64,000 nt of DNA from assembly GCA_009746045.1 (NCBI GenBank), contig RPFO01000788.1:1-64000 (forward strand), read 5' to 3'. The position numbers and the translations under genes are program-made. This stretch comes from Mesostigma viride (Eukaryota; Streptophyta; Mesostigmatophyceae; Mesostigmatales; Mesostigmataceae). The notes under the pieces were generated by a model, which was not told the origin of the DNA, did no database searches, and worked only from the letters and a program-made list of their open reading frames with translations. Each line of letters opens with the position of its first letter. Position 1 is the stretch's first letter. This document shows positions 1 to 64,000 of the stretch, piece by piece.

Positions 1-59
1 CTTTCCTGATACCTTGATCAGGACCCGGCCCGGGTCTGATCACAGGTCCGGACGTAACA
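1..59 (+). repeat. 3' end of the 5' LTR
   Basis: These 59 bases equal 13356-13414 and end in ...TAACA, the CA end expected of an LTR. They contain an imperfect GC-rich inverted repeat (GATCAG-ACCCGG / CGGGT-CTGATC). Confidence 0.9.
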
Positions 60-60
60 T

Positions 61-78
61 TGGACTCGGAGGAGCGCC
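61..78 (+). other. Primer-binding site
   Basis: TGGACTCGGAGGAGCGCC begins one base after the LTR and starts with TGG, complementary to a tRNA CCA end. The related LTR at 16579-17307 is followed, also after one base, by TGGACTCGGAGGA, so the site is conserved in the family. The priming tRNA cannot be named from this sequence alone. Confidence 0.65.
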
Positions 79-373
79 CGTGCTGGACTGCACAGGGCTG
101 CAACGGCCAAACGCGCCGCATTGAAGTCATTAATTTCATTATTCAATATTCGGTCGTCAGCCGAACTGCCGAAGTCAACGAATCGGGCAAGCTACAAGGT
201 ACGCCTAGCCCACTGAGTTGGATCCCAAGTGCTGCTTCCTAGAGAGGATTCCTAGAGAGGACACCGGATACTCAGTAAAATTTGGCAGATCGAAGCCTTG
301 CAAGCTTCTGTCTTCATACTTAGTGCTAACGTAGTAAATCGAAATCAGATCGCCCCGTTTTTGGAATCTTGTT

Positions 374-493
374 ACGAATCTTTTTGCAGTTTTTCCCCTT
401 CACGAACCTTTTTGCAGTCTTTTAACGAACCCTTTTTGCAGTCTTTTGACGAACCTTTTTGCAGTCTTTTGACGAACCTTTTTGCAAGTCTTT
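374..493 (+). repeat. Short tandem repeat in retrotransposon leader
   Basis: A unit of about 23 bp (TTTTTGCAGTCTTTTGACGA plus ACC) recurs four to five times with small changes. An ORF at 298-537 reads through it, but the translation is a repeat product without protein-like features. Confidence 0.7.
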
Positions 494-2198
494 TAACCCC
501 TAAATGGTCTTGCTGCCGATTTTCCGCCAAAAAGTGACTTACAGCCGATTTGTCGGCACCTACTCGGGGGACCAGTTTGCGAGAATACTATTGGGAATTA
601 GGAAACGTTTAGCTGAGAAGAATGAAAGTTTATAAGTTTCTCCAGAACATGATACTAGGGTTTGCTATATTTTGACCAAGTTTAACAGGTGTTCCAGACC
701 GTCAAAGTACAAGGGGTCAGGGTACTTTTTCACGTACAACGTGCATTCCGGAAAACGACGACCTGGCCATGGCGGCTTGCGCCCACGCATGGCATTTACG
801 TTTGCGTTCGAATTTTCTGGCCAAACTTAGGATATTGATTTTATACGTCCTAAAGATCATACAGGCCAATTTTTGGTTCGCGGGAATGCCATTTGATAGG
901 TGTCGGCAGCGTTCTTGCTGGAAAAACTGCGATCAGGCCGGACGATAGAAACGTTGACAGCAATACCTTTCCGGCGTATTTTAAAGGATATATCGGTTTC
1001 TTTGTACTTTTTATGATACATATTAGTCGTAAACGTGCAAGGGTGGCCAGAAATCGCCGAATCCAGCGACCATGCTGCACAACTTTGGTGTGCCGAAATG
1101 CGCCATTTTGCGGCCACCGCCTGGGCCAAGGTAACGCCATCCATGCCTGGTAAAGCTTAAGCATCGTTTTCCTATCGATGTTTGACGTTTATATATACGT
1201 TCTAGCTTGTGTAGCACATTCTTTTTGCATTATTCATGCTCTTTCTTGACCCTGGCCTGGCCCCTTTCTAAAACACCCTTCTTAGATGCTTCCCTCAGTC
1301 AGTTGACCTGCCACAGGGTGATGGTGATAAGTTTTAGAGGCTGTATGGGTTTGAATACCTCCATATATGTTTGTTATACATTTCCCACACACATATTGCA
1401 TGAGTGTGAGGCAGTTGGCTGGTCTCTGTGGCATCATCAAGCATGTAACCGGTGAGTAGAAGCTTCCCATTGTCAGCATGTGCCACCAGGTGTGCTGGCC
1501 ATCACCTGGAAAGCTATAGCAGCTTAGGCCTAGTTTATCCTTGCTAGGGCAGGCTGAAATAGGCTTAAAATCACTAGTTTGTTGGTGGCTGCCTCCTAGA
1601 ATGCATGCCTTGCGTAGGGTATCCGTACCACGTTACCTACGTGCATGGACAAGGTGGCACCTGCACATAGGTGCCATGTAAGGGCAGTGTGATGATGCAG
1701 TTATGTTTCCCCATCATTGTGGAAGGGAAATGTATTGTTTGGCATGGTTGGGGGCCATATTAGTAGGTATTAGTAGGTAGTATGCCCACTCCTACCCCCT
1801 TGGTTGCTTTTTACCAACGGTACCCCTATGGGCTGTACTGGGTGTAACTGCTGGTATACCCACCCAAATGATGACCCCAATGGCTCAAACTGTTCAGCAA
1901 CTAATTGTTTATCATCCCTGAAGTGGTAGGTGCCTAGCTCTTACAACATAATTCAAAATGCACATTCTACCAAAAATGAAAACGCTCGTCTTGACCCCCC
2001 TGACTTTGACGGCAGTTATACATGGCCTACGATGAATATATGTGAGGTTGTGATATATCATGGCTTAGGGCAACTCACGGACATGCTTGCCCCCCAAGGA
2101 CAGCCATTGGATATTGCTAGGTTGTACAGGGGCTGGTTTACAAAATAGGTGAGTTACTGCCGATTTATCGGCAGCATTTCCGCCCATTTAGGGGTTAA
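493..2198. repeat. Possible nested element bounded by an inverted repeat
   Basis: TTAACCCCTAAATGG at 493-507 recurs in inverse orientation at 2184-2198. The similarity extends imperfectly inward through copies of TGCTGCCGAT and a CCGATTTGTCGG / CCGATTTATCGG motif. This could be a roughly 1.7-kb DNA element or foldback sequence inserted in the leader. No transposase ORF is visible and no target duplication was identified. Confidence 0.3.
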
Positions 2199-3017
2199 CG
2201 AATCTTTTTAGACTCTTTTGTCCTGTAAAGGCGCAGCATCTGGACCCGACTTGGCAAATTCTAGTGGAAAATTGGTCGTATCACCTCGGTAGCATTACGG
2301 TTAATGGAAGGGCAGGCCCTGCCCGAAATTAGACGATTTCTTTAGGTTTTAATCGCCCTTTCCTTTCGAAAACGAATTAGCAAGTAGGGGAGACCCTTCC
2401 CTTGCTTGGCCGTAGTTGGAATCGCTCAAATTGGTGGAATATTGCTTGTTTTTGACCCAGTAAAGCGGAGAGACTTGAGTCGTCAAATTAGAACCACATT
2501 GTGTGAACTGGATTGAATTCACGCATTGCTAGTGTCCCTACTGCGAGTCTAGTGCTTAGGAATATTGTAGGAATGATGTCTTGCCCTGGCATGCGCAGTT
2601 AGGACCTGTTTGTGTGATTTTGTCTCCATTTTCACACGAGACGGCTACGAGCCAGGACGCCAAGGGTCGCCAGCATTGTTTTCTGTTTTTCGTCCATTGG
2701 TGAAGGGCCCAAGTGGTGAAGGGCCCAAGACGGCGACGACCCAGCCACGGCTTCAAGGAGGCCAGCATTCCCCCACTGTACAGGGGAAATGCTGCCGAAA
2801 TTTCACTAAAAACAGGTGGTAATTGTGCTGTGGGTTACGGGTTAGTATCACCCCGTTAACCGAGTGGTGTGCATGCTTGCGCTGCTTGTTTGAAACAGGC
2901 CTTTGCTACTACCCCCTGAGAAAAACCTACCCACCCTGCACACGGTCCCCCTCTGGCCCTTTCAGTTACCAAGGTATGTGCTTATGAGTAGGCTGTCATT
3001 AGTAATATGGTATCATA
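508..3017. other. Long retrotransposon leader without a supported gene
   Basis: Only short ORFs occur here, with no recognisable motif or coherent composition. The tandem and inverted repeats noted separately are the only structure I see. Confidence 0.6.
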
Positions 3018-3446
3018 ATGCGTGTGCCCCAATCTGCTAGCTCTTCCCAATCCTCTGCATCCAATAGTAAGAAACGAGTACCCCGTGATCTTAGTTCCAT
3101 TTGGCGTCCCAGTGGTACAGGTAGTAACTACCCCTTCTATGCTGTAATCACCCCTACGTTTGCAGGCATAGTACTTAGTTGGGTTACAGCCAGTAACTTA
3201 ACCTCAGGGATCCCACAGTGTGAATACCCAGGTTTCCACTCATTGGATGCAGCATATGAATACCTTATAGATAACTTGCGTGCCCCAGAAGGACTCCATA
3301 GACGTGGGCACCCGGTCACCAACCCTACTCGCCGCGCTCGATGTACCCCTGTCATTCCGTCTCCTGAACCGTGTCCCTCTCCTGCCTTGTCACAAGTCAC
3401 TAGACAAGTAGGACAATCGTCCCAGCCGTTTACGACATCTAGTTAG
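3018..3446 (+). CDS. Accessory ORF with viroplasmin / RNase H1 N-terminal-like domain
   Basis: A 142-residue protein begins with a Ser/Lys-rich segment. Residues about 40-85 follow the viroplasmin (caulimovirus VI / RNase H1 N-terminal) pattern: FYAV, then AGIVLSW, then SGIPQCEYPGF, then a DAAYEYL helix. In known proteins this small domain binds RNA or RNA-DNA hybrids. The C-terminal third is Pro/Ser-rich. It lies in the leader of the gypsy element upstream of gag, so it may be an accessory function of the element or a captured host fragment. The motif match is by eye only. Confidence 0.55.
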   Translation: MRVPQSASSSQSSASNSKKRVPRDLSSIWRPSGTGSNYPFYAVITPTFAGIVLSWVTASNLTSGIPQCEYPGFHSLDAAYEYLIDNLRAPEGLHRRGHPVTNPTRRARCTPVIPSPEPCPSPALSQVTRQVGQSSQPFTTSS

Positions 3447-3710
3447 GGAGTACAAGGGTGACGCGTGCCAGTAGTCACCCCCGCCTCTTATTGGGTGGTT
3501 AGCAGTACTGATAGAGGGAAAATAAACAGGCCATGATAAGGATGCAGGCGGTAGACCCGAGTAGTGTTGCTTAATTAAATCATGTTTTATTGTTTCTAAT
3601 TTGTTTTGGCCTACTTCTTTCTTAGAGGCCTAAAATCATCAAGTCACTGACCCCAGTGGGCTTGATTTTTATTTCGTGTCGCTATTGTACCCCCAAAATG
3701 GTACCCCAGC

Positions 3711-4208
3711 ATGGGGGTCCCCTTTCCTCGTAAGGGATTATCCCCAAAGGAAATCGACATTCTAACACTGGAAAACGCCTACCCTGGCGAGAAAGCTCGC
3801 GAGTTAACGGCCCGGTACCGCGCGGCTGTCAAGCTCATCCGCAAACGAGTGCACGGCTACGGCGAGTCGTATCATCAGACCGCCCACGCCCATCTAGTTT
3901 ACCGCGCACTGTTCTCCCACGAGGACGACGCAAGTCTTCCTCCATTTGTGGAACCCGCGGCCCCTAACGTCCTCGCGTCACTCGTACTCCCAAAGTCACG
4001 CCCGGCCGGCCCGCGGCCTCGGCGTACGGCCATCCGCACAATTGGCGGCGGGTACCTCCTCCGTAGTATCTGGGTCATTGAAGCCATCGCGCGCGCCGCA
4101 CGCCTGGAGCCTGCCCCTACTAGTGACTTTACGGTTTTCGGCGGCGAGGAGTACGTGCACCGTACCTCAGACGGTCCCATGACGGACCCCGTAAATATCG
4201 AGGGCTAG
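3711..4208 (+). CDS. Hypothetical accessory ORF upstream of gag
   Basis: A 165-residue ORF ends 89 bp before gag. It has a basic, probably helical middle (KARELTARYRAAVKLIRKRV) and an Arg/Pro-rich segment near residues 95-110. I do not recognise a family. Its position suggests it belongs to the retrotransposon. It is uninterrupted but could be a chance ORF in GC-rich DNA. Confidence 0.4.
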   Translation: MGVPFPRKGLSPKEIDILTLENAYPGEKARELTARYRAAVKLIRKRVHGYGESYHQTAHAHLVYRALFSHEDDASLPPFVEPAAPNVLASLVLPKSRPAGPRPRRTAIRTIGGGYLLRSIWVIEAIARAARLEPAPTSDFTVFGGEEYVHRTSDGPMTDPVNIEG

Positions 4209-4297
4209 AAACGTCTTGACCGTTCTTCCTTCTATATAGCGGCACTAGTGAGACCCCTTGTGTTTAATTCAATAACTATTAGTAATTAAATTCTTGC

Positions 4298-6142
4298 GTG
4301 CATAAACAAATGGCCGATCATAGTCAACATCCGCCTAGGCAGGCAGGAGTAGACAATGCAGACGCTGTGAGTCAGCGTACCCGGTCCCATCAGGCCGGCC
4401 AACCCCAGGCACGGCCCCCTCAGCCTGTCCCTGCACCGGCTGCTAGTGTAGTCCCACCCGAGACCGCTCCTATTAATGACAGGACAGCAAACCAATCCCC
4501 TGCGGCTACCGAGCCCACTCTACACCTTACCCCTGATCAGCCCCAGGTAGCTATCCCTCGCACCTCTCCGGTTGGTCGCGGGCGTGGTGGTGGCAGTGCT
4601 AGCCCACAAACCCAGTTACATGTTGGGCGAATTGTCGGCCAATATCCTGTCGCATCAGTAGCCCCTCGTGCTAGCCTGCGCCCGGGATTGCGTGCTCACC
4701 CACCGTCATCTGTGCGTCTGTCCGCCCCCATCGGTGGTCGGGTAGCACGTCCCGCTATTCCTCGTACAGAGGCCATTTCTGAGCTGGCCAATGGGCCCTA
4801 TTCCATGGCCCACACTCACACTCGCGTAGCCGACATTGAGGCTAACGCTGATTTCAGTACCATGCATCCCTCAGATCCCTTGTACGACCATCAATTCTAT
4901 TATGAGACACACTCTGCTCGCCCTCGGTCACGCATGGCTACCCGAGGCGCCCGTTCTGCGCCTGGTATTCCTGCCCGTGCTCCGATCCCGTCCTACGACC
5001 CGGTCGACGACGTACCGGACTTGTGTCCCAGCGACAATGGTGAGGAACCCGCCGACGACAACGCGGGTGATGATTCGCTCCCTCCGTGGGCTCGATATGT
5101 TGAGGTGAGTGGTCCCCGCCGTCCTGGTGGTAAAGACCGCAAACCTCCCGCTTTGCCCACGCTTTCTGTCACTAGACTGACGCTCGATTGTACAGCCCAA
5201 CAGATTCTTGATTGGAAACACTCATTGTATCAGGAATTTTCTCTGTGGGAGGAATACCACGATTGGCGTCTGTCTGACTCTGTTAAGATAGGCCTCATTC
5301 GCACCCGTGCTCTTGACCGTGCTGTCGCCTCTCTCCTGGGATGTGAAGAAGTAGCCTCCCATACGTACCCTGGTTCGGTTGCTGAGCTGATGGCGCGCAT
5401 AGAGCGTCGTTGTATTCCCCCTGACGCCGACCGCCGCGAGCGGTTGGAATTCGGTCGCCTCCGTCAAGGCCAGCGCCATGTTTCGGCGTATATGACCGAC
5501 TTTGACCTGCGCCTGGCTCGCCTTAAGGACGTCTCAGGTGCCGAGGCCCGCGCCCGCTTTCTTGAAGGTTTACACCCAGCACTCCTCGCTGAGGTCTTCC
5601 GCCACTTTTCTGAAAGCCGATGGCAGGACCTGCAGCTGCGGCAGATTCGCCCCTATCTCCTTCGAGTCGCGGACCTCATCATGCCACAACAACGCACGGC
5701 CCGCGCGAGCGTGAATCAGTTAGGCGCAATTAATGACCCCGACCAGGACGAGTTTGTAGATGAGCTTCAGATCCCCTTGCGTGTGGCCGAGTTGGCTGTG
5801 ATGGATGCCTCGCGCATCCGCTGCTATCACTGTCAGGAAATTGGGCATATCAAGCGTGCTTGCCCTCGTTTCCTTGCCGGCGCCCCGGCTACCGCTCCTA
5901 CAATGCCGCAGCGCTCTCCGGCTCCGACCGGCCGCCCCGTTCCTTTTCAGCGCCCGACCAATACCCTACCTACGGCTGGTCCGACTCAGCGTGCGCCGCG
6001 CCCGCTGAATGAGGTGGATGTTCAACCGCAGGACCCCGCTGGCAGCCTACCCGCCGACGAGCCGCCTTCCGGTCTACTCGGTGGTAAGGCGGTGTTCGAC
6101 TCTTTCTCCCGTGACCCGCCTTTGGGGGAGGGGGAAGAGTAG
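4298..6142 (+). CDS. gag: Gag polyprotein
   Basis: A 614-residue protein forms the retrotransposon core particle. The first ~270 residues are Pro/Ala/Arg-rich and disordered. Residues about 285-470 follow the gypsy capsid pattern, with W-rich and LR-rich helices. A CCHC zinc knuckle (C-x2-C-x4-H-x4-C, CYHCQEIGHIKRAC) is encoded at 5822-5863 and would bind RNA. A Pro-rich tail follows. The ORF ends at TAG 6140-6142, overlapping pol by 28 nt in the -1 frame. Confidence 0.9.
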   Translation: MHKQMADHSQHPPRQAGVDNADAVSQRTRSHQAGQPQARPPQPVPAPAASVVPPETAPINDRTANQSPAATEPTLHLTPDQPQVAIPRTSPVGRGRGGGSASPQTQLHVGRIVGQYPVASVAPRASLRPGLRAHPPSSVRLSAPIGGRVARPAIPRTEAISELANGPYSMAHTHTRVADIEANADFSTMHPSDPLYDHQFYYETHSARPRSRMATRGARSAPGIPARAPIPSYDPVDDVPDLCPSDNGEEPADDNAGDDSLPPWARYVEVSGPRRPGGKDRKPPALPTLSVTRLTLDCTAQQILDWKHSLYQEFSLWEEYHDWRLSDSVKIGLIRTRALDRAVASLLGCEEVASHTYPGSVAELMARIERRCIPPDADRRERLEFGRLRQGQRHVSAYMTDFDLRLARLKDVSGAEARARFLEGLHPALLAEVFRHFSESRWQDLQLRQIRPYLLRVADLIMPQQRTARASVNQLGAINDPDQDEFVDELQIPLRVAELAVMDASRIRCYHCQEIGHIKRACPRFLAGAPATAPTMPQRSPAPTGRPVPFQRPTNTLPTAGPTQRAPRPLNEVDVQPQDPAGSLPADEPPSGLLGGKAVFDSFSRDPPLGEGEE

Positions 6143-9100
6143 ACCGCCAAGACGGGGGCACCTTGCGGTCAGACCCCGCCCCAGTATTTTTGCCAGTATA
6201 TACCACGCGACTGGGCGAAGCGACCCCACCCTCACCTCCTCGCGTGCGCCCCTTGCTTCTTTTTACAGCAGGACTCCCAGTGCCTGCGACCGTCACCGAC
6301 CCAACCCTCGCCACCACCGAGGTTATGACGGTAAAGCTATTAGTAGATAACGGTGCTGCCTGCACCTTCGTGAGTGATGCCCTTGTACAGCGCCTAGGAT
6401 TAACTCCAGTCCCACATGATGTTCCTGTTGCCATCCACTATGCGGATGGGCGAACGAGTGTCTCCACAGGAACTGTGAAGCTGCGACCTGTTGTGAACGG
6501 GACCCCAATTGATGTCCTTGCCACTGTCGGCCCGATTACAGCAGCCGATATATTGCTAGGATTAGACTGGCTGCAAGACAACAAGGTACAGATTAACCAT
6601 GACACCATGATTGTCTGGTTCCCCGACGGCACCCACTGGCTCCCCGACAGGTACTATGATGTTACCCAGGCCACTGTGGTGGACGTTACGCAAGCTGTTG
6701 ATCCTTGTCATATTCGCTCCCTGGACGAAGTCCTCATGACCCGTGAGGAACTTCGTGAGCTGGTCAAACAGGAAGGAGAGCTTCAGTGTTTTGTATTGCA
6801 GCTTATGGCTGACCCGGCATGCATCGATCCCCTCGTCGCTGCTCTGAACGAGATGGGCATAGGATTCACAACAGAGGAACAGGCCCGCTTTGATAAGATC
6901 ATCGATTCCTCCAAGACGTTTGAGGAGCGAACACCTGCTTATCCCCCGGCCCGCGCTGTGCTCCATCGCATTCATCTCAAACCAGGTGCGGCACCCACAC
7001 ACTCACCAATGTATAGAATGGGCCCAAGCGAGCTCAAGGAGCTCAAGCAAATCCTCATTTCCCTGCTAGACTCTGGTCTTATAGAACCCAGTAATAGTCC
7101 CTTCTCTGCAGGTGTCCTTCTGGTCCCCAAGCCCAACGGCAAGTGGCGACTAGTTACGGACTACCGAAAGCTGAATGATATTACCATCAAGTCAAAATAC
7201 CCCCTTCCTAGGATAGATGACATTTTCAACAAAGTCCAAGGTGCAACGTGCTTTACTGTCCTAGATTGTGCAGATGGCTTTTGGCAGTTGCGTATCGCTC
7301 CCGAAGATTGCGCAAAAACGGCCTTCGCCACCCCATTCGGCCACTATCAATTCAGAGTAGCAGCCATGGGTCTCTGTAATTCTCCTGCCAGCTTTCAGAT
7401 GTTGATGAATGAAGTTCTACGTCCTGTCATGGGCACGTCTCTACTGCCCCAAGTGCCTCAGGACCTCAAAGACCCAGATCCAACTGCTGCTCCTGTCCCC
7501 ATTGCACCTCACAAACGACAATGCGCTGTACCATATATGGACGACATCCTCATTTATTCTCGAACCTTTGATGATCATTGTGAGGATGTACAAGCTGTTC
7601 TCGACATTATGGAAGCCAACCATTTGTGGGCCCGCCGAGCCAAGGTTCGTGCTGGCCGAAGTGTACCATTTCTCGGCCACATCCTGTCCGATAAGGGTGT
7701 CGCCACAGATCCTGAGAAAATCGCATCTGTACAAGAATGGCCTGTCCCAACGGACGTCAAGAGCATTCGTAGCTTCCTAGGAATGGCATCCTACTATAGG
7801 CGATTTATCCCCCGCTTTGCAACCATTGCCGCTCCGATTAATCACCTCTTGAAGAAGGACGTGCCCTTTGATTGGACGCCGGAGTGCCAGCAAGCCTTTG
7901 ACCTTCTCAAGTCCCGTCTGACCACAGCCCCGGTGCTGATCTTGCCTGACCCCAGCAAACATTTTGTGGTGGCGTGCGATGCCAGCAAGGTGGCCATCGG
8001 CGGTGTGCTACTCCAGGACCATGGAAACGGCCTACAACCGATAGAGTACATCTCACGCACTATGATTCCTGCAGAGCGCAACTACCCCGTACATCAACAA
8101 GAGCTCTTGGCTCTCGTTTACTGCTGCCATACGTGGAAACACCATCTGCTGGGCGCGCAATTTGATGTGGCCTTGAGTGAGACCAATGAGGCAGACCCGT
8201 ATCGCCTGATAATTCATACGGACCACCGCCCTTTAACACACGTGCTGACACAACCCAATCTGGTGCCCCGCATGGCCCGTTGGCTGGAATTTCTAGCCCA
8301 GTTTGCCCCTTTTAAAATCCAATATGTAAAGGGGGCTGAAAACATTGTCCCAGACGCGCTGTCCCGGCGCTCTGACTATTTCTTTTACTCTGACATGGAC
8401 GTGCTGAATACCACGGTGGTCCCCTCTCCTATCCCAATTGTACCATCCTATGGTGCTACCCCGGACACCGAGGAATATCATGACTTATTTCATGTCCCCA
8501 TGGCCCTGCCCGACTTGCAGTCCTACTGTCCTCTTGCGTCTGAGGGCAGGTCTATACCTCCGGTAGGGGGGGAGGGATCTGACCCAGAGATTCAAAAACT
8601 TTTGCGCGTCCCTCTGTGTCATGTGGCCAAACAGGTTTATAAACCTTTAGAACCTGTGGGGGAGCCCCTATTATTCGGTAAGGCTGCGGCTGACGTTTTC
8701 AAGCCAAAAGCCGACACCGACGTCGCCATGCCTGACTCTGACCTCGAGCGGCTGATTAGTCGTTTCACGGTAACCGAGCCAGAGGCACAAGCCGCTGTAG
8801 CTGCTCACCCCCAACGGATGGGAGACTATCCTTGTCGGTTCGAGGGAGGTTTTCTGTACGTCCAGCTCCCGTCTGAAGCGTGGAAATTGTACGTTCCAGC
8901 CTTATGTCGCCCATCCCTTCTTTACGAGCTCCATGACGCTGCTCTGGGCGGTCACAAGGGCTCCCAGCGCCTAGTGGAGATCCTCCGCCGGTCGTACTAC
9001 TGGCCACATATGCGTCGCGACGCCGAGGAATACGTTCGTACGTGCCAGTCTTGTCAGATTATGAAGCCCCGTAATACCGGGTCCCAAGCGGAGCCCCAAG

Positions 9101-10254
9101 AGATCCCTGACCCATTGCGCCCGTGGGACAGCATTATGATGGACTTCGTAGGCCCATTTAAGAAGTCCCCTAAGGGCAATGCTCAGATCCTTGTTTTTGT
9201 GGATCGCCTTACTAGGCGCTGCCACTTGGTGCCATGTCCCTTGACCCTCACCTCCCGTGACTGTGCCCTATTATACCTGCAGAACGTTTTCAGATATCAT
9301 GGTCTTAGCCGGCAGTTCATTGCTGATCGTGATAAGCTGTTCACTGCCTCTTTCTGGCAAGAGTTCTTCGCAGCCTTGGGCACCAAAGTACACCTTGGCA
9401 CCGCCTACTACAGTTCGTCCTCCCATCTGGTTGAGCGTCTTAACCGTGTGGTTGAGGAGGCCCTCAAGCATTACGTGAGTAGTGATGGTGGTGATTGGGA
9501 GGATTACTTACCCCTCATAGAGTTCTCCCTCAACAACTCTCCACATTCTGCTCATGGGATGACCCCCTTTCTGCTCGATACTGGACAGCACCCGTTGACT
9601 CCCACGGATTTGCTGACTAGTCCCCTTCTTACCCAGGACACACTCAAGCGCAGCACCATTCAAGGAGTGAATGAGCTGTTGAGTAAGATGGTTAAGTCCC
9701 ATGAGAGCGCAGTGATCGGCTATCGTGCCGCTCGACAGAAGTACATGGCCCGCATCCGCGCCTCCCTTGACCGTCGCACTCCGCCTATTCAGGTAGGCGA
9801 TCTTGTTCTGGTAGAAGGTCCCCAGCTCGGCCGTTTTGCTCACAAGGTCGAAGCTGATCTCAAGGTAAAACTGCGCCCTCACTTCCTTGGACCCTATAAG
9901 GTAGTGGAGCAGCGCGGTGATGTCACCTTTCGCGTAGCTGTCCCTGAAACATGGGGCACCTCCGGTGTTTTCCACCGCAATCAACTCAAGCTCTACCACC
10001 AGAGTTCGTTTCAGGGACGGGAGACCCCTCCGGCGCCCTTGGAACACAATCCGGAGACGGGAGACGTGGAGGATGAAGTGGCTGCAATCATTGGCCACCG
10101 CGACGTCAAGAAGGGTCGCGGAAACCTCCGCCAATACCGCGTCAAATGGATGTATTCCAGGACAGATGTAGAGAACAGTTGGTTCTCCGAGAAAGAGTTG
10201 GAAGGGTGTGCCCGTCTGTTGTCTGAATACAAGGCCTCTCTCAAAAACAAGTAA
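6115..10254 (+). CDS. pol: Pol polyprotein: protease, RT, RNase H, integrase, chromodomain
   Basis: The pol frame opens at 6115 and is probably translated as a Gag-Pol fusion. Domains in order: aspartic protease with VDNGAACTF near 6343 (Asn replaces the usual Ser/Thr of D-S/T-G); RT with VPKPNGKWR, then YMDDILIYS at 7534-7560; RNase H with CDASKVAIGG and TDHRPL; integrase with an HHCC zinc site (H-x6-H, C-x2-C) and the D, D, E residues in MMDFVGPF, IADRDKLF and HLVERLN; a C-terminal chromodomain-like segment (YRVKWMYS...ENSWFSEKEL). About 25 extra Pro-rich residues lie between the NEVLRPVMG block and YMDD. The frame is intact over 4.1 kb. Confidence 0.93.
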   Translation, partial: PAFGGGGRVDRQDGGTLRSDPAPVFLPVYTTRLGEATPPSPPRVRPLLLFTAGLPVPATVTDPTLATTEVMTVKLLVDNGAACTFVSDALVQRLGLTPVPHDVPVAIHYADGRTSVSTGTVKLRPVVNGTPIDVLATVGPITAADILLGLDWLQDNKVQINHDTMIVWFPDGTHWLPDRYYDVTQATVVDVTQAVDPCHIRSLDEVLMTREELRELVKQEGELQCFVLQLMADPACIDPLVAALNEMGIGFTTEEQARFDKIIDSSKTFEERTPAYPPARAVLHRIHLKPGAAPTHSPMYRMGPSELKELKQILISLLDSGLIEPSNSPFSAGVLLVPKPNGKWRLVTDYRKLNDITIKSKYPLPRIDDIFNKVQGATCFTVLDCADGFWQLRIAPEDCAKTAFATPFGHYQFRVAAMGLCNSPASFQMLMNEVLRPVMGTSLLPQVPQDLKDPDPTAAPVPIAPHKRQCAVPYMDDILIYSRTFDDHCEDVQAVLDIMEANHLWARRAKVRAGRSVPFLGHILSDKGVATDPEKIASVQEWPVPTDVKSIRSFLGMASYYRRFIPRFATIAAPINHLLKKDVPFDWTPECQQAFDLLKSRLTTAPVLILPDPSKHFVVACDASKVAIGGVLLQDHGNGLQPIEYISRTMIPAERNYPVHQQELLALVYCCHTWKHHLLGAQFDVALSETNEADPYRLIIHTDHRPLTHVLTQPNLVPRMARWLEFLAQFAPFKIQYVKGAENIVPDALSRRSDYFFYSDMDVLNTTVVPSPIPIVPSYGATPDTEEYHDLFHVPMALPDLQSYCPLASEGRSIPPVGGEGSDPEIQKLLRVPLCHVAKQVYKPLEPVGEPLLFGKAAADVFKPKADTDVAMPDSDLERLISRFTVTEPEAQAAVAAHPQRMGDYPCRFEGGFLYVQLPSEAWKLYVPALCRPSLLYELHDAALGGHKGSQRLVEILRRSYYWPHMRRDAEEYVRTCQSCQIMKPRNTGSQAEPQEIPDPLRPWDSIMMDFVGPFKKSPKGNAQILVFVDRLTRRCHLVPCPLTLTSRDCALLYLQNVFRYHGLSRQFIADRDKLFTASFWQEFFAALGTKVHLGTAYYSSSSHLVERLNRVVEEALKHYVSSDGGDWEDYLPLIEFSLNNSPHSAHGMTPFLLDTGQHPLTPTDLLTSPLLTQDTLKRSTIQGVNELLSKMVKSHESAVIGYRAARQKYMARIRASLDRRTPPIQVGDLVLVEGPQLGRFAHKVEADLKVKLRPHFLGPYKVVEQRGDVTFRVAVPETWGTSGVFHRNQLKLYHQSSFQGRETPPAPLEHNPETGDVEDEVAAIIGHRDVKKGRGNLRQYRVKWMYSRTDVENSWFSEKELEGCARLLSEYKASLKNK
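6121..6127 (+). promoter_or_regulatory. -1 programmed ribosomal frameshift site (U_UUG_GGG)
   Basis: The overlap between the gag stop (6140-6142) and the first upstream stop in the pol frame (TGA 6112-6114) is only 28 nt and contains TTTGGGG. In the gag frame it reads T TTG GGG, a canonical X-XXY-YYZ heptamer. A one-base backward slip enters pol directly. Pol has no ATG near its start, which supports this mechanism. Confidence 0.75.
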
Positions 10255-10295
10255 GCTTACAGAAGTTCCTGGATTGTTGTGCGTTCGGTTGGTTG

Positions 10296-10317
10296 TCCCC
10301 TCCCATGTCAACAGATG
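10296..10317 (+). promoter_or_regulatory. Possible splice acceptor before the third ORF
   Basis: The pyrimidine-rich stretch TCCCCTCCCATGTCAACAG ends immediately before the ATG at 10318. It resembles a 3' splice site that could give a spliced subgenomic mRNA for ORF3, as env-type third ORFs use. This is inference only. Confidence 0.35.
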
Positions 10318-12420
10318 TCACCACGCGGCAAAGAACCGCAGAGGAACCCCAGCCCGCCACGCAATCCGGGCGGAAGCGTCCCCGTGAAAGTACCGATTGA
10401 GGAAGAATCGGGCTCTGAACCGGAGGAGCATTATGAGGAGGAGCATTATGAGGAGGAGCATTATGAGGAGGAGGATTATGAGGAGGAACAGTATGAAGAG
10501 GGCCAGTTCGAAGAAGAGTATGAGGAGAACCCTGAGTTCACGCATGCTGAGTCTTACCCGGTTGAGGCCGACCCGACCTCCCACGAGCAGGCGTACCAAC
10601 CTGAGCAACCATGTCCAGATGGTCCAGGTGTTCTCCCTCTCCCGAGCATGGAGCCCTCCCCGTGGATACAAGCGCAGCCCGGCCCGTCACAGCCAGTCGG
10701 GTATGTGTTGGCGCCGCCATGGACTCCGCAGGCTTCACCGTATGGTGGCTATGGAATGGTGCCCGCTGGTTATCCTGTCTACCACCCGTCACCAGATCCA
10801 TCCGGTTATGCTATGCCTGCACTCGCGAGCCCAAGCGACTTGGCCGATCATGATAACAAGCGGATCGACCGGTTGTGCTCTACTATGGAGCAAATGCTTA
10901 AGCTTATGACCCAATCGGCTGTAGCCCCTGGCGCCGCCAATCCCACGGCTGGCAACGGCTCCATCGCTGGCGTAGCAGTAAGCGCCTCACCCCTGCCTGT
11001 GGTCCCGGTACCAACAGTGGCCCCTGAGTCTGCTGTGGCCCCTGAGTCTGTTGTGGCCCCTGAGTCTGTTGTGGCCCCTGAGTCTGCTGTGGCCCCTGCG
11101 CAGTGCAAGAATCCCCCGTCAACCCCGATGCCGAAAGCTGAGCCTGCTTCTTCGGGAAATCCCGTGTCGGCCACCCCAGCCGCGTCTTCAGCATCGTCGA
11201 TGCAGTCGCCCACCGCGACCTCCATCCGGAAGACTTCGGAGCTCCCTGGCGCTTCCATTGGCCCAAGTAGCGGTTTCGCTTCGCGTCCTGTGGGCCGTGG
11301 AGGTGGTAGGGGTATGGCTTTTCAGCGGCCTATGGCATCTTCCATGTTTGTGCCCCGCTCTGTTGCCCTCAACGCCGGGCGCACTAGGCGAGGGGGATTC
11401 GCCTCGGCAGCCCCACGGCCAGTGAAGGAGGCTCCCGATACTTCCTACACGGGGGGAGGTCCCGCGTCAACTCCAGCGACCGGCGCGGAATCTGTGCGAC
11501 CACCAACAGGTTTGACATCCCCCACGACCTTGGCCCTAGCCATGGCAGGATTGTACAATCTGCCCGAGCCGCTTGGTCAGATTCATATACCCATGCTTCC
11601 CAGTGATGAGCATTTCGGTCCGCCGCCCCGAGTTGCCGCGCCCGCGGCCCCTGAGGATGCGACTCTGCCACAAGACGTCCCGCCGCCCCCTTGGGGCCTA
11701 GTGCCGTTTTATCGGCCGGCAGCAATGTCTATGCATCATGTGATAAGGGTCAGGTACCAGTTTCAGCGGGCTTGGACGGATCCCATCGTCCAGACGGGAC
11801 AATTCGCCTATCCGGACGATGTGACAGTCGACGCTGTTCAAGGCGTGTACTTTTACCGCCAAGTGCCGGGTCTGGAGCACCCTGCACACCTGGAGATAAT
11901 CACCCAGCTGGAGCCGCTGCGACCTGCCCCTGTCCGACCCTTGGTCACGAACGACGACCCAGACGTGCGCGTGACACCTGACCTCCCGCACCTGGAGGAT
12001 TTCACTCGACTCCCTCGGATCATGTGGGTCTACACCGAGAACGGCAATCGACATCGCGTCAGAGACTTCAGATACATGCCACGTTCCGGAGAGCAATTGT
12101 TCGAGGTACTGTACCCACCTGAGATGGTGCGTGGTCTGACGATGAGTGACGTTAATACGATGCGCCTCGCAATCGTCCGTGCTGTGCGACCCTTCCTGCA
12201 AAGGTTTCAGTGTGGATTCATTGATTGGGCACGCTTGCACGTGGTGATTACCCGCCACCAGTATCTTTGGGCCTTTCTGGGCCTGCTGCCTGAGAACGTC
12301 TGGGAGGACGTCTATCTCCGCAGCGAGCGCCCTCCCCTGGGTGTCCGTGGAGACGTGCAACGTGACTATACTCGCGCCGTGCTCAACGCCCGAGGAATGT
12401 TTCAAGGTGATCCGGAGTAG
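10318..12420 (+). CDS. Third ORF of the retrotransposon, function unknown
   Basis: A 700-residue ORF lies 63 bp after pol, in the same frame but past its TAA stop. It starts with a basic patch, then a Glu/Tyr repeat (EEHYE, 15-nt unit, about five copies, 10424-10520). A long Pro/Ala/Gln-rich region follows, with a VAPESV repeat (18-nt unit, four to five copies, 11020-11097). The C-terminal ~180 residues look folded (YFYRQVPGLEHPAH, FLQRFQCGFIDWARL, YLWAFLGLLPENVW). There is no signal peptide or clear membrane segment, so it is not an obvious envelope protein. A short helix near residues 180-200 could oligomerise. I do not recognise it. Confidence 0.7.
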   Translation, partial: SPRGKEPQRNPSPPRNPGGSVPVKVPIEEESGSEPEEHYEEEHYEEEHYEEEDYEEEQYEEGQFEEEYEENPEFTHAESYPVEADPTSHEQAYQPEQPCPDGPGVLPLPSMEPSPWIQAQPGPSQPVGYVLAPPWTPQASPYGGYGMVPAGYPVYHPSPDPSGYAMPALASPSDLADHDNKRIDRLCSTMEQMLKLMTQSAVAPGAANPTAGNGSIAGVAVSASPLPVVPVPTVAPESAVAPESVVAPESVVAPESAVAPAQCKNPPSTPMPKAEPASSGNPVSATPAASSASSMQSPTATSIRKTSELPGASIGPSSGFASRPVGRGGGRGMAFQRPMASSMFVPRSVALNAGRTRRGGFASAAPRPVKEAPDTSYTGGGPASTPATGAESVRPPTGLTSPTTLALAMAGLYNLPEPLGQIHIPMLPSDEHFGPPPRVAAPAAPEDATLPQDVPPPPWGLVPFYRPAAMSMHHVIRVRYQFQRAWTDPIVQTGQFAYPDDVTVDAVQGVYFYRQVPGLEHPAHLEIITQLEPLRPAPVRPLVTNDDPDVRVTPDLPHLEDFTRLPRIMWVYTENGNRHRVRDFRYMPRSGEQLFEVLYPPEMVRGLTMSDVNTMRLAIVRAVRPFLQRFQCGFIDWARLHVVITRHQYLWAFLGLLPENVWEDVYLRSERPPLGVRGDVQRDYTRAVLNARGMFQGDPE

Positions 12421-12807
12421 ATAGAAGGCCTTACGCCGCCCGGGATGACCCTGTACTCGTGTAGGGGTCCCGGTAGATAGCCAGCATGGAGGACTGGAAG
12501 GATGGAAACCATGGGAATGACTCTGTAGAGAGAATTGAGCAGCCAGCAGGCAAGGTAGCGTTCCCGCCCGCACCTTGGCCGAAGGAGGCCCGGCACCGTC
12601 TGTGTCGGGACAGTCCCCGCCGCCTCATGCGATCTCTAGTCAGGTGGGCCGGCCCCCGCCCCTGACGCCCAAGTTACACGAGACGCGTGGTTCTGGCGAC
12701 TGCTTGATCCTACGGAGAACCTCTTGTGGTCGAAGTCTAGAAGCTCCAACATGCGATAGGAATTTGTTCGTCCCTTCGGCTCTTACGCCATAACTCCCGC
12801 CTTGTGA
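12421..12807. other. Untranslated spacer of the retrotransposon
   Basis: About 390 bp lie between the ORF3 stop and the polypurine tract. I see no gene or clear structure. Confidence 0.6.
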
Positions 12808-12820
12808 CGAGGGGGAGGTG
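12808..12820 (+). other. Polypurine tract
   Basis: GACGAGGGGGAGGTG directly precedes the LTR start TGTTGCATCC, the expected place for the plus-strand primer. Confidence 0.75.
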
Positions 12821-13414
12821 TGTTGCATCCCAAGGCAACAATACTGTAGCAGGATAAAGTGATCAACGTGTGACAGTCCGCCGCTGGAAGCGGACAAAAT
12901 GGACAAGTATTTTTAGAGTTAGCTGGTGCCGATCGGAGGGGACCGGCCCGGTCACTGTCCGTTTGGTGTGGTAGAAGTATAGTCGTGGCACACTATTTTG
13001 TACACTTCTGAGCCGACCAAGAGTCGTCAGATATTTTGTGTGTGTGCCAAACGACCCTAAGTGTGTGATCTATGTTTGTTCAGGGCCGGTTGGCCCGGTG
13101 TCTGTTCGTGTGGTCAAGAGACAAGTTGTAGCGCGTGGCGGCGACGCACGCCACGCGGTTGTCAAAGTATATGGATGGGGAAGGTGGCCCAACCTTCCCA
13201 CGCGTTCATGCTTCCTGAGCCTGCGTCATCCATTTAGTTCTTCCCCCTCTTGTCCCGATTGTAGTTGGCCCCGGACCCGTTTATTATTAATGAAATAAAG
13301 ACGTTGGCACGCGAGATTTCCAAGTTGCAACCCATTGTCCAACGGGTTAAAGATTCTTTCCTGATACCTTGATCAGGACCCGGCCCGGGTCTGATCACAG
13401 GTCCGGACGTAACA
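12821..13414 (+). repeat. 3' LTR of the gypsy element
   Basis: The repeat starts TGTTGCATCC just after the polypurine tract and ends TAACA, so it has TG...CA ends over 594 bp. Its last 59 bp equal positions 1-59. An AATAAA signal lies at 13294-13299. The LTR at 16579-17307 has the same start and shares internal blocks such as AGGGCCGG-TGGCCCGG and GGAAGGTGGCCCAACCTTC. Confidence 0.9.
13294..13299 (+). promoter_or_regulatory. Polyadenylation signal AATAAA in LTR
   Basis: AATAAA lies 115 bp before the LTR end, upstream of the GC-rich foldback at 13372-13397. It probably defines the R/U5 region. Confidence 0.5.
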
Positions 13415-13524
13415 CCAAACCGGAAATCAGGATGATGGCGCGACGCCCAAAACCAGCAGGGCCCCAATGTGTCCACTGGAGTGCGCCCTGCCGACTCCTC
13501 CAACGGAGCTGCTTCGTTTTATAC

Positions 13525-13557
13525 TGCGCCTCCCCGGCCTAGGCCGGGGCAGGCGCA
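13525..13557. terminator. GC-rich hairpin downstream of the recombinase ORF
   Basis: CCCCGGCCTAGGCCGGGG (13532-13549) is a perfect palindrome, extended by flanking TGCGCCT and AGGCGCA arms. It lies about 55 bp past the recombinase stop on the minus strand and could be a terminal or RNA-processing structure of the element. Confidence 0.5.
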
Positions 13558-13609
13558 TCCCCACACTTGCTACTGCCAGTGTGAACTCCACTGAGCGGGG
13601 GTGAACTCC

Positions 13610-16586
13610 TCAGCCAGCAACCACACGGTCCCACCGCGGCACTTGCACCGCTAGAGCACGGTGCAGGCCCACGTAGTGGTCCACCGACTTGAACTGGCGC
13701 CAACGCCCGCGCTTCTGGATGGTGTCTAGGAGTGAAACGCCCTGCAGGTAGTCGTACGTTGCCCCACCATGTCGCATGGAGTAGGGCGGAAACATCCCCC
13801 GCAGGCCCAGAACCTCCCACGCCGCGTGCCACCGACGAGAGAACTGGCTGTAGTTGAGGCTCCCAAACAAGGGCTCCTCGGGCTCCCGCCCAGCGCACAG
13901 GCGCTCGAGCACGTACAGCGAGAGGGGGTCCTGCACCACCACCGCCTGTGCACCCCCCTTGGCTGTCTTGGGATCCCGCAGAAGAAGCGCGCCCAGTCCC
14001 CGCTGCCCCAGGCGACGGTCGCCGCGCAGCGCCACGTCCCCCACTCGGAGCTTGAAGGCCTCCCCGATGCGCAGGTATTGCTGGAAAGTGATGACGCACA
14101 CGGCTGCTGCCATGGGCGCCCCCTGCCAGCGGAGGATCTGCACCACCAGGTAGAGCAGCTCCCACGGCACCGGATTGGGGCTATGGGTTTGCACGCGTCG
14201 CTGCCACCCGTACAGGAGCCGGCGGGCCTCGCGCCACCCCTGCACTTGGCTGGGGTAGTACAGTTGCAGCCCACACAGCGCCCTCATGCACATGGAACGC
14301 CCTGCTCCCCCTCCATCCTCGTAGACAGACACGAGCCACTCGCAGAACACGCTCTCCGCTTCCTCCGGCGGTACAGCACCATAGGGCTCAGCCCAAAGAA
14401 GGTACGCGATCACTGCGCGATGGTAGCTGCGCAGGGTCGCGGGCAGCACGGTGCTCTCCAGCAGTTCCTGCCGCCCTCCCGGCCCCGGGTTACTCTCCAC
14501 ATCGCCATCGGCGGTAAGGTCCCGCACCCACTGGCCCCGGCTGGGCGCGTCAGCGGGGTTTCGCTCCGAGCGGATGTACACCCAGTGGTACCTGGTGTTG
14601 CTGGCACAGCCCAGGGCGGCAGCGCGGCGGCACCACGTGTTGAGGCGGTAAGATGATGACCGCCCCTTCACCAGTGCGCCCAGAACGGCGGTGCTATCCA
14701 CCAGCCGTACTTGCCGTCGCCCCCACCGCGCCCGCGTGCGCAGCCCCCACTCCAGGCTCTGCACGGCTGCGCGCGCCTCTTTCTCATTGATGTGCGCACC
14801 CGCGTCCCTCCACCGGTGTTTCACCGCCACACGCCAGCGGGCGGTCGCCACCGCCCGATGTTCCCTCTCCCCCGTTCGCTCCACACCGACCTCTTCCGAC
14901 CCGACACACAGAGTCTTCCACCCCTTCATCTCACGGCAGTTGGACAAAGCTTTCACGTCTGCCTCTGCCAGACGGGCGTACACCACACCGGAGCCCCGGC
15001 TCGACGCGTCACTGGCCACGACGGTGGTGTCCAGCGGCTGGTTGTGCTGCGCATGCACCAGGGGAGCCAGGCAGACAACCGCCCAGAGCTCCCGGCGCAC
15101 ACTTGCCCAGAGTTGGAAGCGTCCTCCCGTGCGGAGGGCCAGCACTTGGTGGAGCATCCTGTAGGCATGGAACCAGATGCTTAGCAGACTCCTGCGAAGC
15201 AATTGGATCCATACCCAGCGTCCCAGTAGGGAGGCCAGCTCATGGTAGCTTGCTCGTCCCCGGGCCAGCACCGCCTCAGTGTCATGGACGAGGAGGGCTA
15301 GTCGCTTCGCTGACGGCCACAAGCTCCCATCTTGGTGAAACTCGATGCCCAGGATCTCCACAGCTTGGCCCTCCCGCGCCCGCTCGACCTTTTTCTCATT
15401 CACCACCAGGCCAGCTGGCGCGTAGCACTCAGTGCATGCGCGGTCCAGCAGCGCGTTCGCCTCCGCTGCGCTGCGCGCGTGTGTGGTGCCCAGATCGTCG
15501 ATCATGACCAACTGCGCTGGCCGAGGAGGGTCCTGGGGCAGCAGCTGCCAGTCAAGCTCGGCGGCCCCCACCAACTCCATCCACTCCCGTCCTCCCTCAC
15601 GCACTGTGCGCACCCCGAGCTGATGCATCGGGACGCTCACACTCAGCCCGGGGTTCAGCTTCCCCGGCCCGAACAGGGTCTGCATGTGCGCCACCTGCGC
15701 CAGCAGGACCGAGTGGGACCACCCCATCACCAGTGTCCAGAACACGGAACCTGGGATAGAGCCGGCGGCGCTCCCCTGGCTGGCCGACCTCGTCCGACCA
15801 GACTGGGGGCAGCGCGAACCACTTCCGCCACTCCGTTGGCACAGAGAAGCGGTAGTAGTACGTCTCCAGGTCCGTTTTGCTCGAGTAGCTGGGCGCGCCC
15901 CCTGCCATCTCGGCCACCGCCCCCACATCTGGCAGGTAACAGCTGCCAGGGGTGAGGAACTTGTCGTTGCTCTGCACCATGTTGCAGATGAGTCGCTGGC
16001 GCTGGGCTGACGGGTCCACCACCCCTGGATCGCGCTTGGGCACGCCGAACAGGCCGTTGGTGACCGGTGGTTCCTCCTCGCTATACTCTGTCATCCCGGT
16101 CTCCGCCAGCCGCACGCTCAGGCGCGCGTACTCCGTGTCGCTCGCACAGCCTTGCGTTACTCGCCGTCGACGCCCTGGCTGCGCTGCCTCTTCCCTCAAA
16201 ATATTTTTTATACTGCCATATACCTCCCTCCACTGGAGGGGGAGGCAGTCCATCAGCGGCAAGCTGCCCGCCACTCCGCCCGCGGGCAGCGCAAGTCTCT
16301 CCGGGGCAATTATTTCATATTGCCCGTCGGGCCCATAGGGCCCAGACTCAACGTCATGCACCAGGTCCTCTGCCGCTACGGCTCTCAGCCGGCGCTCATG
16401 GACCTGGGCGGCAATCTCCAGCCCTTGTAGGGCCGCCTGCTGGGGCGCAGTGCAGGGGGTCACTAAGGACACCCCGCTGGTACCGCAACCCGCGGGCTCC
16501 TGGGCAACAGGTGCGGGCAAAGCCATCCGCATGCCACCGACAGGACCCGTTTCAGGCTGTTCCTGTGCTCCCCTCCACTGTTGCAT
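13610..16586 (-). CDS. YR-retroelement polyprotein: RT, RNase H, 2A, tyrosine recombinase (one frameshift)
   Basis: Two minus-strand frames (16586-15597 and 15928-13610) form one coding region. RT motifs run across both (GLFGVPKRDPG, KTDLETYYYRF, then MGWSHSV and VMIDDLG), with a frameshift near 15780. RNase H follows (VASDASSRGSG, INEKEARAAV, DSTAVLGAL), then a 2A motif, then a tyrosine recombinase with the first Arg in RIGEAFKLRVGD, YSMRHGGAT for the H-x-x-R box (His replaced by Tyr), and the putative nucleophile in SVDHYV. The RT active site is IDD rather than YxDD. The apparent start codon lies inside the LTR at 16579-17307, so the true N-terminus is lost or displaced. The frameshift may be real inactivation or a sequence error. 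Confidence 0.85.
14480..14503 (-). other. 2A self-cleaving peptide motif (DVESNPGP)
   Basis: The codons spell D-V-E-S-N-P-G-P preceded by TADG, matching the D-(V/I)-E-x-N-P-G-P consensus at which ribosomes skip a Gly-Pro bond. It sits between the RNase H and recombinase domains, where separating the two proteins would make sense. Confidence 0.8.
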
Positions 16587-17307
16587 CCCAACGCAACAGT
16601 AGTGTTACGCTCCCGCCGTAACTGCTTGGACGTAGAGTTTATTACGTCCGTTCAATCGCCCCAGGTTCCGCTGAATTTGGACAAGTGTGCAGAAAGTTAT
16701 ACATGATACCGACTTGGTGCAGCCGGTTATGCATGTACCCGGTCGGAACCAATGTGGTACCGTCCGGCAGGTTTAGGTATATCGTCAGCACCTGCGCTGT
16801 GTAGTACCTACCGTGGCAACAACAGCCAGCATGCACCCTTAATTGTGCCGAATGCGTCCCTAATTGTGTGTACCATGTTTGCTAAGGGCCGGATGGCCCG
16901 GCGCCTTTTAGTAGGACCAAAAGACAAGTGGGAATTGTGGACATAAATGTGTGAGCCACGTACTTAGTATTATTTGTGTGGTTGCGCCCGACGGCCCATG
17001 TCGGCCCACTGTTGAAGTGTGGTCAGGACAGAGCCGGTGGCAAGGAATATTAGCAAGGAAGGTGGCCCAACCTTCGGACGCACTTGATACTCAGCGTGGA
17101 GTAGCGTCACTACCCTCCCCTTGGGGAGTGATTAGTTTTTCAACCTTGTCCCATTTAGGTAAGCCGACCCTGGCATGATTGATAATTTGTATTAATGACG
17201 ATATTGTAAATTGGCATTGCATCCCCTGTCCAGTAGGAAAAGATCTTTCGCATTTGAATTAGGTGCTACCTCGGCCCGAGGTTAGACGCCGGGGCTAGGA
17301 TGTTACA
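16579..17307 (+). repeat. LTR of a second, related gypsy element
   Basis: The repeat starts TGTTGCATCCCA and ends TTACA. After one base it is followed by the same primer-binding site as the first element (TGGACTCGGAGGA at 17309). Several blocks match the 12821-13414 LTR. It appears to be a 5' LTR inserted into the 5' part of the tyrosine-recombinase element. No matching 3' LTR or gag-pol follows. Confidence 0.75.
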
Positions 17308-17700
17308 ATGGACTCGGAGGAACACCTGCAGCGGACAGCCCATGGCTGCAGCGTTTAAATTTAAACATCGTCATGCATTTTATCACCTGCCATCACTTTG
17401 CTGCAGTCGGGCAAGCGACATAAGGTACGTTTTTCCTGTTGAGCAAGATCACGTAGTGCTGCCTTAGATATAGGACACCGGATACTCAACGAAATAAACA
17501 GATAGAAGCCTGGCAATCTTCTGTCTAGGTAGAGACAAAACGTAGTGAATTTACCCTTGTTTTTGCAGCCCTGCCTGGGCAGCAACGTGTAATTTAGACC
17601 CCTTCTGCTGATCACGCACCTCGACCCCGGTGCAGCCCTTGACAGCAAGCGTTAGTAGCTCGTCCTTTTAGTGACGATTCCCTTCTCGTATGCATTATAA
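17308..17700 (+). mobile_element. Truncated leader of the second gypsy element
   Basis: Segments match the first element's leader (CGGGCAAGC, GACACCGGATACTCA, AACGTAGTGAAT and others, compare 180-340). The similarity fades near 17700 with no gag or pol behind it, so this is a 5'-terminal remnant. Confidence 0.6.
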
Positions 17701-18787
17701 AAAGTATGATTTAGCTTTCACAGACCTGGCCGCCTGTCAATTTGCTTTTGCCTGGCCGCCATAGCCCCTTTTCCTGATTATAAATCGACCAGATTCGGGT
17801 CGCCCTGATAGCAGAGTAAACTGAAATCTTGTGCGTCACTTGCTGCACGAATCTGACCCTTTTTGACGATCCCGTTGCTGCGTAGAGTAACCTGTGGCAT
17901 GGCTGGCGCAGATTAGCCCAAGTTGCCTGCGTTGGTTGCCCCTTTTTCTTTATAAACACGAGAGGACAATAGATCTGCCCGGACACCAAGCCCCCGGTCG
18001 CCGAGCCTTTGTTTTCTGCATGATATTCGTGGTTCTTTGGGAATTTACCCACTGGGTTTTTCCCATTCAGTTATTTTGACTGCGAGCAACGACATCGTTA
18101 GCCTCTTGCTTGTTGTTTTGAACTTTCATGTCAGCCCCCTTTGCTGGTTCATTGTCTCATGAGTGGTAGCAATGTTTTTTCTCTCCCATATCCTTCGTGG
18201 ATTGCTAATCCTTCTTGTTATCACGTCAACCTTTGGCATGTTCATACTTCGATTATGCTATTGTTGGCTTGTAATCCAATTTTCTGTGTGCAGCCCCATG
18301 TCACACAGTTCAATACGTCTCCCACCTGATTTCTGTTGTTTGGGCTTGAAACCTAAATTTCTGTGTGTAGCCCCACCAGGTCACACATTTTATGTCACGC
18401 TTCTGACCAAGACGTTTGCACCAAACTTTTTATAGTTGGATAGCTGCAGATTACCTTTCCTACAGCTGGAATCCCTCTATCTGCAGCAGGTTGCAGCTCA
18501 TCACATCATGCCCATGAATCTCTGCTTCCGCCCCATGTGGCTATGACAAACAGTTCAACCCTCTGCTGTCTCTCAGCTCTTGTCTCGTACCTCAAGTGCT
18601 TTTGGCTGTCCCATCCTACTGACGTGCCCTTGTACACTTTCCATAGTGAGAGCTGTGCGTTTACCTCGCTTTGGCAATAACCGCTACATTGCCCTGTGTT
18701 GTAGATGTAGCATGCTATTTTACTCTCACGTTACCGTCTTCGGATCGCTCACCCTGTGGCATGTCCCCGTACAGCATCTGACCCAAG

Positions 18788-18839
18788 CACGTGCCATCAA
18801 GCACGTGATGTAGCCCCAAGCACGTGCCATCCTCACGTG
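18788..18839. repeat. Cluster of four CACGTG palindromes
   Basis: CACGTG occurs at 18788, 18802, 18821 and 18834, within the repeated phrase AAGCACGTGCCATC. It could be a bHLH/bZIP-type binding cluster or a chance tandem duplication. Confidence 0.4.
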
Positions 18840-21376
18840 TTTCTGTTCCCACAAGTGCTCAGATGACGCTCGTATCAGCTTTGGCATCATGAGCCTAATT
18901 CTTATAGTATAAATCGTAACATCTTACCTTGGTATGTGTGTTGTACTGTATCCTCCTAGTGATACTATATGACTCCGTGCCTGGTTATTTATTTTATTTG
19001 TCCCGTGCCCCCATGGTTGCTAAGGAGTAGCATTGGCTGCTCTAGTTGCCATTCTACGTACGTCTTAAGTGTCTGCCTTGTTCACCCTTCCTACATTTTC
19101 TCCCTTGTATACGGTTCTCGTGGGACCCCACATACCGCAGGGTTCTCGCTATCTTCCTAGCTTTGTACCCTGCCCTGTTATGTGAGGGGGGGAGGGGTGC
19201 TACCGCAGTAAAGCTAGCATTGTTGCTTGACAGCCACCTATACCCAGCCAATCCTCGCTTCCTTGGCTAGTTTTTATTAGTTTTTGTAGGTGTATTTTCT
19301 GGCACGATCATGCGCACATGCCCTTCCTATGTCTATTGTGCAGTGTTCCTTGTGCACCCCTATGGAGCTAGTGCTGTTTGCCTACTCTCGTGTGCTGGCT
19401 GTGCAGCCCTATAGGTGAAATATCCCCTTTTGCTAAGCTTTGCTTTCGTTCTATACCCTATAAATGATAGCAAGCGCTTGTCCTTGGTGCGCGTCCCAGC
19501 TACACCGATAATCGACATTATACTGTATGGTGTTTTGAGGCGCACCATTGATGGTAACCCTGACGCTTCCCTGCCATGTACTCTTGATGTCCATATCCCA
19601 TGTGGTGTGCCGATGCACTGCCACAAGTGTCATAAGGGACTCACCAGCCCCAAAGAGTCTTCTCTTCATTCCCTATCACAGTGTATTCAATAAACTCGAG
19701 GTGTTGTTATGACGCTATGTTGTACCCAGTTGACGGAGACAACTGTTGTTCAGAAAGTTCTCCCTGGGTTCCTGCCACTCTTGACTGGTCCTTGGCCCCG
19801 CCTGCGCAGATCTACACCGCCTGCAGCCCTTATGATAGTTTCCGCATAGAGCATGTTGTCACTTGCTCAATCATGATATCCTAGCTAAAGAATGTCTCTT
19901 TTGTTTAGCTCTGCCTGAGTGCATGAATCCTAGAGAAGTCTACTCCCTTATTATGATGATGAGGATTGCTTTGCTATGTTCCCATCATGCACAATGATTT
20001 CTTCCGAACCCCTCTTGGTGGAGATATTGAGTATTTGTGTTCAGTCATGTGGACACTTGTTTGGCATATTTAAACTGTTATGTGGTTTAAGAATCGCCTG
20101 ACATGATCAGATGGCCCCGTGCTCGTTGAGTCCGTTTGGTGATTTTTCCATGCCTCCCAATCAATGGACGTGATTTTTCTGATGCTGCGGTAACTTTGGC
20201 CTAACTCATCTTTAGTTGACATGCGTAACATGTGCCCACGCAATTTCCTCCTACATATATGTGAGGCTCCATGGCATGACAATGCAACTACTGGCGTACC
20301 CCTTACTAATGCTGGCATGGTGGGCTTTTGCTCGCTGCCCCACACAGATCCTGTACATCATCTCCCACTAATTGCAACATGAATGCATGCCATGTGACTG
20401 CCGTACTTACTAGGACAAGAACGGGCATACCACTGCCCCTCCTTCCTGAGGGTAATAATACCGATATTGCCCTAATGATCCATAATGTGCCCTGCATGGT
20501 GTCTTGTTGCCCCATGCATCTCTCGCCTCTTGTAGGGATTGAGATTGCTATGTCCCTCGGTTACGCCTTTCCTCTCATGGCAAATGCTTTATGCAAAGTT
20601 CTTAATTGGGATGTACCTTTATCTGTCTTTGACAATGATGGTTCTCACTATGAAGTTGCGCTCGTGATGTGCATTGAAGTTTCCCTCTCCTATTGGTTGA
20701 AAGTGAATCACTTGTTGTACGAACTTGGGACTAAATCAGTGGAATCATCATCAGTTCCCTTGTCCCATGAGGCTATTTTCCCGCCATATTTAATTCTCAT
20801 CATGTTTAGGTCGTGGCATAATTAACAATGCTATCCTGCATTCCATGGTCTAAACATGTGCCCTCGGACGGTTTCGTGACTACTCTGTTTGCACATAGCG
20901 TGCTGGGTGGATTGTTTTTGCCATGATAATATGCATGGGGAAGCCAATTTTTGTTGAGGCCTATATAGTAGGACCTGAGCTCATTTTGGCCCCCATAATG
21001 ATAAAACAAGTCTTTGACTCATGGACCTGTGCAAGACGCTTAGCCTCGTGTTGGACTTGTATGGAATGAATGTTTAATGGATGCTTAATAAATGTTTCGT
21101 TTTACACTCCTTCCTAAAGCCCGCCCTCGCTAGTAGTTTTGCTAGCATAATACCATATATACCGTGCTTGACACCTCTCCTGCTTGGACATGTACCCTCT
21201 GTCGGGCACAGAGACTCTTAATGTTGTTGACTGTTGATGTGGGTGGTACCATTCTTCCTTCTCATGATAGCCCGTTGTGAGTACACGTGAGGATATGGTA
21301 CATGAACCCCCGGATGCTTGTATTGTAACAGTGACCGGTCCTATAGTACGGGCATGGCAACATACCAAACCAATTA

Positions 21377-21464
21377 CCCTTGTACTTGCAGTTTTCAGCT
21401 GCAACCTGTCACATCAATGACCCTTGTACCCGCAGTTTCCAGATGCCACCCGTCACATCCATGA
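21377..21464 (+). repeat. 44-bp tandem duplication
   Basis: Two adjacent 44-bp units begin CCCTTGTAC and end CACATCAATGA or CACATCCATGA, with a few substitutions. Confidence 0.7.
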
Positions 21465-23376
21465 CTTGGATCTCTTCTGAAGCATTACCCAACTAGGAAT
21501 CTCGTTTTCCTCACCGCGCGATGCTAACTATGGCCAACCTTGCTCGGGTCCGCTATCTATCCCTCCCATGGATTCATGCGCCTCCACATCCTTCCCTAGC
21601 CAATACTCTTGGGACACCTTCGTGCATCCCATAGCGTGGGCGCTATGATCTGTTAGGGGGGGAGGAGAGCTCTTGGAAAGACGGTCTTAGTGCATTGGCA
21701 GATAGACTTTATACCTGGTTGTGCGCACTCTAATTGAGTTGAATAGGTTTAAATTTTGCTTGCACGAGTGACTTTTGGAAATGCTTGTTCACACTCTTCG
21801 CTCTGGACTTAGGTACAGTATGAACATCCATGTTGTCTCCTTGATACATTCATGTCACGGCAATGGTTAGTTTGCCTTACCTGCACGTGGAATCATTCGT
21901 GAACAGTGTGCATGTTTTGGATGGTTGCTAAAAACTCTCTGCAGGGAGTGATCAAGCCTCACATGCCATATGGATGGTAGAGGACTGTGTTATGGCTGCC
22001 AAAGGACCCATGATAGTCGTGATCCTTGTGGGTGTTGTCTTTTGGGTTGGCCTATATGTCTTGAATGCACATGCCATCGAAGTGTTTCCTTACAGTACTT
22101 ACCCTTGTGGAAAACAACCAACCAACAGACCAGACCGCAATTCCCCAGACCCAACTACACATCGAGCCACCTTGCAGATGTGGCGTCAATGACAGTCGGT
22201 ACCTGAACGTCCGACATCAACCACGATGTTTCAGCTACCGAACGTGACTTCAGTTGGTTCAGGACTGGCGATTTTGCGGCTGCATTCGACATTTCTAACC
22301 CACGCAAGCTGATGGCCTGGCAGTCGACATGGAGAAGGTCCGGTGCCCAGTTGCCTACCGTATGAAACAGTGATCGCACATCGCCTACTAACCCCTGTGG
22401 TAGAGCCGCGATGAATGGCTCATGTGCTGGAGCCCTGTTACCATCGATCGTGCACTCTAGCTGCGTCAGCCTCTGTCACTTGCCCCGGCGTTTGGCATTG
22501 CCTCATTATTGTTGGAGTGTGCGACGGCAGACCGGTTTGGCCCATGTCGTTGGGATGCTCGCCCTCGTCGTGTGCGCCCACATCGCCTCGTGGACATTGT
22601 CAACAAGCATGGTGTGCGCGTGTCGTCGTGACGGCTGCTGGCAATGCCCGACCCACAAGACGGTAGCAGTGACCCCAGTGGCGCCTAGATGTGATCAGCT
22701 TCAATGGCTGCCCCGACGTCAGTGCCCCCGTCCAAACATGTTGTGGATGAAGTCGCCCCATGCGTTGAACTGAGTCTCGGGCGCGTCTCCGATGGGTGGT
22801 GGCGCATCCGCACCTCCCGCGGTATTACTCGCGTCGTTGTCATATGGCGCCCGCGACAGTCCAGAGAAGAGAAGTCAAGGCAGTCGCGCGTTGCGACGGC
22901 CCCTGCTTGCAAGCTCACTGTCTCCGATGGATCAGCCCCCGTGCCGGCCGTGAACAGCTGACGCCTCGGTATCTTCACAGCGACCCGTGCACATCCGCCC
23001 GTCATAAGAGTCTCTGCTCGAGCGTCATGCTGATCCGCCTCGTGTTCGGCTCTCCATGCTTCTTCTGGGGCGACGACACCGGCCCTCGTTGGCGGCATTT
23101 CATGCTGCCGCGGTCCTCATGCCTCTCCGAATGCGAGTGCTGACTCTGGAGACATTGGTGGCACTTCATGCTGTCCCAGCCCCTCGCCGCCTTTTCAATT
23201 GTTGGTGCGACATTGACCGGATTGCTTCAACCTGCGTTGCTACGACAATCGGCGTTTCGTGGCTGTAACCGCCCCTTCGCCTTGACATTCGGTCACCGAC
23301 TACTGTTGCGCCTCCTAGCCCGGGCCGACCCGACCCCCTGTCGGCCCTCTGTCAGCCCGCTTTTCAAAGTATGACA

Positions 23377-23434
23377 GCTGGCACTCTAATGCTGGCACAC
23401 TAGCAGAAAAAAGTGTAGGTGTGATATAGGTATC
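23377..23434 (+). promoter_or_regulatory. Conserved promoter cassette, copy 1
   Basis: GCTGGCACTCTAATGCTGGCA, then AAAAAAGTGTAGGTG, then GATATAGGTATC directly before the ATG at 23435. The same three-part block precedes the paralog at 23823. Confidence 0.6.
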
Positions 23435-23743
23435 ATGCCAGTAAAACGAATGTTCCCGGCTGGCGACCCGCCTGGCCGTCATCATCTAGGCGTGATCAAC
23501 CAATTCAACCGCAACCTGTACGAGCTCCGGCTTGAAGCCATGCGCAGGAATATGCGCGTCGTTGAACGGCAAAGAGCAATCGAGGCCGAAATGGCCGCCC
23601 AGGCCCAGGCCCAGGCCATAGCCCAAGCAGCGGCCGGCCAGCTGCAGTGGGTGGTGGAGGTGCACGAGCAGCAACAACACCGCACGCGACGACGTGTACG
23701 GCGGACCAAGAGGCGCCGGGGGGGAAGCGCTAGGGCCCGCTAG
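23435..23743 (+). CDS. Small basic helical protein, paralog 1 (left arm)
   Basis: The protein has 102 residues. The middle is predicted helical and Ala/Gln-rich (MAAQAQAQAIAQAAAGQ), and the C-terminus is strongly basic (RTRRRVRRTKRRRGGSARAR), as in DNA-binding or packaging proteins. Its C-terminal half matches the next gene. The start is fixed by the promoter cassette. An identical copy is at 28869-29177. No family recognised. Confidence 0.65.
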   Translation: MPVKRMFPAGDPPGRHHLGVINQFNRNLYELRLEAMRRNMRVVERQRAIEAEMAAQAQAQAIAQAAAGQLQWVVEVHEQQQHRTRRRVRRTKRRRGGSARAR

Positions 23744-23769
23744 CCCGGCCCGACCCGACCCCTTGTAAA

Positions 23770-23822
23770 GCTGGCACTATAATGCTGGCAAAAAAAAAAA
23801 GTGTAGGTAGGGTATAAGTATC
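23770..23822 (+). promoter_or_regulatory. Conserved promoter cassette, copy 2
   Basis: GCTGGCACTATAATGCTGGCA, an A-run, GTGTAGGTAG and GGTATAAGTATC precede the ATG at 23823. The spacing matches copy 1, with a TATA-like GTATAAG just upstream of the start. Confidence 0.6.
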
Positions 23823-24251
23823 ATGCCAGTACAACGAAGGTTCGAATCGGGTGTCGACCGGCCTGGCAGCTATCTTGCGTACCGCCGGGCGGTCAACGCG
23901 CCACCTTACTACCGCGACCCGTACGAGCGTAGACTCGAAGCCATGCGCAGGAATTTGCAATATGGTGGCATTGAACGGCCAAGAGACCTGCGGTACGCCG
24001 TTATCGCCGTGCTCGGGGACCAGGCCATGGCCTGGGCAAGAGCCCAGGAAGCGGCGGACCAGGCCGCACGGCGGGTGGTGCACGAGCAGCAACAACACCG
24101 CGCGCAACGACGTGTACGGCGGACCAAGAGGCGCCGGGGGGGAAGCGCTAGGGCCCGTGACCCTTGCAATTTTGTCCCTTGCAATAGATATAGACGATGG
24201 AAGAGGGCACGTCCCCACCCGAGTCCACGCACGTACCGCGCCGAAAAATGA
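23823..24251 (+). CDS. Small basic protein, paralog 2 (left arm)
   Basis: A 142-residue paralog of the preceding gene, sharing LEAMRRN, the VHEQQQHR helix and the RRVRRTKRRRGGSARAR basic block, with an added Arg-rich tail. Tandem duplication of a probable nucleic-acid-binding protein. The mirror copy at 28361-28789 has the same translation. Its last 55 bp overlap the next ORF. Confidence 0.65.
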   Translation: MPVQRRFESGVDRPGSYLAYRRAVNAPPYYRDPYERRLEAMRRNLQYGGIERPRDLRYAVIAVLGDQAMAWARAQEAADQAARRVVHEQQQHRAQRRVRRTKRRRGGSARARDPCNFVPCNRYRRWKRARPHPSPRTYRAEK

Positions 24252-24424
24252 AGGCGGACGGCACGTACTACACCCCCCCGCCCCCGCCACCTCCTCCCGG
24301 CCCGGTGCTTCGGGCACTCAAGTACATCGTGCAGTCCCCGCTGGGGGCCCCACTCCGGTTTCTGGTGACGTACGGGGTAAAGGGAGACGGGTTTGTAGGG
24401 GCCTACGAGATGTGTTCAGACTGA
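24197..24424 (+). CDS. Small proline-tract protein (left arm)
   Basis: The protein has 75 residues, with a Pro8 tract near residues 27-34 and a hydrophobic segment PLGAPLRFLVTYGV. It overlaps the end of the previous gene. The mirror copy lacks one G of the GGGG at about 24401-24404, so it reads into a different, longer C-terminus. One of the two must be shifted. Function unknown. Confidence 0.45.
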   Translation: MEEGTSPPESTHVPRRKMKADGTYYTPPPPPPPPGPVLRALKYIVQSPLGAPLRFLVTYGVKGDGFVGAYEMCSD

Positions 24425-24431
24425 CCCGTTG

Positions 24432-24566
24432 ATGGCCGTGACCCTCGCGTTCTTCGTGTATTTCCTGGTCAAGATGTGGCGTCGCCCCGTCACGCTTGAC
24501 TTCACCCCGGCCGTGGCGGCCGTAAAGAGGCTCCCCACTCCAAGCAGCGGGCCGACAGTGGGCTGA
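24432..24566 (+). CDS. 44-residue membrane protein (left arm)
   Basis: It starts MAVTLAFFVYFLVKMWRR, one transmembrane segment followed by a basic stop-transfer, then a short Pro/Ser tail. Start and stop are conserved in the mirror copy at 28050-28184. It is too short for a family assignment. Confidence 0.5.
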   Translation: MAVTLAFFVYFLVKMWRRPVTLDFTPAVAAVKRLPTPSSGPTVG

Positions 24567-24597
24567 GTAATTATCCATCGCAGTATTATCCATCACC

Positions 24598-25075
24598 ATG
24601 TTCATGCTATTGCTCGTGATCATCCTGCTGTTTGTGATCTTCATGATGCGTAACATGCCCGAACCCGCTACCCCCCCTCGGACCCCGGTGCAGCCGCCGT
24701 GGCGTACGAGGCCACCCCCAACCCGGAGCCGGACAGCACGGCCGCGGCCCCCGCGAACACGGTAGACCCCCGCGCGCCGAGGAGAAGGCCGAGCGCGTGC
24801 GCTTCAAGGACGCGATACCCGGAATGGCCACCAACGTGCAGGCGATGATCGTGGACAGCGTGAACCCCGTGTCCATGTTGGGCGGCCTCATGAGCGGGTT
24901 CGGCATGATTCCCAACAAGGCGGCCGACAAGGTCAGCAAGGCGGGCGCCAAGATCACCAAGGCCGTGGTGGGGCACACCCCGGGCGGTGCGCTGATGCAG
25001 GCGTTCAAGGACAAGAAGAGCGCGCGGTGCAAGGCCAAGAAGTTCTTCAGCTGGGGGTTCGCCAAGTGCAAGTAG
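24598..25075 (+). CDS. Signal-anchored small protein, frameshifted (left arm)
   Basis: The N-terminus (MFMLLLVIILLFVIFMMRN) is a membrane anchor. The rest (DAIPGMATNVQAMIVDSVNP...FKDKKSARCKAKKFF) is in another frame. A C7 tract at 24671-24677 would need one more C to join them. This left copy also lacks one base near 24780 relative to the mirror copy. The C-terminal part is Gly/Ala/Lys-rich and ends KKFFSWGFAKCK. It could be a virion membrane protein. Function unknown. Confidence 0.5.
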
Positions 25076-25100
25076 CGCCGAGGGGCGGGAGCAGCGGGAG

Positions 25101-25665
25101 AGCTTGGATGTTCTTCTCCCCCCCGTTTTTGAGAAGCCTATCCACGATCTCGCTCGAAACGGGATTCTCACCCCCCGCCAGTTTTTTTGGCAAGGAGAAG
25201 CCTATCCAACAACATTGCTCGATAATGCCCGGAGAGGGCGTCTTAAATTTGTTCGATGGTCGAGCAGGGTTTAAGAGGAGGGGAATTTGGATAGTCTTCT
25301 TTTGGTAGTCTTCTTTTTGGAGAGAAAAAAAAAGTATTTTATGGCGTAAGGAATTTTTTTGGGGGGGGTATAGGCTATAGGGTATAGGCCTGGGGGGAAT
25401 AATAGTTGCGGCCGGGCCCGAAAAAGAAGCCTATCCAAGAGAAGCCTATCCACGAACATTGCCCGAGAACTGCGGGAGAGGGCGTCTTAAATTTACTCAA
25501 CCCCTCACCAGGGGTTGTCAGGGGTCGAGTTTGGATAGTCTTCTCTTTTTTTTCCTGGTGACGGATGGATGGGCCGGGGTTGGCAGGGGTTGTATTGGAT
25601 AGGCTTCTCTTTTTTGGGTCGGAGAAGGCTATCCAAGGCGGGGCCGTGTTGAGAGCCCCCGAAAA
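25101..25665 (+). repeat. AGAAG-CTATCC repeat block (left arm)
   Basis: The block alternates GAGAAGCCTATCCA and its inverse TTGGATAGNCTTCTC at about 25133, 25195, 25280, 25428, 25441, 25530, 25594 and 25623, separated by 20-120 bp. Neighbouring inverse pairs can form hairpins, for example TTGGATAGGCTTCTC with GAGAAGGCTATCCAA at 25594-25638. The phrase GGCGTCTTAAATTT recurs as well. The block is mirrored at 26950-27515 and repeated, diverged, at 29495-30062. I see no coding sequence in it. Confidence 0.75.
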
Positions 25666-25669
25666 AAAA

Positions 25670-25822
25670 ATGTCCGCAGTGGTTAATGGATGCGGCCGCC
25701 ACCCCCCCGTGGGCCGGCCTGCAGTGGTGGACGCCCCCGCCAAGTGGGTGATGCGCGACGGGAAGATCGTGCTTGCCACCCCGGTCGATGTGCCCGCTGA
25801 CGTGAGCAAAGACGAGCGATGA
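25670..25822 (+). CDS. Possible 50-residue protein (left arm)
   Basis: The ATG follows an A-run. The product begins MSAVVNGCGRHPP and ends VPADVSKDER. The mirror copy has one C fewer in the CCCCCCC tract at about 25701, which shifts it. Weak candidate. Confidence 0.3.
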   Translation: MSAVVNGCGRHPPVGRPAVVDAPAKWVMRDGKIVLATPVDVPADVSKDER

Positions 25823-26792
25823 CGTCAGCAAGTATACAGCACACCTACGTCCCGGCACACCCCGCCCCGGGTTTGTGGAGGGGTGGCGCTGCGTGCCCCC
25901 GAACAGTGGTGGTGACAGATGCCAGCAAAGATACCGTAAGATTCCAAACGACATCCCGCGCGCTCCGCGCCGCCGATGATGGTGACAGGGCAGCGAAGAG
26001 GCATGCAGCGTGCCACGTGTCCGATTTCTATTGGCTAAATGCAAAAAAGCCCCCATCACACACCGATTCGGGTGGTGACAGGGGCCAGTGGGTGACAGAC
26101 GCCAGCATAAGTGTCAATCTTTGAAAAATGATCACGCGCCGAGCGGTGGTTACCAGGGGAGGTGTCAGAGTTTGGCAGCATAAGGGCAAAAAAAATATCT
26201 AAAGTGACAGTATATAAGTACCTTCCAACAGGAAGAGCCCGGACTTTGACACCGGGTGTCAAAGTTTGACAGGGACCCCCTGGCTCCTCCCCGCCCGGAT
26301 TCAGTGGCCACTGAATCCGGGCGGGGAGGAGCCAGGGGGTCCCTGTCAAACTTTGACACCCGGTGTCAAAGTCCGGGCTCTTCCTGTTGGAAGGTACTTA
26401 TATACTGTCACTTTAGATATTTTTTTTGCCCTTATGCTGCCAAACTCTGACACCTCCCCTGGTAACCACCGCTCGGCGCGTGATCATTTTTCAAAGATTG
26501 ACACTTATGCTGGCGTCTGTCACCCACTGGCCCCTGTCACCACCCGAATCGGTGTGTGATGGGGGCTTTTTTGCATTTAGCCAATAGAAATCGGACACGT
26601 GGCACGCTGCATGCCTCTTCGCTGCCCTGTCACCATCATCGGCGGCGCGGAGCGCGCGGGATGTCGTTTGGAATCTTACGGTATCTTTGCTGGCATCTGT
26701 CACCACCACTGTTCGGGGGCACGCAGCGCCACCCCTCCACAAACCCGGGGCGGGGTGTGCCGGGACGTAGGTGTGCTGTATACTTGCTGACG
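25823..26792. other. Palindrome core: candidate terminus or origin
   Basis: There is no convincing gene here. Each half has repeated TGACAG(A/C)GCCAGCA-type words, a 10-bp inverted repeat CTTTGACACC-G-GGTGTCAAAG (26244-26264 and its mirror), and a TATATAAG box (26211-26218, mirrored at 26397-26404) facing the axis. The central ~34 bp (CGGATTCAGTGG / CCACTGAATCCG and flanks) would form the hairpin tip. These fit a replication or telomere-resolution region, by inference. Confidence 0.45.
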
Positions 26793-26949
26793 TCATCGCT
26801 CGTCTTTGCTCACGTCAGCGGGCACATCGACCGGGGTGGCAAGCACGATCTTCCCGTCGCGCATCACCCACTTGGCGGGGGCGTCCACCACTGCAGGCCG
26901 GCCCACGGGGGGTGGCGGCCGCATCCATTAACCACTGCGGACATTTTTT

Positions 26950-27515
26950 TTTCGGGGGCTCTCAACACGGCCCCGCCTTGGATAGCCTTCTCCGACCCAA
27001 AAAAGAGAAGCCTATCCAATACAACCCCTGCCAACCCCGGCCCATCCATCCGTCACCAGGAAAAAAAAGAGAAGACTATCCAAACTCGACCCCTGACAAC
27101 CCCTGGTGAGGGGTTGAGTAAATTTAAGACGCCCTCTCCCGCAGTTCTCGGGCAATGTTCGTGGATAGGCTTCTCTTGGATAGGCTTCTTTTTCGGGCCC
27201 GGCCGCAACTATTATTCCCCCCAGGCCTATACCCTATAGCCTATACCCCCCCCCAAAAAAATTCCTTACGCCATAAAATACTTTTTTTTTCTCTCCAAAA
27301 AGAAGACTACCAAAAGAAGACTATCCAAATTCCCCTCCTCTTAAACCCTGCTCGACCATCGAACAAATTTAAGACGCCCTCTCCGGGCATTATCGAGCAA
27401 TGTTGTTGGATAGGCTTCTCCTTGCCAAAAAAACTGGCGGGGGGTGAGAATCCCGTTTCGAGCGAGATCGTGGATAGGCTTCTCAAAAACGGGGGGGAGA
27501 AGAACATCCAAGCTC
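26950..27515 (-). repeat. AGAAG-CTATCC repeat block (right arm mirror)
   Basis: Reverse-complement copy of 25101-25665 with few changes. It carries the same alternating motifs. Confidence 0.75.
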
Positions 27516-27539
27516 TCCCGCTGCTCCCGCCCCTCGGCG

Positions 27540-28018
27540 CTACTTGCACTTGGCGAACCCCCAGCTGAAGAACTTCTTGGCCTTGCACCGCGCGCTCTTC
27601 TTGTCCTTGAACGCCTGCATCAGCGCACCGCCCGGGGTGTGCCCCACCACGGCCTTGGTGATCTTGGCGCCCGCCTTGCTGACCTTGTCGGCCGCCTTGT
27701 TGGGAATCATGCCGAACCCGCTCATGAGGCCGCCCAACATGGACACGGGGTTCACGCTGTCCACGATCATCGCCTGCACGTTGGTGACCATTCCGGGTAT
27801 CGCGTCCTTGAAGCGCACGCGCTCGGCCTTCTCCTCAGGCGCGCGGGGGTCTACCGTGTTCGCGGGGGCCGCGGCCGTGCTGTCCGGCTCCGGGTTGGGG
27901 GTGGCCTCGTACGCCACGGCGGCTGCACCGGGGTCCGAGGGGGGGTAGCGGGTTCGGGCATGTTACGCATCATGAAGATCACAAACAGCAGGATGATCAC
28001 GAGCAATAGCATGAACAT
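27540..28018 (-). CDS. Signal-anchored small protein, frameshifted (right arm)
   Basis: Mirror of 24598-25075. The anchor MFMLLLVIILLFVIF and the downstream frame are separated by the same C7 tract (one base short). The downstream frame is open for 125 codons here because this copy keeps the base missing near 24780. This is therefore the better-preserved copy. Confidence 0.5.
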
Positions 28019-28049
28019 GGTGATGGATAATACTGCGATGGATAATTAC

Positions 28050-28184
28050 TCAGCCCACTGTCGGCCCGCTGCTTGGAGTGGGGAGCCTCTTTACGGCCGC
28101 CACGGCCGGGGTGAAGTCAAGCGTGACGGGGCGACGCCACATCTTGACCAGGAAATACACGAAGAACGCGAGGGTCACGGCCAT
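28050..28184 (-). CDS. 44-residue membrane protein (right arm)
   Basis: Mirror of 24432-24566 with the same translation. The sequence just upstream differs by a small deletion. Confidence 0.5.
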   Translation of the reverse strand: MAVTLAFFVYFLVKMWRRPVTLDFTPAVAAVKRLPTPSSGPTVG

Positions 28185-28415
28185 CAACATCAGTCTGAAC
28201 ACATCTCGTAGGCCCTACAAACCCGTCTCCCTTTACCCCGTACGTCACCAGAAACCGGAGTGGGGCCCCCAGCGGGGACTGCACGATGTACTTGAGTGCC
28301 CGAAGCACCGGGCCGGGAGGAGGTGGCGGGGGCGGGGGGTGTAGTACGTGCCGTCCGCCTTCATTTTTCGGCGCGGTACGTGCGTGGACTCGGGTGGGGA
28401 CGTGCCCTCTTCCAT
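28117..28415 (-). CDS. Proline-tract protein with extended C-terminus (right arm)
   Basis: Mirror of 24197-24424, but with GGG instead of GGGG the frame continues to a C-terminus overlapping the 44-residue gene. The left copy's short ending or this one is the result of a one-base indel. Confidence 0.4.
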
Positions 28416-28789
28416 CGTCTATATCTATTGCAAGGGACAAAATTGCAAGGGTCACGGGCCCTAGCGCTTCCCCCCCGGCGCCTCTTGGTCCGCCGTACAC
28501 GTCGTTGCGCGCGGTGTTGTTGCTGCTCGTGCACCACCCGCCGTGCGGCCTGGTCCGCCGCTTCCTGGGCTCTTGCCCAGGCCATGGCCTGGTCCCCGAG
28601 CACGGCGATAACGGCGTACCGCAGGTCTCTTGGCCGTTCAATGCCACCATATTGCAAATTCCTGCGCATGGCTTCGAGTCTACGCTCGTACGGGTCGCGG
28701 TAGTAAGGTGGCGCGTTGACCGCCCGGCGGTACGCAAGATAGCTGCCAGGCCGGTCGACACCCGATTCGAACCTTCGTTGTACTGGCAT
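28361..28789 (-). CDS. Small basic protein, paralog 2 (right arm)
   Basis: Mirror of 23823-24251, with an identical translation and the same upstream cassette (GTATAAGTATC before ATG). Confidence 0.65.
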   Translation of the reverse strand: MPVQRRFESGVDRPGSYLAYRRAVNAPPYYRDPYERRLEAMRRNLQYGGIERPRDLRYAVIAVLGDQAMAWARAQEAADQAARRVVHEQQQHRAQRRVRRTKRRRGGSARARDPCNFVPCNRYRRWKRARPHPSPRTYRAEK

Positions 28790-28868
28790 GATACTTATAC
28801 CCTACCTACACTTTTTTTTTTTGCCAGCATTATAGTGCCAGCTTTACAAGGGGTCGGGTCGGGCCGGG

Positions 28869-29177
28869 CTAGCGGGCCCTAGCGCTTCCCCCCCGGCGCC
28901 TCTTGGTCCGCCGTACACGTCGTCGCGTGCGGTGTTGTTGCTGCTCGTGCACCTCCACCACCCACTGCAGCTGGCCGGCCGCTGCTTGGGCTATGGCCTG
29001 GGCCTGGGCCTGGGCGGCCATTTCGGCCTCGATTGCTCTTTGCCGTTCAACGACGCGCATATTCCTGCGCATGGCTTCAAGCCGGAGCTCGTACAGGTTG
29101 CGGTTGAATTGGTTGATCACGCCTAGATGATGACGGCCAGGCGGGTCGCCAGCCGGGAACATTCGTTTTACTGGCAT
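28869..29177 (-). CDS. Small basic helical protein, paralog 1 (right arm)
   Basis: Mirror of 23435-23743, identical translation, preceded by the same cassette. It is the outermost gene of the right arm. Confidence 0.65.
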   Translation of the reverse strand: MPVKRMFPAGDPPGRHHLGVINQFNRNLYELRLEAMRRNMRVVERQRAIEAEMAAQAQAQAIAQAAAGQLQWVVEVHEQQQHRTRRRVRRTKRRRGGSARAR

Positions 29178-29494
29178 GATACCTATATCACACCTACACT
29201 TTTTTCTGCTAGTGTGCCAGCATTAGAGTGCCAGCTGTCATACTTTGAAAAGCGGGCTGACAGAGGGCCGACAGGGGGTCGGGTCGGCCCGGGCTAGTCT
29301 AAGTGCGAACCACGCCTTTCAGGCGGTCGCGGCACCTCCACAACCCTTGCTAGGCTTCGCGAGGGCTACCCCTCGTTCGTGCGCGTGCTTTGAGCGTCGT
29401 TAGCGTCGTTCGTGGCGGGACGCGGCAGGCGTGGCAGGACGTGGCAGGACGTGTCGGGTCGTGTCAGGTCGTGGCAGGTCGGGTGTCGGCAGAG

Positions 29495-30062
29495 GCTGGA
29501 GAGGTTGGATGTTCTTCTCGCCCCCGTTTTTGAGAAGTCTATCCACGATCTTGGTCGAGAGAGGGTTCTCGTCGCGTGCCGTTTTTTTTGTCGACGAGAA
29601 GGCTATCCACGACCGATGGTCGAGAATGTCGGGAGGGGCGTCTTAAATTTGTTCGATGGTCGGGCGGGGTTTAAGAGGGGGGGAGTTTGGATAGTCTTCT
29701 TTTGGTAGTCTTCTTTTTGGGTATGAAAGGGAAGTATTTTATGGCATAAGGAAATTTTCAGGGGGGTATAGGGTATAGGGTGTAGGGTATAGGTGGAGTA
29801 ATAGTTTGGCGGGGGGGTAAAAAGAAGTCTATCCAAGAGAAGGCTATCCACGACCAACGGGCGAGAGTGGCTGGAGAGGTCGTCTTAAATTCGTTCGGTG
29901 GTCGAGCGGGGTTTGAGAGGGGGTGAGTTTGGATAGTCTTCTCTTTTTTTTCCTGGTGACGGATGGACGGGCCGGTGTTGGCGGTGGTTTTGTTGGATAG
30001 TCTTCTCTTTTTTGGTCGGTAGAAGGCTATCCAAGTCGGGGCCGTGTTGAGAGCGTTCGAGC
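29495..30062 (+). repeat. Third, diverged AGAAG-CTATCC repeat block
   Basis: It follows 25101-25665 in the same orientation and order (GGATGTTCTTCTC, GAGAAGTCTATCCACGATC, GGCGTCTTAAATTTG, TTGGATAGTCTTCT, GGTGACGGATGGACGGGCCGG) with many substitutions. It was therefore duplicated before the palindrome formed. Between the arm end (29297) and this block I see only GC-rich sequence with GTGGCAGGACGTG-type repeats at 29430-29490. Confidence 0.7.
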
Positions 30063-30121
30063 GGTGCTGTGCGCGCGCGTTTTAAAATTATGTGCGCTTT
30101 TTTGTATACGTGTTTCGCGCG

Positions 30122-30961
30122 ATGGTATCGTCCGATCGTTGCGGTGCGTTGACGGGCAAGGGCGGCCGGTGCGGGTGGCAGACGTGGGGCGGCAGGAGCG
30201 CGTGCCCGCACCACGGGGGTGGGAGGAGGGGGAGGGGGCGGGGCGCGCCTGGGCGCGGGGGGCACAGGGTGGGGGCAAGGGGCGTCTGGCCGCGTGATCT
30301 GGCCAGGGCGGTGCAGAGGGTGCTCATGGCCGGTTTCCGCCCGGGAGAGGCGAACGATGCTAATCTGGCTAGGGTTAGGAAGGAGGAAGCCTTCCAAAGA
30401 GCGGTTCGTGACGCCCGTGACGCGGCAGGCGCAGCGGACGAGGCGGAGAGGCGTGCGGCAGCCCGTGCCCGAGCCGTGGCTCATTCCCCTAACCCCGAAG
30501 CCACCCGTGCCATCGCCGCCGAGTTGGGCGCCGAGGCGGCCCGTCTCAGAGCGCACGCCACTACCCTCGCTAATGCCCTGGGTGCTGCTGCGGACCCCTC
30601 AACACATGCCGAGTTGTTCGCTATGGCTGCCGCGAGGGATGAGGAGGCGGATGAGGCCGCCGCCGCCGCTGCTCTCGAGGCCGCCTTAGCGGCCGCCCCC
30701 GCGCTCACCCACGAACAGCGATTGGAGGCCGCCGAGGAGGCCGAGAGGCAGGCCTACCGGCTCGAGAGCGACGACGAGGACGACTACGTCCAGCACAGGG
30801 GGTACACGCGGGTGTTCACGCCGATATACACGCGGACGGAGACGCCGATGTACACGGGGGGGCGCGGGCATCCTGTCCGCTCGGGGGTGACTAGGCGTAG
30901 GAAGAGGAGCACTCCATCAGCCGGGGGGGCGCGTGCACGGGTAAATAAACACCGCGTCTAG
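30122..30961 (+). CDS. Cys/His-motif protein (family member 1), Ala-rich coiled coil
   Basis: From ATG 30122 (MVSSDRCG) the protein has 279 residues. Residues 6-36 carry C-x-A-x-T-x2-G-x2-C...C-x2-H-H-G-G, a probable zinc site shared with six other genes here and reminiscent of the phage HGGxSTG motif. A long Ala/Glu/Arg helix (residues ~85-220) follows, then an acidic patch and a basic tail. An in-frame upstream ATG (30092) is less likely. Role unknown; it could be nucleic-acid binding. Confidence 0.65.
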   Translation: MVSSDRCGALTGKGGRCGWQTWGGRSACPHHGGGRRGRGRGAPGRGGHRVGARGVWPRDLARAVQRVLMAGFRPGEANDANLARVRKEEAFQRAVRDARDAAGAADEAERRAAARARAVAHSPNPEATRAIAAELGAEAARLRAHATTLANALGAAADPSTHAELFAMAAARDEEADEAAAAAALEAALAAAPALTHEQRLEAAEEAERQAYRLESDDEDDYVQHRGYTRVFTPIYTRTETPMYTGGRGHPVRSGVTRRRKRSTPSAGGARARVNKHRV

Positions 30962-30967
30962 TGGTAA

Positions 30968-31366
30968 ATGTCTCTGCCCGTGAAAGAAAAGGACGTCCAG
31001 GCGGCCTACAGCGCGAGGACGGGGGGCAGGCGCGAGGTGGTTTGTCAGGGGGGGAAGATCGACATCCTGGACGACGAGAGGGGCAGGATCGTCGAGGTGA
31101 AGGAATGGGGCAACTGGATGTACGGCGTGGGGCAGCTCATATCGTACGGGAAGGAATACCCCGGCCACAGCAAGGAGCTGCACCTGTTCAGGTCCAGGTG
31201 GTCCGCGAACGTAACGCTCGACAAGCTGAAACACATCCTGAGCGTGTGCAAGATCGCCGATATAGCCGTGACACTGCACGAGAGCGTGGGGCTGTCGCTG
31301 CCGACCCCCCCCCCTCCCCTGTGGAGACGCCTCCTGTGTCTCTCCGCCAAGGTCGCGCCCGACTAG
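30968..31366 (+). CDS. PD-(D/E)XK-type nuclease
   Basis: In this 132-residue protein GGKIDILDDERGRIVEVKEW supplies the D and E-x-K of a PD-(D/E)XK core, followed by WMYGVGQLISYGKEYP, the GQ-x3-Y helix typical of small viral and phage nucleases of this fold. It starts 6 bp after the preceding gene. A C10 tract near 31304 comes shortly before the end, so the last ~20 residues may be frame-shifted. It probably cuts or repairs DNA; specificity is unknown. Confidence 0.7.
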   Translation: MSLPVKEKDVQAAYSARTGGRREVVCQGGKIDILDDERGRIVEVKEWGNWMYGVGQLISYGKEYPGHSKELHLFRSRWSANVTLDKLKHILSVCKIADIAVTLHESVGLSLPTPPPPLWRRLLCLSAKVAPD

Positions 31367-31401
31367 TGGCGAGGGGATTGGTATATCCACCCGCCAGCGT
31401 T

Positions 31402-32310
31402 TCATCTGACTCGACAGTGTCGCACGCATCGGCGCCTCCTGCCCGTCACCGGGTTCGTGCACCACCTGCGACCCCTGGCGTTCCAGACGTTGCAATGCCG
31501 GCGGTGGACGCAGTGCTGGTTGGTGCACCCGTGGCCCGTGCACGCCCTCGTGATCCTGTCCGGGGTGGAGGCCATATCCACGGCGGTCCCGTCACGGTCA
31601 TCCTCCACCTCCATGCCGAGCGTCTTGTAGTAGTTCACGAGCCTCTCATTGGCTTGGAGTTGACCGGTCTTCCTCAACAGATATTCCTCCATTTTGTCAG
31701 CGTTCTTTAGGTTTTCGAATACCTCTGCCATGTCACTTGCTGTCTGCGGGTACTTTTCGAGGAGCGCCCAAGCCTCATTTAATTTATCGTCACGACTACC
31801 CTTAGGGTCGGATGGTACAAACATAGGCTTTCTCCCCCCCACATGTCCTTGCGCGGATAGAAATACCCTACCGTGTACTGGGTCGTCCAGCAAATGCCTA
31901 TTCGCGTCGACGCCTCTCCAAAACAAATCTTTGCCTATGCCTTTCATCGCTTCCTTCTCCCCCAAGAGAGCGTGATCTGATGCCTTGTTGCTTGGGGCAG
32001 TGTTAACATTAAACCAAGCGTAATACAACCCATCGCCTTTTTTAGTTTTATTTGACACTAGCAAGGATGCCAAATCACTGGCCTCTCTTCGGAGAGCCGT
32101 CATCGGATAGCCATCGGGATAATTTACCACCACGTCCCTCGTTTTACTAGTACTATGAGGTTTGTAGGTAAAATCGAGTGGATAGCTTTGACCGTCCAGC
32201 ACTATGTTCCGCCCGGTGCTCTTGTGTTCTTCTGGGCGTCGCTTACTGACATGTTTGCCCCTCATCCCGTGCCCGTTTTTGTGACCGATCGATTTCCTCA
32301 CGCACCCCAT
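31402..32310 (-). CDS. Paralog A of a Cys-rich-tail viral protein
   Basis: The protein has 302 residues starting MGCVRKS. The body shares many blocks with the next gene (IVLDG-x2-YPLDFTY, RDVVVNYP, GLYYA-x-F-x-VNTA, FWRGVDAN, HGRV-x-LSA, YYKTLGMEVEDDRDGT). The C-terminus is a Cys/His array (CTGHGCTNQHCVHRRHC...C) that could bind zinc, ending in an Arg-rich stretch. No known family recognised. It converges on the nuclease gene. Confidence 0.7.
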   Translation of the reverse strand: MGCVRKSIGHKNGHGMRGKHVSKRRPEEHKSTGRNIVLDGQSYPLDFTYKPHSTSKTRDVVVNYPDGYPMTALRREASDLASLLVSNKTKKGDGLYYAWFNVNTAPSNKASDHALLGEKEAMKGIGKDLFWRGVDANRHLLDDPVHGRVFLSAQGHVGGRKPMFVPSDPKGSRDDKLNEAWALLEKYPQTASDMAEVFENLKNADKMEEYLLRKTGQLQANERLVNYYKTLGMEVEDDRDGTAVDMASTPDRITRACTGHGCTNQHCVHRRHCNVWNARGRRWCTNPVTGRRRRCVRHCRVR

Positions 32311-32357
32311 AATACTATAGCGCGTAAAAAAAAAACACGTCGAATATCCCCCTATTG

Positions 32358-33272
32358 TCATTTACGGACGCGAGCCTTACACTGCTGTGTCGAGTGCCGT
32401 GCGCATCGGCGTCTCCTGCCCGTCACCGGGTTTGTGCACCACCTGCGGCCCCTGGCGTTCCAGACGTTGCAATGCCGGCGGTGGACGCAGTGCTGGTTGG
32501 TGCACCCGTGGCCCGTGCACGCCCTCATGATCCTGTCCGGGGTGGAGGCCATATTGACCCAGGTCCCATCACGGTCATCCTCAACCTCCATGCCGAGCGT
32601 CTTGTAGTAGTCCACAAGCTTCATGTTGTTTTGGATTTCGCCGCCCCTCTCCCACATCAAGGTGTAGGGGTCGCTGCCGGGGGGTAATTGTTCCATTTCT
32701 TCCTCCAGCATGCGCGCCGTGGCGGGGTACTTTTCGATGAGACTCCAGGGCTCGTCGTTCGTGGCGTTGTCGGGGTCGGGTGATACGTATTTCGCTTTTC
32801 TCCCCCCCGTGCTCGCGACCGCGGACAGCGACACCCTCCCGTGGATGGGGTCCTCCATGTGTCTCTTGTTGGCGTCGACGCCTCTCCAGAAGATTTCTTT
32901 GCCGAGACCGCTCATCGCGTCCTTTTCTCCCTGGCTCGCGTGATCCGACCTCCAGTTGCTATTGGCCGTGTTCACTTTAAACAGAGCGTAATACAACCCG
33001 TTGTCTTGGTTATTTACCACCAGGGATCCCAGATTGTCGGCGTAATCCCGGAGAGCGGTGTGCGGGTAGTTAACTGGGTAATTGACCACCACGTCCCTTG
33101 AAGGCAAGCCATCGACCACCCGCGGCCTGTACGTAAAATCCAGGGGGTAATTGCGTCCGTCGAGCACTATGGACCGCCCCGTGCCGTGTTTCTCGTGCTC
33201 GTTGTCGGGCCTCCCCCGTTTGGACCGGGTTATGGCCCTCATGTCGTGCCCGACTTTTTTTGCGCGCCCCAT
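32358..33272 (-). CDS. Paralog B of a Cys-rich-tail viral protein
   Basis: A 304-residue tandem paralog of 31402-32310. The C-terminal ~65 residues are almost identical to paralog A even at the DNA level, while the N-terminal 200 residues are only moderately similar, suggesting gene conversion. The start MGRAKKVGHDM aligns with the paralog start. Confidence 0.7.
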   Translation of the reverse strand: MGRAKKVGHDMRAITRSKRGRPDNEHEKHGTGRSIVLDGRNYPLDFTYRPRVVDGLPSRDVVVNYPVNYPHTALRDYADNLGSLVVNNQDNGLYYALFKVNTANSNWRSDHASQGEKDAMSGLGKEIFWRGVDANKRHMEDPIHGRVSLSAVASTGGRKAKYVSPDPDNATNDEPWSLIEKYPATARMLEEEMEQLPPGSDPYTLMWERGGEIQNNMKLVDYYKTLGMEVEDDRDGTWVNMASTPDRIMRACTGHGCTNQHCVHRRHCNVWNARGRRWCTNPVTGRRRRCARHSTQQCKARVRK

Positions 33273-33330
33273 AGTACTCCTTATTACTGACGCATTTTTT
33301 TATCTTATGCTACCGGTATAGAACTTTACC

Positions 33331-36040
33331 ATGTCTACCGCTCTGGACCAGCTCAGCGACGTCCGTTACGCGCGCATGTACTCAACCGCTCTCCTGGGCG
33401 ACCTCGACCCCGCCGCGAGGGTGAAGGACCTCGTCGTCAAGGCGCAGGACAGCATCGTCATCAAGCCCAACAACGGGTACGGCACCAGCGCGACCAACCG
33501 CCTCAAGATCGTGGGATCCACCGCCATAGACGGGGCGCTGTCCGTGGACAACGTTACCATCGACGGCAGCACCGTCAACTCGTCTTCCGGCAGCCTCGTG
33601 CTCTCGTCCAACGCCGGGTCGGTGCGCATGGCCGACGTGGTCGCCTCCGCGGCCTCCCTCTCGCCGGCCTCCGACGTGGACCTGACCCTCTCGGGCGGTG
33701 CCACCAAGTCGGTGTTGGTGGAGGGCGTCAAGTTCACCGACAACGCGGTCACCACCTCCAGCGGCACCCTTGCGATCAGCTCTGCCGGGTCCTCGGCCGC
33801 CGCGCTCCAGCTGGGCGGCGTCACCGTCACCAACGCCTCCGTGTCCTCCTCCACCGCCAACGGGAACCTGACCATGGCCAGCAACGGCACCGGCTCCGTG
33901 CTCCTGGACAACGTGAAGGTGAAGACCTCGGGCATCAGCAACAACGTGGCCAACGCCGACCTGACCCTGTCGTCCAACGGCACCGGGTCGGTGGTGATGG
34001 ACAGCGTGAAGGTGAAGACGGCGGGCATCACCACCAGCAGCGGCACGCTCTCGCTGACCTCCGCGGGGCGGCGGCCAACCGTGTGGACGTGGCCGGCATC
34101 ACGGTGACGAACGCCAGCATCAGTGCCGCGTCGGCGAGCACCGTGACGGTGGCGAAGGACCTGACCCTGACCAGCACCGCGGGCGGCAGCGGCAAGGTGA
34201 CGACCTCGGCGGGCAATCTGGAGCTGACCAGCGCGAGCGGCACGGTGGCCGTCACCGGGGCTTTGACGGGCTCCAGCACGATCACCAGCACCGGCAACAT
34301 GGTGGTGGGAGGGGACCTGAAGGTTGCGGGCGTTATCGACAGCACGAACGCGAGCGGGAACCTGGAGATCATGGACAAGACGATGAAGTTGGGCTACCAG
34401 CCCGGGTCCGCCACGGTCATGGATTTCCAGTTCGCCAACTCGTCGAACGCGATCTCGAACAGCATCGGACTCTCCACGTTCGCCGGCGCGACCGTCGGCG
34501 GGGGGTGTTGAACATCGCCACCACCGCCTACTCGAGGGCGGGATTCTATTACCCGTCGGCGTACACCAACATTCCCTCCAGCGTACTCGCTTGGAGTACC
34601 GATAACATCTCCATTGAATTTCCCATCACCATCACCAGCGCTTTGACATCGGAGGCAGGGGCTATGGCCCAATTTCTGGGCATCGAACTCTACAACGCCG
34701 GAGGACAGCAATCCTTCTACCGGTTCACGGCCAACAACGGCGCGCTGAGGATCGATAGGAGTATCAATGGGACCGATAACAACGTCACATCAGACAATGT
34801 GGGCTTGTTGAATTCCGCCGGTACCTACCTGTTCAGGGTTTCGTTCGCGTGGTCAGGCGGGGTGTGCACCGGCACTTACACGTTCTCCAAGAACGGCGGG
34901 GCCACTATCCCCGTCACGTGGGGTGGAAGTCCGACACAAGTTGCCACGGCTTATATGATGCCGGCGGGCGCGTCGATCGTCAACAGTTCCATCGCGATCG
35001 GAACGTACTTCACCGGCTACAACCAGGCGTGGACGGTCGACTACTTCAAGCTGACCAAGGGTGTGGCCTCGACCAACGCGGCCTCCGAAAACTCCGGCCT
35101 GTTCGTTGACGGCAGCGCCTCCTTCGGCAGCCGCGCCCTCACATGGCACATGGGCGCCGGCGAGACCTCGCAGGACAAGGGCGACTACACCGGCTCGTAC
35201 TGGCACGTGGAGGGCGGCCAGCTGCTGCTCTCTCGCACCATCCTGGCGGCCGACCGCGAGGCGCCCGCCACCAACGTCAATCTTGCCTCCCTGGCCAGCG
35301 GCTCCGACACGCTGCGGTGGGAGTTCTCCTCCTCCAAGGCCAGCACCGTCGGCAGCGCCACCTTCAGCGGCAGCGGCACCGTCGCGGACGGCGTGCTCAA
35401 GGAGTCCGGCTCCCAGTTCGACTCCGTGTCGCCCAACGTCACGGGCACGTTCTCTCTGATCATCAAGGTGCTGCCCCAGTTCGACCTGTCCACGCTGACC
35501 CTCCTGACCGACCTGATCGAGTACGGCTACCTTGCCGTGCAGATCTCGAGCGGCGGCTTCCTGACCTTCTCCGACGGCGTGAACGCGGCCATCGTCATGG
35601 ACACCCCCGTGCACGCCGAGCCGTTCACGCTGTGCATCACCATGAGCGGGTCGCAGGTCAAGTTCTACCTGGACGGCGCCCTGGTGGCTTCCTCGGCCAA
35701 CGGCGCGTTGGGCGCGAACCCGAATCTGGTGCTGTACGGCGGGTACGTCGGTAGCGTGTGGTACGACGACGTGCGCTTCGTGTCCGGCCAGGCGCTCACG
35801 GCGGCCAACACGATGCTGTACGGCTGGCGGGAGATGTACGCGGCCAACCAGACGGTGACGTACGGTTTCCGCATCTCCAACAACGAGGGCCTGCAGCTGG
35901 TGAAGGTGCGCGGGTCGGGCGGCAGCAACGGATGGGTCGGCACCAACCCCGCGCCCAACACGGTGACGTCCGGCAACAGCATGGGCGCCATCGGGGCCGC
36001 CACCGCGTCCGTCATCAGCGAGAGCCAGATGGCGTTTTGA
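33331..36040 (+). CDS. Giant fibre/adhesin-like protein with LamG-like domain (two frameshifts)
   Basis: Three frames join into about 903 residues if one base is restored near 34064-34075 and one in the G6 run at 34500-34505. The N-terminus (LGDLDPAARVKDLVV...DSIVIKPN) matches the intact paralog at 44674-47064. Residues ~60-330 are Ser/Thr/Val/Gly repeats typical of a beta-helix or trimeric fibre. The C-terminal ~500 residues resemble a concanavalin/LamG-like sandwich (FRVSFAWSGGV, QVKFYLDGALV, VWYDDVRF) and end with a conserved GWREMYAANQTVTYGFRI module. Probably a virion surface fibre. The extra ~140 residues around 34520-34900 are absent from the paralog. Confidence 0.7.
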
Positions 36041-36064
36041 GCGCGTTTAACCCGCGAACCTTGA

Positions 36065-36829
36065 TCACACCAATCGGCGACGCCTAGCCAGAGCCGCAGA
36101 AGCTCCATGACCCATCCTTCTGCGCTTGTTCATAATGACCTCTCCCAGTCGGTCTCTGGTTTTCGTCGCCTTCTCAGCGTTCCTCCCGGAGGTTACAAAG
36201 TCCTTTTCTGCGTCAACTTGTTTAGCATACCCCTCATTAAACCTGTTTTCCATCAGCCGAAGTTCTTCCTTGTCGGCTTCCGTTACGACATCCTCCAGTG
36301 CTGTGCCGCGGGGTATGTTGGGGTACCGAGCCCGCATCATCGCCATTGAATTTGTTGTCTCTCTCAGAATGTGGCCGAAGTCGTTGGCGGCTTTCACTGC
36401 ATCCTCATGTTTCGACAGTGCCTGTTGTTTAAGCTCGGGAACTCGGTCCGTGTACTTCTTAAAGAGTACTTGGTTTACTTTGAGATCCGTATCTGGTCCC
36501 ATGGCCACACCGTAATTCATCAGATCCTCGTCGGCCAAATGGGGCAGGTTGATCAACGTGTTCTCCAATTCGGTCGTGCGCCGAATGTCTTGCCACTCGG
36601 GATCGGGTCCTCCATTTACCAACATTCGTTTGTGTTCCGACACGTCCACGCCGCCCGCTTGCATGCGGTGCCTGGGTCGCCGGGTACGCTTGGGCGCACT
36701 GGTGAATGAACGGGCCGAATGAGACGGGACGGTCTTCCGTGTCGGCTGCCCCTTGTGCATGTGGCACCTCCCCCTCGCGACCTCGATGTTGCATGTCCCT
36801 CCGGTCCTAGTCTGAGCGCGGCACTTCAT
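36065..36829 (-). CDS. Cys/His-motif protein (family member 2)
   Basis: A 254-residue protein. MKCRAQTRTGGTC...GRCHMHKGQ is the family's N-terminal site, followed by the basic RRPRHRMQAG motif. The body (LVNGGPDPEWQDI, LPHLADEDLMNYGVAMG, long Lys/Glu helices) is paralogous to the next gene. Function unknown. Confidence 0.7.
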   Translation of the reverse strand: MKCRAQTRTGGTCNIEVARGRCHMHKGQPTRKTVPSHSARSFTSAPKRTRRPRHRMQAGGVDVSEHKRMLVNGGPDPEWQDIRRTTELENTLINLPHLADEDLMNYGVAMGPDTDLKVNQVLFKKYTDRVPELKQQALSKHEDAVKAANDFGHILRETTNSMAMMRARYPNIPRGTALEDVVTEADKEELRLMENRFNEGYAKQVDAEKDFVTSGRNAEKATKTRDRLGEVIMNKRRRMGHGASAALARRRRLV

Positions 36830-36976
36830 TTACACGATCTACTATAAAAGAACGAAAAAAAGCACAACGGCCGCCTTTAGTACCTCTTCACGCGCTTGGC
36901 CTGTGAGTGGATCTGAGCCCTTTCCTTCCTCTGCCCCCTCCCCCTGTCCTGACTCCGTACGCCCCCGTGCCGTGCG

Positions 36977-38011
36977 CTACCTTCTTCGGCCGTGACCCGC
37001 CACCCAGGGGTCGATATTCTCCGGCGGCACCTGTGGGGCGCCGTCCGGGCGCCAGTATTCTAATCGCCCTCCTCGCACCCTCTCGTACGGCGGGTGCCTA
37101 ATGCCCGCTCTAAGTCTGTTCGGGATTCGCATTCTTTGCTCGTTTGATAGGGGATCCCGTGCCCAATTATAACGCTCGCGGGCAGTTGCCAGATCAGCCA
37201 GGGCCTTCATCAGTCTTACCCTGGACTCACTCCAATTAGGGTAATTGTTAAGAACTTCCTCCTGGAGATTATGTACTCTACTGACCTGTCTGTCCAACTC
37301 CTCTCCTGCCTTTGCCAGGTCCGCTTCCCACTCGGCCTTGGCTTGGGCTTCGTACTTTTCGATCAATTGATCTTTCATCTCCTTATGTTTATTTTTCCCC
37401 ATGGCCGCCGCATAGTTCAAACGATCCAGGTCATTAAACTGGGGCAATGCGAGCACGGATTTCTCCATATCGTCATATGTGGCGGCATTAATGTCGCGCC
37501 AGACAGGGACAGGTCCGCTGTTTGCCAGCAATTTTTTATGCTCGGTATCTCGGCCGAGATCGCCAGTGTTCTTCAGACTAAGCTCACTTAGCCCCTTTGT
37601 CAGCTCCGCCACCCCGGGCGCGTCCTCTTTCGGTTCCTTCAGGCTAAGCTCACCAAACCTCTCCGCAATATTGTCCACGTCGTACGCCCGCATCCGGTGC
37701 CTGGGGCGGCGACGCCCCCCTGTGGCTCTCAACCTGTACGCTCCCGTGCCATGCGCGCCCTTCTTCGGCACCTGTGTCGCGGGGGCGGTCGGCTGGGGGA
37801 GCTTCAGCAGGGCGAGACGGAGAGAGATGTTGTACGGATCGTCCGGGTCCTTCTTCATTCCGGCCTCCATCTCGATGTGGGAGCGCTTGTTGGCCTTGGA
37901 CCGCATCCCGTGACGCGACACGCACCGCTGCCCCCTGTGCAGGTGGCACCTCCCTCTTGGTACGACGATCCCGCACATCCCGCCTGACGATGTACGCGCA
38001 CCGCACTTCAT
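36977..38011 (-). CDS. Cys/His-motif protein (family member 3)
   Basis: A 344-residue protein. MKCGARTSSGGMC...GRCHLHRGQ, then RRRPRHRMRAY, then a body with LLANSGPVPVWRDI and LPQFNDLDRLNYAAAMG shared with the 36065-36829 gene, and a coiled-coil region. Its ATG overlaps the stop of the upstream gene (TAAATGA), implying co-expression or very tight packing. Confidence 0.7.
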   Translation of the reverse strand: MKCGARTSSGGMCGIVVPRGRCHLHRGQRCVSRHGMRSKANKRSHIEMEAGMKKDPDDPYNISLRLALLKLPQPTAPATQVPKKGAHGTGAYRLRATGGRRRPRHRMRAYDVDNIAERFGELSLKEPKEDAPGVAELTKGLSELSLKNTGDLGRDTEHKKLLANSGPVPVWRDINAATYDDMEKSVLALPQFNDLDRLNYAAAMGKNKHKEMKDQLIEKYEAQAKAEWEADLAKAGEELDRQVSRVHNLQEEVLNNYPNWSESRVRLMKALADLATARERYNWARDPLSNEQRMRIPNRLRAGIRHPPYERVRGGRLEYWRPDGAPQVPPENIDPWVAGHGRRR

Positions 38012-38996
38012 TTATACAGAAGTGACGCGAAAAAAACTCTAGCTCGATTCCGGCCCTGTCGCCGCTTTCTCTTTTGACCCGTTTTATGCCCGTGGTCTTC
38101 TGGCAGAGGGGGGGCGGACGGTACATTTTCATATTCGCCATCTGGCAGAGGGGGGGCGGACGGGGGGAGCATCTCCCGATCGGGGACAATGCGCAACACA
38201 CCGTCCTTGTAAAAAAACTCCACATCGTCTGGCAGAGGGGGGCGGTCGGTATATGTTTCAGCTCGCCGTCGCTATCAAACCGTGTGTCAGACGGCATTGG
38301 CGGGGCACTCGGATGTTCTGGTCGTCGAGCGGGCACGCCGTTAGGAAAATCCCGAAGAATCAACCGATGCCTTTTTTCGATCCTCCTTTGTTTTGCCATC
38401 TGCTTGTTGTGCTCGTAATCCGGGTTGGCCCTCTCGAGTCTGTCAAACTCGTGCTCCAAGAATTTCTTCTTCACCCGCGCCTGGTCCCTTTTTGCGTCTC
38501 TCATATAATCCGACCCCCTCACGCGCCGATCCTGCTCCTCCTCCCGTCGCGTAAACGGCCCCCCCTCCGGGCGTTGTCGTTTTGTCGGGGAGTGCAGGAA
38601 CTGGTCATTCCAGTTCTGCATCTCCTGGGACTTGTTAAACTCTTCGCGTATCAGCTCGGATTCCGCTATATTCAGCTTTCTGACCTGGTCCTTCCACCCT
38701 GTCGGCTTGAGTTCTCTAAAGTTGTCGATAGCACTTTGGATGTCTTGTATGGAACTCTTGTCTACGTGCATGCGCTTCATTGCACGCCCTAGTGCGTCTA
38801 GATCCAGATCTCCATCCACAGTGGTATACATGGTTTTAAGAATGGGGGCGAGCCCCCTTCTCGTGCTATGCCCCCTCGTGCTATGCCCCCTTCTGCGATG
38901 CACGATCGGTTGACCCCTGTGCAAGTGGCATCTCCCGTTCTGCACTAGTTTTCTGCACGCACCCCCAGTAGCGGTCCTCGCATCGCAGCTCCTCAT
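38008..38996 (-). CDS. Cys/His-motif protein (family member 4), one frameshift
   Basis: The N-terminus MRSCDARTATGGAC...GRCHLHRGQ is the family motif, followed by charged helices and a C-terminus with three SAPPLPD-like repeats. The frame breaks at the G6 run 38237-38242. One added base restores 329 codons ending at 38008, where the stop overlaps the next ATG. Without it the frame runs antiparallel to repeats and over the next gene. Function unknown. Confidence 0.65.
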
Positions 38997-39232
38997 TGTA
39001 TACGTAACGAAGACACTATTTTTCTAACGACGGGCGTGTTCTGGCCTAGCGCGTAGTGCAGGCCCTCGCCTATCACCACCAATGCGGCGAACCAGCCCGC
39101 TATCTCGGACGCCCTCAAGCGGCGTCCACCCGCGTAATAAGCGAACGCGGCACCGGCCGCCAGTGTGGCGAGCCAGTCGAATAGAGCACTGCCAAACACG
39201 CGAAAGGAGCGCAGGTAGGCTATCAGAGACAT
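38993..39232 (-). CDS. Small membrane protein
   Basis: 79 residues with two hydrophobic helices (ALFDWLATLAAGAAFAYYAGG and AGWFAALVVIGEGLHYALG). The pattern FDW-x2-T...GE-x2-H-x3-G-x2-T resembles a short membrane protein I associate with many large DNA viruses of protists, though I cannot confirm the family. Its TGA overlaps the ATG of the next gene (ATGA). Confidence 0.6.
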   Translation of the reverse strand: MSLIAYLRSFRVFGSALFDWLATLAAGAAFAYYAGGRRLRASEIAGWFAALVVIGEGLHYALGQNTPVVRKIVSSLRIQ

Positions 39233-39249
39233 GGCGTATTGATATATTT

Positions 39250-41589
39250 TTAGTCGTCATTAAAAAACGCGGGGTTCGGCGCCTGCGCCTGCACCTTCAT
39301 CGGCGTCACGCGCATTGCCTTACGAGGTTGGGGCGCAGGACCGGGGGGAGGGGCGTCCGGTACGGGCGTAACGCGCTTCTTAGGTTTGGGTTCAGGGTTT
39401 AGTTCTGGCGCGTCGAGGCCAGATATATCCAGCCTGCCCTGCTTCCACGTGCTGAGACCAAGCTGGCGAACATATTCGCGCAATGCCAACTCTTCTTCCG
39501 GAGTCATATGGTCCTCTACGACACCAACGTTGGGAATAAAATCCGAAAAATCCGTCTCCGGCTTTTTATACCCCGCCTTGTACCCCCGCCACTCTCCCTT
39601 GAGTTTCACACCCTCGGGAGGTGCAGCAGTCCAAACAAATGGCTGGCGTGCGTTTGCCTTGACGATCGGTCTCTTCTTCTTCTCTTTCTTTTCCTTCTCG
39701 TTGGCTTTCCTGATCTCGGATGCCTCCCACCTTTTCCCTAACCGCCTGAATTTCATCTGCTGCATCCGCACCCACGCCCATTCCGCAGCGTTGAAGTTGA
39801 CAGGCCTGGAGTTAAACGGTTCGAAATTCAGATACGGCCGACCCTCTTTGTCCACGCCCACGCTGTATAAGTCCTTGAACGACTGCTTTAGTTTTTTCAT
39901 GCCCGCTGCCGTTGGCGGGGGCATGGGGAAAAATTCGGGATTTCTCTTTGCCCGCTGCACCCCCTGACTATACGATGTGCGCACGCCGCGTGCTATCCAC
40001 GATACAGGTATCAACGCCTGGTAATGGTCGCGATGGAAAAATATGTACACTGGCTCATTTTCCGACCTCCACGACCCGTGTTCCCTTTCCGCCCTCTCGA
40101 CATCCTGCCTCCCCCCCCCGGGCAGCAACATGTGCCTCAGCACGTATTTCCCGTCACGTGTGGGGGTCGCGGTAAAGGTGTGGATGTCCGTTTTGTCGTG
40201 ATACGCGAATAGAGCCATCATGCTATCATCTGCCCATTCGCGATCTTGCAACATGCTTGTCATCTCCTTACGCAACTGCGCGTCATTTTTACCATGGGCG
40301 ACGTTCATAATCCCCAACTTCTCCCGGTTTTTTAGATAGTGCCGTAACTTACTCGACAGACCGCGTTTTAAACGCTCAGATTCCTGCTGAATGGCATTCT
40401 GATCGATAGGGGTATTCGTTTGGAACGCCCTGCTGACAACAAACGAGTACCAAAAGCAATTGCCGTCGCCTTCAACATTGCGTTTGAACGCGATACCATA
40501 TTTGTTATATCGAGGCTTGTCAAACACTACGGGGACGTCCACCTCGGGCATTATCTCGGGATAGTACACTATTGCGGTCGGCGAGGGCACCTTGGTCTTT
40601 ACGACAACGTCCTGTTCCTGGGGCAAATCTGCGGCGGGCGGGGGCGGGCGGGGAAACGGGGGCGGAGACGGAGCGATGTCCTCTGCTTGCACACTTTCGC
40701 CATCGGAGAGGGCGAACGACACCATCGAGACGGCGTCGTCGTCCTCCTTCCTCGCCTTCTTGGCGCGAGGGGCTTGTGGAGGACCGCCCCTCTTCGCATT
40801 TTTCTTGGCGGGGATGCGCGCCATCCCGACCTGTTTCATCCACGCCCGCAGGTCCTTGAGAGTCGCTGGCGGCGACTGGTGCTTGTCGGCGTACCCGGTC
40901 CGTGTTGCGTACTCGGCGAGTCTGGCGGCCATCGCGGCGGGGTCTGCGGGCGCCCTTCGCTTGGGGATGCGCACTAGCGGGTGGTCCGCTCCGTATTCCG
41001 CTATCATCTTTTCTCGTTCGGGGATACACTCGTTGACGGCCCACCTGGTCTTCAGGGCACGGGGCTTGAGCTGGTCACACCGCTTCTTCGGGCGCGGCTT
41101 CTTCTCGCGTGGCGCCTTCGCGGGGGCCGCCGCCGGCACGGGCGCTCGAACCGGCACCACGACCGGCACGGGCGCTCGAACCGGCACCACGACCGGCACC
41201 GGCGCTCGAACCGGCACCACCGCCGGCACGGGCGCTCGAACCGGCACCACCACCGGCACCGGCGCTCGAACCGGCACCACCACCGGCACCGGCGCTCGAA
41301 CCGGCACCACCACCGGCACCGGCGCTGCAGGCCCTCGTACCCCCCCCGCCGCTTCTGTTTCGACAGGGGTTAATGGGTAGGCTAGGACGGCCTCCGCGCG
41401 CGCCGGCCCTGGGGCCCTCGACCGTGCGGGTGTCCCTAGCCTGTCCTTGGCGGGCATCCTCTTCCGCGGCTGCACCTTTCCGTGCCTCTCCGCCATCTCC
41501 AAGGTGTAATGATCGCACAGGCCGGCTTTCCACTTCTTCCTCAGCGTGGCCAGCGAAAAGTGCTGGCAATCTTGTGGCCTGTAACTCAT
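39250..41589 (-). CDS. OTU-type cysteine protease with Pro/Val decapeptide repeat
   Basis: A 779-residue protein. Residues 91-160 are seven copies of VPVVVPVRAP (41110-41319). Residues ~160-330 are basic/Pro-rich, with a LKDLRAWMKQVGMARIP motif shared with the next gene. An OTU-like deubiquitinase domain spans about 366-530: GDGNCFWYSF supplies the nucleophile Cys378 and FFHRDHYQAL the catalytic His522. The C-terminal 250 residues are Lys/Pro-rich. OTU proteins remove ubiquitin, and viral ones blunt host signalling or turnover; the role here is inferred. The frame is intact. Confidence 0.75.
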   Translation of the reverse strand: MSYRPQDCQHFSLATLRKKWKAGLCDHYTLEMAERHGKVQPRKRMPAKDRLGTPARSRAPGPARAEAVLAYPLTPVETEAAGGVRGPAAPVPVVVPVRAPVPVVVPVRAPVPVVVPVRAPVPAVVPVRAPVPVVVPVRAPVPVVVPVRAPVPAAAPAKAPREKKPRPKKRCDQLKPRALKTRWAVNECIPEREKMIAEYGADHPLVRIPKRRAPADPAAMAARLAEYATRTGYADKHQSPPATLKDLRAWMKQVGMARIPAKKNAKRGGPPQAPRAKKARKEDDDAVSMVSFALSDGESVQAEDIAPSPPPFPRPPPPAADLPQEQDVVVKTKVPSPTAIVYYPEIMPEVDVPVVFDKPRYNKYGIAFKRNVEGDGNCFWYSFVVSRAFQTNTPIDQNAIQQESERLKRGLSSKLRHYLKNREKLGIMNVAHGKNDAQLRKEMTSMLQDREWADDSMMALFAYHDKTDIHTFTATPTRDGKYVLRHMLLPGGGRQDVERAEREHGSWRSENEPVYIFFHRDHYQALIPVSWIARGVRTSYSQGVQRAKRNPEFFPMPPPTAAGMKKLKQSFKDLYSVGVDKEGRPYLNFEPFNSRPVNFNAAEWAWVRMQQMKFRRLGKRWEASEIRKANEKEKKEKKKRPIVKANARQPFVWTAAPPEGVKLKGEWRGYKAGYKKPETDFSDFIPNVGVVEDHMTPEEELALREYVRQLGLSTWKQGRLDISGLDAPELNPEPKPKKRVTPVPDAPPPGPAPQPRKAMRVTPMKVQAQAPNPAFFNDD

Positions 41590-41668
41590 CGCGCGGTCGC
41601 TTTACTAGATATCACACATCTTTTTTTGTAATACAAAGTCCGTTTTGAGTTTTCCATAGCCCATAGCC

Positions 41669-42253
41669 TCAGACTCGCCCCCACATAATGTTAGGCCTCG
41701 TGGCACGGTCTTCGACATTCCACCTCTTGAACATGGAGTTCCGCACACGTTTACATTGGCCCAGGCCCCATCGGCGTACGAGCGCTCGGCTTGGTGGATA
41801 CTTCTCTCCCAATTGAAGGCATGTCTTGCGCCGGGCCGGGCGCTTCTTCCTGGGTTTCCTCGGCAGAGACGTTTCGAGACACTGCTTCTTGTCACGACGC
41901 CTCTTCAGTGCCGCATAGCTTGTAGGACACTTTGGTGGGACGCGTTTCATGCCTTGCGTGGCCATCCACGCCCTTAAGTGCGACATTTTAAGCCCCTTGC
42001 GTTGGTTAGTTTTCCACCCCGCCCTGTTCGCAAAGGCCAATATCCTCGCCTGGCGCTCCCCGGCCGACCGGTATGGCCTGGCCGGTTTCCAATCCGGTCG
42101 TAAGGGCAGGTCGAGATAGGAGGGTCTTTCCAGTTTTATGGGGGTCTGCACGGACGCCGCCACGGGGATGGCATCGGGGACTATCCTTCGGCCTCCACTC
42201 CTCGTAACCCGGTCGCTGACCACCACCACCGGTGTCTGCTTTACTCGCACCAT
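41669..42253 (-). CDS. Basic protein with LRAWM motif
   Basis: A 194-residue, very Arg/Lys-rich protein. Residues ~95-120 (LKMSHLRAWMATQGMKRVPPK) match the LKDLRAWM-x3-GM-x-R-x-P-x-K segment of the OTU protein next door, a possible SAP-like DNA-binding or shared docking helix. A second short block (KTCLQLGEKYPPSRAL / KRCDQLKPRALKTRW) is also shared. Otherwise unknown. Confidence 0.6.
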   Translation of the reverse strand: MVRVKQTPVVVVSDRVTRSGGRRIVPDAIPVAASVQTPIKLERPSYLDLPLRPDWKPARPYRSAGERQARILAFANRAGWKTNQRKGLKMSHLRAWMATQGMKRVPPKCPTSYAALKRRRDKKQCLETSLPRKPRKKRPARRKTCLQLGEKYPPSRALVRRWGLGQCKRVRNSMFKRWNVEDRATRPNIMWGRV

Positions 42254-42276
42254 TTTGCTGCCTGTATGTATCGTAC

Positions 42277-42597
42277 CTAAGCGCGCAGATTTTTTTTTTT
42301 GACTTCATGCATGTCCTTTGGGGCGTAGGCCCTCCATGAAGTGTGCTCACCGCCACCCTCCAATTCTCTTATGAACGCGTCAGTGTCCGCGATCTTCTTA
42401 TTGAACCTGGCATCTTCAGCTGCCTGTTTTTTACCTGCTTTCAACAGCCTCGACCTTGTGGAGTGATACATTCTTTTGTTTAGTATTACACAGGAAAAAT
42501 ACTCACGCGCATGTGCGTCACTTGGGTTGCAATAATGCTCCTTCTTCCGTCGCTCTCGCACGCTGTCTAAATCCACATGTCCTCTCCGACGGGGCAT
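42277..42597 (-). CDS. Small basic hypothetical protein
   Basis: 106 residues from MPRRRGHVDLD. The start is fixed by the TAATG overlap with the preceding gene's stop. Charged and helical, with NPSDAHAREYFSCVILNKRM in the middle. Not recognised. Confidence 0.55.
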   Translation of the reverse strand: MPRRRGHVDLDSVRERRKKEHYCNPSDAHAREYFSCVILNKRMYHSTRSRLLKAGKKQAAEDARFNKKIADTDAFIRELEGGGEHTSWRAYAPKDMHEVKKKNLRA

Positions 42598-43820
42598 TAT
42601 TTGGCACACATGCCAACCCTCCTGCTGACCCCCGTGACCCACACTGTGCGGCGGCCGCTGGGGTCGTCGGCCATGCGCACGTTGCCCGTGATCTGCCCGC
42701 CGTACGGCCCCAGGAGGTCCGCTACGAGCCCGGACGTCACGCGCTTGGTGAACGTGGACTTGTGTCCCAGGAAATCTACAAAGAACATCCTGCGAAACTC
42801 GGACAGGGGGACGAAACCTTCCGGCTTCAGCACGACCAGGTCGCTGTGGGTGAGGAACAGCCGCATCATGCTGGCCAGGTTGCTAATGTCCAGCGCTGGT
42901 TCTCCGTCGCCGTCGTGGCGGTCCGCGTCCGCCCCGATGTCGCTCTCTTCCTCCTGGGCCGATCTCCATCCGAGCCTGGCCGTGAGCGCGTCGGCGTGAG
43001 GGTCGTCTTTGGGCCTCCACTTGTGGGAGGACCCTTGCGCCTTGCTGAAGGAGCCCGTTATCTTTTCCCTGATCTCCCTTATCCACGTGTTCATCCACAC
43101 GGGCGCCGCCCCGCCCTCCTTGAGGATGTGCGAGCGGACTTGGCGGAGTCCCTTGAGATCGGCCAACTCGATTTCGGGGAACCCGTGACACTCCTCGAGG
43201 AACGCCTCCTCCGCGTCGGTGATATCCGTGAAGAGGCCGTGTTCGGCGGCGTACTTGACCATCCATTGTCGCATGTCCTTCTTGCTGTTCGCCGCATCCC
43301 TCCCGGCAAAGTACTTGTCCCCGTCGAACCAGACGGGAAAGGGCGGGAGCTCGCGACCGGGTCTGGGCAGGGGCGACACGATGGCCACGTTTTGCAGCCA
43401 GTGCCAGTTGTTCGGGGCCTCCGTGACGTACGCCGGGGCTGACACGCGCGCGAGGATGCCCCCCTTGGCGGACAGGATCGACACCCACATGCGCGCCTCT
43501 TCGGTCTTTCCGCCGGCGTCCACCGCGGCCAGCACGTCCATGTCGTAAGGGGGGTGTCCCTTCATATCCAGGAACGAGTCGAAGGCGGGCGACAGTCCGG
43601 TCTTTACGAACGGCCAGTCCACCATGTGGGAGGAGGGGGCCAGACAGGTCCCCACGAACTCGCACACGATCCTCGCCAGCGTCTTGCGGTCGACGTCCAG
43701 TTTGGGTCGCGGAAGTGCCGCGACCTCGCACCATCCCGCACCAGGTGCACCACTCAGGGTCGGTCGCCGCGGCTCCGTGTCCATTTCGTCCTTTATGACG
43801 ATGGGCGAACGGGAGGACAT
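42597..43820 (-). CDS. Hypothetical 407-residue protein
   Basis: The protein has a globular, Trp-rich N-terminal half (SSHMVDWPFVKTGLSPAF, NNWHWLQNVAIVSPLP, FPVWFDGDKYF). The C-terminal ~75 residues (VPLSEFRRMFFVDFLGHK...VADLLGPYGGQITG) have the look of a winged-helix module, as found at the end of some viral primase-helicases, but no ATPase motif is present. The frame is intact and the stop overlaps the next start. Function unknown. Confidence 0.65.
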   Translation of the reverse strand: MSSRSPIVIKDEMDTEPRRPTLSGAPGAGWCEVAALPRPKLDVDRKTLARIVCEFVGTCLAPSSHMVDWPFVKTGLSPAFDSFLDMKGHPPYDMDVLAAVDAGGKTEEARMWVSILSAKGGILARVSAPAYVTEAPNNWHWLQNVAIVSPLPRPGRELPPFPVWFDGDKYFAGRDAANSKKDMRQWMVKYAAEHGLFTDITDAEEAFLEECHGFPEIELADLKGLRQVRSHILKEGGAAPVWMNTWIREIREKITGSFSKAQGSSHKWRPKDDPHADALTARLGWRSAQEEESDIGADADRHDGDGEPALDISNLASMMRLFLTHSDLVVLKPEGFVPLSEFRRMFFVDFLGHKSTFTKRVTSGLVADLLGPYGGQITGNVRMADDPSGRRTVWVTGVSRRVGMCAK

Positions 43821-43910
43821 GGTATGCTCGTGATATTGGGTGAGAAATGATTATGGCCCGTTTATACGCACCCCGACTATATGCAAGGTCGTACTGGTGG
43901 TGGCTGAGGT

Positions 43911-44419
43911 CTACCTGGGGGCGGGGAATCCTTCGCGGAGGAGCATCCGCTTGTGTTTATCGTTGTATTTCTTCCTCATCTCGAAATCGTTGTGCAAGAA
44001 CCACGACTCGATCTGGTGCTCCAAGTCCGGCCGCTGTTGTAGCAGTCGGTCTCTGTTCGCCTGGTTCCGTCGTCTTTCTTCGCCCGCCCTTTCTTCGTCG
44101 GCAGTGATGAGACGTTTCAGCTCTGGCGCTTGACGGGCCAGCTCACGAGCGTCGTTGTCGTTCCATGCGGAGGTATTGGATCCGCTGTTGATCTGTTCCG
44201 TGACGCGTTCGGCCGCCATCATCTCTTCGTACCTGTCATCATCGTGCCATCGGGGGGGAAATGGATGGGAGGATCTTCTTCTCGGATCGCGCGCATGGGG
44301 TGCCTCTTTGCGTGTACCGCGCGGGCATGCACGCCACACAGAGAGCCGAACAAGGGCTTAAATCGGCACCGAGGGCCGCGTGTCGTCCTGGCCGTGCACC
44401 TGCCTGATCGTTTCTTCAT
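43911..44419 (-). CDS. Cys/His-motif protein (family member 5), one frameshift
   Basis: From MKKRSGRC: C-x-A-x-T-x2-G-x2-C...LCGVH, then the AKRHPMRA motif, then a helical charged tail (DLEHQIESWFLHNDFEMRKKYNDK). The frame breaks at G7 44252-44258. One extra G gives 169 residues in a single frame. Function unknown. Confidence 0.6.
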
Positions 44420-44461
44420 AACGGGCACATATAACATTTTGCACGCATTTTTATTTGTAAT

Positions 44462-44535
44462 TGTGCTGGGCGGGTCTCGATCCCGCGACCTTCAACTCAT
44501 AAGGTTGACGCCCTGACCAACTGGGCTACCAGCAC
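44462..44535 (-). tRNA. tRNA-Ile(UAU)
   Basis: A full cloverleaf folds by hand: acceptor GTGCTGG/CCAGCAC with discriminator A, D arm GCCC/GGGC, anticodon stem TCAAC/GTTGA with loop CTTATGA (anticodon TAT), T arm GCGGG/CCCGC with loop ATCGAGA. No intron, and no encoded CCA. It would read AUA codons. It sits alone between two viral genes. Confidence 0.9.
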
Positions 44536-44673
44536 GATGGTTTATTATTATAAATCATAATCATTACACGATAAGCGCGACGGACAATTCATTCAGCCAC
44601 ACATGCAAACATACCAACAAGTGCATTAAGGGGTGAGTGCTACATAGAAACCTACATCACACTATCCAACACT

Positions 44674-47064
44674 CTAGTTGAGCGACTCCGACACCACGTC
44701 CAGCGTGGTCGTGCCGATGGCGCCCATGCTGTTGCTGGAGGTGATCGTGTTCGGGGCCGGCTTCATGAGGGCGCGGCTGTGAGAGCCAGACCCTCGCACC
44801 TTGACGAGCTGCATGCTCTCGTCGCTGCCGATGCGGAATCCGTACGTGACGACCTGATCCGCGGCGTACATCTCCTTCCAACCGTACAGCTGGGTGTTAG
44901 CGGCGGTGATGGCGGCGGCGTTCACGCGGACATCGTCGTACCAGATGGCATACCCGGCCTGGTTCTTGCCCGGTCCCAGGGTCAGCGTGGGGGAGGCGCC
45001 GACGTCCACGGAGGTGGCAATGACGGCGACCGAGGCGCCGTTCAAGTACACCATGGTCGAAGTGCCGTCACGGACCAGAGCCAGCGTGAAGGACTCTGTG
45101 CTCAGAATGCTATAGGTGCTCTCAGCGCTCGCGGTGCCGTCAGACACGGTGACGTGACCGGCGTTGGTGACCGTGACGGTGGTGGTGGCGCCGGCACCCG
45201 CGTACGACAGCAGAACGAGACCGTTGGCGACGGAGCTGGAAAGGTCGGCCTTGGGAGTGATCTTGGTGATGATGCTGAAGGTGCCGGTGGGCATCGACGA
45301 CGCGCACGACCCGCTCTGGCTTCCGGAATCGTTGACCTTCAGCACACCATTGGAGACGGCCGCGCCACCGTTGAGGGTCACTACCTTGGCACCCACCTCG
45401 GACGTGGTGCCGGAGGTGAACTCCCAGCGCGTGTCATCGGCACCGGAAGCGAGGGTCGACAGCAGGACGTTGGTGCCGGGGGCGTACCGGTCGGCCTGGG
45501 CGATGGTGCGGGAGAACAGCAGCTGCCCGCCCTCGAAATGCCAGTACGAACCGGTGTTGTCGCCCTTGTCCTGGGATGCCTCGCCCGCACCCATGTGCCA
45601 GGTCATGGCACGGGAGCCGTAGCTCGCGTTGCCGGCCATGAAGACACCGCCGGCGTCGGACTTGGTGTTGTCGGTGGCCCCGTTTCCGAGTGTCAGGGTC
45701 TTGTCCTCAATGCGGAGGTTGGTCTCGGTGGTGGTGACGCTGTTGAGTGGGCCATCTACCTGCAGCTCGCCGGTGATCTTGATGATGCCGGACGTGGAGG
45801 TCAGCTGCAGGTCGCCGGCCGAGGTGGTGATCTTGCCACTGCCACCGGCGGTGGAGGTGAGCACGAGGTCCTTCTTGAGGTCGACGGAGACGGCGGCGTC
45901 CAGGGAGATGACATTGTTGGCGGTGGAGAGGGCGCTGTCGGTGAAGGTGACATCCTCGACGGACACGGTGCCGGCCGCGGACGTGATTGAGAGGCTGTTG
46001 GCGCTGGTGCTGACGGTGTTGTCGGTGACCTTGACGTTCTCGAGGATGACGGACTTGGTGGCGCCGGCCGTGATGGAGATGTCAACATCGGTGGACGGGG
46101 CGAGGGCCGCGTCGGTGAACACGACATCCTCGACCTGCACGGTGCCGGCGGCGGACGCCAGAGTGAGGGCACCGGAAGAGGTGCTGACGGCATTGTCGGC
46201 GACGGTCACGTTCTCGAGGACGACGGAAGAGCCGGTGCCGGCAGTGATAGACAGGTCACCACTGGCGACGGTCAGGGCCGCGTCAGTGAACACGACATCC
46301 TCGACCTGCACGGTGCCAGCGGCGGACGTGAGGGAGAGACCATTGGCGGACGTGCTGACGGTGTTGTCAGTGACGGTCACGTTCTCGAGGACCACGGAGG
46401 AGGTGGCACCGGCGGTGATCGAGATGTTGGCATCCGAGGAGGCGGTGAGGGCGGAGTCGGTGAAGATGACGTTCTCCACCTGCACGGTGCCGGCGGCGGA
46501 CGCCAGCGTAAGGGCGCCGGCGGAGGTGTCGACCGCTCCATCAGTGAACGTGACGTTCTCGACCTGCACAGTCCCCGACTGGGCGGCGAGGGTGAGGGTG
46601 CCGGACGACGTGCTGACGGCGTTGTCGGTGACGGTGACGCCCTCCACGACGACGGAGGAGGTGGCACCCGCGGAGAGCACGAAGGTTGGTGTTGCTTGCG
46701 GCGCCATCTGGTTGTTGGTGAACACCACATCCTCGACGCGCACGCTCTGGGCCGCGGCGAGGGACAGCACGTTGTTGGCGGTGGAGATGTCGCTTCCGTC
46801 AATCTGCACTGCCTCAATCTGGGCTGCCCCGGAGAAGTCCAGCGCGCCGACCGTCAGGGTCCCGGAGATGTTGGTGTTGCCGAGGACGGTGACGAGCTTG
46901 GAGACACTGGATCCCTGTCCGGCATTGGGCTTGATGACGATCTTGTCCTGCGCCTGGATGGTGAGGTCCTTGACACTCGCGCCGGTCGCGGTGTCTCCCA
47001 GGATCTCGTTCGCGAGCACACGGCGCAACTTCGAGGCTCCGAGGTTTTCGCAGAGGGTGGCCAT
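44674..47064 (-). CDS. Giant fibre/adhesin-like protein, intact paralog
   Basis: A 796-residue protein. Residues ~75-410 consist of 35-40-residue repeats built on SVVLENVTVTDN-x-VSTSSG-x-LTL and AGTVQVEDVVFTD, typical of a parallel beta-helix or trimeric fibre. Residues ~460-720 resemble a LamG/concanavalin-like domain (FTLALVRDGTSTMVYLNG, YAIWYDDVRV). The final ~60 residues repeat the GWKEMYAADQVVTYGFRI module of the paralog at 33331-36040. The conserved N-terminus (VKDLTIQAQDKIVIKPN) is probably the capsid-attachment part. Likely a virion surface fibre that contacts the host. Confidence 0.78.
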   Translation of the reverse strand: MATLCENLGASKLRRVLANEILGDTATGASVKDLTIQAQDKIVIKPNAGQGSSVSKLVTVLGNTNISGTLTVGALDFSGAAQIEAVQIDGSDISTANNVLSLAAAQSVRVEDVVFTNNQMAPQATPTFVLSAGATSSVVVEGVTVTDNAVSTSSGTLTLAAQSGTVQVENVTFTDGAVDTSAGALTLASAAGTVQVENVIFTDSALTASSDANISITAGATSSVVLENVTVTDNTVSTSANGLSLTSAAGTVQVEDVVFTDAALTVASGDLSITAGTGSSVVLENVTVADNAVSTSSGALTLASAAGTVQVEDVVFTDAALAPSTDVDISITAGATKSVILENVKVTDNTVSTSANSLSITSAAGTVSVEDVTFTDSALSTANNVISLDAAVSVDLKKDLVLTSTAGGSGKITTSAGDLQLTSTSGIIKITGELQVDGPLNSVTTTETNLRIEDKTLTLGNGATDNTKSDAGGVFMAGNASYGSRAMTWHMGAGEASQDKGDNTGSYWHFEGGQLLFSRTIAQADRYAPGTNVLLSTLASGADDTRWEFTSGTTSEVGAKVVTLNGGAAVSNGVLKVNDSGSQSGSCASSMPTGTFSIITKITPKADLSSSVANGLVLLSYAGAGATTTVTVTNAGHVTVSDGTASAESTYSILSTESFTLALVRDGTSTMVYLNGASVAVIATSVDVGASPTLTLGPGKNQAGYAIWYDDVRVNAAAITAANTQLYGWKEMYAADQVVTYGFRIGSDESMQLVKVRGSGSHSRALMKPAPNTITSSNSMGAIGTTTLDVVSESLN

Positions 47065-47122
47065 GGAGAACGTGTATAGTATAGTTTTAGCTTTTTTTTT
47101 TCAACCGAAGCGAAAAATCGGA

Positions 47123-47607
47123 TCACCTGCGTCTGGAGGCGAGCTCCAGCAAGATGGCAAACGTGTCCCCCCGAGGTCCAGAAGCTCCCTCGTGGGCGAC
47201 GGTATCGCGTAGATCTCCACGGTGACGGTGGGCACGCTTACGAGGTGTGGCGTGAAGGCGGCGGAGTCGTCCATGGGCGATTGTGGCTGGTAGATCTCCA
47301 CGCCGTTTGGGACGACGAAGAAGTGTGCCTTGCCGCCGAAGTAGTGCTTCTTGTTGGCCATCGCGGTGGGGATGGCGGTCTGCACTTTCTCCACCTCGCG
47401 GTCTCCCAGTTTGAGTCTGACCGCGCTCGTCGTCGTGGCGGTGGCGGGGATCTGGGCGTACACGACCCTGCATGTCTCCACGTTCAGCACCGGCGCCGGC
47501 AGCGTGAACGTGGTCTCCCCCGGCCTGTTGGTGCCGGTGATGAGAACGCGGTGGGTCATCTGGCCGGGCGCGAGCGAAAGGGGATTGGTCGCTTGAAGGT
47601 TGGACAT
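47123..47607 (-). CDS. Putative structural protein, one frameshift
   Basis: A beta-rich protein (HRVLITGTNRPGETTFTLP, VVYAQIPATATTTS, AHFFVVPNGVEIY). The C6 run at 47167-47172 needs one base to give 161 residues ending TFAILLELASRRR. Unshifted, the frame runs on to 47101 with an unlikely tail. The beta-rich composition and the place next to the fibre gene suggest a minor virion protein. This is a weak inference. Confidence 0.5.
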
Positions 47608-47629
47608 ATCTACTACCAGTACGGAGAGG

Positions 47630-47893
47630 TTAATTTAACACGAGCCGGGAGCAGACCTCGGTCGTGAACCAGTCCGAAAAAGAGATGTGGTCCGTCGGGG
47701 GGCACTCGAGTTTGTCCAGCTCGCCCACCGCCTTGTCGACCGCCTCCCTCACGACAGACCCCGGTAGATGCGTGATACGGTGGATGAACTTGTTGACCTC
47801 CTCTCGCTGGCTGTCCGTGATCTCTCCGCATATCATGGAGTCGGCCATCATCCCCTTGATAAAAACGTACACCAATTCTCGAATCATCTTCAT
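47630..47893 (-). CDS. Small hypothetical protein
   Basis: 87 residues, helical (MKMIRELVYVFIKGMMADSM...VNKFIHRITHLPGSVV). Its ATG lies one base from the divergent ATG of the next gene (CAT-A-ATG, 47891-47897), so promoters must lie inside each other's coding regions. Not recognised. Confidence 0.55.
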   Translation of the reverse strand: MKMIRELVYVFIKGMMADSMICGEITDSQREEVNKFIHRITHLPGSVVREAVDKAVGELDKLECPPTDHISFSDWFTTEVCSRLVLN

Positions 47894-47894
47894 A

Positions 47895-48272
47895 ATGGCG
47901 AAGAGAGATTATGTGGAGCGGTACGCGCACCTCGATTTCAAATCGGTGCCCCCACCGATGACGGCTAGGACGTGCGCGTGGCTGTCTCGCGTGTCCGGGG
48001 TTCCGCTCGACCGATTTAAACCTCACATCATAGTTGACAACCGCGTCATGGGCAATCAGTGCACGTCATCGCGCGCACTATCTACGGACCCGTTCGCCAT
48101 GTGTACGGTGCGGCAGGGGGGGATTTACCCCCTCCCTCCCGACCACCCGTTTGCAGACGGTGCGCCTCTAACGGCGGAGGAAAAAAATGGGAGTGGAAAG
48201 TATACGGACGCAGCGGAATCATGTCGACGCCCCTATCATTCGCTTCAGAGCCCAATCAAAACCGAGTGGTGA
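47895..48272 (+). CDS. Small hypothetical protein
   Basis: 125 residues, MAKRDYVERYAHLDFK..., with TARTCAWLSRVSGVPLDRFKPHIIVDN in the middle. The last ~40 residues overlap the next gene in another frame and follow an A7 run (48181-48187), so the true end is uncertain. Not recognised. Confidence 0.45.
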   Translation: MAKRDYVERYAHLDFKSVPPPMTARTCAWLSRVSGVPLDRFKPHIIVDNRVMGNQCTSSRALSTDPFAMCTVRQGGIYPLPPDHPFADGAPLTAEEKNGSGKYTDAAESCRRPYHSLQSPIKTEW

Positions 48273-48493
48273 TCCTCAACGACGCCTCCGCGTACCCGGG
48301 CGTGCCGACCGCCGACTCCACCTTCGACCCGTGGCTTAACGCCGGGTCGTACCATCGCGAGTTCTACGCCGTCCCCTCCGCCGTCGCCCCTAGCGGCTCC
48401 GGCACCGGCGTGGGGAACATGAAGTCGATTCTGGAGAGCATTTACTCCGACGACAACACGTCCAAGATCTTCCGCCGCACACCCAAGTATTGA
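48221..48493 (+). CDS. Small hypothetical protein
   Basis: 90 residues from MSTPLSFASEPNQN, with DPWLNAGSYHREFYAVPSAV and a C-terminal helix (MKSILESIYSDDNTSKIFRR). The ORF is open further upstream, but this ATG gives a coherent start. Possibly a small virion protein. Confidence 0.5.
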   Translation: MSTPLSFASEPNQNRVVILNDASAYPGVPTADSTFDPWLNAGSYHREFYAVPSAVAPSGSGTGVGNMKSILESIYSDDNTSKIFRRTPKY

Positions 48494-48533
48494 GCGTCGT
48501 CAAAAAATGTTCACAGGCATATCATAACGAGGC

Positions 48534-48980
48534 ATGTCTTGTACGGCATGGACCAAAACCGGAAACCGTTGCAGGAACAGAGCCACTCTTACGGGGTACT
48601 GTAAATTGCACGGGGCGACGGGCGGGGGGGCGCCCATAGGGAGGAGGCACGGGGTGAGATCGTTCACATCGGACAGGGTGGGTGATCACGCGAGGAGGTA
48701 CATGAAGATGGTGGAGCCTCTCGTGAAGAAATACAGCGGGCACGGGGGCGGGACAGACGGTCGCAAATTCAGAGAGATGTTGCTGGACCAGTACGCGGCC
48801 CTGCAGACCCTGTCGACGCGACTGAAGCAGACGGGGGATGAGGTTTTAAGGAGACAGCCCGTCCGCCAAATGATAAAACGAGGCCAGCGCACGCCTGCCA
48901 GGAACCTGACCCACGCGGTGTCCGCCTCTCGCGTCCGGCCGCAATCGAGTGGGGCGCCGATGGGGTGGCTGGTCGGGTAG
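48534..48980 (+). CDS. Cys/His-motif protein (family member 6)
   Basis: 148 residues. MSCTAWTKTGNRC...GYCKLHGATGG is the closest in this window to the phage-type motif ending in CRxHGG-x-STG, followed by IGRRHGVRSF and a helical C-terminus (KFREMLLDQYAALQTLSTRL). Probably zinc- and nucleic-acid-binding; function unknown. Confidence 0.65.
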   Translation: MSCTAWTKTGNRCRNRATLTGYCKLHGATGGGAPIGRRHGVRSFTSDRVGDHARRYMKMVEPLVKKYSGHGGGTDGRKFREMLLDQYAALQTLSTRLKQTGDEVLRRQPVRQMIKRGQRTPARNLTHAVSASRVRPQSSGAPMGWLVG

Positions 48981-49120
48981 ATAATTATGCTTATAATACA
49001 AAGGCGATAACGATGACTCTTTTCCCCCGTTCCCAGCACGCGTGCATCATCGGGGCCGACGATGCGTTCGAAGGCCCCGAGTACGAATCGACCGCCAGTT
49101 CTCGCGCGAAGGAGGACGCA

Positions 49121-49818
49121 TCATCGGGGGCACCCGTTCCTCCTGAAGAGGTCTTCGTACAGCACCAGGCCGTCCTCGAACCTCTTCGAATTGTTGCAGC
49201 CGTAGCAAAGTAGCTTGGTGTTGCCGCCGCAGTAACTCCTGTTCAGCGGGTCGATCTTGTCCAGGGATAGAGTGTCCTCCTTCGCCTTCCCGCGCAACAC
49301 AAAGGGTTTGGCGCACAGCTCGCAGTACGGCGCGCGCAAGAACCTGTCGTACAGTTTCCTCACTTGCTCGGTGCCGAGACACGGCGCGACTCCGTCTTTA
49401 GCCATGCGCGCGTTGGCGTTCCTGGCGGACTTTGTTATGTACCTCCACACGGGCATGTCTGCTCCGGGGGGGGCAGGATAGCAGGGGAGCGGTAGGGGCG
49501 AAAGGGGCGATGCGGCTTGCTCAGTCCGCACGCTTCTGCTCTCGACCTCGCCTCCATCCACTTTTTGCGCACGTCGGCTAGCGGCATGTCGGCGCACTCG
49601 AGGCAGGTCCACACGCCCGGCGTGCTGAAAACCGCGGGCATAGGTGCCCCGGTATCAAACCGTATCCCCCTGCCGCACCGGGTGCACCTCCCCGACCAGC
49701 GTCTGGTCGCTTCCAGTATAGGGAAAGGCCTCGCCTTTTTGCCCTGTTTCGCGTGCAAGTATCTCATTCGCGCGTTGTATTGCCTCACAATCGTGTCGAT
49801 TCTGTCACTTATCAGCAT
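49121..49818 (-). CDS. HNH endonuclease with N-terminal zinc ribbon, one frameshift
   Basis: The first half has a zinc ribbon (CTRCGRG...WTCLECADMPL). The second half has an HNH core: YCELCAKPF, LSLDKIDPLNRSYCGGN, LLCYGCNNSKRF, with Cys pairs bracketing the nuclease helix; Asp/Asn replace the first His, as in some families. The frame breaks at the G8 run 49466-49473. One base restores 232 residues. Probably a free-standing homing-type or virus nuclease. Confidence 0.7.
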
Positions 49819-49881
49819 GTGGCTTCAACTTCCAACAGTTAATAAACATTTATTTCTCTTTCATACAGTGTATATTCGACC

Positions 49882-50361
49882 ATGTCTTTGTCAGGTGCGG
49901 TGTCAAAGCTCAGAGCCCTAACCGCGTTTAAACCCGCGCCCCTTCGTACGCCTAGCAACAAGCCCCTCGGTAAGGGCGTGACACCCGCGCCGGTACAGGG
50001 GGAGTCCATGATGTCCAGTCTAGCCAAGAGCGCGGCCGGGGCCGCCGTCGGCTTCGGAGTGTTCACCGGCCTCGATGCCTTGTTCGGCGGGAATAAGAGC
50101 GCGCCGAGCAGCGCCATCCCCGGGCCGGGGTCGAGCGACCCGCAACAACAACAACAACAACAAGGAGGGGAGGGTAAAACGGGGCTGATCATATTCCTCT
50201 TGTTCCTCGCCGTCGTCGGCGCGCTGGTTTATTATTTGGTACGCAGCAAGAAGGGGGGGGTGAGCTTCCGCATCCCCCGGCCGTCGTTTGCGGCGATGTC
50301 TACGGCGCCAACCGCCCCGCCCCCCCCGTCACTCCCCGCTACTCCTCTAGCCGCGCAATAA
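49882..50361 (+). CDS. C-terminally membrane-anchored protein, paralog 1
   Basis: 159 residues. A Gly/Ala amphipathic stretch (SAAGAAVGFGVFTGLDALFGG), a Gln-run, one transmembrane segment (GLIIFLLFLAVVGALVYYLV) and a Pro-rich tail. Its upstream TACAGTGTATA-N10-ATG is shared with the next gene. Part of its 3' end is duplicated at 51709-51853. Probably a virion membrane protein. Confidence 0.65.
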   Translation: MSLSGAVSKLRALTAFKPAPLRTPSNKPLGKGVTPAPVQGESMMSSLAKSAAGAAVGFGVFTGLDALFGGNKSAPSSAIPGPGSSDPQQQQQQQGGEGKTGLIIFLLFLAVVGALVYYLVRSKKGGVSFRIPRPSFAAMSTAPTAPPPPSLPATPLAAQ

Positions 50362-50413
50362 TCGCACGGAACAAGCGCTAAGTCTATTTTCTTTCGTACA
50401 GTGTATACCGATC

Positions 50414-50977
50414 ATGTCTTTTCTGGCCGGCGCGATGGCGAGGATGATGCCCATGATGGCGAGGATGAGGTCTGTTTCCATGGGCAGCAGGGTGGCCAGG
50501 CCGGGTGGCGCGCCGAGACTGGGCGGTCCAACCCCCGCGTCGGTGCCTAAGCCCGCCGCCACGCCAGCCAAGGGGGGGGCTCCCGCATCAGCACAAACGC
50601 CTAAGCCCGCTACCACGCCGGCCAAGAGTGCCTCTTCCGCGTCGGCACAAAAGCCCGCCAACACGTCTGATCCAAAAGAGGAATCGTTCCTTTCCAGCAT
50701 GTTCAAGAGCGCGGCAGGGGCCGCGGTGGGCTTCGGCGTGTTCGAAGGCCTCGGGGCCTTGTTCGGCGGGAAGAAGAGCCCTCCTTCTCCGAGCAGTGCC
50801 ATTCCCGGTCCGGGGTCCAGCGACCCACAACAACTACAACAACAGCAACAACAACGAGAGGGCGAGGGGCGCGCGGGGCTGATTATAACCCTCATGTTCA
50901 TCGCCGTCGTCGGCGCGCTCGTCATTACAATTCGTTCAAGTGGCCCGCCGGAGCGGCTGTACAATTTTTCCCAGTGA
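50414..50977 (+). CDS. C-terminally membrane-anchored protein, paralog 2
   Basis: A 187-residue tandem paralog with the same SAAGAAVGFGVFEGLGALFGG and SSAIPGPGSSDPQQ blocks, a Gln-run and a transmembrane segment (GLIITLMFIAVVGALVITI). The N-terminus has an added Pro/Ala repeat. Promoter-like TACAGTGTATA precedes it, as for paralog 1. Confidence 0.65.
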   Translation: MSFLAGAMARMMPMMARMRSVSMGSRVARPGGAPRLGGPTPASVPKPAATPAKGGAPASAQTPKPATTPAKSASSASAQKPANTSDPKEESFLSSMFKSAAGAAVGFGVFEGLGALFGGKKSPPSPSSAIPGPGSSDPQQLQQQQQQREGEGRAGLIITLMFIAVVGALVITIRSSGPPERLYNFSQ

Positions 50978-51049
50978 GCGCGCTGCCAAGTGTACTTGTG
51001 GGCAAATTTTTAGGTGCCCCGTCACTTCGAGGTACTAAAAATTAGGCTA

Positions 51050-51590
51050 CGGTACGAATTCAGCGAATTTCAGCGAATTTTCAGTCGAACCAAAGGAAGT
51101 GACGCCAACTACCAAAAAGTTTCCGTTACGAATTTTCAGCCCAACACTCGCGCAAAATGAAGTGACGGCAACTACCAAAAAGTTTCCGTTACGAATTTTC
51201 ACTCCCACACGTTTGCACAAAAGGAAGTGACGGCAACTACCAAAACGTTTCCGTTACGAATTTTCAGTCCCACACTTCGCGCAAATTTTAGTAGGGCTGC
51301 ACGCAAGCTACCTTTCAAAATTTTGCGCTAGTATGGAACGCATTTCATTCGTCTGGAGGAACGCTGCCCGCCAACTACCCCCGTTCAGAAAGTTCCGCCG
51401 AAATTTACCCGAGATTTGGAAATCTGAACGTCCGCGCAAATTTTAGTAGGGCTGCACGCAAGCTACCTTTCAAAATTTTGCGCAAGTATGGAACGCAATT
51501 CATTCGTCCGGAGGAATGCTGCTCGTCAACTGCCCCCGTTCAGAAAGTTGCGCCGAACTTTACTTGAGATTTGGAAATCTGAACGTGCGG
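51050..51590 (+). repeat. Two tandem repeat arrays in an intergenic region
   Basis: 51085-51270 holds three ~62-bp units (GTTACGAATTTTCA..., AAGGAAGTGACGGCAACTAC, CAAAAAGTTTCC). 51277-51590 holds two ~158-bp units (CGCAAATTTTAGTAGGGCTG...GATTTGGAAATCTGAACGT). The interval 50978-51665 has no gene. Confidence 0.8.
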
Positions 51591-51708
51591 TTGGAGTTTC
51601 GCGGGGAAACCCAAGTTCCCAAGTAATTCACCAATGACGCGCTTCGAACACTTGTCCGCTAAAACCTAAGCAGCCGCTCCGGCTGGCCACTTAAACGAAA
51701 CTTGATGT

Positions 51709-51853
51709 GTATTATTTGGTACGCAGCAAGCAGGGGGGGTGAGCTTACTACGAATCCCCAAGCCTTTGTTCTCAGCATCTATGGTTCCGACCCCCCCGCC
51801 TGTCCCGTCACTCCCGGCGACCCCGCTCGCCGGCCTAGCGGACATCGCCCCCG
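51709..51853 (+). pseudogene. 3' fragment of the membrane-anchored protein gene
   Basis: TATTATTTGGTACGCAGCAA and the downstream C-rich tail repeat 50229-50345 with changes, including a shift that stops the frame. This is a partial duplicate of the 49882-50361 gene, next to the RNR 3' end. Confidence 0.65.
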
Positions 51854-51858
51854 CATGA

Positions 51859-54800
51859 TCAGCGCACGGGGCAGGCGCCGCTGAGACAGTCGGCGTCAAG
51901 GTTGTCCGTCTCCGCGTGGACGATGCCGACGTAGTCGACGGGGAGAATGCGCGAGGTGTACTTTTTGAAATCGGACTCGGACACCACTTCCTGGGGCAGG
52001 TAGCTGTATCCCAGGTCCGCCGCGTTCTTGGTGGGGTCCACTCGCAGCAGGAAGGAGACGCCCACGTAGGAGTCCCAATTGTTCTCCAGCCAGTGCAGGA
52101 TCGAGGGGTCTCTGTGGGGTCGTAGGACACGGTGCAGGACACGTTCTGTTCGCAGTAGTTCTCCATGAGGTTCTTGTACCTCTCCAGCTGTTCGATGGCC
52201 GTCTCGGTGTTGACTTCCACCTCCTCCGTCGAGCCGTCCTTGCGAGTGACCGTCATCTTGGTGAAGGGCACCGTGCAGAACTCGACGGGGAACGTGACGA
52301 GCACCGAGTCGGACTCAAACGGTTTGTCGACGACCTTGTAGTTGGCCTTCTTGAACCGCTCGACCAGCGGGTCGTGCTTGGAGTAGGTGATGTTGTTGAA
52401 GATGTACCTCCCGAGGGGCTTGTGGACGCCCTCGGGCACCTCCCCCCACTGCCTGGTGCTCATGATCTTGGACAGGGTGCCGCTGGGCTTGATGCACGTG
52501 ACGTTCTTTGGCAGGGGCTTTCCGAGCTCCCTGGCCATCTGGTAGGCGGAGGACACTGCCACGTTCTTCATTCTGCGGAAGTCGTAGGGGTGCAGGTCGG
52601 GCCTGGCCACGATTCCGGTCAGGCCCACGCCGCACAGGTGTAGGAACTCGTTGTTGAGGTGCCAGGCCTCTTGCAGTATCTCATCCCTCAAGTCCACCAA
52701 CGTCTGGCGATAGTTCATGCGACTGGCCAGGACGAGCGCGCGCTCCAGCCCGGCCTTGTTGCCCTCCTGGAACGCGGTGAGGTTGACTTCGGTGAGGTTG
52801 CAGAAGGACTTGTTGCCGAGGAGGATCTCACTGCAGTGCAAGAAATGGGTGCATGGGTGGGGGGCAACGTCGCGCGTGTAAGATTATTCCTGGCGCGATA
52901 TTAAAAAATATACATGTACTAGTACTACTAGGCATCCGATCACACATGAAGTGCAAGGGCGTTACTCTTTCCAACCGCAAGTGTCGGCGCGATGTCAGAC
53001 AGGGACGCAAGTTTTGTTCTTTGCACACGAGCCACGCAACAGGGGCGTATCGCACCCGGTACGTGAGGCGTCACCGCATGCGTTCGGGTGACACCATAGT
53101 AAAGTGGCAACTAGACAGAGCCATCCAAGGGCTTAGCCAAAACGACCAGTCCGCTATCCTTCAGGCGCTGGGGATGAAGGGCCAGGTCCGCAAACGCGAT
53201 ACGATCGACTACAACTTTGACAGGAAGAAACTGGACACGGGGGTGAGGGATTACATGGACACTCGACGCTAGAACAGGACACTGGACTCATATATAGAAA
53301 ACGCGAGGGCGGCGCGTGGCCGTCGGACGGCGCTTTGGCTTCGAGGCGAGACGTCTATAACCAACACGCCTTTGCCTGTGCCTCTGTGCGTGCCCCGTGG
53401 TCGCCGTGACGTACTGCAGCTGCGGGCCCGTCCTATCCATAACCGTAAACCTCGCTCGCGACCCCGGACCGCGTCCTCCGTCGTCATCATCACCGCCCTC
53501 GTCCCCCCCCCTCCGTTGTCTATGTCATCGTCGTCGTCGTATTCGTCCGGGTTCGAGCGGCGACCCTGCGCTTCTTTGGTCTGGCCTTCGCCCTCGCCTT
53601 CCTGCGCTCTTCCTTCGCCTTCCAAACCCGGTCATCTGTGGTGTCGCGACCCGCGTCGTATTCTACTTCCGAATCTTCGCCATCGTTGCTTTCGTTATAG
53701 AAATTGGCGGCCTTCTTAGTAGTGGCCCGCGAAGGTCTGCTAGACTTGTCCAGGGCCGTCCACAATTCTCTCGCCCGGTTATTGAACTCCTTTATCAGAG
53801 CATTGGTAAGCGCCGTCCTCCCAACCCCGACCGACTTGAGGACGGAGTACAGGAAGCGCATCACCCGGAAGACGAGTACGCCACCGTCCCCCCCCCCCTA
53901 TGTTCACCCCAACCGCTTGCACCCCAGGCTTCCTCACAACAACTTCACCACGCGTCGTCAAAAAGACGGAAGCGAGAGAGCCGTCCGCGTGTAATGCGAT
54001 GTCGATCCCTCGGAAGGGGAACAGAGGGGATCCGCTATTTCCGAACCCGCCCGGGTTGGGTGTCGGGTGCAAGGCGAAGAGGAGGAACTTTAACGATTCG
54101 AATAGCGATATGAGCTCGCGACCGCGCTTCTTTTTTGTCACTGTCGCGGGCGCGGGCCTTTTTGCGTGCGGTCTCTTTGCAGTCACTTTTTGACTCTTAC
54201 CGGGAGGCATAAGACGAGTATACCTAAGCGCGCACATAAAATTATAGGAGTACGTGCACAGGTAAGATGCAGAGTGGGCGTACCAACAGGGATTAACTCC
54301 TTTGCACCATGGCGCGCGCTTGATGGCGACTCCCAGGTTGAAGAGGCCCGGCTCGGATCCGCCGGAGTCGAGCATGATGGCGAAGATCTCCTCCAGCTGT
54401 TTCTTCGAAGGCCGCTTGCGGAAGATGAGGCTGTTGTTGGACTGCTGGCGGTGTGCGTGCGACACCCACCACTCCTTCTTGGCGGCTGCGAACTCCTTCC
54501 ACTCGGGGTCGCCGTAGTCCATGAGCGCGATCTCGGCGGACCGGCGACTGCTCAACATCGTGCCCAGGTGGTTCACGATGTCTAAGATGTCCATCTTGGT
54601 GAGCAGCTGGTCGGCGCGCATGGACAGGATCTTGGCGATGGCCAGGAACGCCCTGGAGATGTTCTCGTCACCCGAGCTCTGTGTGGTGATAAATGACAGA
54701 CGGGGCATGTGGAATGGACGTGCATGCGGCACCACTCCTGTCAGGCAAACAGTGTTGTTTAGACGTTGGTACAGTCTTCCCGCGTGTCCGGTGGTGCGTC

Positions 54801-57396
54801 ACACCACAGCTGAAATTGTCCGTCAAAAGGTAAGGATGTCCGCGCTCGTCCACTACCTGACGCCCGCGGACGGGGCGAAGGAGGACGCCAGGTTTGCAGG
54901 CAAGATCAGGGTGACGGACGATGGCAGAATTTCTGTGTATGATGCAATGGCAGCTATCGGGATTTCACCACCCAAGGTTTACTGGTCGCGTATTGGGAAG
55001 GACCACCCCGAAGTGGTAACTGGTTGTTACCACTTCCGATTCCCGGCCAGGGCCAGCGAGACACCCCTGTCACTGACCGCCAAGGGATGACCAAGATCAT
55101 AATGCTGCTACCCGGCAAGATTGCGGCCAAGTTCAGGGACCAGGTGTCGGTCCTCCTCGAGCGCTACCTTAATGCTGACCGCTCTTTGGCTGAGGACATT
55201 CTGAAGAGGGCGGATGCCAATGACGGCACCATCACCAACCTGGATGAGCACCCTCGCATACAGAGCTCCTGGGCGGCCAAGGAGCTCGGCGCGTCCATCA
55301 AAGGGTACACGGACGCGCACAAGGGCACCGGAAACATATACCCGATCGTCCACAACACTAACAACCTGGCGGTGACGGGGAAGACGGCGGGCGAGCTAAG
55401 GGCGCGATTCGGTGCCAAGGGGTCCTCTCGCGATCTCCACACCAGGCTTCAGAGTGCGGCCATGAGCTACATCCAGATGGCGGAGGCTGACAAGATAAAC
55501 AGGACCGGCGAGCACCCGGTCATCGTGGCCAAGAGGAGCAGGGAGTTTTACGAGCCCGTATTCAAGGCCGACGGGTTGCACGACGTGTTCGCAGACAGCG
55601 AGTGCGTGAGGGATAACGCGAAGGTCATGAGACTGAATCAGAGCGCTAACAAGGCGGTTTCCGCCACAACGCGCCCAAAATGGTCACTTTCGAGTGCGTA
55701 GTTCAGTGGCTTTAAGCCCCCGTGCCCGTTTGCAGCCCGCTTTGCGCATCTTTTTATCCCTCGCCCTGTACTTGAGAAGGAGGTCCCTCGGGAGCAGATA
55801 GAGCCCGTACTGCCGCACTTGGCCGAACCGCACGCAGGTCCGAGCGTTCCCCCACTGCTTCCCTGAGGGGCGCCTGCCTATCCCGCAGTAGTTCCTGGCC
55901 CGCACAATCTCTTCGTCCTTCGATAGTTTCAACGGCATGTGATTATTCTTACCCATTGCAGATAAAGTTTATGAGGGAATGGACCAGTCACTTACTACCC
56001 AGCCGTATCCTCGCAGACGCTCCCCGGGGGTCTTATTTCGGCGAAGTCGAGGACGAGGTGGTCGGCCGGGTACTTGCCGGCGAGCAGTTTGCCCGCCGCC
56101 TTGGCCCACGCGACCGCCGAATCGCCCACGCTGATTCGCCAGGTCTTGGACATCGGCTCCCATGTCTCCTGGTTGGACTCCCTCCCCCCACTCGCGACCC
56201 TCGTAGACCGGATGACGGAGATGTCAGGGATGGCCTGCGCGAACCCGTTCAGAGTGCCGGTCACTGGCACGAACCCGACCCTGCAGCAGACGCGTGATGT
56301 GCGTTCGATCGGGTGTTTTTGTGTGCCGTTAGTAACGAGGATGGACGCACCGAAAGAGGATTGGAGGGCGAGTATGGACGCGAGACATAAGAATGAAGTC
56401 ATGTCAGCTGACGAGCTCGCCGACGAGTGTCTAATAAAGGTGTATTTCGCAAACAAGATTCGCCAAGCTCGCTTCAAAAACCTGGAGGTCGATCAGGACT
56501 TATTGGAATACGCGATCCGCACCAAGTCTGTACTGGGACGAGCCTACCGCCGCCGTTCAGACTTCATTCGTATGGGTCCGGTCGTCGTCGGATGCGATCA
56601 CGGATGCTTTCATGGCGACAACTCTCACGGTCAAGGGGCCAATACGTGTGGCGCCAATTGTACCGATGATGCATACACCGGCAAAGACAGAAACAAGGAT
56701 ATCCTGATGACGTGCAAGCGGCAGATAGATAACAGCGATGTCGTGATCGCGACCATCAACAAGGAGGCGGACTGTCACGGAACCTTGATGGAGATCGGGT
56801 ATGCTCACGGACGCGGCATCCCCGTGCTGGTCATGTTCGATCCAGAAATGAGCGAGGAGGCGAGACGAGAATTTTGGTTTGCGGCTCAAATGTCACAGTC
56901 TCGGCCTCTCCCGTACCACCACCGGTACATTTTTCGTCACGTGAAAGAGCTGTCGCCGTTCTTGGATTACAAGCAATACCGGAATTACATCAAATCCCTC
57001 CTCAAATATAGATGTGACTCACCCGCACCCCTGGAGTAGAAGCCACAGGACGTCCACCACGTCGTAGACGGTCTCCACCTCGGTGAAGCTGCAGTTGAAC
57101 ATGCACGACTCCCTCCGCCGGCTCAGCTCGGTCCCCCCCAGGAACAGCGTGCGGCCGGCGGGGGCGATCCTCCTGTTGAGGATGTGGTGGTGCAGCTCGG
57201 AGAGCTCGTCCATCTCGATGGAGTTCAGAGGCTGCCCTTTCGCCCTGACCCACAGCCACTTTTGGTGGCCCACGACCCTGTCGACCACGTTTTCCCACGT
57301 CTCGAGCCGTCCGCTGCCGTCGATGGGGCGATGGTACGTCCTCAGTTCGATCGCCATGGCCCTGTCGGTGGGCGTGGTGACGGCGGAGTCCGTCAT
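51859..57396 (-). CDS. Class II (B12-dependent) ribonucleotide reductase, four exons and three introns
   Basis: Exons: 57396-57023, 56280-55996, 54678-54284 and 52830-51859. They encode the successive blocks of a monomeric adenosylcobalamin-type reductase, which makes deoxynucleotides for DNA synthesis: GTELSRRRESCMFNC (redox Cys), GCGVGF and VIRSTR, VGDSAVAWAKAAGKLLAG, RRSAEIAL, the NPCCEILL thiyl-radical loop created across intron 3, SFCNLTE, CIKPSGT, LLRVDPTKNAADLGY and the C-terminal CLSGACPVR redox pair. Single-base gaps at 56022-56025 and 52105-52108 break the frame. With both filled, the exons total 2028 nt (675 residues), near the usual ~740. Splice sites are GTGAGT, GTAAGT and GTACGC at 5' and CAG at 3'. 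The frames agree across all three junctions. Confidence 0.85.
52946..53272 (+). CDS. Cys/His-motif protein (family member 7), nested in RNR intron 3
   Basis: 108 residues. MKCKGVTLSNRKC...KFCSLHTSH followed by YVRRHRMRSGD, the same two-part module as the 36-38-kb genes, then a short helical tail. It lies antisense within the intron. Function unknown. Confidence 0.65.
   Translation: MKCKGVTLSNRKCRRDVRQGRKFCSLHTSHATGAYRTRYVRRHRMRSGDTIVKWQLDRAIQGLSQNDQSAILQALGMKGQVRKRDTIDYNFDRKKLDTGVRDYMDTRR
53520..54210 (-). CDS. Hypothetical basic protein nested in RNR intron 3, frameshifted
   Basis: It starts MPPGKSQKVTAKRPHAKR, then a region with SLFESLKFLLFALHPTP and IALHADGSLASVFLTTRGEV. After a G11 run (53888-53898, where an indel must lie) it continues MRFLYSVLKSVGVGRTALTNALIKEF and a Lys/Arg-rich tail. 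Same strand as RNR. Not recognised. The C-terminal end is uncertain. Confidence 0.45.
54836..55701 (+). CDS. KilA/Bro-like viral protein nested in RNR intron 2, one frameshift
   Basis: MSALVHYLTP..., then ISVYDAMAAIG and WSRIGKDHPEVV. After one missing base at 55045-55046 come GQRDTPVTDRQGM, LPGKIAAKFRDQVSVLLERYL and NADRSLAEDI. This arrangement (VYD...HPEV...GQR-x-TPV...LPG-x3-A-x2-FR...RYL) matches proteins related to the KilA-N/Bro families of large DNA viruses and algal genomes as I know them. With one base added it is 288 residues. Probably DNA-binding. Confidence 0.6.
55684..55956 (-). CDS. YCG-motif small viral protein nested in RNR intron 2
   Basis: 90 residues. ARNYCGIGRRPSGKQWGNA followed by CVRFGQVRQYGLY resembles the short NYCG...P-x-G...G-x2-x-EC-x-R-x-G motif proteins common in large algal viruses. 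Basic C-terminus. It overlaps the end of the convergent KilA-like gene by 18 bp. Function unknown. Confidence 0.55.
   Translation of the reverse strand: MGKNNHMPLKLSKDEEIVRARNYCGIGRRPSGKQWGNARTCVRFGQVRQYGLYLLPRDLLLKYRARDKKMRKAGCKRARGLKATELRTRK
56281..57022 (-). other. RNR intron 1 (742 nt), with nested gene and UACUAAC branch site
   Basis: It starts GTGAGT and ends CTGCTGCAG. Removal joins GCG to VGF in frame. TACTAAC (minus strand, 56328-56334), 47-53 nt before the 3' end, is a canonical branch-point sequence. Confidence 0.85.
56341..57039 (+). CDS. Nucleoside 2-deoxyribosyltransferase-like protein, antisense in RNR intron 1
   Basis: From ATG 56341, 232 residues. An N-terminal helical segment of ~75 residues precedes VVVGCDHGCFHGDNSHG, NKDILMTCKRQIDNSDVVIATI and HGTLMEIGYAHGRGIPVLVMF. 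The last two match the (D)-G-(T)-x2-E-(I/L)-G-(Y/F)-A signature of the nucleoside deoxyribosyltransferase fold, which exchanges bases on deoxynucleosides. A purine-salvage role next to RNR is attractive but inferred. The gene fills the intron and runs 17 bp into exon 1 on the opposite strand. Confidence 0.65.
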   Translation: MDAPKEDWRASMDARHKNEVMSADELADECLIKVYFANKIRQARFKNLEVDQDLLEYAIRTKSVLGRAYRRRSDFIRMGPVVVGCDHGCFHGDNSHGQGANTCGANCTDDAYTGKDRNKDILMTCKRQIDNSDVVIATINKEADCHGTLMEIGYAHGRGIPVLVMFDPEMSEEARREFWFAAQMSQSRPLPYHHRYIFRHVKELSPFLDYKQYRNYIKSLLKYRCDSPAPLE

Positions 57397-57493
57397 GTGT
57401 CCAGCCGCGTTGTATATCTAGTTACGCAGATTATTGTCGGTCGGTAAGCACACACGAGCGCTAAATATTTTCTAGAGATGTAAGTATAACTCC

Positions 57494-57747
57494 ATGGTTC
57501 ACGTCAACGTCGGTCCCATCGCCATCTGCGCCGTCTCCGCCTTCATCCTCTTCCACACGTCCACGAGCATCTGCGCTCTCCGCAAGGACGGGTTCAAGTC
57601 GTGCAAGACCTCCCCCCCGATTGGAAGTGTTTCTGGACGAAGTGGGGCGTCATGATCCTGGGTCTCGGCGCGGCGAGTATGCTGTTGTGGAAGGCTCACA
57701 TCGAGGACGCGAAACTGCGGGGGGGTTTCCGTGATGTCCTCATGTAG
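57494..57747 (+). CDS. Small two-helix membrane protein, one frameshift
   Basis: MVHVNVGPIAICAVSAFILF is a first hydrophobic helix. After the C7 run 57612-57618 (one base short), WTKWGVMILGLGAASMLLW gives a second. Restored length is 84 residues. Upstream sequence AAGTATAACTCC resembles other starts here. Probably a virion or ER membrane protein. Confidence 0.5.
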
Positions 57748-57777
57748 AAAAATGCCGCAGTACTAACTATATACGAG

Positions 57778-58134
57778 ATGGACTACGCCCACAAGCCCTG
57801 GATCCCGGCGCTGGTCACGGCAATACCGCAAATGGCGCTACTCGGGATCGCGATTTTCCTCCTCGTGCGCGTACGATCGTCCGTGTCAGACTCCATCGCG
57901 TCCTTGTGGTGTACGTTCACGTTGCGTCCAGGCGAACAGGAGTGCAAGGAGAAGACGTCGGCTAACGTCAAGGACATGTTCGGAGGCACGGTCGGCGTGG
58001 TTGCAGCCGGTGCGGTCGGTGCGTTCGGTCTTTCTAAACTGATGCAAAGGCGCAACCGCCCCGTGGTCGTCGAAGGGCCTCAGCGACCCTACTCGACGTC
58101 GCCGTGGAGACCACGCGGACGGGGCAAGTTTTGA
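57778..58134 (+). CDS. Small membrane protein
   Basis: 118 residues. Helix 1 is MALLGIAIFLLVRV and helix 2 GGTVGVVAAGAVGAFGLSKL, with a short Cys-containing loop and a basic Pro/Arg tail. TATATACGAG lies immediately before the ATG. Not recognised. Confidence 0.6.
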   Translation: MDYAHKPWIPALVTAIPQMALLGIAIFLLVRVRSSVSDSIASLWCTFTLRPGEQECKEKTSANVKDMFGGTVGVVAAGAVGAFGLSKLMQRRNRPVVVEGPQRPYSTSPWRPRGRGKF

Positions 58135-58149
58135 CTCACGTAAATTGAT

Positions 58150-58470
58150 TCAGTCCTTTTTATTAATAAATTTACGTTTCACTCCACCCAGAAGTGTCTT
58201 TAATACAATTTGCAATGTTTTGTACAGCATCACCCATAGTATGACCGTTTTAAGGAGAACGTGCACGCTCTCGAACCGGTCATCTATAACTTCGTCGCAA
58301 TAATCGGGCCGCTCTTTCCACAACTCGGACGATGTGGACGTCATTTGAGCGCATATGTCGTGTTTTTCCATGTTCATCCAGAAACCCATATCCCCGAAGT
58401 GTGGACCCTTCAAAAACAGGTCCTTAAGTGGTTTTTTCACCACGGCCTCGTACACGAAGGCCATGAACAC
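58150..58470 (-). CDS. Small conserved-type viral membrane protein
   Basis: 106 residues. AFVYEAVVKKPLKDLFLKGPHFGDMGFW, then DICAQMTSTSSELW and CDEVIDDRFESVHVLL, then a C-terminal hydrophobic helix. The KGP-x-FG-x2-GFW...IC-x2-MT pattern looks like a short protein I have seen in other large DNA viruses of protists, but I cannot name the family. Confidence 0.6.
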   Translation of the reverse strand: MFMAFVYEAVVKKPLKDLFLKGPHFGDMGFWMNMEKHDICAQMTSTSSELWKERPDYCDEVIDDRFESVHVLLKTVILWVMLYKTLQIVLKTLLGGVKRKFINKKD

Positions 58471-58504
58471 CCTATGCGATATACAATCGATTTTTAAACG
58501 CGCG

Positions 58505-59167
58505 TCACTCGAACTTCACAACGAACCGCTGTCGGACCTGCTTCACTTGCGGCCTCACGATGACCGCGAGGTCCGAGGCCTTGCACCGGTTGCGGCACTT
58601 CACTATCTTCCCGGCTCGGATGCGGACGTTTAGGACCTTGTCTTTGCACTTGGGCAGGTCGGACCTGATCAGCTCGTGGTGGCGCCTGGCGTATTCGATG
58701 ACGCCGTTCAGGATTGCCCACCGAAAGAAGTTCATTTGGCCGGGGGTGGTGGTGATCTCCCTCTCCCCCTCGGCGAGCTTGGTCTTCCTCCTCCTGGCGA
58801 AGGGGTCGAACATGCGCTTGGAGTAGAAGTCCAGCTGCTCGCGGTAGGACATGTACAGGTTGAACGGGATGGAGCTGCCCTGGACGCAGTACTCGACCCT
58901 GTGCGTCTTCGCGTAGTTGGTGACCAGCCACTCGATCACGCGGAGGGACAGGCCGGACGACTTCTTCTTCCCTTCTGGGTTGGCGAACTCGTACAGCGTC
59001 TCGAAGTTGTCCTTGCTTCCGTAGAAACGCTGCAGAGATCGCTCCAGAAGGTCCATAGCGTCCGATGCGTGCCCAGTCTCGCTATATACGAGAGATAAAT
59101 ATTTGGCGAGCGTCCACCTCGTCCCGGTGTCCTGGCGCAGGACGCGGTCATGCGGGATGCGCGCCAA
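58505..59167 (-). CDS. A494R-like conserved giant-virus protein
   Basis: 220 residues. The core NLYMSYREQLDFYSKRMFDPFARR, followed by ITTTPGQMNFFRWAILNGVI, is characteristic of a family conserved in many nucleocytoplasmic large DNA viruses (the group containing chlorovirus A494R, as I recall it). Its role is not established; a late-gene or transcription role has been suggested for related proteins. The frame is intact. This is the best lineage marker in the window. Confidence 0.7.
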   Translation of the reverse strand: MARIPHDRVLRQDTGTRWTLAKYLSLVYSETGHASDAMDLLERSLQRFYGSKDNFETLYEFANPEGKKKSSGLSLRVIEWLVTNYAKTHRVEYCVQGSSIPFNLYMSYREQLDFYSKRMFDPFARRRKTKLAEGEREITTTPGQMNFFRWAILNGVIEYARRHHELIRSDLPKCKDKVLNVRIRAGKIVKCRNRCKASDLAVIVRPQVKQVRQRFVVKFE

Positions 59168-59201
59168 GCTAGGAGATTATCTGGTTTTATAGTATGAACG
59201 C

Positions 59202-59611
59202 ATGCTGACCGTACCGCTGCTCCGAGAGATGCTGGTGAAGACGGAGCTGGCTGTCATGCACGCGCTGAACGTGCTCCGACGAGGGGGGGCGAGTACGGAG
59301 GAGGAGAGCGCGCTCGTGAGGGACCTGCCGGACAACCTGAAGAAGTGGAAGTGGCTCAAGCAGCAGATCGCGCACGCGGCTCCGGTGCACGGGACGGGGG
59401 ACAACGGAGGCATCGAAAGCGAGGGCGCGGTGCCAGTCAAGCCGGCTAGGATAAAGACCGCGGCCAATAAAGGGGGGGGGGAGATGGCGAGGATAGTGGT
59501 AGCACTGTCGGGAACACTGATCCAAACAAGGGAGGGGAAGGGGGGGCGACAACGGGGGTGGTCACGTATGGCCAGATTATCGTCAAGATGACGGGGAAAT
59601 GGAGGCAATGA
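59202..59611 (+). CDS. Small hypothetical protein, probable one-base frameshift
   Basis: It starts MLTVPLLREMLVKTELAVMHAL, helical, then a Pro/Gly linker and GGGEMARIVVALSGTLIQTR. Adding one base in the G7 run 59540-59546 extends it to VVTYGQIIVKMTGKW and a stop (59609-59611) overlapping the next gene's ATGA; unshifted it stops at 59591. TTTTATAGTATGAACGC precedes the start. Confidence 0.45.
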
Positions 59612-61539
59612 ACGAAAAGGAAGCGGAAATTTACAAATTCATGAGTGAAAATGTGAAAGAAAGCGCACAAAAAGCCAAGAAGTTCGTGGAGACCTTTATC
59701 CATTCAAGCGACCCAATACTCAGAGCGCGGGCCGAGGCCACAAAGAAAACCCTTAACGACTGGTTTGTCAACGAGGACAGCGTGAAAGCGAGTTTGGAAT
59801 TAGATGACGCGAGAATAAGGCAACTAGGTGATAACAGCGGCGTGTTCGACGCGTTTCGGAACAAATACGGAGACAATTGGTTTCCTGTAGCACGCACGAG
59901 GCACTTGTTTGGTCGCGGTTTTGGGTATGAAAATAACGTGGCAACGGGACTTGATAAAAACAGTGGAGAAGACATAGAGGCACGGCTTACACCCCAAGCG
60001 CGGGTGCTCAAAGAGTTAATTGACAAGTTGGAGCGACAGGGAGAGCTTTATGGGGGCAATATTTCGCGGTTCAAGGGGGATATTCATCGAGAAGATCCAA
60101 AGATAATGTCGGCGATAAACAGGTTGGATTCTCTGTCTGACCGACATGAATCCGAGATCGCAGTGAACGATAAAACGATGCAAGAGCACGAAAGATTCAT
60201 AAGAGACCAATACACAAGGTTGAGCAAACTTAAGGAAGCGTCTGGTCAAGAAGGTTTGAGTCCAGACATGATAGACAAAATGACAAGTGAACAAATGAAG
60301 AGCGTGGAAGAGGATGTCCAAAAAGCGTTCCTTAAGCAGCTTGAAAAAGAAGCCCGCGAAGCCCTGGAAAAGAATAATGCAGATGAACAGTTAAAGAAGT
60401 TTAGGGAAAAACAGTGGCCGGGTGTCCAGGCCAGTGTGCAACTGAAAATGGACTCGGAAGCCGAGATGAGAAGAAAAATTAGCAATCCTGTGTTTTTTGG
60501 TACGGCGAATGATCCCAAACAAGTTATAAGGGCGCACAAGGCATATGCCAAATATAGAGAAGACGGTGGAGATTTGGTTATAGTTCCATCATCAAGTAAA
60601 ATAGTGGATGCTAACAAAGCAGGCGATATATCATATAAGTATGAAGATGGAGATATGGAGGTGTTCGAAAACAAATTGAAGAGTCTTTATCCTCCTTCAG
60701 AATGGCAACGAGTGGGGTATGCGACCTTAAAAAAACGCAACAACGATGTGCAAGGCGTCATATTCAAACGAAAGTTGCTGGACGATTATGAATACATCCC
60801 GATATTTTTCGACAATGATTTTGATCGCAAGCCAGACGGAAAACTCGTGTTCAGAGACAATAAAGTGATCAACCCACTGCGCAATTTACATAATGAAGAG
60901 TACGAGATGATGAACCCGGTAGAGCTCTTGATTGGCGGGTTAGACAACCCTAGTGACGTGTTAAAAGCGTATGGTCAAGGCCTAGAATATACCTTCACAC
61001 CTTCCGATCTGAACTTGGAAGATGCACAGATGTCTGGTGTAATTCACAACCCTTACACAATGTTCCTAAAAACAAAAATCGATGCACTGTTTCCTCAGAA
61101 CGCTTGGAAACACGCGGGTTATGTTATCGACAGACGAGATGGACACGAAAACGCATTAATCGGCGCGGCTTTTAAGCGACGCGTGTCGGTAAAGGGGCAG
61201 CGTGATTACGAATACGTTGACGTGAATGATCTTGTGAACAACACAGACATCGAACGTGGATCAAACGGCAAACTAACAGCGCCTCGTAAACACCACATTA
61301 CACTGGAAGATCGACATTTGGGTGAACCGATTCGGGTCGATGGGTCGACTGGGATTACAGCGCCTAAGCCACCACCAAAACAGGGTCCAGGCCATCACCA
61401 AAACAGTAAACCACGGGGGTCTCCAGGCGGTGCCCCGCCAGTTGCTGACGTCGATCCTTCGAATCCCATACTAGCACCTTGGGAGAGTGATCTTATTGAC
61501 TGGCTTGGATTACCTCCACAACAAGATTCATTACTTTAG
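59608..61539 (+). CDS. Hypothetical 643-residue protein with duplicated C-terminal domain
   Basis: The N-terminal ~290 residues are charged and coiled-coil-like. Two copies of a ~115-residue domain follow: W(Q/K)(R/H)-(V/A)-GY, FKR(K/R), DYEY(I/V) and (P/S)-(D/N)-GKL occur in the same order at residues ~360-420 and ~505-565. The tail is Pro-rich. Composition is more AT-rich than the neighbours. ATG 59608 overlaps the previous stop; ATG 59599 is an alternative. Function unknown. Confidence 0.65.
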   Translation: MNEKEAEIYKFMSENVKESAQKAKKFVETFIHSSDPILRARAEATKKTLNDWFVNEDSVKASLELDDARIRQLGDNSGVFDAFRNKYGDNWFPVARTRHLFGRGFGYENNVATGLDKNSGEDIEARLTPQARVLKELIDKLERQGELYGGNISRFKGDIHREDPKIMSAINRLDSLSDRHESEIAVNDKTMQEHERFIRDQYTRLSKLKEASGQEGLSPDMIDKMTSEQMKSVEEDVQKAFLKQLEKEAREALEKNNADEQLKKFREKQWPGVQASVQLKMDSEAEMRRKISNPVFFGTANDPKQVIRAHKAYAKYREDGGDLVIVPSSSKIVDANKAGDISYKYEDGDMEVFENKLKSLYPPSEWQRVGYATLKKRNNDVQGVIFKRKLLDDYEYIPIFFDNDFDRKPDGKLVFRDNKVINPLRNLHNEEYEMMNPVELLIGGLDNPSDVLKAYGQGLEYTFTPSDLNLEDAQMSGVIHNPYTMFLKTKIDALFPQNAWKHAGYVIDRRDGHENALIGAAFKRRVSVKGQRDYEYVDVNDLVNNTDIERGSNGKLTAPRKHHITLEDRHLGEPIRVDGSTGITAPKPPPKQGPGHHQNSKPRGSPGGAPPVADVDPSNPILAPWESDLIDWLGLPPQQDSLL

Positions 61540-61584
61540 ATCTTCGACCGGGCAAAAAGAAATGACACATCTATTAAAAAAAAC

Positions 61585-64000
61585 ATGGAGGAATTGACAT
61601 TTGCCGCTTATCTAAATCCAACTGACGTGGTGGACGCAAATCCTACACAAAACGGTATTAACCAGATTACGGCGCCTCTAAACCCCCGTAATTTCAGGCC
61701 TCGCTTGCCTCTTTTGCCACCGTCGAACAAACTGCCGAAACAGTCAGTCGTCCAAGGGTATGCAGATATCACGAACGACACGGACCTGACCGAGAAAAGA
61801 GTGAGAAGCATCACACGGGAACAAGTCAGTCGGATGACGAAGGAACAAAAATACAGGGTGTACAATTGGATAATGTCCCGTGCCCGTGCCCGTGCCATGG
61901 CCGCGACGCGCGTCCCAGTGGACACGTCACCGAACAAACAGGCGAAACAGGCAGCGGGGTACACAGTCGTCCAGGTGGGGCATGCAGATATCACTGACAG
62001 GCCTCGCTTGCCTTTTGTGCCACCGTCGAACGAACAGCCGAAACAGTCAGTCGTCCAAGGGTATGCAGATATCACGAACGACACGGAACTGACCGAGGAT
62101 AGAGTGAGAAGCATCACACGGGAACAAGCCAGTCGGATGACGGAGGAACAAAAATACAGGGTGTACGATTTTATAATGTCTCGGGCCCGCGCTAGGGCGG
62201 GTGTCAAGACCGCACCCAGCCAGGTGAGCCGGGATCAACGGGATCAGGCCTTCGCGGACGTTATGGTCAAGAAGGCACAGGATAAGGCGAAAGAGCTCGA
62301 GGGTATGCTGGCCAAGAGTGAGAAGGAACGGAAGGATGGCGAGGAGCGTTTGGGCATGACTCGACATGCATTGGACAAGAAGGGGGAGGAGTTGACGAAA
62401 GTGCAGGAGAGGATTGCCGCGCTGGAAGCCGACCACTCCGCGCAGACGAAAGCGACAAGGAAGGAGATAACAGCGCTGCGATCGAAGGAGATAGACTTGA
62501 AAGGTGTCATAGAGAGATTGGAAAAGCGACACGCCGATATAACGAAAGAGCTGCAGAAAGTGACTGCCGCCAAGGAGGCCGCCGAGCGCAGTCTTCGCGA
62601 GGCCAACGATAGGATTCGAGAACTTGCATCCGATTTATCTGGCGCGCGCGCCAGTCTCGCGGAGGAGCGTTCCGCTGAGACGGCGAGGCGTTTGCAAGAG
62701 GATTTGGCAGCAAAGGACGGTGCGATAAGGGCTCAGGAGGAGGTGTTGCAAAGGGGATTGGATAGAGTGCGACAGCTGGAGAAGACCGCGGACCTGCGGG
62801 GCGCGGAGGAGGCCCGGTTGCGAGCGGAACTCGACGAGAATAAGGGGCAATTGGGGAAGACGACAACGGCGGCAAATGAATCGCATCAGAAATTCCTAGA
62901 TGCGGATAAGGAGCTGAAAAAGGCGATCGAGGACGGAAAGAAAAATGAAGAACAGTTCGAGAGGCAGGTGCAAGAAATCAAGGAAAAAGAGGGGCAGTCC
63001 GCGGCAGACAAAGACAAAAAGCTGAAGGAAATAACAGAGGCTCACGAACAACTCAAAGCGGAATTGGACAGTAAAAAGGAAGAGTTAACAAGTGCGAGAC
63101 GGAAATTGGCAGTGAGTTATGCACGCGCAGGGGCCGCAAAAATGCACGTCCTTAGTCTTGTACAGAAGCTGGACAAAGCCCGTGAGGCGGCTGCTGCGGA
63201 CCGCGTAAAGCACGCGAAGGAGTTGAAGAGTGCGAGGTCCGAGCTAGCCGCCGCCGAGGAATCGGTGCGGACATTGACAGCCGAGCAGAGGAGGCTGGCG
63301 GGACAGCTGCAAGACGCTTTGGCGGGGAAGCAGCGGGCGGAGGAGGAGGCCGCCGCCGAGAAGATGCGTTCTGCTGCGACGGAGAAGCGATTGCAGTCGG
63401 AGTTGGACGTCAAGGAGGAGGAGTTGCGAAGGGAATCGGAAAGAGTGAAAGAGTTGGAAAAGAAATCGGCACTGCACGACGCGGAGGAGGCCAGGTTGCG
63501 TACGGCCCTTGGTGATAAAAATAGACAGTTGGACGAGGCAAAAAAGGCGAAGGAGGCCACCGACCTGATACTCGCGGAGGCAGAAACAGAACTGGAGGAG
63601 TTGAAAGAGCAAATCGATGAAGCCAAAGCGGTGGATAACACGGTCGTGATGGAACACAAGCGCCTGCTGGCACAGAAAGAGCGAGAGGTTGCTGCCAAGA
63701 GGGAGGAGTCAGAGTTATTGAAGAAACAAGCCGAAGCCGCGCAGGACGCAGCGGAAGAATTGGCTGCAGAGCTGGACCGCGTGACCTCCGCGTACGAGGC
63801 GGAGCTGGAGAAAGCCAAAGACAGGGTGACGGGCGCTGAGAAATCTGTTGCCGCACTAAAGGCCGCACAGACAGAATTGAACGGTCAGCTTAAAGCGGCG
63901 CAAGCGGGACAGAAGAGGGCGGAGGAGGAGATTGCCGCCGAGAAGACGCGTTCTGCTGCGACGCAGAAGCGATTGCAGTCGGAGTTGGACGGCAAGCAGG
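61585..64000 (+). CDS. Very long coiled-coil protein, open at window end
   Basis: The frame is open from ATG 61585 to the window edge (over 800 codons). The N-terminus holds two repeats with PRLP-x2-PPSN, KQSVVQGYADITND, RVRSITREQ and KYRVY...IMSRARARA (61698-61906 and 62001-62201). From about 62230 on it is continuous heptad-like Glu/Lys/Ala/Leu, with internal repeats ~720 nt apart (RSAAT-x-KRLQSELD, 63367 and 63949; EEARLR, 62806 and 63487). It resembles a scaffold or filament-forming coiled coil. No head or ATPase motif is visible in this part. Confidence 0.75.
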   Translation, partial: MEELTFAAYLNPTDVVDANPTQNGINQITAPLNPRNFRPRLPLLPPSNKLPKQSVVQGYADITNDTDLTEKRVRSITREQVSRMTKEQKYRVYNWIMSRARARAMAATRVPVDTSPNKQAKQAAGYTVVQVGHADITDRPRLPFVPPSNEQPKQSVVQGYADITNDTELTEDRVRSITREQASRMTEEQKYRVYDFIMSRARARAGVKTAPSQVSRDQRDQAFADVMVKKAQDKAKELEGMLAKSEKERKDGEERLGMTRHALDKKGEELTKVQERIAALEADHSAQTKATRKEITALRSKEIDLKGVIERLEKRHADITKELQKVTAAKEAAERSLREANDRIRELASDLSGARASLAEERSAETARRLQEDLAAKDGAIRAQEEVLQRGLDRVRQLEKTADLRGAEEARLRAELDENKGQLGKTTTAANESHQKFLDADKELKKAIEDGKKNEEQFERQVQEIKEKEGQSAADKDKKLKEITEAHEQLKAELDSKKEELTSARRKLAVSYARAGAAKMHVLSLVQKLDKAREAAAADRVKHAKELKSARSELAAAEESVRTLTAEQRRLAGQLQDALAGKQRAEEEAAAEKMRSAATEKRLQSELDVKEEELRRESERVKELEKKSALHDAEEARLRTALGDKNRQLDEAKKAKEATDLILAEAETELEELKEQIDEAKAVDNTVVMEHKRLLAQKEREVAAKREESELLKKQAEAAQDAAEELAAELDRVTSAYEAELEKAKDRVTGAEKSVAALKAAQTELNGQLKAAQAGQKRAEEEIAAEKTRSAATQKRLQSELDGKQ

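What the first reader, a model, noticed from the sequence alone, without database searches (positions are those of the whole stretch)
51859..57396. Viral RNR gene split by three spliceosomal-type introns that house five other genes
Seen: four minus-strand blocks of a class II ribonucleotide reductase occur in the right order, separated by 742, 1317 and 1453 nt. Boundaries are GTGAGT/CAG, GTAAGT/CAG and GTACGC/CAG, and intron 1 has a TACTAAC branch site. Joined exons keep frame, total 2028 nt once two one-base gaps are filled, and recreate the NPCCEI catalytic loop. The introns contain a deoxyribosyltransferase-like gene, a KilA/Bro-like gene, a YCG-motif gene, a Cys/His-motif gene and an unknown gene. 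Inference: whole viral genes live inside introns, or genes entered as intron-like insertions. Nested genes in viral introns are very unusual.
Basis: partly seen in the sequence, partly recalled or inferred. Interest (0 to 1): 0.88.

Follow-up and report, generated by a model that had tools for sequence, protein, structure and literature searches.

The report
Giant-virus gene with gene-carrying introns
In the genome assembly of a eukaryote, a resident giant virus has its DNA-building-block enzyme gene cut into four by three introns that are mostly filled with other genes, and a related virus in the same assembly carries a different gene at one of those same intron positions, which suggests that introns can serve as exchangeable gene slots.

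Summary
Four minus-strand blocks match a whole class II RNR (TIGR02505) in order. Removing the three GT-AG segments reproduces the spacing of uninterrupted relatives (78 of 78 viral loci and 28 of 29 bacterial/archaeal loci carrying all pieces), apart from the frame change inside block 2. The window lies in a 440-Mb eukaryotic assembly; a neighbouring gene (DUF7197) places it with nucleocytoviruses. The assembly holds at least 12 other RNR copies of a sister virus (about 60-82% protein identity by piece). They lack intron 1 (10 of 10 testable) and intron 3 (12 of 12) but have a GT-AG intron at site 2 (11 of 11). That intron has no significant similarity to the window's and is about 95% filled by a different antisense ORF. 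One window cargo gene (DdrC/KilA-like) lies outside the RNR, about 18 kb away, in a sister copy. The gene groups with Chlamydiota, where it has no introns, so the introns are probably viral-side gains. Best reading: spliceosomal introns that are essentially gene cassettes, with cargo that turns over. Splicing is inferred; no RNA was seen. Gene-bearing spliceosomal introns are known from mirusviruses; my ten paper searches listed none like this in a nucleocytovirus.

The parts
57023..57396 (-). RNR coding block 1 (TIGR02505 model 2-127)
56281..57022 (-). intron 1, 742 nt, GTGAGT..CTGCAG, phase 2, TACTAAC about 49 nt from the 3' end; absent from 10 of 10 testable sister copies
56341..57039 (+). 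nested nucleoside 2-deoxyribosyltransferase-like gene (PF05014), antisense to the RNR; about 92% of intron 1; stop lies 17 nt inside exon 1
55996..56280 (-). RNR coding block 2 (model 128-222); frame changes once near its end
54679..55995 (-). intron 2, 1317 nt, GTAAGT..ACACAG, phase 0; the same site holds a 630-646-nt intron with other cargo in 11 of 11 testable sister copies
55684..55956 (-). nested small 'YCG' gene, 90 aa, sense strand; no family match
54836..55701 (+). nested DdrC/KilA-like gene in two overlapping frames, antisense; homologue lies outside the RNR in the sister virus (L147:5157-6092)
54284..54678 (-). RNR coding block 3 (model 231-377)
52831..54283 (-). intron 3, 1453 nt, GTACGC..CTGCAG, phase 2, inside the NPCCEI loop; absent from 12 of 12 sister copies
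53520..54210 (-). nested unknown gene, sense strand, frame unresolved near a G-run; carries the GTATA/TATAC promoter-like element and an 11-mer shared only with the gene at 42253 in the window
52946..53272 (+). nested Cys/His-motif gene, antisense; shares its start motif with six other ORFs of the window (motif only, no BLAST hit to them); carries the promoter-like element
51859..52830 (-). RNR coding block 4 (model 381-724) with one frame change
58505..59056 (-). DUF7197 gene used to place the virus; all named structural matches at E<=0.001 are nucleocytoviruses or giant-virus entries

Best explanation
This is a class II (adenosylcobalamin-dependent, RTPR-type) ribonucleotide reductase gene of a nucleocytovirus-like virus that is resident in, or was assembled with, a eukaryotic genome. 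The gene groups with Chlamydiota and has no introns in the bacteria and viral contigs compared, bar one with a likely self-splicing insert. Its nuclear transcript is most likely spliced by the host's major spliceosome at three GT-AG introns. Each intron is essentially a gene cassette: antisense or separately promoted genes fill about 92%, 85% and 70% of them. The site-2 intron position is shared with a sister virus, but the gene in it differs; introns 1 and 3 are found only in the window lineage and so are probably recent gains. Genes therefore move into, or become, introns of this gene. Shown: boundaries, absence in relatives, different cargo at the same site, and a homologue of one cargo gene outside the RNR. 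Inferred: splicing, expression of the nested genes, and the route of insertion.
For: Pieces match TIGR02505 in order without overlap. Spacing at junctions 1 and 3 equals that of uninterrupted relatives, and at junction 2 does so apart from the frame change in block 2, against 78 of 78 viral and 28 of 29 genome loci holding all four pieces. GT..AG at all three, GTRAGT at two, P about 2e-7. No Rfam intron family at E<=5. At least 12 sister copies in the same assembly: no intron 1 in 10 of 10, no intron 3 in 12 of 12. At site 2, a GTGGGT..TTTGCAG phase-0 intron in 11 of 11, with a 200-aa antisense ORF in 8 of them (603 of 632 nt in L128) and no significant DNA match to window intron 2. DdrC-like cargo lies outside the RNR in the sister virus on a 6-Mb contig (63% over 188 aa). 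Two nested genes (Cys/His, unknown) carry the GTATA/TATAC element seen before 9 of 17 free-standing genes against 3.8% of 896 ATGs. DUF7197 structural matches at E<=0.001: the 11 of 14 that carry an organism name are nucleocytoviruses or giant-virus entries. RNR block-4 tree: with Chlamydiota, 100/100.
Against: No transcript was seen. The donor of intron 3 (GTACGC) is weak; a TACTAAC branch site is present only in intron 1, and no YTRAY-type site was found in the last 120 nt of the sister intron. Codon scores of nested ORFs are best of six frames in 6 of 7 pieces, but only DdrC_C (0.015 of the wrong-frame null) is clearly coding; the other five reach 0.08-0.13, and the seventh was given in a wrong frame. 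NDT, DdrC and YCG lack the promoter-like element. The Cys/His gene shares a motif with viral ORFs but gives no BLAST hit to them. Two frame changes in the window's RNR, and block 4 split into two or more matches in 5 of 12 sister copies, leave open that copies are decaying. The sister boundary could slide a few bases (GCAG on both sides); GT..AG fixes it. Window intron 2 and the sister's intron could be independent gains at one site rather than one intron with swapped cargo.
Confidence: 0.72

Rival explanations
1. Decayed provirus: ordinary insertions of viral genes broke a dead RNR after endogenisation, and nothing is spliced.
For: Two frame changes in the RNR blocks. Block 4 is split into two or more matches in 5 of 12 sister copies, and the intron ORF is shortened in 3 of 11. 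The window is part of a eukaryotic assembly with retroelements. The sister DUF7197 copy on C667 is also in two frames.
Against: Three insertions would hardly all land with GT..AG ends (P about 2e-7). Eleven sister copies keep a GT-AG segment at the same site, and 7 of 12 have block 4 in one match. The NPCCE loop is kept across the break (its catalytic role is recalled). Palindrome arms in this assembly differ at 7 places, 4 of them one-base homopolymer indels, so frame changes can be errors.
Confidence: 0.13
2. Self-splicing (group I or II) introns with diverged RNA, as is common for mobile introns of RNR genes (recalled).
For: An 815-nt insert with a LAGLIDADG endonuclease ORF (PF03161, 3.5e-25) lies in the same loop of a Desulfuromonadaceae-binned RNR, about 4 nt away by my reading; Rfam missed that insert too, so an Rfam miss is weak evidence. 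Insertion sites are in conserved motifs (P 0.014).
Against: All three run GT..AG with full donors at two; no exon-final U before the intron, as group I needs, and no AY end, as group II needs (recalled rules); intron 1 folds no better than shuffles (z 0.17; introns 2 and 3 not folded); no homing nuclease domain found in the cargo.
Confidence: 0.04
3. Spliceosomal homing introns (shintron-like): introns spread by an intron-encoded nuclease cutting conserved sites, with the present cargo hitch-hiking or being diverged nucleases.
For: Sites are among the 11-17% most conserved positions; site 2 is occupied in two lineages with different cargo; a relative of the nested deoxyribosyltransferase (L081) has a weak N-terminal HNH-like stretch (E 0.76).
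Against: No HNH, GIY-YIG, VSR or PD-(D/E)XK match in any nested ORF scanned or in the sister intron ORF (Pfam only). The DdrC cargo has a relative outside the RNR.
Confidence: 0.08
4. Introns belong to a host nuclear RNR that the virus captured, and viral genes later entered them.
For: The assembly has another RNR-like gene matching in pieces on C1846.
Against: Sister viral copies have an intron at site 2 only, so introns 1 and 3 were not in a shared captured gene unless the sister lost them.
Confidence: 0.03

Closest known systems
Mirusvirus spliceosomal introns with nested genes, including 'shintrons' and MING-1 introns (PMC12768974; abstract, passages and section 9 seen)
   Same: Canonical GT-AG introns in a large eukaryotic DNA virus that carry whole genes; WCTAAC-type branch sites in one order; a gene-bearing intron kept at one site across orders.
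   Different: This virus is placed with nucleocytoviruses by its DUF7197 neighbour; the split gene is a nucleotide-metabolism gene, whereas most shintrons are in virion genes; no homing nuclease was detected in the cargo; cargo differs at one site between sister viruses, and one cargo gene lies outside the RNR in the sister.
Faustovirus E12 capsid gene (PMC6247863; abstract and passages seen)
   Same: Nucleocytovirus gene split by long introns, two with inserted ORFs.
   Different: There five introns are group I and the splice sites are non-canonical; the inserted ORFs are GIY-YIG endonucleases. Here all three are GT-AG and the cargo is not nuclease-like.
Spliceosome-type introns of chlorovirus genes (mentioned in PMC6247863; details recalled)
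   Same: Host spliceosome-type introns in nucleocytovirus genes.
   Different: Those introns are short and carry no genes (recalled).
Mobile introns with homing endonucleases in RNR genes (L118 here; phage cases recalled)
   Same: Insertion into the RNR NPCCE loop at conserved codons.
   Different: No endonuclease, GT-AG ends and a site about 4 nt away in the window.
Introners (definition as in PMC12768974)
   Same: Recent intron gain at new sites.
   Different: The three introns share no sequence with each other or elsewhere in the window, and show no convincing target-site duplication or terminal inverted repeat.

Membership tests
Spliceosomal (U2-type) intron | GT..AG boundaries with donor and acceptor context | tested here: met
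   3 of 3 window introns and 11 of 11 sister site-2 introns; donor of intron 3 weak
Spliceosomal (U2-type) intron | branch site near the 3' end | tested here: inconclusive
   TACTAAC in intron 1; CTGAC 63 nt from the end of intron 2; only TTAAT in intron 3; none of that type in the last 120 nt of the sister intron
Spliceosomal (U2-type) intron | removed from RNA by the spliceosome | not testable with these tools
   no RNA data held
Spliceosomal homing intron (shintron) | encodes a homing endonuclease | tested here: not met
   no HNH, GIY-YIG, VSR or PD-(D/E)XK match in nested ORFs
Spliceosomal homing intron (shintron) | target-site specificity across lineages | tested here: inconclusive
   site 2 is occupied in two lineages with unlike cargo; sites 1 and 3 are not shared
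Group I / group II intron | conserved catalytic RNA | tested here: inconclusive
   no Rfam match at E<=5, but Rfam also missed the L118 insert, so the test is weak
Introner | several similar introns in one genome, often with target-site duplication | tested here: inconclusive
   no similarity between introns or to the rest of the window; not searched genome-wide because the tool was busy
Class II RNR, RTPR type | matches TIGR02505 over its length | tested here: met
   five pieces span model 2-724 in order; pieces were scored apart, each below the whole-protein cut-off of 340 bits
Nucleocytoviricota | hallmark genes such as capsid protein, packaging ATPase or DNA polymerase | tested here: inconclusive
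   none matched among the 30 window ORFs scanned with Pfam; placement rests on DUF7197 and L082's RPB1 neighbourhood (read by eye)
Mirusviricota | HK97-type capsid module | not tested
   no dedicated model was run; BFVD may hold few mirusvirus proteins, so one search does not exclude this phylum

The most novel reading that the evidence does not exclude
Spliceosomal introns of a nucleocytovirus act as exchangeable gene slots: viral genes are inserted at conserved codons of a metabolic gene, carry or borrow splice sites so that the interrupted gene survives, and are swapped or moved out over time, a cassette system that relies on the host spliceosome and not on an encoded nuclease.
Probability: 0.35. 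Interest if true: 0.88.

Novelty: new variant of a known kind. Interest (0 to 1): 0.74.

Why it matters
How spliceosomal introns are gained, and whether they can carry genes, is an old question. Here an intronless state (chlamydial-type gene), a state with one gene-filled intron and a state with three can be compared, the last two within one genome assembly. If the placement holds, it extends gene-bearing spliceosomal introns beyond mirusviruses, offers a case where cargo at a fixed intron site differs between sister viruses, and implies nuclear transcription of this viral gene.

Tried and rejected
Rejected: intein (the segments contain stops in frame). Group I/II introns thought unlikely: no Rfam match, with the caveat that the same search missed a likely self-splicing intron in L118. 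Introner thought unlikely: no repeats between introns. Phage origin of the gene: on block 4 phage-like contigs reach at most 64% among the best 80 loci (named phages 62%), Chlamydiota 70-75%.

Led nowhere: a homologue search with the 779-aa ORF (no hit); IMG/VR scans for DUF7197 as a single sequence, DdrC_C and YCG (no relative); the scan for the deoxyribosyltransferase gave one locus; RNA fold of intron 1. Paper searches: 10 used; none listed a nucleocytovirus RNR with gene-bearing spliceosomal introns. The library lacks most subscription papers, so this is not proof of absence. Of PMC12210455 (endogenous giant viruses in Acanthamoeba) I saw two passages.

Dropped rows: I used 17 free-standing gene starts out of 21 printed (RNR and nested genes aside), chosen after seeing them; by reading the four dropped, one carries the element and three do not, giving 10 of 21. 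In one search I used 28 viral loci (every third) and 31 of 32 genome loci. In one search, 78 loci with all four pieces were used; 5 partial ones were not. In one search, one of eight Cys/His rows (6936, in a frame full of stops) was set aside.

Full report
What was checked. The four RNR blocks are real and collinear. Searched one by one, the coding pieces match the class II RTPR model TIGR02505 at positions 2-127, 128-222, 231-377, 381-637 and 642-724. The intervening 742, 1317 and 1453 nt have GT..AG ends. In uninterrupted relatives the pieces are contiguous, with the spacing that the window would have after removal of the segments: exactly at junctions 1 and 3, and at junction 2 apart from the frame change inside block 2. 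This holds in 78 of 78 viral-contig loci and 28 of 29 genome loci that carry all four pieces; 5 viral and 3 genome loci held only some pieces. The one exception, L118 from a Desulfuromonadaceae MAG, has 815 extra nucleotides in the same loop, with a LAGLIDADG_2 ORF; by my reading of the sequence its insertion point is about 4 nt upstream of the window's intron 3. So this loop has been invaded independently.

Chance. Boundaries can slide over 3, 1 and 2 equivalent positions. With the window's GT and AG frequencies the chance that all three read GT..AG is about 2e-7. For the three sites, 16.5%, 11.4% and 16.7% of RTPR alignment positions are at least as conserved (P 0.014 for three random sites), which fits targeted or selected insertion but is modest.

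Where it is. The window is part of contig C1816 (71,882 bp) of a 440-Mb, 2,243-contig genome, so the assembly is eukaryotic. The neighbouring DUF7197 gene is 77% identical to a EukProt entry labelled Mesvir1, which I read as Mesostigma viride; whether the host is Mesostigma is not settled, since the best match to that protein in the sequence fetched is the window's own 77% copy. The predicted structure of DUF7197 (pLDDT 80) matches 14 BFVD entries at E<=0.001; 11 carry an organism name, all algal or amoebal nucleocytoviruses or giant-virus metagenome entries. BFVD may hold few mirusviruses, so this does not exclude them. A Ty3/gypsy element with chromodomain lies at 4310-10254. No capsid or packaging hallmark matched among the 30 ORFs scanned with Pfam, so the placement rests on one gene and its relatives.

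The decisive comparison. The same assembly holds at least 12 more copies of a related RNR, typically at 74, 66, 71, 82 and 60% protein identity to the five pieces. Two lie on contigs of 6.0 and 5.3 Mb, the rest on contigs of 26-95 kb. Blocks 1 and 2 are contiguous in 10 of 10 copies that show both ends; blocks 3 and 4 are contiguous in 12 of 12. At site 2, 11 of 11 testable copies have an intron of 630-646 nt, GTGGGT..TTTGCAG, at the same codon boundary; the ends could slide a few bases, and GT..AG fixes them. These introns are 99-100% identical to each other apart from a few indels; blastn against window intron 2 gives only chance-level matches (best E 0.12). An antisense ORF of 200 aa (8 of 11 copies; shorter in 3) fills 603 of 632 nt; it has no Pfam match and no tblastn hit in the window or in L140. 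So the site is shared, the cargo is not. In 5 of the 12 copies block 4 matches in two or more pieces.

Cargo genes. Intron 1: a nucleoside 2-deoxyribosyltransferase-like gene (PF05014, 1.3e-8), antisense. Intron 2: a DdrC/KilA-like gene (NCBIfam 1e-4; PDB DdrC chains E 0.006-0.023), antisense and in two frames, and a 90-aa sense gene. Intron 3: a Cys/His-motif gene, one of seven ORFs in the window with a like motif (the motif reading is mine, the nested one gives no BLAST hit to the others, and Pfam matches DUF5763 in only one of those scanned, just under its cut-off), and a sense gene without relatives. The DdrC homologue in the sister virus is one open frame on C667 (L147:5157-6092), 63% identical over 188 aa and about 18 kb from the RNR on that contig (coordinates). 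I did not test whether it lies in an intron of another gene, and I take the two to belong to one provirus. The other nested genes had no tblastn hit at E<=0.01 in the own-genome stretches fetched, a small part of the assembly. Two cargo genes (Cys/His, unknown) and the RNR itself carry the GTATA/TATAC element that precedes 9 of 17 free-standing genes but 3.8% of 896 ATGs; the other three cargo genes do not. Codon scores favour the nested frames over their other five frames in 6 of 7 pieces, but weakly except for DdrC_C.

History. In a tree of block 4 (60 rows) the window groups with Chlamydiota at 100/100, near the base and on a long branch (0.45). None of the bacterial and viral-contig relatives compared shows a GT-AG intron at these sites, so the introns were probably gained on the viral side: one site before the two lineages split or independently in both, two more in the window lineage (or lost in the sister). 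Direction of transfer between chlamydiae and virus is not settled; eukaryotic sequences were not sampled.

Frame changes. A 3-kb palindrome at 23315-29297 gives a yardstick: its arms differ at 7 places in about 2,990 nt, five of them one-base indels, four of those in homopolymer runs. If the arms are copies of one DNA, this assembly has indels at a rate that can explain two in 2,026 nt. Some sister copies (L128, L132, L133) have open frames across the same regions, so intact-frame copies exist. Decay is not excluded.

Mechanism and comparison. The best reading is host-spliceosome splicing of a nuclear viral transcript whose introns double as gene cassettes. Mirusvirus work reports more than 2,000 genes in spliceosomal introns and speaks of an apparent lack of equivalents of its homing introns in eukaryotes and other viruses (PMC12768974). 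Faustovirus is the nearest nucleocytovirus case seen, but with group I and non-canonical introns (PMC6247863). By function this resembles mirusvirus gene-bearing introns; by membership it is not filed as a shintron, as no homing nuclease was found.

Noticed in passing
23315-29297: Near-perfect 3-kb palindrome with no spacer; arms differ by 7 small events. Either a fold-back assembly artefact or a viral hairpin/concatemer junction.
   Followed up: partly
4310-10254: Ty3/gypsy-type retrotransposon (gag with zinc knuckle, pol with RT, RNase H, integrase, chromodomain); relatives also lie on both sides of the sister RNR region on C667 (L144, L145, L148).
   Followed up: partly
13610-15928: ORF with a weak phage-integrase (tyrosine recombinase) match, E 0.0025, below the Pfam cut-off, on the retroelement side of the palindrome.
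   Followed up: no
G000 contigs C137, C295, C314, C628, C667, C887, C2092, C2180, C115, C1610, C2240, C1932: At least 12 copies of a sister virus RNR, 11 with near-identical site-2 introns, two inside Mb-scale contigs: likely recent amplification of an endogenous virus.
   Followed up: partly
L118:2180-3000: 815-nt insert with LAGLIDADG_2 endonuclease in the RNR loop of a Desulfuromonadaceae-binned contig, not recognised by Rfam; likely a diverged self-splicing intron.
   Followed up: partly
L081:4560-5558: Protein combining a weak HNH-like N-terminus (E 0.76) with the GCDHGCFH-type deoxyribosyltransferase domain related to the nested gene of intron 1.
   Followed up: partly
30140, 36823, 38005, 38987, 44398, 48540, 52952: Seven ORFs share a C-x3-T..C..C..H-type start motif; possibly an expanded viral gene family (three of them also match each other by BLAST).
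   Followed up: partly
31402-33272, 33331-36040, 44674-47064: Paralogue families (a 61% tandem pair; repeat-rich proteins with a shared C-terminal part), with weaker matches in the sister virus stretches.
   Followed up: no
44462-44535: tRNA-Ile (anticodon TAT) gene in the viral part.
   Followed up: no
49252 (minus strand): Frame with an HNH-nuclease-like reading (my reading of the motif, no family match made in that frame).
   Followed up: no
L088-L114, L116: Chlamydiota RTPR genes are the closest non-viral relatives found (70-75% on block 4), pointing to transfer between chlamydiae and this virus lineage, direction unknown.
   Followed up: partly
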